From Bacteroidales bacterium (GTDB lineage: Bacteria; Bacteroidota; Bacteroidia; Bacteroidales; WCHB1-69), in NCBI GenBank assembly GCA_017394765.1, contig JAFPXF010000053.1, positions 1 to 23,730 of the forward strand: a stretch of DNA of 23,730 nucleotides, in the 5' to 3' direction. The position numbers and the translations under genes were made by a program. Each line of letters starts with the position of its first letter. Within the stretch, counting starts at the first letter, position 1. This document shows positions 1-23,730 of the stretch, piece by piece. The notes under the pieces are model-generated. The model was not told the DNA's origin. It searched no databases and saw nothing but the letters and a program-made list of their open reading frames with translations.

Positions 1-201
1 CAATTGTTCGTCCGAGAGCTGGCCGGCGATGTCCAGCACTTCCTTGAAGAAGCCGCGCTGCGTGGTTTGCGATGCGGTCTTCGGGTTCTTGTGGGACTGG
101 GCGAGGCCACGCATGTAGCTGATGCCGTTCCACGAGGCACCGATGACGGTGCCGACTTTGCCTCTGAATCCTCCGAGGATTCCTTGCTTGATTTTACCCA
201 T
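1..201 (-). CDS. DUF6266 family protein, 3' part cut by window edge
   Basis: On the minus strand an ATG at 201 opens a frame of 67 codons that runs off the window without a stop. The product begins MGKIKQGILGGFRGKVGTV and continues with IGASWNGISYMRG and NPKTASQTTQRGFF. This matches my recollection of the N-terminus of DUF6266, a Bacteroidetes family of unknown function whose members start with MGKIKQGILGGFSGKVG-type sequence and a TxAQxxQR stretch. Function is unknown. It is divergent from the nuclease/endolysin pair, and the minus-strand TATTTTTG motif at 333-340 would give a leader of about 125 nt. The + frame over the same bases (4-231) looks like a shadow. Confidence 0.75.
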   Translation of the reverse strand, partial: MGKIKQGILGGFRGKVGTVIGASWNGISYMRGLAQSHKNPKTASQTTQRGFFKEVLDIAGQLSDEQL

Positions 202-297
202 GATTTTAAGTTTTTAGGGGTTAATAAATAGGTTAATTGTAGGCCGCCGCCGGACATGGGTAGAGAAGCAGATCATAATCTTTATATTGTTTTTCCT

Positions 298-330
298 CTG
301 CGGCTCAATAACCTATTTGGGCTGCGGCTC
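298..330. repeat. 9-bp direct repeat CTGCGGCTC x2, 24-bp period
   Basis: CTGCGGCTC occurs at 298-306 and again at 322-330. Both copies lie between the divergent DUF6266 and nuclease genes, inside the predicted DUF6266 leader. They could be tandem protein-binding sites or an RNA-level element; nothing else in the sequence decides this. Confidence 0.5.
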
Positions 331-332
331 GG

Positions 333-340
333 CAAAAATA
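333..340 (-). promoter_or_regulatory. -7 promoter motif for the DUF6266 gene
   Basis: The minus strand reads TATTTTTG, an exact match to the Bacteroidetes -7 consensus TAnnTTTG, about 130 nt upstream of the minus ATG at 201. Its leader contains a 9-bp direct repeat (298-306 and 322-330). No clear -33 TTTG is seen. Confidence 0.45.
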
Positions 341-426
341 TAATGAAAAGTGGATAAAAACGGAAATAAGCGGGTTTGTGCGCTTACTTGCGCTTTCTCA
401 CTGGCTTTCAGGTAGAAAAACAGGCC

Positions 427-434
427 TATTTTTG
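427..434 (+). promoter_or_regulatory. -7 promoter motif for the nuclease gene
   Basis: TATTTTTG matches TAnnTTTG exactly and lies 26 nt before the ATG at 461, giving a short A-rich leader. The rest of the 202-460 interval holds the divergent DUF6266 promoter and the direct repeat, and no gene is visible. Confidence 0.6.
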
Positions 435-460
435 CCGCGACAACTTAAAACAATAAGATT

Positions 461-1057
461 ATGAAGAAATTTTTGATGGTGGCGGCTGCTCTCCTTATGC
501 TTTCCTGCAGCTGCCGGAACGAAGTGACGGAAAGCAGGTCGAGCCGCGCAGCGGCGAGCGTTACAGGATGCTTTTCAGGAAGAGACACCATCGGTGTCGT
601 TTTGAACGTGATCCGCGTCATCGATGGCGACACGTTTGAGGGACATCTGGACAATGGCGGCAATCCCGGTGTCAATCCGTGGATGCTGCAGCTCACGAAG
701 ATTGTGGTCCGCATCAGCGGCATCGATGCGCCTGAGCGCGGACAATGGTACGGGGATGTGGCCACGTTGCATCTGCAGTGGCTCATCAGCGGGAAGGCCG
801 TAGGCCTGAAGCTGAAGCAAAAGGACTCTTACGGGCGATGGATTGCGACGGTCTATTTGAACGGCGCAGACATCAGTGAGGAGATGCTGAAGGAGGGTTT
901 AGCCTGGCACTACAAAGAGCATGACAGCAATCCTCACTATGCACGTCTGGAGATGGTAGCGAAACAAGCCGGATTAGGCTTGTGGAGCGATGACAGAGCG
1001 GTGCCGCCTTGGGAATGGCGCAAGATGGATAAGTACGAGCGCGATGCGTACAGATAA
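461..1057 (+). CDS. Thermonuclease-like (SNase domain) lipoprotein
   Basis: The 198-aa product starts with a lipoprotein-type signal (MKKFLMVAAALLMLSCSC, lipid acceptor probably C16), so it should be exported and lipid-anchored. Residues about 45-165 form a staphylococcal-nuclease (OB-fold) domain. Active-site equivalents are all visible: D57 in IDGDTF, R84 and D89/E92 in RISGIDAPE, and R126 in SYGRWIA. The family cleaves DNA and RNA in a Ca2+-dependent way. The stop overlaps the Shine-Dalgarno of the following endolysin gene, so the two are probably co-transcribed from the motif at 427. The pairing with an endolysin suggests phage or mobile-element origin. A role in nucleic-acid scavenging is also possible. 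Confidence 0.85.
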   Translation: MKKFLMVAAALLMLSCSCRNEVTESRSSRAAASVTGCFSGRDTIGVVLNVIRVIDGDTFEGHLDNGGNPGVNPWMLQLTKIVVRISGIDAPERGQWYGDVATLHLQWLISGKAVGLKLKQKDSYGRWIATVYLNGADISEEMLKEGLAWHYKEHDSNPHYARLEMVAKQAGLGLWSDDRAVPPWEWRKMDKYERDAYR

Positions 1058-1063
1058 GGAGGT
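1056..1063 (+). promoter_or_regulatory. Strong Shine-Dalgarno of the endolysin gene
   Basis: AAGGAGGT sits 5 nt before the ATG at 1069 and overlaps the TAA (1055-1057) of the nuclease gene. Other starts in the window have only A-rich leaders, which is normal for Bacteroidetes. A near-perfect anti-16S match here is therefore unusual; it fixes the start codon and hints at a foreign origin. Confidence 0.8.
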
Positions 1064-1068
1064 GCAAG

Positions 1069-1434
1069 ATGGAACTGTCAAAGTTATCGATGGAACGGCT
1101 GGAGGGCGTGGATGAGCGTCTGAAGGCCATCGTGATTGAGTGTGCTGCTCGATGCCTCTTCCCTTTTAACGTGTCTGAAGGGCTGCGCACCGTCGAGAAG
1201 CAGCGCGAATATGTGAGGCAGGGCAAGTCCAGGACAATGAACAGCAAGCACCTCACAGGAAGAGCCGTTGACCTGTACCCGCTGACGATGAATCGGAAGC
1301 AGGTTGACTGGTCCAGGTTCGAGGAGCTGGCAGACCTGATGTTTCAGGTGGCCAGCGAACAGGGTACCGAAATCGTCTGGGGTGGCCATTGGAAGACGTT
1401 CGTCGACAAGTGCCACTTCCAGCTTAGGGATTGA
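1069..1434 (+). CDS. M15-type D-Ala/L-Ala-D-Glu peptidase (endolysin-like)
   Basis: The 121-aa single-domain protein has the zinc-site pattern of peptidase family M15 (CwlK/phage endolysin type): EGLRT near residue 38, H61 and D68 in SKHLTGRAVDL, and H116 in CHFQL, with the WGGHW stretch at 104-108. Such enzymes cut stem-peptide bonds in peptidoglycan. There is no signal peptide, as expected of a phage lysis enzyme that needs a holin, but no holin gene is visible in the window. The start follows directly from the Shine-Dalgarno at 1056-1063. It is followed by a strong hairpin terminator at 1482. Confidence 0.85.
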   Translation: MELSKLSMERLEGVDERLKAIVIECAARCLFPFNVSEGLRTVEKQREYVRQGKSRTMNSKHLTGRAVDLYPLTMNRKQVDWSRFEELADLMFQVASEQGTEIVWGGHWKTFVDKCHFQLRD

Positions 1435-1481
1435 GGATGCCCCATAAATTAATTAAGTATCATTTTTTTCATTTTGTTACT

Positions 1482-1522
1482 GGAAGCTCCCACATTTTTT
1501 TTTGCGGGAGCTTCCTTTTCTT
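1482..1522 (+). terminator. Rho-independent terminator after endolysin
   Basis: A perfect 10-bp inverted repeat, GGAAGCTCCC (1482-1491) and GGGAGCTTCC (1506-1515), is followed by TTTTCTT. The loop itself holds a T run. It ends the nuclease-endolysin unit and is unrelated to the repeated hairpin family elsewhere in the window. Confidence 0.85.
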
Positions 1523-1677
1523 CTCTCTGAAAGAATGAGACGATTGCGCTTTGGGTCGTCAACGAGGTGGTTAAAAAGCAAGTACCCTAACGGCAAACGG
1601 AGACCCGCATTTGTCGGGGCGTAGTTTATTTAGGGGCTTGGCTTTTTTAAGCACCGTACCCGCAGGAGGACACAATT
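1523..1677. other. Intergenic stretch without a recognised gene
   Basis: This 155-nt stretch between the endolysin terminator and the first repeated hairpin holds no recognisable gene. A 29-codon + frame (1535-1624, starting MRRLRFGSSTRW, very basic) is open but has no homology I recognise and no Shine-Dalgarno. The stretch could be an unannotated small RNA, the scar of a mobile-element boundary, or plain spacer. The + oriented hairpin directly downstream would suit a short + transcript. Confidence 0.3.
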
Positions 1678-1717
1678 CCGCGACTTGGGCAAAGGCTTGG
1701 GTTGCGGAATTTTAAAT
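1678..1717 (+). repeat. Hairpin element copy 1 (terminator-like family)
   Basis: Outer stem CCGCGAC (1678-1684) pairs with GTTGCGG (1701-1707), inner stem TTGGGC (1685-1690) with GCTTGG (1695-1700), around an AAAG loop. All 13 pairs hold in + strand RNA, several as G-U. The weak AATTTTAAAT tail contains the stop codon of the minus-strand Fe-S gene (complement of 1712-1714), so the element overlaps that gene's 3' end. No clear + gene ends here, which leaves its target transcript unknown. Confidence 0.7.
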
Positions 1718-2532
1718 CCAAGTTTCCTCCAGAATAGCGCCTCTGATACCGATGACAATCTTCTTGACGGGCACTTTACGTGAGGCCTGCTCGACAGCCA
1801 TCTTGGCTAATTGTAGCAGTCCGCCGCAGCAGGGCACTTCCATGATTACCACTGTAAGTGTGTTGATCTTGGCATCGTCAATCATCTGACGGAGTTTGTC
1901 CACATACGACTCTTTGTTGCTGTCGAGCTTCGGGCAGGCGATGGCCAAACGACGACCGTGCAGCAACTTCTGATGGAACACGGCGTTGGCATAGGCCGTG
2001 CAGTCGGCGGCAAGAAGCACGTCGGCACCATGAAACACTTCGGCCTGCGGGTTGAGCGATGCAGTTGCACTGGCCAGTGCGTGAGCTGTGAGGGCATCTC
2101 TGCGGCACTTGCTACGGCTACCGGGGCATCGAACACCTGTTGTGCCGATCCAGGACAACCGCCACCATGCAGCACATTCATGGGATTGAAAGGGATGTTG
2201 TGTTCCTTCAGGTACTGCACTCCTTGTTGGAATAGCTGTTTCTCTCCATGGTCGTGCAGATGGCGGAGGTGCGCCTCGATGACCTTGGTGCCTTGCGGCA
2301 CAAGTCGCTCCATGGTGGCCACCTCGTCGTAGTGTTCCGCCTCGCGTTGTTCGATGCTGATGGCACCCGTTGGGCAGTCGCCGATGCAGGCACCCAGTCC
2401 GTCGCAATACAGTTCGCTGACCAGATGAGCCTTGCCGTCGATCAGTTGCAGGGCACCTTCGTGGCAGCCCTTGGTGCATTGGCCGCAGCCGTTGCACAGT
2501 TCCTCGTTGATGGTGATGATGTCTCTTTTCAT
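1712..2532 (-). pseudogene. 4Fe-4S dicluster protein, frameshifted near 2058
   Basis: The N-terminal part (ATG at 2532, MKRDIITINEELCNGCGQC) has ferredoxin-type clusters C13/C16/C19/C23 and a second group at C43/C49/C53, then a variable region to QLTHWPVQLH. The family-like continuation (LNPQAEVFHGADVLLAADC, then MEVPCCGGLLQLA, ending at 1712) is in another frame. Between the codon CAT (2061-2059) and CTC (2056-2054) only two bases remain where a codon is expected, so one base appears lost at about 2057-2058. The repaired protein would be about 273 aa, a soluble redox protein of the type often found near NO/hydroxylamine-stress genes. An earlier upstream start (2595) is unlikely because it overlaps the palindromic operator. 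A sequencing error is a real alternative to a true mutation. Confidence 0.75.
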
Positions 2533-2558
2533 GACAATTGTGTTTTTTAATGTCGATG

Positions 2559-2566
2559 CAAAGAAA
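2559..2566 (-). promoter_or_regulatory. Weak -7 motif TTTCTTTG for Fe-S gene
   Basis: The minus strand reads TTTCTTTG, one base off TAnnTTTG, 26 nt before the ATG at 2532. The operator at 2589-2602 is centred roughly 43 nt upstream of the start point expected from this motif. A weak core plus a site at this distance fits activator-dependent (class II) transcription. Confidence 0.4.
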
Positions 2567-2588
2567 GGAAGGTTTTGTAAGAGACGAC

Positions 2589-2602
2589 GTAACAAATGTT
2601 AC
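2589..2602. promoter_or_regulatory. Perfect palindrome GTAACA-N2-TGTTAC, likely Crp/Fnr operator
   Basis: GTAACAAATGTTAC is a perfect 6-2-6 inverted repeat between the Crp/Fnr regulator gene (ends 2620) and the Fe-S gene (starts 2532). Dimeric Crp/Fnr regulators bind symmetric sites of this length. The neighbouring regulator is the obvious candidate; an HcpR-type (nitrosative stress) regulator is a reasonable guess from the Fe-S target, but the sequence does not prove it. Confidence 0.65.
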
Positions 2603-2619
2603 ACAGCGCGTTTTTTTCT

Positions 2620-3231
2620 CTAACTCCTAAGCACGATTCCCTTTTCCGTCCGCTCCAGAAGGCCTTCATCCTGAAGGTCAGCAATGAGGCGGCTGAGCGA
2701 AGGTCGGGCCACACCGAGCATCTCGGCGGCCTCGGCCACGTTGGTGATGGCTCCGTGCTGGCGGATATAATCCAACACGCGGTCGCGGAGGCTCTTCACG
2801 GCGAAGCTCCTCACCTTGTTGCTAAGAAAGTGGCTGCGGTCGGAAAGGATTTCGAGGAACTGCTTCAAAACCTCTGGGTGTACCGTCATAAACTTGAAGA
2901 ACGCCTCGTGGTGGATGTACCACACCACACCGTCGGTCGTCATCGAAACCTCCACAGGAATCGTGTGGTTTTTAGCGAAAAGGAATGCAGGTGCCAGGAT
3001 CATCGGTGCCTGCATTTTTTCTATCACTACCTCCTTCCCGCTTTGTGCACCCATGCGCGACTCGACGGTGCCCTCGGCAAGCAGCATCAGCCAATCGCAG
3101 GTGTCGCCCACGCTGACGACCCTATCGCCAGTCTTGTATTCCTTGCGGCGATAAGGCAGGGAAAGCAGTTCTTGCAGCATTTCCTCGGAACAAGAGGAAA
3201 ACAATTCGAATCGTTGAAGCTCTTTGGTCAT
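2620..3231 (-). CDS. Crp/Fnr family transcriptional regulator
   Basis: The 203-aa product begins MTKELQRFELFSSCSEEML. Residues about 10-125 form a cyclic-nucleotide-binding-type beta barrel (YKTGDRVVSVGDTCDWLMLLAEGTVES). Residues about 150-200 form a Crp winged helix, with recognition region VAEAAEMLGVARPSLSRLIADL. There is no Fnr-like N-terminal cysteine cluster, so it probably senses a small molecule or haem-bound gas rather than carrying an Fe-S cluster. I chose the ATG at 3231 because the earlier in-frame codon at 3255 lies inside the -7 motif (3253-3260). It lies upstream of and parallel to the Fe-S gene, with the palindrome between them. Confidence 0.88.
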   Translation of the reverse strand: MTKELQRFELFSSCSEEMLQELLSLPYRRKEYKTGDRVVSVGDTCDWLMLLAEGTVESRMGAQSGKEVVIEKMQAPMILAPAFLFAKNHTIPVEVSMTTDGVVWYIHHEAFFKFMTVHPEVLKQFLEILSDRSHFLSNKVRSFAVKSLRDRVLDYIRQHGAITNVAEAAEMLGVARPSLSRLIADLQDEGLLERTEKGIVLRS

Positions 3232-3252
3232 AACGGTGAGATTATTTGCCTG

Positions 3253-3260
3253 CAAAGGTA
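3253..3260 (-). promoter_or_regulatory. -7 promoter motif of the Crp/Fnr gene
   Basis: The minus strand reads TACCTTTG, an exact TAnnTTTG match 21 nt before the ATG at 3231. It excludes the longer start at 3255. Confidence 0.6.
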
Positions 3261-3291
3261 GTCAAAAAAGAAGAATGGTTTTGAGAAAAAA

Positions 3292-3330
3292 CCGCAATTC
3301 AGGCGAAGGTTTGGGTTGCGGAATTTTTTG
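3292..3330 (+). repeat. Hairpin element copy 2, fused to the AraC promoter
   Basis: Outer stem CCGCAAT (3292-3298)/GTTGCGG (3315-3321) and inner stem TCAGGC (3299-3304)/GTTTGG (3309-3314) enclose a GAAG loop, followed by AATTTTTTG. It lies between divergent genes, so it cannot terminate a visible gene. The T tract abuts the TAGTTTTG promoter motif at 3331, and the hairpin supplies a TTTG (3310-3313) near the -33 position. Confidence 0.75.
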
Positions 3331-3338
3331 TAGTTTTG
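3331..3338 (+). promoter_or_regulatory. -7 promoter motif of AraC gene 1
   Basis: TAGTTTTG matches TAnnTTTG. The GTG start at 3343 is only 4 nt downstream, so the mRNA would be leaderless or nearly so unless the ATG at 3406 is used. Confidence 0.6.
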
Positions 3339-3342
3339 CGAC

Positions 3343-4152
3343 GTGGAACTCAACGAGCGAAATATCATCATCGACGACAACCTCAACCGCATTGCGGAGG
3401 CGGGAATGGAGAACTACATCACCCATGCCTACTGCTCGGCGGGCGAGTGCGAGGTGTGGTACGGGGGCAGCCAGCTGCATTTTCGCAAGGGCGACTGCAT
3501 GATTGTGGTGGCCAACCGGCAGGTGACGCGCCTGAATCCCTCGGCGGACTTCCATGTGAGCGTCGTCTATGTGGACCTCGACTTCATCAACGTCTGCGCC
3601 ACACATTCCAACTACGGCACGCGCGGCGGCATGTCGCTCTACATCGACCCCATCATGCACCTCAACGAGGAGGAACAGCGGCTGTGCGAGCGCGACTTCG
3701 AGGAGGTGTTCCGCCGCATGAGGCATCCTCACCGCTATTTCCACGGCGACGAGATGGTGGCTGTGTTGCAGACGCTCTTCATCGACTTCTTCGAGTTCCA
3801 TTCACGCATCTACGGCGAGGCTGACCTTTCGGGGCAGACTTCGGCGGTGATGGACCGTTTCGTAGCCATGCTGGAGCGTGGCGACTACCGCGAGCACCGC
3901 GATGTGGCGTGGTACGCCGGCGAGCTGTGCGTCACGCCCAAGTACCTCTCGGAAATCTGCAAGCGCGTGAGCGGTCAGTCGGCCAACTACTGGATCAACC
4001 GCTACGCCGCCATGGAGCTATCGCACCTGCTCAAAGACCGCAGCCTCACACTCAGCGACATCGCCGACCGCTTCAACTTCGCCTCGCTGTCGCATTTCTC
4101 GCGCTATGTGCAGAACAACCTTGGGGCTTCGCCGAGCTCGTTTAGGGAATAG
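3343..4152 (+). CDS. AraC family regulator of the redox operon
   Basis: The 269-aa product has an N-terminal cupin-like sensing domain (about 1-150; HFRKGDCMIVVANRQ) and a C-terminal double helix-turn-helix (about 170-269; YLSEICKRVSGQSANYWINR, then LSDIADRFNFASLSHFSRYV, ending SPSSFRE). The start is a GTG almost touching the -7 motif; ATG 3406 (MENYITHAY) is the alternative and would trim 21 residues. It lies directly upstream of the aldo/keto reductase operon. Two direct repeats 21 bp apart before that operon are a likely activator site. The sensed compound is unknown. Confidence 0.88.
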   Translation: MELNERNIIIDDNLNRIAEAGMENYITHAYCSAGECEVWYGGSQLHFRKGDCMIVVANRQVTRLNPSADFHVSVVYVDLDFINVCATHSNYGTRGGMSLYIDPIMHLNEEEQRLCERDFEEVFRRMRHPHRYFHGDEMVAVLQTLFIDFFEFHSRIYGEADLSGQTSAVMDRFVAMLERGDYREHRDVAWYAGELCVTPKYLSEICKRVSGQSANYWINRYAAMELSHLLKDRSLTLSDIADRFNFASLSHFSRYVQNNLGASPSSFRE

Positions 4153-4166
4153 CCATCGCAGTAAAA

Positions 4167-4196
4167 CCGCAAAATTTGAAACTTTTCCCGAAAAAT
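4167..4196 (+). promoter_or_regulatory. Likely AraC site: CCGnAAAAT repeats 21 bp apart
   Basis: CCGCAAAAT (4167-4175) and CCGAAAAAT (4188-4196) agree at 8 of 9 positions and start exactly 21 bp apart, two helical turns, the spacing classic for AraC-family half-sites. The proximal half lies 28 nt before the -7 motif at 4225, where a class II activator overlaps the -33 region. This supports control of the operon by the AraC gene just upstream. Confidence 0.5.
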
Positions 4197-4221
4197 CCAT
4201 AACAGCCATGATGAATTATGG
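4197..4221. promoter_or_regulatory. Inverted repeat CCATAA-N13-TTATGG overlapping promoter
   Basis: CCATAA (4197-4202) and TTATGG (4216-4221) form a perfect 6-bp inverted repeat filling the gap between the AraC-type repeats and the -7 motif. It could be a second operator (repression) or chance. Confidence 0.35.
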
Positions 4222-4224
4222 TTG

Positions 4225-4232
4225 TAGTTTTG
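4225..4232 (+). promoter_or_regulatory. -7 promoter motif of the redox operon
   Basis: TAGTTTTG matches TAnnTTTG, 38 nt before the ATG at 4271. The operon genes that follow are all + and closely spaced up to 11991, and no other consensus promoter was seen between them. Confidence 0.6.
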
Positions 4233-4270
4233 CATCGTCAAACAGTTAGAAATCATAAAACATCACCACT

Positions 4271-5116
4271 ATGCAAAACATCAAACTATACAACGGCGTT
4301 GAGATGCCAGTTTTAGGTTACGGAGTGTTCCAAGTGCCGCCGCAAGAGGCGGAGCGTTGCGTGAGCGACGCTTTGAGTGTGGGCTATCGCCTCATCGATA
4401 CCGCACAGGCTTATTTCAATGAGGAAGGCGTTGGCGAGGCTATCGCCAAGTCGGGCGTCATGCGCGAGGACATCTTTCTGGTCACCAAGGTGTGGATCAG
4501 CAACAACGGTGAGGAGAAAGCCGCCCGCAGCATCGACGAGAGCCTGCGCAAGCTGAAGACCGACTATATCGACCTGCTACTCATCCACCAGGCCTACGGC
4601 GACGTGTTCGGCACCTGGCGTGCGATGGAGGACGCTTACCGCGACGGCAAGCTCCGTGCCATCGGCGTGAGCAACTTCCAAGCCGCGCGTTTCTTCGACT
4701 TCGCCCACTATGTGGACATGAAGCCTATGGTGAACCAGCTGCAGTGCAATGCGATGATCCAACAGCGCGGCATCGAGCCTGAACTGGAGGCCTTCGGCAC
4801 CAAGATGATGGCATGGGGACCGCTCGGCGGCCAAGGCGTTGACGGCATCATCAAGAGCGAGCTATTAAGCGGCATCGGCGCCAAGTACGGCAAGACGGCC
4901 TCGCAGGTGGCCCTCCGCTGGCTCACCCAACGCAGCATAGTGGCCATCCCGAAATCAATCCACAAGGAGCGTATGATCCAGAACCTCGACATCTTCGACT
5001 TCACTCTCACCGAGGACGACATGGCGCAAATCGCCACCATGAACCAGATGGACACCGGCAACATCAACTTCAGCGACCCGCAGTTTGTGAAATATTTGAT
5101 TGAAAATTATGGATAA
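4271..5116 (+). CDS. Aldo/keto reductase
   Basis: The 281-aa TIM-barrel enzyme has the full catalytic tetrad: D43 and Y48 (LIDTAQAYFNE), K73 (LVTKVW) and H106 (LLLIHQAYG). The C-terminal NADPH-binding stretch is IVAIPKSIHKERMIQN. It should reduce aldehydes or ketones to alcohols with NADPH in the cytoplasm, similar to 2,5-diketo-gluconate-reductase-type AKRs. It is the first gene of the AraC-linked operon and overlaps or nearly touches the next gene. The substrate cannot be told from sequence; carbonyl detoxification is plausible. Confidence 0.93.
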   Translation: MQNIKLYNGVEMPVLGYGVFQVPPQEAERCVSDALSVGYRLIDTAQAYFNEEGVGEAIAKSGVMREDIFLVTKVWISNNGEEKAARSIDESLRKLKTDYIDLLLIHQAYGDVFGTWRAMEDAYRDGKLRAIGVSNFQAARFFDFAHYVDMKPMVNQLQCNAMIQQRGIEPELEAFGTKMMAWGPLGGQGVDGIIKSELLSGIGAKYGKTASQVALRWLTQRSIVAIPKSIHKERMIQNLDIFDFTLTEDDMAQIATMNQMDTGNINFSDPQFVKYLIENYG

Positions 5117-5651
5117 AACAATCATGCAAGAAACAATAGTTGACCCCCGCAAGATTTCCCCAGAGGAACATGCCGAGGGCGTGCGCCAGGCACAGACTCT
5201 TTTCAAGTTGAACCACACGATGCCTTACACCGATGAATACAACGCCTTGGTGAAAGACCTCTTTCGTGACAACCTCAGTGAAGGCGACTGGATCATGCCC
5301 GGCCTCACCGGTGTCTGTTTCGACAAAGTGAAAATCGGCCGCAACGTGATGATCATGAACAACTGCCTGATGATGGGTCGCGGTGGCATTACCATCGACG
5401 ATGGCGCCATGGTGGCCGCCAATGCGCAGCTCATCTCCAATAACCACGATCTCTACGACCGCCAAATCCTCATCTGCAAACCTGTGCACATCTGCAAGAA
5501 CGTCTGGATTGGCGCAGGAGCCACCATCCTGCCTGGTGTCACCGTGGGCGAGAATGCCGTGGTGGCCGCTGGTGCCGTCGTCACAAAGGATGTGGCACCC
5601 AACACTATCGTGGGCGGCAATCCCGCGAAGTTCATCAAAAACATTGATTAA
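5109..5651 (+). CDS. Sugar O-acetyltransferase (LacA/Maa type hexapeptide)
   Basis: The product of about 180 aa carries a short N-terminal maltose-acetyltransferase-like helix region (SPEEHAEGVRQAQTLFKLNHT), then a left-handed beta-helix of hexapeptide repeats (VKIGRNVMIMNNCLM, VWIGAGATILPGVTVGENAVVAAGAVVTKDV). NNHDLYD carries the likely catalytic His, and the end NPAKFIK is typical of the family. It transfers acetyl from acetyl-CoA to a hydroxyl of a sugar-like acceptor. ATG 5109 overlaps the reductase stop (ATGGATAA); ATG 5124 with an A-rich leader is an equal alternative. Confidence 0.88.
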   Translation: MDKTIMQETIVDPRKISPEEHAEGVRQAQTLFKLNHTMPYTDEYNALVKDLFRDNLSEGDWIMPGLTGVCFDKVKIGRNVMIMNNCLMMGRGGITIDDGAMVAANAQLISNNHDLYDRQILICKPVHICKNVWIGAGATILPGVTVGENAVVAAGAVVTKDVAPNTIVGGNPAKFIKNID

Positions 5652-5688
5652 ATCCCTTGAACTCTTGAACCTTTAAACCCTTTACAAC

Positions 5689-6537
5689 ATGATTTTCGAC
5701 AGAAACGAAAAGAAACAAGTAGTGGCACTGTTGGGTGCCTGCAGTATGGGAACAGCCATTGTGCGTCGCATAGCGGCAGGCAAGAAGATCCTGTTGGGCG
5801 ACATCAGCGAGAAGGCCTTGGAACGCATCGGCGATGACTTCCGTCGCAGCGGGTATGATGTGGAGACCTGCGTGGTGAACGCTCTGGAGAAGGAGAGCAT
5901 AGAGGCTTTTGCCAAGAAGGCAGCTGAACTCGGTCCCGTGATGTACTTCATCGACACGGCAGGTGCATCGCCCAATCAGGCCTCGCCAGAGCATATCGTC
6001 AACCTCGACATGGTGGGTACGGGTTATGCCGTCGATGCCTTCGGCAATGTGATGGCAGAGGGCGGCGCAGGACTGATCATTTCGAGTCAGGCGGCTTATA
6101 TGTACCCCGTCCCCAACGAGGATGAGCTTCAGATTGTGAACGCCACCACCGAGCAACTCTCGGAGCTGCCCATCGTCAAGAATGTTGCCATGCAGAACAG
6201 TGGCTTCGCCTATATGATTGCCAAGCGGGTGAACCACCTGCAGGCGCAACGTGCGGCAGCCACCACGTGGCGCGAGCGTCGTGCCCGCATCAACACCATC
6301 TCGCCAGGCATCATCGTAACGCCTTTGGCTTACGATGAGTTCAATGCCAATGGTGCAGGCTATCAGGCCATGATTGATGCCAGTGCAGCCAGACGCGTGG
6401 CTACCAGCGATGAGATTGCCGATGCCGCTGCGTTCCTCTTGGGCGAACACGCCTCGTTCATCAACGGCATCGACCTGCTTATCGATGGCGGCGTCATTGC
6501 CTCCATCCGCACGGGAATGTTCAAACTACAAGGTTAA
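5689..6537 (+). CDS. SDR family oxidoreductase
   Basis: The 282-aa Rossmann enzyme has a variant nucleotide motif GACSMGTA near residue 16, catalytic S132/S133 (LIISSQAAY) and Y175-x3-K179 (FAYMIAKR). The C-terminal INGIDLLIDGGV is typical of classical SDRs. It probably oxidises or reduces an alcohol/carbonyl with NAD(P) in the cytoplasm. An insertion of about 25 residues between the Ser and Tyr motifs (NEDELQIVNATTEQ region) makes it longer than the usual 250 aa. It is the third gene of the operon, 37 nt after the acetyltransferase. Confidence 0.9.
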   Translation: MIFDRNEKKQVVALLGACSMGTAIVRRIAAGKKILLGDISEKALERIGDDFRRSGYDVETCVVNALEKESIEAFAKKAAELGPVMYFIDTAGASPNQASPEHIVNLDMVGTGYAVDAFGNVMAEGGAGLIISSQAAYMYPVPNEDELQIVNATTEQLSELPIVKNVAMQNSGFAYMIAKRVNHLQAQRAAATTWRERRARINTISPGIIVTPLAYDEFNANGAGYQAMIDASAARRVATSDEIADAAAFLLGEHASFINGIDLLIDGGVIASIRTGMFKLQG

Positions 6538-6549
6538 AAAGGAAAGAAT

Positions 6550-7161
6550 ATGAAAGCAAAAAACATTATCATGGCAGCCCTTGCCTTACTAATGGCCACC
6601 GGCTGCAACGGACAAAGCAAACAAGAAGTCAAACAATCAAACAATAAAGCAATGAGCAAATCAATCGTCATTTTCTTCTCCCATGCGGGCGACAACTACA
6701 GCGTGGGTAATATCGAAGTCGGCAACACCAAGATTGTGGCCGACTATATCAGCGAAATCGCGGGTGCTGAACAGTTTGAAATCGTCACCCACAAGTACGA
6801 CGGCATGGCCTACACGCCGCTCATCAACCTTGCCAAAGAGGAAGCCAACAAAGGCGAGCTGCCGCCTTACGAGGGCAACGCTCCCGACCTCTCGCAGTAC
6901 GACACCGTTTTCATCGGTGGCCCCGTGTGGTGGGGCACCTATCCGCAGGTGATGTTCACGCTGTTCAAGGACATCAACCTCGACGGTAAGACCGTTATCC
7001 CCTTCACCACCCACGAAGGCAGCGGCTTGGCCTCTTGCGTTAGCGATGTGAAAAAGGCTTTCCCGAAAGCCAACGTCACCCAAGGCTTTAGCATCTATGG
7101 CCACGAAGTGCGTAGCGGAAGAGTCAAGGTGGAGAAATGGCTGAAGGGATTGGGATTTTGA
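6550..7161 (+). CDS. Flavodoxin-like lipoprotein
   Basis: The 203-aa product starts with a lipoprotein signal ending LMATGC (C19), then a 15-residue polar linker, then a flavodoxin fold starting at an internal M35 (MSKSIVIFFSHAGDNYSVG). FMN-loop motifs GGPVWWGTYP and THEGSG are present, in the style of the Flavodoxin_4 family. Flavodoxins carry electrons on FMN, usually in the cytosol, so the lipid anchor implies a periplasmic or outer-membrane role. An ATG at 6652 could in principle give a cytosolic form. It follows the SDR by 12 nt. Confidence 0.88.
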   Translation: MKAKNIIMAALALLMATGCNGQSKQEVKQSNNKAMSKSIVIFFSHAGDNYSVGNIEVGNTKIVADYISEIAGAEQFEIVTHKYDGMAYTPLINLAKEEANKGELPPYEGNAPDLSQYDTVFIGGPVWWGTYPQVMFTLFKDINLDGKTVIPFTTHEGSGLASCVSDVKKAFPKANVTQGFSIYGHEVRSGRVKVEKWLKGLGF

Positions 7162-7182
7162 AAACAATAAAAAAACAATACG

Positions 7183-7869
7183 ATGAAGAAGTTAGCATTA
7201 TTTGCATTGGCCGCACTAATATTGTCGGCCTGCAACCAACAAGAAAACCATCAGGACAACACCAATCAAAACACACCTCAAATGAAAACAGAAACGACTA
7301 TTAACGATGTGGCTGGCCGCACGAACTTCGGCTCTAATCATGCCCTCGTGACTACACCCCAGCCTTGCGTGATGATTGCCACTTGGGACAAAGACCACAA
7401 CCCCGACGTGATGATGGCCGCTTGGGCCGGACAACTGGATTATAACCAGATTGTCATCAGCCTCAGCAAACATAAGACCACCGACAATCTTGAACTGACT
7501 GGTGCTTTCACCGTCAGCTTTGCCGACGAGCGCACCGTAGACGAGTCAGATTATTTCGGCCTCGTCAGTGCCAACGATGTGCCCGACAAGGTAGCCCGCA
7601 CTGGCTTTACCTTCATCCCCAGTCCCAACGTGGACGCGCCCATCATCAACGAGTATCCGCTCACATTAGAGTGCCGTGTGGTGAGCTTTGAGGAAGGCAT
7701 GTTGATTGGCGAAGTAATCAACCAAAGCGCCGACGAGAGCATCCTCACCGATGGCAAGGTTGACCTCGCCAAACTCAAGCCCATCGTTTTCGATGCCTCC
7801 GCTATGTGCTACCGTTCCATCGGCGACAGCGTCGGCCAAGCCTGGGGCAGCGGGAAAAAATATCTATAA
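7183..7869 (+). CDS. Flavin reductase-like split-barrel lipoprotein
   Basis: The 228-aa product has a lipoprotein signal (LILSAC, C17), a Gln/Asn-rich linker to residue 33, and then a flavin-reductase-like FMN-binding split barrel starting at internal M34. Visible domain features are PCVMIATWDKDHNPDVMMAAWAG, ISLSKHKTTDNL and SFADERTVDESDYFG. The fold binds FMN and either reduces flavin or acts as a small flavoprotein reductase. It lies 21 nt after the flavodoxin gene, so the two may form one extracytoplasmic electron route. An internal ATG at 7282 would give a form without the anchor. Confidence 0.87.
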   Translation: MKKLALFALAALILSACNQQENHQDNTNQNTPQMKTETTINDVAGRTNFGSNHALVTTPQPCVMIATWDKDHNPDVMMAAWAGQLDYNQIVISLSKHKTTDNLELTGAFTVSFADERTVDESDYFGLVSANDVPDKVARTGFTFIPSPNVDAPIINEYPLTLECRVVSFEEGMLIGEVINQSADESILTDGKVDLAKLKPIVFDASAMCYRSIGDSVGQAWGSGKKYL

Positions 7870-7888
7870 GAATCAAAACATCGAATCA

Positions 7889-8932
7889 ATGAAACGAATT
7901 ATCATAGCATTGCTATTATCAACATCATTATCAGTTATGGCGCAGAAAGAAACTCTCAACCCCTGGGGACTGGTCTATGACGGTGCCCTGACGGAGAACA
8001 TTGCGGGCGAAGTGAACATCCACCCCGTAACTTACATGGTAGACGGCATCAGCGTGGCCGCCAACGTCTATCTGCCCAAGGGCTACGGTCCCAGCAAGCA
8101 GTATCCCGCCGTGGTGGTGAGCCATCCCAACGGGGGCGTGAAGGAACAGGTGAGTGGCATGTTTGCCCAGAAACTTGCGGAAGCAGGTTACGTCACCATC
8201 GCCTGCGATGCCCGCTATCAGGGACAAAGCGGTGGCCTTCCCCGGGGCAACGACATCCCCTTCGTGCGCATGGGCGACATCCACGGCATGATTGACTATA
8301 TCTCACAATTTCCCGGTGTTGACAAGGAGCGCATCGGTGCCCTCGGCATCTGCGGTGGTGGTGGTTATACCGTGGCCGTGGCACAAAGCGACAAGCGCAT
8401 CAAAGCGGTGGCAGCGTTGAGCATGTTCAACACAGGCCGCGTGAGGCGCAACGGCTACTGCGACTCGCAGATAGCCACCATCCAGGAGCGACTCGCACAA
8501 GCCAGTGCTGCACGTCAGCAGGAAGCCGAGACGGGTATGACCGTCTATCCACCTAAGGCCAAGCCCATGATCGAGGAAGAAATTGCAAAACTACCGTTTG
8601 AACTCTACCGCGAAGGACAGTTCTATTATGTCACCTCAAAATATGCCCACGCCAACGATGGTGCCTCGGCTCCCATCAGTTGTCTGCTCGACCTGATGAT
8701 GTGGGATGCCACCGACCGTATGGAATTCATCAACCAGCCTTTGTTGCTGATGGTCGGCGAAAAGGCCGACTCACACTACATGTCGGAAGAGGCCATGCAG
8801 AAAGCCACCGGCACTGACGACAAGGAACTGTTTGTCGTCCCTGGTGCATCGCACATCAAGACCTACTATGTACCCGAATATGTCGAACAGGAACGCGCCA
8901 AGTTGGTGGAGTTTTTCAACAGAAATCTTTAA
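7889..8932 (+). CDS. Secreted alpha/beta hydrolase, DLH-like, Cys nucleophile
   Basis: The product of about 347 aa has a cleavable signal peptide (MKRIIIALLLSTSLSVMAQ, cleavage near A18) and an alpha/beta-hydrolase domain (YPAVVVSHPNGGVKEQ, VTIACDARYQGQSGG). The nucleophile elbow is LGICGGGGY, putting Cys (C155) where most hydrolases have Ser, as in dienelactone hydrolases. A C-terminal GASHIKTY gives the catalytic His. I chose the ATG at 7889 because it begins the signal peptide; the longer frame overlaps the upstream gene. It is likely periplasmic and acts on an ester, thioester or lactone of unknown identity. Confidence 0.88.
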   Translation: MKRIIIALLLSTSLSVMAQKETLNPWGLVYDGALTENIAGEVNIHPVTYMVDGISVAANVYLPKGYGPSKQYPAVVVSHPNGGVKEQVSGMFAQKLAEAGYVTIACDARYQGQSGGLPRGNDIPFVRMGDIHGMIDYISQFPGVDKERIGALGICGGGGYTVAVAQSDKRIKAVAALSMFNTGRVRRNGYCDSQIATIQERLAQASAARQQEAETGMTVYPPKAKPMIEEEIAKLPFELYREGQFYYVTSKYAHANDGASAPISCLLDLMMWDATDRMEFINQPLLLMVGEKADSHYMSEEAMQKATGTDDKELFVVPGASHIKTYYVPEYVEQERAKLVEFFNRNL

Positions 8933-8946
8933 TAACACGCAATTAA

Positions 8947-10059
8947 ATGAAGAAACACCTTATCATTGGAATGTTTGCTGCCGCGTTTGCTTTTGCGGCT
9001 TGCGGCAACAAAACCACTTCCACGGAAAGAGACATGAACACTTTGAGTTTTACCACCGAACAGGCGACCTTCATGTCGGCCATCGCCTGCAACGAGGCCA
9101 AAGCCGACTATGTTGCATTGGCTGAGGCCATCAACAATGGTTTGGATGCCGGCCTGACGGTCAGCCAAGTCAAGGAGGCCCTGAGCCAACTCTATGCCTA
9201 TACTGGATTTCCGCGTTCCTTGAATGCTCTCGGCACCTTGCAGAAGGTGTTGGAGCAACGCCAAAACGAGGGCAAAACCACCGAGGAAGGCGTTGAGGCA
9301 TCGCCACTTCCGAGCAACTACAATGCTTTGGCACAAGGCACCGAGGTTCAAACCGAGGTGAGCGGTCGCCCCTTTGACTTTGCCTTCTCCCCTGCCGAAG
9401 ACTATTACCTGAAAGCCCACCTTTTCGGTGACATTTTCGCCCGCGACAACCTCACCCATGCCGACCGCGAACTCATCACCGTGAGTGCGTTGAGCGGGTT
9501 GGAGAATGTGATGCCACAGTTGCAGGCGCATGTGCGCGGTGCGTTGAATATGGGTGTCAGCGAAAAACAACTGCGCAGCATCCCTGTGGCTTTGAAAACC
9601 AATGGGTTGCAAGCCGAGGCCTTGCGCTGTGAGGCCGCCATCGCTGCCGCTGTGGATGGTAAGACGGATGTGGCGTGCGCCCAGTCGCCTTGGCCAATTG
9701 GTGAACTAAACACGGCATACGCCCAGTATTTCATCGGCAACAGCTATTTGGCTCCGATGGACGGAGGCATGGCCAACGTCACCTTCGAGCCCGGTTGCCG
9801 CAACAATTGGCATATCCATCATAACATGGTGCAGGTGTTGGTGTGCGTGAGCGGCAGAGGCTGGTATCAGGAATGGGGCAAGGAGCCTGTGGAGTTGAAG
9901 CCCGGCGTGATCATCGCCATCCCCGAAGGCGCGAAGCACTGGCATGGTGCCGCCAAAGACAGCTGGATGCAGCATCTCACCTATCATACCGACGTGAAAG
10001 GCAATCCAAGCAACGAATGGCTTGAGGCCGTAGATGATGAACAGTATAACAAACTATAA
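8947..10059 (+). CDS. Carboxymuconolactone decarboxylase-cupin fusion lipoprotein
   Basis: The 370-aa product has a lipoprotein signal (FAFAAC, C19) and three domains. The first CMD-like domain spans about 35-110. The second, about 150-235 (HADRELITVSALSGLENVMPQLQAHVRGALNMG), matches the gamma-CMD pattern. A cupin follows at about 265-350 with metal ligands H289/H291 and HWH at 331-333 (IPEGAKHWHG). No AhpD-type CxxC is present, so peroxidase activity is unlikely. CMD-cupin proteins are usually cytosolic; here the anchor places it outside. Internal M30 (ATG 9034) starts the CMD domain. It is 14 nt after the hydrolase. Confidence 0.87.
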   Translation: MKKHLIIGMFAAAFAFAACGNKTTSTERDMNTLSFTTEQATFMSAIACNEAKADYVALAEAINNGLDAGLTVSQVKEALSQLYAYTGFPRSLNALGTLQKVLEQRQNEGKTTEEGVEASPLPSNYNALAQGTEVQTEVSGRPFDFAFSPAEDYYLKAHLFGDIFARDNLTHADRELITVSALSGLENVMPQLQAHVRGALNMGVSEKQLRSIPVALKTNGLQAEALRCEAAIAAAVDGKTDVACAQSPWPIGELNTAYAQYFIGNSYLAPMDGGMANVTFEPGCRNNWHIHHNMVQVLVCVSGRGWYQEWGKEPVELKPGVIIAIPEGAKHWHGAAKDSWMQHLTYHTDVKGNPSNEWLEAVDDEQYNKL

Positions 10060-10062
10060 ACG

Positions 10063-11076
10063 ATGAAAACAAAAACTATCATTATCGCAGCATTCTCACT
10101 GCTTTTCGCCGTGAGCTGCGCAGGACAATCCAACAAATCGCAAACTACTGAAAACATGGAAAATACAACGACACCCGAACAGAAGGAATCGGTCGTTTAC
10201 ATGACCACAGAAATCACACCCGATGCACTCATCCGTGTTTACGAAGCCCTTGGCGTGAAAGCCGAAGGCCGCGTGGCCGTGAAGATCAGCACGGGCGAGT
10301 CACAACATTCGAACCATCTGAGGCCGGAGTTCATCAAGAGCTTTGTGCAGAGCGCCAACGGCACCATCGTGGAGTGCAACACGGCCTACGAAGGCAGCCG
10401 TAACAACACCGAGAAGCACAGACAAGCCATCGCAGAACGCGGCTACGGCGACATTGCCATGGTGGATATCATGGACGAGGATGGCGAGATGAAGCTTCCC
10501 GTGCGCGACACCACCTACATGAAATACAACATCGTGGGCGACCATTTGCAGAACTACGATTTCATGATCAACCTCGCACACTTCAAGGGTCACCAGATGG
10601 CTGGTTTCGGTGGTGTGCTGAAGAACCAGAGCATCGGCGTGGCCTCGTCGAACGGCAAGGCGTACATCCATTCTAACGGCCTGACTGAAGATGCTAACCA
10701 CCTTTGGGAGAATATCCATCCCGAGAACCAGGACAAATTCATCGAGTGCATGGCCACCGCCGCCGCTGCCGTAGCCGACTATTTTGGCGACAAAATTATC
10801 TACATCGCCGTGATGAACAACATCTCCATCGACTGCGACTGCAACGGACATCCCGCCAAGCCCGAGCTGAAGGACATGGGCATCCTGGCCTCCACCGACC
10901 CTGTTGCGCTTGACCAGGCCTGCATCGACCAAGTGTATCGCCACCAAAACGTGGAAGGCGATGATGCCACTTCGCTCATCAACCGTATCGAAGACCGCCA
11001 CGGTCTTCACATTCTCGAACACGCCGAGAAAATCGGATTGGGCTCGAGACAATACAAGATGGTGCATTTGCATTAA
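10063..11076 (+). CDS. DUF362 domain lipoprotein
   Basis: The 337-aa product has a lipoprotein signal (LLFAVSC, C19) and a DUF362 domain over most of its length. Family features are AHFKGHQMAGFGGVLKNQSIG, NISIDCDCNGHPAKPELKDMG and DPVALDQACID. DUF362 often accompanies ferredoxin domains, but none is fused here and the activity is unknown. An internal ATG at 10156 opens MENTTTPEQKE before the domain. It follows the CMD-cupin gene by only 3 nt, so translation is probably coupled. It lies just before the transporter. Confidence 0.88.
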   Translation: MKTKTIIIAAFSLLFAVSCAGQSNKSQTTENMENTTTPEQKESVVYMTTEITPDALIRVYEALGVKAEGRVAVKISTGESQHSNHLRPEFIKSFVQSANGTIVECNTAYEGSRNNTEKHRQAIAERGYGDIAMVDIMDEDGEMKLPVRDTTYMKYNIVGDHLQNYDFMINLAHFKGHQMAGFGGVLKNQSIGVASSNGKAYIHSNGLTEDANHLWENIHPENQDKFIECMATAAAAVADYFGDKIIYIAVMNNISIDCDCNGHPAKPELKDMGILASTDPVALDQACIDQVYRHQNVEGDDATSLINRIEDRHGLHILEHAEKIGLGSRQYKMVHLH

Positions 11077-11079
11077 GCA

Positions 11080-11991
11080 ATGGAGTTTTGCCGCATGAAA
11101 ACGGGAAAACAAAACAAGTCTTCTTTCGGTCCGATACTCATCATTCTGGCGGGCATCTTCTGGGGCAGCATGGGCATTTTTGTCCGAAGGCTTGCCGAGT
11201 ATGGTTTCACTCCCATCCAGATTGTTTGCATCCGTGTGGTGCTGGCGGCGTTGATATTTAGCGTGATACAGCTCGTCAAAGACCCCAAAGGATTCAGGAT
11301 TTCCCTGCGCGACATCCCGCTCTTTCTCGGCCTTGGACTTGGCAGCATACTCTTCTTCACGGTGTGCTATTTTACGGCCATCTCGATGATGACGCTCTCC
11401 ACAGCGGCTATTCTGCTTTATACCTCGCCTATCTGGATCATGCTGATGTCGCTGCTGTTCTTCCATGAGAAGCTGGCGGTGCGGAAAGTCCTCGCCCTTG
11501 CGCTTGCCTTTGGTGGGTGCGTGCTGGTATCCGGCATCTCGGGCGGAGGTCTGACCTTGACGGGGTTCCTTGTCGGTCTCGGCGCCGGTGTGGGTTACGG
11601 ATTGTACAGCATTCTCGGCACCGTCGCTCTAAGGCGTTACTCGCCATACACCGTCACCACTTGGACATTTGTTATTGCGGCCATCGGCTCCATCCTGATG
11701 AGCCATCCGGCGGATATGGTTGCGAAATGCGCTGCCGCCCCGTCGCAGCTTGGTCTATGGGGCTTCGGTCTGTTGACGGCCTTGGTGACGGCAGTCATTC
11801 CATTCCTCGCTTACACGCTCGGCCTACGCAGCGTCGAAGCCAGCAAAGCAGGCATCCTTGCTACGGTGGAACCGATGGTGGCCACGCTGATTGGAGTTTT
11901 GGTGTTTTCCGAACCCTTGACCCTCATGTCGGGACTTGGTGTGCTGCTGATTCTGGCAGCGGTGGTGATTCTGAATGTTTCCAAGGAATAA
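11080..11991 (+). CDS. EamA/DMT family transporter
   Basis: The 303-aa protein has about ten hydrophobic segments in two EamA repeats (GPILIILAGIFWGSMGIFVRR and the second half from GFLVGLGAGVGYGLYSILG). LGLRSVEASKAGILATVEP is a typical C-terminal EamA stretch. DMT-superfamily carriers export or import small metabolites; the substrate is unknown. It starts 3 nt after DUF362 (ATG 11095 is an alternative) and is the likely last gene of the operon, perhaps exporting a detoxified product. Confidence 0.9.
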   Translation: MEFCRMKTGKQNKSSFGPILIILAGIFWGSMGIFVRRLAEYGFTPIQIVCIRVVLAALIFSVIQLVKDPKGFRISLRDIPLFLGLGLGSILFFTVCYFTAISMMTLSTAAILLYTSPIWIMLMSLLFFHEKLAVRKVLALALAFGGCVLVSGISGGGLTLTGFLVGLGAGVGYGLYSILGTVALRRYSPYTVTTWTFVIAAIGSILMSHPADMVAKCAAAPSQLGLWGFGLLTALVTAVIPFLAYTLGLRSVEASKAGILATVEPMVATLIGVLVFSEPLTLMSGLGVLLILAAVVILNVSKE

Positions 11992-11992
11992 A

Positions 11993-12019
11993 CGAAGGCT
12001 GGGGTTGCGTATTTATTTG
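11993..12019 (+). repeat. Hairpin element copy 3, 3' half only, fused to promoter
   Basis: CGAAGGCTGGGGTTGCG followed by TATTTATTTG matches the loop and right arm of the repeated hairpin family directly after the transporter stop. The left arm is missing, being replaced by the gene's own 3' end, so the full stem cannot form. Like copy 2 it runs straight into a TAnnTTTG motif (12020). Confidence 0.55.
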
Positions 12020-12027
12020 TACTTTTG
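12020..12027 (+). promoter_or_regulatory. -7 promoter motif of the flavoprotein gene
   Basis: TACTTTTG matches TAnnTTTG, 18 nt before the ATG at 12046. It implies that the flavoprotein/AlkZ-related pair is transcribed separately from the redox operon. Confidence 0.6.
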
Positions 12028-12045
12028 TCGCAAAACTGAATCAAT

Positions 12046-12663
12046 ATGAAAGCATTACTCATCAACGGAAGTCCACACGTCAACGGTTGCACGGCGACTG
12101 CCTTGGGCATTGTGGCAAAGGAATTGGAAAAGAACGGCATTGAGGCCGAAATCGCCCATGTCGGCAATAAGAACATCCGTGGTTGCATCGCCTGCATCAA
12201 GTGTCAGCAGACGGGTCGTTGCGTGTTCAACGACATGGTGAACGAGCTGGCTCCGAAGTTCGAGGAGGCCGATGCCTTGGTTATTGGTTCGCCGGTGTAT
12301 TACGCTGGAATGGCGGGCACGATGAATTCCTTCCTCGACCGCCTCTTCTTCAGCACACCATTCAGCAAGCGCATGAAGGTGGGTGCCGCCGTCAGTTCGG
12401 CGCGTCGTGCGGGCACCACCGCCACCTTCGACCAGTTGAACAAGTATTTCACCATCAGTGAGATGCCCGTTGCCTCGGGACGTTATTGGAACATGGTGCA
12501 TGGTTATTCGATGGAAGATGTGATGCGCGACGAGGAAGGTGTTCAAAACCTCCGCATCCTTGCCCGCAACATTGCCTTCCTTGTCAAAGCCATCGCCGCC
12601 GAGAAGGAGAGGAACGGCCTGCCGGAGAAAGAAGAGATTGTGTTCACGAACTTTATCAGATAA
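12046..12663 (+). CDS. Iron-sulfur flavoprotein (Isf-like, flavodoxin fold)
   Basis: The 205-aa product has an NADPH-dependent FMN reductase/flavodoxin fold (MKALLINGSPHVNGCTATAL as phosphate-binding loop; VIGSPVYYAGMAG). It carries a compact cysteine motif C47-x2-C50-x2-C53-x5-C59, matching the CX2CX2CX4-7C pattern known for 4Fe-4S clusters in Isf proteins. Such enzymes shuttle electrons to quinones, peroxide or O2. It is cytosolic, with no signal. A separate promoter sits at 12020, and the AlkZ-related gene follows 3 nt after its stop. Confidence 0.87.
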   Translation: MKALLINGSPHVNGCTATALGIVAKELEKNGIEAEIAHVGNKNIRGCIACIKCQQTGRCVFNDMVNELAPKFEEADALVIGSPVYYAGMAGTMNSFLDRLFFSTPFSKRMKVGAAVSSARRAGTTATFDQLNKYFTISEMPVASGRYWNMVHGYSMEDVMRDEEGVQNLRILARNIAFLVKAIAAEKERNGLPEKEEIVFTNFIR

Positions 12664-12666
12664 AAC

Positions 12667-13311
12667 TTGAATTCCGAACCATATATATGCAATGCCGAGA
12701 CGATGGAGCGCGCCATCCGTGAGGTGGGCATCATCCCGTTTTTCAAGAGCGACATTCCAGGGTATTCCATCAAGGAACTGACGCTGCCAGAGTTTTGGTT
12801 CGACGGCGAAGAGGACACGCTCGGCCCATGGGACTGGAAGATCGACTGCCTCGAGAGCGGCGACATCGCTTACGGGAAATACCTCTGCGGGAGTAAGGCC
12901 GCCTTCGCGACGATGCCGTTCTACCGCGAGCTGATGAACCTTCGTCGTGCGACTACCCAACCCGACAAAGACGGACAAAAGATCATGGAATATCTTGCTC
13001 AGCGAGGCAGCATCACTATCAAGGAGGTGCGGGCCTTGTTAGGTGTAAAGAAAGGCGCCGCCGATGCCGCCATCGCGAAGCTGCAGCACCAATGTCGCGT
13101 CGTCACGGGTGTGATTGAGCGTGTATACCGTGGCCCCGAGCAGACCTACAACGGCTGGCAGGTCTCATACTTCTGCACGCCGGAGTCGCTGTTCGAAGAC
13201 GCGCTCCAATCCAACCACACACCCGAGGAATCGCAGGAATTCTTGACAGACCACATCGCTAAGTTGTTCCCAGAGGCTACGCACAAGCAGCTATTGAAGG
13301 TGCTGAGGTGA
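12667..13311 (+). CDS. AlkZ-related protein (winged-helix)
   Basis: The 214-aa protein resembles the uncharacterised AlkZ-related family as I remember it: YICNAETMERAIREVGIIPFFKSDIPG near the N-terminus, then PEFWFDGEEDTLGPWDWK and AYGKYLCGSKAAF. A winged-helix-like middle follows (GSITIKEVRALLGVKKGAADAAIAKLQ). AlkZ/YcaQ enzymes unhook DNA crosslinks, but the catalytic QxQ/D is not obvious here, so activity is uncertain. The likely start is TTG 12667, because the conserved SEPYICNAET stretch precedes the first ATG (12703). It is coupled to the flavoprotein gene. Confidence 0.7.
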   Translation: MNSEPYICNAETMERAIREVGIIPFFKSDIPGYSIKELTLPEFWFDGEEDTLGPWDWKIDCLESGDIAYGKYLCGSKAAFATMPFYRELMNLRRATTQPDKDGQKIMEYLAQRGSITIKEVRALLGVKKGAADAAIAKLQHQCRVVTGVIERVYRGPEQTYNGWQVSYFCTPESLFEDALQSNHTPEESQEFLTDHIAKLFPEATHKQLLKVLR

Positions 13312-13321
13312 TTAAGGGAAT

Positions 13322-13360
13322 CCGCGACTTGGGCGAAGACCTGGGTTGCGGTTTTTTTTT
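13322..13360 (+). terminator. Hairpin element copy 4, terminator of AlkZ-related gene
   Basis: Outer stem CCGCGAC (13322-13328)/GTTGCGG (13345-13351) and inner stem TTGGGC/ACCTGG, with one C-A mismatch next to the GAAG loop, are followed by nine T. It lies 10 nt after the gene and is a strong + strand rho-independent terminator of the repeated family. Confidence 0.85.
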
Positions 13361-13380
13361 ACGGTTCTCAAATTAAAACA

Positions 13381-13413
13381 ATCCGCGACCCAAGCTGTGC
13401 TTAGGTCGCGGAT
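13381..13413 (-). terminator. Hairpin element copy 5, minus orientation
   Basis: ATCCGCGACC (13381-13390) and GGTCGCGGAT (13404-13413) form a 10-bp stem, with an AAG/CTT extension toward the loop. Read on the minus strand it keeps the family GCTTGGGT-GCGG right arm and ends ATTGTTTTAATTT. It therefore serves the minus gene ending at 13437. It faces copy 4 tail to tail. Confidence 0.8.
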
Positions 13414-13436
13414 GTGTTATTGAGGTTTTATCGCGC

Positions 13437-14096
13437 TTAATAAGCAGCGGTAAAACGCTCCTTGTGGTGGTTCTCCTGCTCCAATTCATCGACCATCGCC
13501 ACGGCGTAGTCCTCGACGGAGATGAAGCTCTCGCCTTTCTCATCAAAGAGCATGTCGTCCTTGCCCAAACGATATTTGCCTGTGCGCACACCCGTGGTCA
13601 TGTTGCCGAGGTTGCCTGCGGGTGAGAAGAAAACCCAGTCGATGTCGTTCTCTTTCATCAGGGTGTTGAGGTAGAACTCGCCAAGACTCTTCACACCGGG
13701 CAGCCATGCTTCTGGCAGCGTGCCGGTATCGACAAGGCGCACGCCCGGCTTTACAAACAAAGTGCCTGCACCTCCCACAATCAGCAGACGGCGCACACCC
13801 GCTTGCTTGGCACCCTCGACAATCTTCGGATAGTTCTCTAACGTGTCCTCATATTGGCGAGGATTGGCCCAACCCGGGTTGTAGGCACTGACAATGGCAT
13901 CCTTGCCTTTGGCTATTTTGGCCAACTCTGCAGGATTGGTAGCATCGGCCACCACGTACTCAATCAGTGGATTCTTCACTTTGACGCTTTCCATGTTGCG
14001 CACGATGGCCGTCACCTTGTGACCGCGCATCACCAGTTCGTTCAAAAGGGCACTGCCCACGAAGCCTGTGGCTCCAATCAATACTACGTTTTTCAT
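13437..14096 (-). CDS. NAD(P)-binding oxidoreductase (atypical SDR, NmrA-like)
   Basis: The 219-aa protein begins with a Rossmann motif (KNVVLIGATGFVGSALL; GATGFVG at 8-14), then NAD(P)-discriminating IVRNMESVK and ADATNPAELAKIAKG, and later GVRRLLIVGGAGTLFV. It lacks the YxxxK of classical SDRs, fitting atypical SDRs that act as NAD(P)H-binding reductases or redox sensors. It is divergent from an HxlR regulator, a pairing common for QorB-type enzymes. The promoter at 14141-14148 is flanked by the likely HxlR operator. Confidence 0.88.
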   Translation of the reverse strand: MKNVVLIGATGFVGSALLNELVMRGHKVTAIVRNMESVKVKNPLIEYVVADATNPAELAKIAKGKDAIVSAYNPGWANPRQYEDTLENYPKIVEGAKQAGVRRLLIVGGAGTLFVKPGVRLVDTGTLPEAWLPGVKSLGEFYLNTLMKENDIDWVFFSPAGNLGNMTTGVRTGKYRLGKDDMLFDEKGESFISVEDYAVAMVDELEQENHHKERFTAAY

Positions 14097-14140
14097 CTTT
14101 TAATGTATTTGTTTGATTATTTAGGTGTCGTTTGATGGGA

Positions 14141-14148
14141 CAAAAGTA
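14141..14148 (-). promoter_or_regulatory. -7 promoter motif of the NAD(P)-binding oxidoreductase
   Basis: The minus strand reads TACTTTTG, an exact TAnnTTTG, 44 nt before the ATG at 14096. The inverted repeat at 14149-14163 abuts it upstream, in the spacer. Confidence 0.6.
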
Positions 14149-14163
14149 GTTACTTTCAGTAAC
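14149..14163. promoter_or_regulatory. Likely HxlR operator GTTACT-N3-AGTAAC
   Basis: GTTACT (14149-14154) and AGTAAC (14158-14163) form a perfect inverted repeat touching the -7 motif of the divergent oxidoreductase gene. Another GGTTAC half lies at 14193-14198. HxlR proteins bind symmetric sites as dimers. Position in the core promoter suggests repression of the oxidoreductase. Confidence 0.6.
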
Positions 14164-14287
14164 CTACACAAGAAGGCACTGGAAAGTGACTTGGTTACAA
14201 AAAAGTTTGAATTACTTATTTTCAAGCATTTATGGAACAATAAAAAATATCTTTTTTTGAACACCAAGTTTCTTTCGGAAATTATTG

Positions 14288-14295
14288 TACTTTTG
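14288..14295 (+). promoter_or_regulatory. -7 promoter motif of the HxlR-sirtuin operon
   Basis: TACTTTTG matches TAnnTTTG and ends 4 nt before the ATG at 14300. Transcription would start about at the start codon, so the mRNA is predicted to be leaderless. Confidence 0.6.
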
Positions 14296-14299
14296 CGGC

Positions 14300-14650
14300 A
14301 TGAGAAAGATAAACAAGCCCGTTGACCCCAACTATTTGGAATGTCCCATCCGCAACGTGATTGAGAAGTTTGGCGACAAATGGTCGCTTTTGGTATTGTA
14401 TCACCTCGACGCGCACGGGACGATGCGGTTCAACAGCATCCATCGCGACATGGCCGACTGCTCGCAGAAGATGCTGTCGCAGACGCTCAAACGGTTAGAG
14501 CAATTGCACCTAATCAGCCGCAGACTCTATCCAGAGGTGCCGCCCCGCGTTGAGTATGCGCTTACGGAGACCGGCAAAAGCCTGATGCCCCACATCAAAT
14601 CCCTTATCGACTGGGCGAAGGCACATTCCGCCGAAATGATGAGTCATTGA
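14300..14650 (+). CDS. HxlR family transcriptional regulator
   Basis: The 116-aa winged-helix protein has all family hallmarks: CPIRNVIEKFGDKWSLLVLYHL, RFNSIHRDMADCSQKMLSQTLKRLE and YPEVPPRVEYALTETGKSLMP. The cysteine C14 in the ECPIRNV segment sits where many HxlR proteins (HypR, QorR) sense thiol or electrophile stress. I chose the ATG at 14300; an upstream in-frame alternative start lies within the promoter motif. It leads the PNPOx-sirtuin-macrodomain operon and is divergent from an oxidoreductase, so it may control both. Confidence 0.92.
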   Translation: MRKINKPVDPNYLECPIRNVIEKFGDKWSLLVLYHLDAHGTMRFNSIHRDMADCSQKMLSQTLKRLEQLHLISRRLYPEVPPRVEYALTETGKSLMPHIKSLIDWAKAHSAEMMSH

Positions 14651-14665
14651 AAGCAACATCGAATT

Positions 14666-15139
14666 ATGGAAAAAACAGACATCATAAAGAAAGCATTCGA
14701 TTTCCTTCGCGAGAACAACGAGGGAGTGCTGGCAACGGACAGCGAGGGCAAGCCCTGCCTGCGGGCCTTCCAAATCATGAAACAAGAAGGTGAAACGCTC
14801 TACTTCGCCACCGCGCCGCAGAAAGAGGTGTACCGACAACTGCAAGGCAACCCCAATATCGAGTTTATGGTGCTGCATGGCAAGGTCAGTGTGCGCTGCT
14901 CGGGCACGGCTCTTTTCGACGTGGACGACGAGACCTGCCGCTGGATCTACGACAACAACCCCGTGCTGCCGCGACTTTACACCTCCTATGACAAGTTGGT
15001 GTACTTCCGGATGCCTGTTGAGCATCTGGAATACTTCGACCTGCGTTCCACGCCGCCCGAGGTGCTTCATTATGACAGCAATACCGACACGGTGGAAGGC
15101 GGTTTCGCCGGGGAACGGTTCGGTATATACAAAGCATAA
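14666..15139 (+). CDS. Pyridoxamine 5'-phosphate oxidase-like flavoprotein
   Basis: The 157-aa split-barrel protein has PNPOx-family features: FLRENNEGVLATDSEGKPCLRAFQIMKQEG, LYFATAPQKEVYRQLQGNPNIEF and GKVSVRCSGTALFDVDDE. Small members bind FMN or F420 and reduce varied substrates; true pyridoxamine oxidase activity is unlikely at this length. It lies 15 nt after HxlR and 13 nt before the sirtuin gene. Rack et al. (2015, from memory) describe SirTM operons with flavin oxidoreductases, so a flavoprotein here is in keeping. Confidence 0.87.
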   Translation: MEKTDIIKKAFDFLRENNEGVLATDSEGKPCLRAFQIMKQEGETLYFATAPQKEVYRQLQGNPNIEFMVLHGKVSVRCSGTALFDVDDETCRWIYDNNPVLPRLYTSYDKLVYFRMPVEHLEYFDLRSTPPEVLHYDSNTDTVEGGFAGERFGIYKA

Positions 15140-15152
15140 ACCATTCAAAGTC

Positions 15153-15986
15153 ATGGAAAACATAAAAAAACTATTTGATACACTCCAATCCGCCGATACC
15201 GTCATAGTCGGTGCTGGTGCCGGTCTCTCGACGGCAGCGGGTTTCACCTATTCGGGAGAACGGTTCAAGAGGCATTTCGCCGATTTCATCGAAAAATACG
15301 GTTTCACCGACATGTATACAGCGGGCTTCTACAACTTCCCTACCCAAGAAGAGTTTTGGGCCTACTGGAGCCGCCATATCTATTTTAACCGCTATGTGCC
15401 CGCCCCGAAACCAGTCTATGGCAACCTGCTCAAACTCTTGAAAGGCAAGGACTATTTCGTCATCACCACCAATGTGGACCATCAGTTCCAGAAGGCAGGG
15501 TTTGACAAACAGCGGCTGTTTTACACCCAAGGCGACTATGGTCTGTTCCAATGCGCAAAGCCTTGTCACCAAAAGACCTACGACAACGAGGAGGTCGTCA
15601 CACGGATGGTCGCCGAACAAGAGGATATGCGCATCCCTTTGGAACTGGTGCCGAAATGTCCTGTCTGTGGCGGCAAAATGGTTCCCAACCTGCGTTCGGA
15701 TGCCACCTTTGTGCAAGACGAAGGCTGGCATGCTGCCGCGCAACGCTACCTCGACTTCGTGAACAGCTACCAAAAAGGCAAAGTCCTCTATTGGGACTTG
15801 GGCATCGGTGCCAACACCCCGACCATCATCAAACTGCCGTTCATGCAGATGACCTACAAGAATCCCGAGGCGACCTACGCCACCGTCAACCTCGGCGAGG
15901 CATTCACCGTGGAACAGATTCAGGACCGTTCCATCGTGATTGATGCGGATATTGCCGTTGTTTTGGAAGAAATGTTGAAATTATGA
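15153..15986 (+). CDS. Class M sirtuin (SirTM), predicted protein ADP-ribosyltransferase
   Basis: The 277-aa Rossmann protein keeps the NAD site (GAGAGLSTAAG at 20-30, TTNVDHQ with N107/D109, LGIGANTP at 217-224) and a zinc ribbon C134/C138/C169/C172. At the position of the deacetylase catalytic His it has QGDYG (Q126), the signature reported for SirTMs, which ADP-ribosylate rather than deacylate. Its gene overlaps the macrodomain gene by 4 nt (ATGA at 15983), the writer/eraser linkage typical of the class. Known SirTM operons carry a GcvH-L target and LplA2; neither is present here, so the target is open. Confidence 0.9.
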   Translation: MENIKKLFDTLQSADTVIVGAGAGLSTAAGFTYSGERFKRHFADFIEKYGFTDMYTAGFYNFPTQEEFWAYWSRHIYFNRYVPAPKPVYGNLLKLLKGKDYFVITTNVDHQFQKAGFDKQRLFYTQGDYGLFQCAKPCHQKTYDNEEVVTRMVAEQEDMRIPLELVPKCPVCGGKMVPNLRSDATFVQDEGWHAAAQRYLDFVNSYQKGKVLYWDLGIGANTPTIIKLPFMQMTYKNPEATYATVNLGEAFTVEQIQDRSIVIDADIAVVLEEMLKL

Positions 15987-16738
15987 ACCGTTTAGACACC
16001 TTAATCAAAACCCTCATTGACGAAGATCTGCAGTTTTCGGAACTTCAAATCCCGAATGACCTGCAAGGCAAACGCGACCTGTTCCGTGCCTTGCGCAATG
16101 TGCGTTGGCCAAAACCTATCAGCGAGGAGTTCCTACGTTTGCAGGACGAGGAATTGCAGGAGCAATTGAATGAAAAGGGCATTGTGGAATTGCCCGATGT
16201 GCCGATGCAGATTTGGCAAGGCGACATTACGCGCCTCAAGGTGGATGCCATCGTGAACGCGGCCAATAGCCAGATGTTAGGCTGCTTCCATCCTTTGCAC
16301 AAATGCATTGACAACGCTATCCATTCGGCTGCGGGAGTGCAACTGCGCGAAGAATGTCATAAGTTGATGCTCCAGCAAGGCCATGAAGAGCCGACTGGCC
16401 AGGCCAAAATCACCAAGGCCTATAACCTGCCCTGCAAGTACGTCATTCATACGGTCGGCCCCATCATCCCCAACGGCATTCCAACGGATTTCCAAAAAGA
16501 ACAACTGGCTTCATGTTATCGAAACATCATGGCTTGTGCCGATGAAAACGGCCTTGAAAGCGTCGCGTTCTGCTGCATCTCCACAGGTGAGTTCCGTTTC
16601 CCGAACGAATTGGCAGCGGAAATTGCCATCAAAACAGTAAAAGATTACCTATCGGCACATCCTTTTGTCAGTTTGAAGCACATTGTTTTCAATGTGTTCA
16701 AGGATGTGGATAAGGAAATCTATCAACGGCTTCTATGA
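15983..16738 (+). CDS. Zinc-type macrodomain protein, predicted ADP-ribosyl hydrolase
   Basis: The 251-aa protein has an extended helical N-terminus (about 1-75) and a macrodomain (about 76-250). Visible motifs are WQGDITRLKVDAIVNAANSQ, TVGP at 157-160 and CCISTGEFRFP. The loop after N95 reads GCFHPLHKCIDNAIHSAAG. C101, H103/H106 and C108 there are candidate ligands of the catalytic zinc described for SirTM-linked macrodomains. It should remove ADP-ribose placed by the adjacent SirTM. Overlap with the sirtuin stop implies coupled translation. A family hairpin terminator follows. Confidence 0.9.
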   Translation: MNRLDTLIKTLIDEDLQFSELQIPNDLQGKRDLFRALRNVRWPKPISEEFLRLQDEELQEQLNEKGIVELPDVPMQIWQGDITRLKVDAIVNAANSQMLGCFHPLHKCIDNAIHSAAGVQLREECHKLMLQQGHEEPTGQAKITKAYNLPCKYVIHTVGPIIPNGIPTDFQKEQLASCYRNIMACADENGLESVAFCCISTGEFRFPNELAAEIAIKTVKDYLSAHPFVSLKHIVFNVFKDVDKEIYQRLL

Positions 16739-16748
16739 TTGAAGAAAT

Positions 16749-16787
16749 CCGCAATTCAGGCGAAGGCTTGGGTTGCGGTTTTTTTTT
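16749..16787 (+). terminator. Hairpin element copy 6, terminator fused to next promoter
   Basis: Outer stem CCGCAAT/GTTGCGG (16749-16755, 16772-16778), inner stem TCAGGC/GCTTGG and GAAG loop are fully paired, followed by nine T. It closes the sirtuin operon. Its tail continues into the TTTCTTTG motif (16789) of the peptidase gene, so the same block both ends and starts transcription. Confidence 0.85.
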
Positions 16788-16788
16788 G

Positions 16789-16796
16789 TTTCTTTG
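16789..16796 (+). promoter_or_regulatory. Weak -7 motif of the metallopeptidase gene
   Basis: TTTCTTTG, one base from TAnnTTTG, lies 22 nt before the ATG at 16819. A TTG in the hairpin right arm (16768-16770) lies 18 nt upstream, near -33. Confidence 0.4.
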
Positions 16797-16818
16797 CAGC
16801 ATCAAATACAGTAATACA

Positions 16819-18270
16819 ATGAAAGCACACACCATAGCAATTATTGCGGCATCCCTTTTGTTTGCTGGCTGCAATAGAGGACCAACCGAAACTCAACAGG
16901 ACAATGCCCACTTTGCCTATCAACTCGACTGGAACAATGCTGGGATTGATGTCAGCCTGACCCTCACCCATCCCGAGACGGACACGATGACCTTGTATTA
17001 TTGCGACGACTCGTGGGGCGGGCAGAAAGACATCTTCACCTGTGTGAAGGACTTGCAGGCCGATGGCTGCACCGTACTTCCCGACAGTGCCCATTTTAAG
17101 ATACAACTCGTTGATTTCAAAAAACGGCCCATACAACTGACCTATCGCATTGAGCAGTCGCTACCCGACACGGGTATCAACTGTCCTTCGGAAGTGTTCC
17201 GTCCCAACATGACAAACGACATGCTCTATGGGTTGGGGGTGCATTTCTTCTTCCTGCCCGACACTCAAGGCGAGATTTCCTATCCGATGCAGGTGCGCTG
17301 GGGTAACAAGCCCGATTTTCCAGTGTTCTGCCTCTACAATGCAGGCAAAGGCTTGGAGGATTACGAAGGCGAAACTGCTGGTTTTGTCAACACAGTCATT
17401 GTGGGCGACCGAGGGTTGCACATCGATACGGTCATTTATTCGAGGGTGACCAACTATGTAGTGACCGCTCCACGACAGTTAGCCGAATACAACGATGCCT
17501 CGTTGAAAGACTTCTTGCGTCTCTTTTACGCCTCGGCCTTGCGTTTCTGGGAGCAGACTCCCGACAGCCCCTATACGCTCATCGTCTATCCTTTTGCCAA
17601 GATACCTTTTGAGGTCACCGGGTTAGGGATGGATGGCGGCTTCTGCGCCCGCTATAGTGCCCAAGCCGACACCATCCTGAACCATGAGCGGGAACAGACC
17701 TTTGCCCACGAAATCGGGCACAACTGGATTGGCTTTGGTGGCGATTTCCAATGGTTTGGCGAGGGCTTCAACGACTTCCAGTCCATCTATCTCGTCACGG
17801 CATCGGGCTTGCAGGGGACGCAAAACTTCATCGACTTCTTCAATGATTATTTAGACAAACTCCAACGCAGCGAGATTCGAAATCTGCCCAATGCGGAGAT
17901 TGAGGAGCATTTTTGGGAATTGGGCGACTACAGTTGGATACCCTATTGGCGCGGCTCAATCTATGCCTTGCGGTTGATGGGCATGATTGAAGCCCAGACG
18001 GGTACGGAACATGCTTTCAAGGACTTGATGATGGCCGTGAAGCCCTCGATGGACACGCTGACTTCGGATTTGTTCCTCGACATCGCCAGCCGGTTCGTTG
18101 ACCAGCAGCTGCTCCATGCCGATTTTGAGCGATACATCCTCAATGCTGAGACGATGACCCTCGAAGGCGACCCGATGCCAACAGGCTGCGAAGTGCGCTA
18201 CAAGGATGATGGCACGCCTTATTTGGTCATCACGGACAAAGAGAAGTTCGCTCGGCATTTCGTGCTGTGA
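16819..18270 (+). CDS. M1/M61-like zinc metallopeptidase lipoprotein
   Basis: The product of about 483 aa has a lipoprotein signal (LLFAGC, C18), an N-terminal beta-rich region (about 30-215) like that of M1/M61 enzymes, and a gluzincin centre H297-E298-x2-H301 (HEIGHNW) with WFGEGFNDF giving E315. The gap between HExxH and this Glu is 13 residues, shorter than the 18 usual in M1. It is predicted to be a surface or periplasmic peptidase. I chose ATG 16819 because it begins the signal; the 28 residues before it in the longer frame merely translate hairpin copy 6. It stands alone with its own promoter. Confidence 0.82.
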   Translation: MKAHTIAIIAASLLFAGCNRGPTETQQDNAHFAYQLDWNNAGIDVSLTLTHPETDTMTLYYCDDSWGGQKDIFTCVKDLQADGCTVLPDSAHFKIQLVDFKKRPIQLTYRIEQSLPDTGINCPSEVFRPNMTNDMLYGLGVHFFFLPDTQGEISYPMQVRWGNKPDFPVFCLYNAGKGLEDYEGETAGFVNTVIVGDRGLHIDTVIYSRVTNYVVTAPRQLAEYNDASLKDFLRLFYASALRFWEQTPDSPYTLIVYPFAKIPFEVTGLGMDGGFCARYSAQADTILNHEREQTFAHEIGHNWIGFGGDFQWFGEGFNDFQSIYLVTASGLQGTQNFIDFFNDYLDKLQRSEIRNLPNAEIEEHFWELGDYSWIPYWRGSIYALRLMGMIEAQTGTEHAFKDLMMAVKPSMDTLTSDLFLDIASRFVDQQLLHADFERYILNAETMTLEGDPMPTGCEVRYKDDGTPYLVITDKEKFARHFVL

Positions 18271-18279
18271 AAGGACAAT

Positions 18280-18318
18280 CCGCAACTCGGGCGAAGGCTT
18301 GGGTTGCGGATTTTTTTG
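18280..18318 (+). terminator. Hairpin element copy 7, terminator of peptidase
   Basis: Outer stem CCGCAAC (18280-18286)/GTTGCGG (18303-18309) and inner stem TCGGGC (18287-18292)/GCTTGG (18297-18302) enclose GAAG, followed by ATTTTTTTG. This is the family consensus and starts 9 nt after the stop codon. The convergent HXXEE gene ends at 18339, and no separate minus terminator is seen. Confidence 0.88.
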
Positions 18319-18338
18319 TGTACTCGTTTGAGCAAATG

Positions 18339-18959
18339 CTATTCCTTCTTCTTTAACTGTGCTTTGATCAACTTCGGCATGTCGCTGTAGTGCAGCCCAC
18401 CGACCATCGCCATCAGTGTCCGTTGCATGCAGGCGAAACAGGCCAGGAAAACGAAGGGACCGCACACGTAGTCGTACCACTCTCCAATATGATTGACAGC
18501 TAAGTACACAATGAGCGCAATAGCAATCGCGGCTTGAATCTCTGCCGTCACCATACCTGGGGTGTAGAACTTCTTCAGCCGGAAAATACGGATTCCGAAG
18601 ATGTGGATAAAGCCTTCAAAGAGCGAGAAAGTCGCCATCGCTACCACAAACATCGGAATGGCATCACCGAAGAAGAACGGCACTACCGTCATTGTCAACA
18701 GAAACACTCCCGTTATCAAGCGGCTACCGCGTTTGGTTTCGTCATCAATGTTACGTTGCAGCATCTGTGAGATGAGGTTCAGGAATCCTCCAGGGTAACG
18801 ACCTTCTTCCCACTCATGCAGAATGTAAATGAAAGACAACACGACGACAAATTTCTGAATAACAGTTAGTTCTGGCATACAAACCGCCGCCAGCACAATC
18901 AACAGCATGGCAATCACGGTGTAGATTTCCAGCGCATAGTGTTTCATGAATTTCCACAT
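18339..18959 (-). CDS. HXXEE domain membrane protein
   Basis: The protein of about 206 aa has about five or six hydrophobic segments (YTVIAMLLIVLAAVCMPEL, VVVLSFIYILHEWEEG, LITGVFLLTMTVVPFFFGD, AIAIALIVYLAV). HEWEE in the second segment is the namesake HXXEE motif of a membrane family of unknown function. The ATG at 18959 (MWKFMKHYALEIY) is preferred because the frame extension to 18983 begins with TTG and nearly touches the -7 motif. It is divergent from AraC gene 2 and shares with the hydrolase operon the same operator arrangement, so it is probably that AraC's target. Confidence 0.85.
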   Translation of the reverse strand: MWKFMKHYALEIYTVIAMLLIVLAAVCMPELTVIQKFVVVLSFIYILHEWEEGRYPGGFLNLISQMLQRNIDDETKRGSRLITGVFLLTMTVVPFFFGDAIPMFVVAMATFSLFEGFIHIFGIRIFRLKKFYTPGMVTAEIQAAIAIALIVYLAVNHIGEWYDYVCGPFVFLACFACMQRTLMAMVGGLHYSDMPKLIKAQLKKKE

Positions 18960-18996
18960 AATCACATCTATTGAATGGTTCAACTGAATTTGAGTG

Positions 18997-19004
18997 CAAA
19001 ATAA
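18997..19004 (-). promoter_or_regulatory. Near-consensus -7 motif of HXXEE gene
   Basis: The minus strand reads TTATTTTG, one base off TAnnTTTG. It lies exactly 42 nt from the shared 16-bp box at 19047, the same spacing as in the hydrolase promoter, which supports its assignment. Confidence 0.5.
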
Positions 19005-19024
19005 CGGCTTTCCTCGTACGTGCG

Positions 19025-19062
19025 AAAGAGTAAAAAGTAGGCATTATTGAGCAACTTTTACG
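19025..19062 (-). promoter_or_regulatory. Cassette A operator: two direct repeats 21 bp apart
   Basis: On the + strand, AAAGAGTAA (19025-19033) and ATTGAGCAA (19046-19054) start 21 bp apart. The latter sits in a 16-bp box (19047-19062) matching 14 of 16 bases of the box at 22421-22436. Both half-sites have counterparts at the same spacing in cassette B, so this is a strong AraC-type operator candidate aimed at the HXXEE gene. Confidence 0.65.
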
Positions 19063-19145
19063 TGAAAATGTGTATTATGATGCTTTTTTGTGGATTTAAT
19101 AGGAGAATTTTGCATTTTTGCAGTGTTATTCAATATTGCATCAAT

Positions 19146-19913
19146 ATGGAAACGCAAGTTGGTTTGGAGTTATGCACGGCAGGAACAGCGGAGAAGATGA
19201 CGGTCGGTGGGCGATGTGCCATCCGTCCAGGGATGATGATGATTCATTCGCCGGTGTTCCCGATGCTCGAATTGGGTCGCAGCGACGATTACGCTTCCGT
19301 CGTCCTGCACGATGACTTGGAAAACGTCTATGCCATCTTTTCACAAAACCTGTCGGCGGCGCAACAGGTCTTTGCCGTCACTCCGTATCTCCTTTTGGAC
19401 GAAGAGCGGCAGACCTTCTTCGTACAGCGTGTCGAGCAAATCGAGGCCAAGGAACGGCAATTAAGTGAGTTGCGGCAGCCTGTGCGCCAAAAATTGTTGT
19501 CCACGACCATCGACCTGCTTAGGCAAGAGACCTTGTTGGAGTTTGCGTTCCTGTTCAGCGCTCAGCTGCAAGACACACAGCAGCCTCTTTCGCACAAACG
19601 GCAAATCCTAATGGCTTTTCTGCTTTCGCTCAACCAAGAGTACAAGCAACATCGCACGGTCAAATACTATGCTGACAAGCAAACAATTACGCCTCGCTAT
19701 CTCGCCGACATCGTGAAGCAGGAAACGGGCTACACTCCTATGGAATGGATCAACATGGTCACCATCAATCACGCAAAGAACCTGCTCCGCCAGCCGAATG
19801 TCCTAATCAAACAGGTGGCCGACGAACTTGGCTTCCCCGAACAGTTCACCTTCCGTAAGTATTTCAAGCAGCACACAGGAATGTCGCCGAGAGCGTTTAG
19901 GGAAAGGAATTGA
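19146..19913 (+). CDS. AraC family regulator 2 (cassette A)
   Basis: The 255-aa product begins METQVGLELCTAG and has a cupin-like sensor region (about 1-130). The C-terminal AraC DNA-binding domain reads RYLADIVKQETGYTPMEWINM and LIKQVADELGFPEQFTFRKYF, ending SPRAFRERN. The ATG at 19146 aligns with the start of its paralogue at 22485; the open frame to 19047 overlaps the operator. The recognition region ELGFPEQFTFRKYFKQHTG is nearly identical to that of the paralogue, consistent with a shared operator sequence. Confidence 0.88.
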   Translation: METQVGLELCTAGTAEKMTVGGRCAIRPGMMMIHSPVFPMLELGRSDDYASVVLHDDLENVYAIFSQNLSAAQQVFAVTPYLLLDEERQTFFVQRVEQIEAKERQLSELRQPVRQKLLSTTIDLLRQETLLEFAFLFSAQLQDTQQPLSHKRQILMAFLLSLNQEYKQHRTVKYYADKQTITPRYLADIVKQETGYTPMEWINMVTINHAKNLLRQPNVLIKQVADELGFPEQFTFRKYFKQHTGMSPRAFRERN

Positions 19914-19918
19914 GTAAT

Positions 19919-19945
19919 CCGTAGCTTGGGTTGCGGATTGTTTTT
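19919..19945 (+). terminator. Hairpin element copy 8, internally deleted
   Basis: ATCCG (19917-19921) and CGGAT (19934-19938) flank TAGCTTGGGTTG, followed by a T-rich tail. Compared with the consensus the left inner arm and loop are missing, leaving a short stem. It lies 4 nt after AraC gene 2 and before the convergent CrtC-like gene. Confidence 0.65.
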
Positions 19946-19952
19946 GTGGGCT

Positions 19953-21476
19953 TCAGTTTCTTGTTCCGCTGAATTTTATCGAACCCATCGCAGCGGTGAG
20001 GGTGCCTTCGATGGTGTCGCCAGTGCGGGTGCCGCGCACTTTGGCGTTCAGGCGGCGTAGCATTACCTTGGCGTTGATCTCGTAGGAGAAGCCTTCGGCG
20101 GTGGCGACTCCCTTCTCCACAATGTAGGTGCGACCCATGAAGTCCATCGTGCCGCTGAGCGTGGTGCCGTCCACCGCGAAGACTATCTTGCCGCGTTGCT
20201 TGCCCATGGGGGTGCCGATGAGCGCATCGTAGGTGCCAGCCAGCTGCGGGTCGGGTGCGCCGCTCTTGTCCAACCCTTTCTCGTCGGCAGCGGCATTGGC
20301 GGCCATGCGGGCGCGCATCTCGCGCGAGGCTTCGGCGGCATCGATGCCCAGAGCGGCCTCGCGGTCGGCAGCATCGAGGATGTAGTTGGCATAGAGGCTC
20401 TCCACCTCGTAGTGCATGCGTCCGCCGGCATCTAGGAGCACCTCACCGCCACGCGTCAGCGTCAGGTGGCCGTGGGCATAGTAGCGGCTGATGGTGGGAT
20501 AGATGCCGCGCTTGTCGTAGAGTGCCTTGCCAGCCTCGTCCGCCACCTCGTAGTGGTTGTTGCAGGTGTATTCCTGCTCGCTCTGTAGCTCATAGACGGC
20601 CTTGAGGTCGCCGTTGCGGAACACATAACGCGACTTGTCGGGGAAAGGCTTGCCGCAGCCCTGCTCGGGACGGGTGCCATCGATGGTGATGTCCACGCCA
20701 GGGGTGCGCTCCTCGTTGCGGATGACCACGTTGCCGTCGGGGCCAATCACGGCGAAGACGGGATACTGCACAGCACCGGTCTCGCGTGTGCTCACAAAGT
20801 CGAAAATCAGCACGGTGTGGCCAGCCACCTGTTGGCGGCCCCAGAGCCAGCGGTTCCAGAACTCGTGGTTCTCGGCGGTGCCCCATTGGTGGTCGTGGTA
20901 GCCGATGCCTTCCACCTTGAGCGTCTTTCCGCCGCACACCACGGTGCCGGACACCTTGCCGCGCGGCACCGCGCAGAGCCACGTGAAGATGTCGCCGTTT
21001 TCGCGCTGGAAGAAAGCCGTGCCGGGACGGAACGAACGTGCTGTGCTGGAAAGCGTCAGGTCGATGGTCACGCCGCCTTCGGGATTTTCGATGTGCAGCA
21101 CATAGTCCTGCAGGTCGCCACGGAAGTAGTTCGCGCCCATGCGCACGTCGCACTTGCCTTCGCCCAAAGCGACGTCAGAGGCATCCATCTGGATGACATC
21201 GGTCTCGCAGGTGCCGTCGGCAAACTGTACGTTGTAGAACACGAAGGGTTTATAGCCTGGCTGGGTTGAGCGCATCGTGGGCGGGTTGGTGGCGAAGTTC
21301 ACGTTCACGGTGATGCCGTCTTCGGTTTCGGCATCGAAATACCACCATTCGACGTTGCCGGCAGTGTCGTCGTTGCGCCGTCCGTCTTCCCAGGGTTCTA
21401 CCATTTCGGGGTTGATGCCCAAAGTCTTGAAATCTTCGGGCTTGTTCATGATTCGGATTGAGGGTTTTGTGTTCAT
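19953..21476 (-). CDS. CrtC/AttH-like lipocalin-type protein with extra C-terminal barrel
   Basis: The product of about 507 aa has an N-terminal region (about 40-370) resembling carotenoid 1,2-hydratase/AttH proteins: GNVEWWYFDAETEDGITV, RSFRPGTAFFQRENGDIF, and the GYHDHQWG signature near residue 205. A C-terminal module (about 415-507) has two TPMG/TMDFMG-like half repeats (YDALIGTPMGKQRGKIVFA), probably a small beta barrel. No carotenoid genes are nearby, so carotenoid hydration is unlikely and the ligand is unknown. It has no signal peptide. It is second in the hydrolase operon, 22 nt after the hydrolase. Confidence 0.8.
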   Translation of the reverse strand: MNTKPSIRIMNKPEDFKTLGINPEMVEPWEDGRRNDDTAGNVEWWYFDAETEDGITVNVNFATNPPTMRSTQPGYKPFVFYNVQFADGTCETDVIQMDASDVALGEGKCDVRMGANYFRGDLQDYVLHIENPEGGVTIDLTLSSTARSFRPGTAFFQRENGDIFTWLCAVPRGKVSGTVVCGGKTLKVEGIGYHDHQWGTAENHEFWNRWLWGRQQVAGHTVLIFDFVSTRETGAVQYPVFAVIGPDGNVVIRNEERTPGVDITIDGTRPEQGCGKPFPDKSRYVFRNGDLKAVYELQSEQEYTCNNHYEVADEAGKALYDKRGIYPTISRYYAHGHLTLTRGGEVLLDAGGRMHYEVESLYANYILDAADREAALGIDAAEASREMRARMAANAAADEKGLDKSGAPDPQLAGTYDALIGTPMGKQRGKIVFAVDGTTLSGTMDFMGRTYIVEKGVATAEGFSYEINAKVMLRRLNAKVRGTRTGDTIEGTLTAAMGSIKFSGTRN

Positions 21477-21498
21477 ATTGATAATGTTTTATTGATTG

Positions 21499-22332
21499 TT
21501 ATTTATTTGTTTTTTCTTCGTCGATAAATGCGAATGCCTCCTCGGCGACGCGTTTGGGGCAGTCGAGCTCCATCAGGTGACGCTCGCCGGGGATGATCTT
21601 GAACTTGCAGCCGCGGGCCACATCCTTGATGTACATGTTGCTGTCGTAGTGGTCGTGGAAGACTATGTCTTCGCTGCCGAAGAGGAAATACACCGGCACA
21701 TCCAGTTTGCGCATATCCGCCTCGCATTCCTCCAGGCTGTCCCACAGCAGCTGCGGCGACGAGGCGTATGTGCCAGCCGATGCATCCAGTTCCTTGGCGG
21801 CCTTCCCCAGACTCGCCAGCTCCAGCATCTTCTTGAAAACTCCGCTTTTCTTGCGCATCGCCTTCGACATCAAAGCCGGCGCACCTTTTTTCTCCAGCGT
21901 GTCGAACCACTCGTTGGCCGTCTGGGGTTTCAGGTGCGGAGCCATATAGAAGGAGCAGAAGTCAATGAGCATCTCGGGGTGATGACGCACCATCCACCAG
22001 CCGGGCACCACTCCGTGGCATTTGCCTAAATAGTGGAACTTCTTGATGCCCAATGCTCGAACGAGACCATACAGGTCCTCGCCCCAGGTGTTGCCCCAAT
22101 GGGTGCCGCCTTCGGCATCGCGGCAGGGACTCTCACCGTTGATCTCCATCACGAAACCATACACGTGGTAGCGCTCGGCCAGATACTCCACCACTGGCAT
22201 AAAAGTATGGAAATAGAAGGCACCCGTGACGAGTATCTCCTTGTTCTGTTCTCCGCGTTCGCAGTACACTACTTCACGCCCATTGGGTAGCATCACCGAT
22301 TTGGCTTCTCCTTTTATTTTCCTGTTTTTCAT
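21499..22332 (-). CDS. Alpha/beta hydrolase with Cys nucleophile
   Basis: The 277-aa cytosolic hydrolase shows the usual fold (EILVTGAFYFHTFMPVVEYLAERYHVYGFVMEINGESPC). The elbow YLGKCHGVVPG has Cys (C105) in place of the usual Ser, PVYFLFGSEDIVF has the acid, and PGERHLMELD has the His. Substrate unknown; Cys suggests thioester or lactone chemistry or a divergent activity. It is the first gene of the two-gene minus operon, with the promoter at 22371-22378 and the cassette B operator upstream. Confidence 0.87.
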   Translation of the reverse strand: MKNRKIKGEAKSVMLPNGREVVYCERGEQNKEILVTGAFYFHTFMPVVEYLAERYHVYGFVMEINGESPCRDAEGGTHWGNTWGEDLYGLVRALGIKKFHYLGKCHGVVPGWWMVRHHPEMLIDFCSFYMAPHLKPQTANEWFDTLEKKGAPALMSKAMRKKSGVFKKMLELASLGKAAKELDASAGTYASSPQLLWDSLEECEADMRKLDVPVYFLFGSEDIVFHDHYDSNMYIKDVARGCKFKIIPGERHLMELDCPKRVAEEAFAFIDEEKTNK

Positions 22333-22370
22333 TGTTCTATCATTTTATTGTTTGCAGTAATTTGATGATG

Positions 22371-22378
22371 CAAAATTA
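22371..22378 (-). promoter_or_regulatory. -7 promoter motif of the hydrolase operon
   Basis: The minus strand reads TAATTTTG, an exact TAnnTTTG, 38 nt before the ATG at 22332. It lies 42 nt from the 16-bp box at 22421. Confidence 0.65.
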
Positions 22379-22398
22379 CTACCGCTTTCACATCTGGC

Positions 22399-22436
22399 AA
22401 AGAGCAATGCGTGGGGATGATTGAGCAATTTGTACG
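22399..22436 (-). promoter_or_regulatory. Cassette B operator: two direct repeats 21 bp apart
   Basis: On the + strand, AAAGAGCAA (22399-22407) and ATTGAGCAA (22420-22428) start 21 bp apart, with the 16-bp box extending to 22436. The arrangement and distance to the hydrolase -7 motif equal those of cassette A. It is the likely binding site of the adjacent AraC. Confidence 0.68.
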
Positions 22437-22484
22437 ATTCAATCTTTTTACGTAATATTGCCGTCTGAAAAAAGTGTCTGGGAA

Positions 22485-23237
22485 ATGGAACAGAATATCG
22501 GTTTTTCTCTTTGCGTAGAAGGACATTCCGAGGTGTTGGCAGGCGGCAGGGTTTACCACATCGAACCTGGCACCCTGCTGCTGAAGATACCAGTGTTCAG
22601 CTATGTCGAGCTGTCGCGGAGCAATGACTATGAGGAGTGCGGCACGCAGGTCGAGGTGGAGCAGATGCAGCCGTTGTTGGCACAATACACCTCGCAGTTC
22701 GTGGCCGAAAACGGCCAGTTCTCGCTTGCCATCGGGCTTGACGAGGAGCAATGCACCCATTTTGTTCAAGCCATTGGGAGCGTTACCCCCATTGGCGAGG
22801 TGCCCGGGCATCTGCGTCCGTTGGCGGAGACCATCGCCTTGCGTCAGCGGCAGAACCTTGTGATGGAGGCGGTGCTGATTCTCCTTCAGCAGCCGGGCAA
22901 CCAATGGCAACCGGGCAGGCAGGAGAAGCTGTTCGTGGATTTTATGCTGGCGCTGGCGCAGAACTATGTCCAGCACCGCGATGTGGCGTGGTATGCCGAA
23001 AGAGCACACCTTACCCAACGTCATTTTTCCTATAGCATCCGCAGCCATTCCGGCCACACGCCAATGGAGTGGATCATCATCATCACCATCGCCCATGCCA
23101 AGCGTCTCCTATCGCAACCTGACATACAGGTCAAGGAGGTGGCCGACCAGTTGGGCTTCCCCGAACAGTTCACCTTCCGAAAGTATTTCAAACAACACAC
23201 AGGAATATCGCCAAAAGAGTTTAGGGAAAGGAATTAA
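22485..23237 (+). CDS. AraC family regulator 3 (cassette B)
   Basis: The 250-aa product begins MEQNIGFSLCVEGHSEVLAGG, with a cupin-like sensor domain and a C-terminal AraC domain (HFSYSIRSHSGHTPMEWIIII and VKEVADQLGFPEQFTFRKYF, ending SPKEFRERN). It is a clear paralogue of the regulator at 19146, most alike in the DNA-binding half and divergent in the sensor half. The start is ATG 22485; the longer frame begins with TTG. A near-consensus -7 motif TAATATTG (22453-22460) gives a 24-nt leader. Confidence 0.88.
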   Translation: MEQNIGFSLCVEGHSEVLAGGRVYHIEPGTLLLKIPVFSYVELSRSNDYEECGTQVEVEQMQPLLAQYTSQFVAENGQFSLAIGLDEEQCTHFVQAIGSVTPIGEVPGHLRPLAETIALRQRQNLVMEAVLILLQQPGNQWQPGRQEKLFVDFMLALAQNYVQHRDVAWYAERAHLTQRHFSYSIRSHSGHTPMEWIIIITIAHAKRLLSQPDIQVKEVADQLGFPEQFTFRKYFKQHTGISPKEFRERN

Positions 23238-23243
23238 TTAATC

Positions 23244-23280
23244 CGCAACTCGGACGAAGGCTTGGGGGGCGGATTTTTCT
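23244..23280 (+). terminator. Hairpin element copy 9, decayed
   Basis: CCGCAAC (23244-23250), TCGGAC, GAAG and GCTTGG match the family, but the right arm is GGGGCGG instead of GTTGCGG, losing two outer pairs. ATTTTTC follows. It lies just after AraC gene 3. Confidence 0.7.
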
Positions 23281-23730
23281 ATGGGGCGGTGGTCGGGGGT
23301 GACGGTGGCACGGCCTGTGCGTTGGGAAAAACCGATTGGGGGAAAAGCGCCTGCGGCCAAATCACGCGGGAGTTTCAGCAGAACGATAAACACTGCGCCC
23401 AAGAACTACGACTGCGATGAGAACGACTGCGCCCCGTCGCGCCAGGGAGCCCGACCCAGCCGACAGGACGCGCGGACAGAGGTACGAAGGAGCGCGGGCG
23501 GCTGTGCCTTTGCGGCGGCGCGTCCCGAAGAGGCAGGCACCAGCGGAAGCCTTGCGGGAAGAGGTGGCAACGATGAGGGCGCGAAACACGATGCGCTTTA
23601 GCGCTCCGACAAGGGAACCGCCGGGCGGGCGACCCAGCAGGGGCGCAAAACTAAAGGGGCGCGGCTGCACCCGACAAAAAGATGCGGCGGTACGACGCCC
23701 CGCTTAGGGGGTACGGGGGCGGCCAAGAAA
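23281..23730. other. GC-rich region without a convincing gene
   Basis: About 450 nt, visibly richer in G and C than the rest of the window. Open frames here (23281-23601 +, 23362-23670 -, 23417-23707 +) overlap one another, are rich in Arg/Gly/Ala/Pro as expected of GC-rich noise, and match no family I know. It could hold a structured RNA or be foreign or decaying sequence. I looked for RNase P RNA, tmRNA and tRNA signatures and saw none. Confidence 0.5.
23646..23653 (-). promoter_or_regulatory. Consensus promoter pointing left into GC-rich region
   Basis: The minus strand reads TAGTTTTG, matching TAnnTTTG, preceded 21 nt upstream by TTTTTG. Both core elements of the Bacteroidetes promoter are thus present. 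No good coding start follows, so it may drive a noncoding RNA. Confidence 0.45.

Follow-up and report, generated by a model that had tools for sequence, protein, structure and literature searches.

A class M sirtuin (SirTM) and a Zn-macrodomain protein are encoded side by side in a stretch of 23,730 nucleotides from a Bacteroidales bacterium (hereafter the window), together with an HxlR-family regulator and a PNPOx-like protein, and the locus raises the question of what such a pair modifies where GcvH-L and LplA2 are not at hand. As described in the two main sources (Rack 2015, PMC4518038; Ariza 2024, PMC11490716), these latter genes are a feature of the 'extended' operons, which occur in Lactobacillales and Staphylococcaceae. 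The sequence-only reading had taken HxlR and PNPOx, present instead of GcvH-L and LplA, as the strongest candidate for an undescribed variant of this system. That cannot be maintained, since SirTM/macrodomain pairs in independent operons without GcvH-L have been described since 2015, as both papers state. The window fits this independent type, with which it shares an adjacent pair and the absence of GcvH-L and LplA, and is not a new class of SirTM/Zn-macrodomain operon; it differs from it by the HxlR and PNPOx-like partners within the unit. What is new is the recurrent company of the SirTM pair, namely HxlR, PNPOx and, elsewhere, the ACGX system. No mention of 'pyridoxamine' was found in either paper, and a literature search found no paper treating both SirTM and HxlR.

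Profile searches and searches for structural relatives confirmed the four genes at the positions originally assigned to them (Table 1), and, as first described, gaps of 15 nt and 13 nt are followed by an overlap of 4 nt. In the sirtuin, the motif QGDYG indeed starts with residue 126, a Gln standing where the catalytic His would be. The closest solved relative is 5a3a, which we take to be SpySirTM; in the alignment Gln126 lines up with the QG of this structure. This residue is Gln in all 138 relatives scoring at least 250 bits, in which N107 and R181 are likewise invariably Asn and Arg. As in class M, the gene adjoins that of a Zn-macrodomain, which it overlaps by 4 nt. The loop GCFHPLHKC, noticed from the start, occupies residues 100-108 of the macrodomain, and its Cys101, His106 and Cys108 are unchanged in 128/128 relatives scoring at least 150 bits. 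This protein reaches 350.9 bits against NF003163 (protein-ADP-ribose hydrolase; cut-off 272), and its closest solved relatives are the Zn-macro entries 8rsi and 5kiv. Together the two proteins very probably act as an ADP-ribosylation writer and eraser. As a class M enzyme the sirtuin would be expected to ADP-ribosylate proteins and not to deacylate them, and the macrodomain to need zinc for taking the ADP-ribose off. The predicted structure of the PNPOx-like protein (pLDDT 93.7) shows the split-barrel fold: Foldseek gave best E values of 5e-9 to 1e-6 among the 50 matches listed, all of them PNPOx-type or split-barrel proteins by title or by kinship. They also include F420- and heme-bound relatives, and FMN binding is a prediction here.

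Table 1. Features of the HxlR/PNPOx/SirTM/macrodomain locus (positions in the window)
Feature	Position	Strand	Details
Intrinsic-terminator core, stereotyped element	13331..13351	+	at most 2 mismatches to core, then T run
NmrA/QorB-like NAD(P)H-binding gene, divergent, beside HxlR	13437..14096	-	PF13460 95.6 bits
Palindrome GTTAC-TTTCA-GTAAC, putative HxlR operator	14149..14163	.	position conserved
TACTTTTG, Bacteroidetes -7 box fit	14288..14295	+	against consensus TAnnTTTG
HxlR-family regulator	14300..14650	+	116 aa; PF01638 102.7 bits; conserved Cys15
PNPOx-like FMN split-barrel protein (FMN predicted)	14666..15139	+	157 aa; PF01243 41.8 bits
Class M sirtuin (SirTM)	15153..15986	+	277 aa; Gln126 replaces catalytic His; 5a3a E 8.9e-67
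Zn-macrodomain ADP-ribosyl hydrolase (predicted)	15983..16738	+	251 aa; Cys101/His106/Cys108 zinc loop
Terminator hairpin and T run, directly 3' of macrodomain gene	16748..16787	+	folding energy

The likely borders of the unit are set by two terminators that bracket the four genes, at 13331 and at 16748-16787. The first sits after an AlkZ-like gene of the + strand ending at 13311, and the folding energy of the region holding the second (16740-16790) is -25.6 kcal/mol. In a related locus, L001, PNPOx, SirTM and macrodomain genes lie between two copies of one terminator, the same as the stereotyped element of the window, and a -7-like box, judged by eye, precedes PNPOx; PNPOx and the SirTM/macrodomain pair therefore look like one unit. 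Ahead of the HxlR gene of the window, TACTTTTG fits the Bacteroidetes -7 box, of which the consensus is TAnnTTTG, while upstream no TTTG is present at the canonical -33 spacing from it. The divergent NmrA-like/HxlR gene pair, whose NmrA-like member we presume to resemble QorB, is also present in L002 and L003, where the palindrome is found at the equivalent place. Since this palindrome has 3 matches in 1.99 Mb of relatives' loci against about 1.9 expected by chance, only its conserved position counts. The idea of a general HxlR operator was dropped, the palindrome being common to the window and L002/L003 only.

The reported absence of GcvH-L and LplA2 from the window was borne out by a six-frame profile search, in which the positive controls worked and the best E values were 3 for GcvH and 1.3 for LplA (profiles built from 6/14 and 9/13 relatives' loci, respectively). 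Genome-wide absence was assessed on the genomes of relatives: GcvH occurs once per genome in 14/14 (open frames of 126-142 aa) and LplA once per genome in 13 of the 14, with none in the remaining one, and in the three loci inspected GcvH has other neighbours. Lipoylated carriers thus probably exist, and the pair could act on one that is encoded elsewhere, be it canonical GcvH or a different lipoylated protein, HxlR and PNPOx being simply co-regulated stress genes. It would suit this view that canonical GcvHs, too, commonly have an acidic residue where Asp27 stands, as stated in Rack 2015 (PMC4518038). We nevertheless judge it quite improbable: according to the same paper, SirTMs choose lipoylated GcvH-L over its lipoylated canonical counterparts with 'absolute selectivity', and, according to Ariza 2024 (PMC11490716), Zn-macrodomains from lone pairs or fusions leave the GcvH-L modification in place. 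Moreover, the macrodomain reads PIIPNG where 5kiv has PQIRRL, thus PN instead of an Arg pair supposed to contact GcvH-L in SauMacro, a comparison at one site in which 5kiv is taken as SauMacro with a 6-residue offset and the numbering is partly assumed. With neither GcvH-L nor LplA2 present in the window, some other redox protein would rather be the substrate.

To which protein the neighbourhood points was approached through its recurrence. Across Bacteroidota SirTM was found in 1/395 genomes, the match being G001, too few for statistics; the family of G001 (SirTM in 37/173 genomes) and an even draw of 391 genomes from a class inferred to be Clostridia (SirTM in 67) were therefore used. Five of these 67, with fragmentary matches, were left out (G597, G610, G644, G776, G955). 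In this draw HxlR (accepted at E <=1e-10) lies within 6 kb of SirTM in 35/62 genomes against 0.44 expected, all 35 matches standing upstream in divergent orientation. PNPOx is found no more than 3 kb away in 22/62 against 0.30 expected, with all 24 matches upstream and on the same strand; the null places each genome's own matches uniformly and ignores kinship among genomes. A second set of 50 relatives gave PNPOx in 18/50 (0.18 expected) and HxlR within 4 kb, counting only matches of at least 40 bits, in 21/50 (0.19 expected). This set is biased, as it was picked from 80 after the PNPOx carriers were known, and the even draw is cleaner. Of the 20 PNPOx rows in the biased set, two (L077, L063) had matched on the wrong contig and were not counted. 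Among L001-L055, of which 27/55 were covered, PNPOx was found in nine at no more than 3 kb upstream of SirTM, 3 kb of upstream sequence being present for 37/55. Gene names in the neighbourhood maps come from our own iterated profiles, and some 'PNPOx' tags there lack PF01243 (for example L170, L182), so PNPOx counts were made from Pfam searches only. The HxlR count in the set of 50 thereby leaves out weak matches (22-23 bits) that G001, G007 and G498 have some 1.5 kb downstream of SirTM; the weak downstream match in L001 is a MarR-type gene by iterated profiles. HxlR and PNPOx, far over-represented beside SirTM, are thus meaningful partners, as had been supposed, and they recur beside SirTM/macrodomain pairs in two bacterial phyla.

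These partners could still reflect co-regulation only, SirTM and macrodomain genes having repeatedly landed in HxlR-regulated stress islands with no functional dependence on their neighbours. The partners are indeed diverse (MBL-like, cupin, FMN reductase, NmrA-type). On a quick SirTM tree, in which 39 rows have an adjacent PNPOx and 80 lack it, this trait switches at least 23 times, so that the link recurs rather than tracing back to one ancestral event. On the other hand, orientation and position are fixed (35/35 and 24/24) at 70-80 times the expected rate, which argues for selection for co-expression, in itself no proof of a writer-substrate relation; we give co-regulation alone a low probability. 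PNPOx as an obligate partner was abandoned, only 22/62 SirTM genomes having it nearby. It is also not obligatory in view of at least five loci (L177, L195, L200, L213, L225) where HxlR adjoins macrodomain-SirTM with no gene called between. In the even draw, 23/62 SirTM genomes have neither partner nearby, which counts against the explanation that we prefer, an HxlR-controlled unit acting on a redox protein.

The expectation that the four-gene order would be conserved across Bacteroidales failed, the exact order being found in 0/80 relatives. The nearest match is L040, with HxlR, FMN reductase, PNPOx, SirTM and macrodomain genes in this order. L001-L003 carry a close PNPOx directly before SirTM; HxlR is 3.5 kb off in L002 and L003, and no match of at least 40 bits was found near the SirTM locus of L001. 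The upstream slot may hold other redox genes, such as the FMN reductase of L040 (PF03358), an NmrA-type gene in L033, a nitroreductase in L180 (PF00881) and a zinc-type quinone-reductase-like gene in L007 (TIGR02824 170 bits, below cut-off).

Redox control by HxlR, proposed at the outset, is plausible, the N-terminal Cys15 being kept in 49/52 relatives of at least 40 bits. It aligns with a Cys of the HxlR structure 7bze, and we take it to be the sensing residue. Solved relatives of this regulator include HxlR, YybR (presumably HypR), YodB and QsrR, and regulators of the HxlR/YodB/HypR/QsrR type sense electrophiles. As in the window, a conserved-Cys HxlR is found in those systems next to genes of flavoprotein and NAD(P)H-reductase-like type, to which the window adds the ADP-ribosylation pair. 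It is quite likely that HxlR places the unit under redox-stress regulation. The extended operon of S. aureus and S. pyogenes has the same writer/eraser pair, standing, as is predicted for the window too, beside flavin-dependent oxidoreductases and tied to oxidative stress; the extended operon contains GcvH-L, LplA2, OYE and LLM, whereas the window has a PNPOx-like split barrel and HxlR. Neither OYE nor LLM (PF00724, PF00296) was matched among 20 window proteins scanned with Pfam.

We therefore consider it moderately likely that the locus is an HxlR-controlled transcription unit for redox or electrophile stress, whose writer and eraser act on some redox protein that is not GcvH-L. Under stress, HxlR would respond through Cys15 and the unit would be expressed; SirTM would move ADP-ribose from NAD+ onto a residue, probably acidic, of the partner protein, and the Zn-macrodomain would take it off, the two forming an on/off switch. 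The most likely local substrate would be the FMN split-barrel protein co-transcribed with the pair, or else a thiol carrier served by it. The PNPOx-like protein is thus a local candidate target. Among the extended-operon proteins tested, GcvH-L was the sole one modified in Rack 2015 (PMC4518038), which disfavours a neighbouring flavoprotein as substrate; for this reason we slightly lowered our estimate that PNPOx itself is the substrate and now see it as rather unlikely.

A further candidate comes from the ACGX system, formed by a radical SAM enzyme (rSAM, TIGR04340) and a Cys-rich ACGX-repeat peptide (TIGR04341), for which these NCBIfam models but no paper were found. It shares HxlR and a PNPOx-type protein with the window, and most loci seen also carry Zn-macrodomain and SirTM. 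The fullest operon reads HxlR / ACGX peptide / rSAM / nitroreductase / PNPOx-ferredoxin / Zn-macrodomain / SirTM. In the even draw TIGR04340 was above cut-off in 15/391 genomes, all 15 SirTM-positive (P 7.8e-13, kinship uncorrected); 12 of the 15 lie on SirTM's contig and strand at 1.4-3.7 kb, and sub-cut-off rows (G708, G775, G943), SirTM-negative, were excluded. In the family of G001, rSAM is found in 6/173 genomes, 5 of them SirTM-positive (P 0.0018). The natural substrate of this branch might then be the rSAM-modified peptide, the window being a reduced relative that uses a similar unrecognised small carrier. Against this, the window has no ACGX peptide and no match to the enzyme (best E 0.9), and no rSAM was found in the genomes of the nearest relatives, G001-G003; G471 has rSAM without detected SirTM, 52/67 SirTM genomes of the even draw are without rSAM, 3 of the 15 rSAM genes are on other contigs, and L065 and L185 have the peptide with no rSAM match in the stretch examined. 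We regard this reading as unlikely. The window has a minimal form of the operon, without ACGX. In other members, the peptide is a candidate SirTM target at least as good as PNPOx.

We propose tentatively, as a possibility rather than an expectation, that lone SirTM/Zn-macrodomain pairs are in many cases not truly alone but belong, as its ADP-ribosylation switch, to a thiol/flavin electron-transfer system that HxlR controls in gut anaerobes. The target in the full form would be the rSAM-modified ACGX peptide, which would stand in for the lipoyl-GcvH-L of the extended operon and supply nitroreductase and PNPOx-ferredoxin with electrons. In the minimal form of the window, the mark would be received by the FMN split-barrel protein or by an unrecognised carrier served by it. 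Recurrent, orientation-fixed partners in two phyla, together with the ACGX/rSAM system, provide named candidate substrates for the SirTM pair. The substrate question thereby becomes testable with a few purified proteins, and ACGX peptides would gain a first link to function.

The four genes of the operon stand at the positions and spacings that the sequence-only reading had given them, and bear the Pfam/NCBIfam names HxlR, PNPOx_N, SIR2 and Macro/protein-ADP-ribose hydrolase. The closest solved relative of the sirtuin is 5a3a (SpySirTM); those of the macrodomain are 8rsi and 5kiv. N107, Q126 and R181 are invariant among 138 relatives of the sirtuin, as are Cys101, His106 and Cys108 among 128 macrodomains. 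Rack 2015 (PMC4518038) describes the QG substitution of SirTM together with its Asn, Gln and Arg residues, and Ariza 2024 (PMC11490716) the zinc motif in the catalytic loop of the macrodomain. The structure of the PNPOx-like protein is predicted confidently (pLDDT 93.7). This model matches FMN split-barrel proteins, general-stress-protein-26 relatives and a NimC/NimA-type protein, and also F420- and heme-binding relatives, so that the predicted fold does not fix the cofactor as FMN.

Neither GcvH-L nor LplA2 is encoded in the window, as the sequence-only reading had noticed. The genomes of 14 relatives each contain exactly one GcvH match, and 13 of them exactly one LplA match, the remaining one having none; in three loci inspected, the GcvH neighbours are VanZ-like and TonB-like genes (named by eye). 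With a window devoid of GcvH-L/LplA2 and a single GcvH in the relatives, the operon falls into the published ‘independent operon’ class. The proposal that HxlR and PNPOx replace GcvH-L in a new class is not a reasonable one, lone SirTM/macrodomain pairs being already known. Ariza 2024 (PMC11490716) states that the targets of independent-operon pairs are unknown and that their macrodomains do not de-modify GcvH-L. In the published system, according to Rack 2015 (PMC4518038), SirTMs select lipoylated GcvH-L over lipoylated canonical GcvHs, and GcvH-L is the sole one modified among the operon proteins tested; this latter result disfavours a neighbouring flavoprotein as a substrate. Among 62 loci of the class draw described below, a GcvH-like ORF stands beside SirTM in L207 only, where a DGC domain is joined to a GcvH domain; the stretch gave no macrodomain match. 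In locus L221 a pair of SirTM-like genes stands in tandem (34% identity to the query), with no macrodomain match nearby.

One scan kept 80 loci from 534 relatives, L001-L055 being of Bacteroidales type, many from ruminant-gut samples to judge by their titles, and L056-L080 mainly from Clostridia and Coriobacteria. In the nearest relatives, L001-L003, the gene directly upstream of SirTM encodes PNPOx (313-318 bits); L010, L032, L033 and L040 carry a more distantly related PNPOx (171-189 bits) on the upstream side. The order is HxlR, NmrA-type, PNPOx, LRR, SirTM, macrodomain in L033 and HxlR, FMN reductase, PNPOx, SirTM, macrodomain in L040. Across 81 loci, window included, a search with an HxlR profile built for this analysis found the gene in 24 loci on the upstream side of SirTM and in none on the downstream side, each side taken to 4 kb.

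These neighbourhoods hold other genes as well. A small LRR-type protein separates PNPOx from SirTM in L010, L032 and L033 (160 aa in the last, PF13306). A cassette of thioredoxin-like (by eye), DsbD-like and ArsP permease genes precedes PNPOx in L001 and lies between HxlR and PNPOx in L002 and L003; it is absent from the window. About 1.5 kb downstream of SirTM, L001, G007 and G498 carry a MarR-type gene scoring weakly with the HxlR model (22-23 bits), which in L001 adjoins a glutathione-peroxidase-cluster gene. In 14 of 81 loci the 2 kb upstream of SirTM encode a protein that by eye looks like a metallo-beta-lactamase fold; several of these loci have it between HxlR and SirTM.

In the family to which the genome of L001 belongs, 37 of 173 genomes have SirTM; in an even draw from the class of the L070 genome, presumed to be Clostridia, 67 of 391 do. 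Distances were tested in 62 of these 67 genomes, with all PNPOx_N matches and HxlR matches at E <= 1e-10. HxlR lies within 6 kb of SirTM in 35 genomes, against 0.44 expected under random placement, and is upstream and divergent every time; PNPOx lies within 3 kb in 22, against 0.30 expected, all 24 matches being upstream on the same strand. Both are near SirTM in 18 genomes and neither in 23. In the family of L001, 17/37 SirTM genomes have an HxlR gene versus 18/136 others. By a quick SirTM tree (141 rows, 119 labelled), adjacency to PNPOx has changed state 23 times or more.

Candidate signals mark the likely ends of the transcription unit. A G-U-rich hairpin, about CCGCAAYTCGGGCGAAGGCTTGGGTTGCGG followed by a T run, recurs as 21 copies in 8 of 56 Bacteroidales loci, window among them, and appears to be a family of repeated terminators specific to the lineage. 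In L001, copies stand just 5' of PNPOx and just 3' of the macrodomain gene, so PNPOx-SirTM-macrodomain looks like a unit of its own there. The TACTTTTG box is read against the Bacteroidetes -7 promoter consensus; no -33 box was found at the usual spacing from it. The palindrome between the divergent genes is kept in L002 and L003. Redox clusters similar to that preceding the operon recur near SirTM in L033, L042, L051 and L075. The ORF after the operon has a HEIGH motif and no Pfam match; by eye it looks like a metallopeptidase.

Features of the window and of related loci
Feature	Stretch	Position	Strand	Remark
Stereotyped intrinsic terminator, 5 copies (cores)	window	1687, 3301, 13331, 16758, 18289	+	hairpin and T run; 13331 follows the gene preceding the operon
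Hairpin and T run, taking in core 16758	window	16748-16787		after macrodomain gene
Long gene run	window	3343-13311	+	mostly redox/detoxification, after AraC regulator: aldo/keto reductase, SDR, flavodoxin, flavin reductase-like, CMD/cupin, DUF362, FMN reductase
15-nt palindrome	window	14149-14163		between HxlR and divergent NmrA-type gene
TACTTTTG box	window	14288		candidate promoter -7 box
Lipoprotein-like ORF, 486 aa	window	16810-18270		
Thioredoxin-like/DsbD-like/ArsP cassette	L001	5305-7439		
Same cassette	L003	5306-7440		
MarR-type gene	L001	10258-10905		
Metallo-beta-lactamase-like protein, 262 aa	L011	7132-7920		no Pfam match
Nim-type PNPOx protein	L012	3067-3552		directly upstream of SirTM; NimIJ model 155 bits, below cut-off 270
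DGC-GcvH ORF	L207	3116-3964		
ACGX-peptide loci	L007, L012, L045, L065, L169, L178-L180, L184-L187, L189, L190, L194, L205			

One group of SirTM operons includes a radical SAM gene, TIGR04340 (593.8 bits in L180, cut-off 400). Cys-rich peptides with ACGX repeats occur in 16 SirTM/macrodomain loci (two tested, both TIGR04341), and a radical SAM/SPASM gene lies in the same stretch in 14 of them, L065 and L185 giving no radical SAM match there. Operons with TIGR04340 comprise HxlR, ACGX peptide, radical SAM, a nitroreductase or quinone-reductase-like gene and PNPOx-ferredoxin; next come macrodomain then SirTM in Clostridia and the reverse order in Bacteroidales, with variations. All 15 class-draw genomes (of 391) with TIGR04340 above cut-off are SirTM-positive; 12 of them have it 1.4-3.7 kb from SirTM, on the contig and strand that carry SirTM. 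In the family of L001 it occurs in 6 of 173 genomes, five of them with SirTM, G471 being the exception. TIGR04340 cannot be the only partner of SirTM, since 52 of the 67 SirTM genomes are without it; neither the window nor the genomes of the nearest relatives (G001-G003) gave a match.

Open-licence PMC papers yielded none on SirTM or macrodomain with HxlR, on macrodomain, sirtuin and pyridoxamine in an operon, on three or more of radical SAM, SPASM, sirtuin and macrodomain together, or on TIGR04340 or ACGX with radical SAM. In the same collection the term ACGX by itself matched other subjects only, judging by titles, and SirTM with flavoprotein returned a S. aureus sRNA paper only. The analysis establishes the identities of the genes, their key residues and the recurring associations; electrophile sensing by HxlR, activity of the enzymes and the nature of what they modify are inferred. 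A different target, as first proposed, is a reasonable reading for this SirTM/macrodomain pair.
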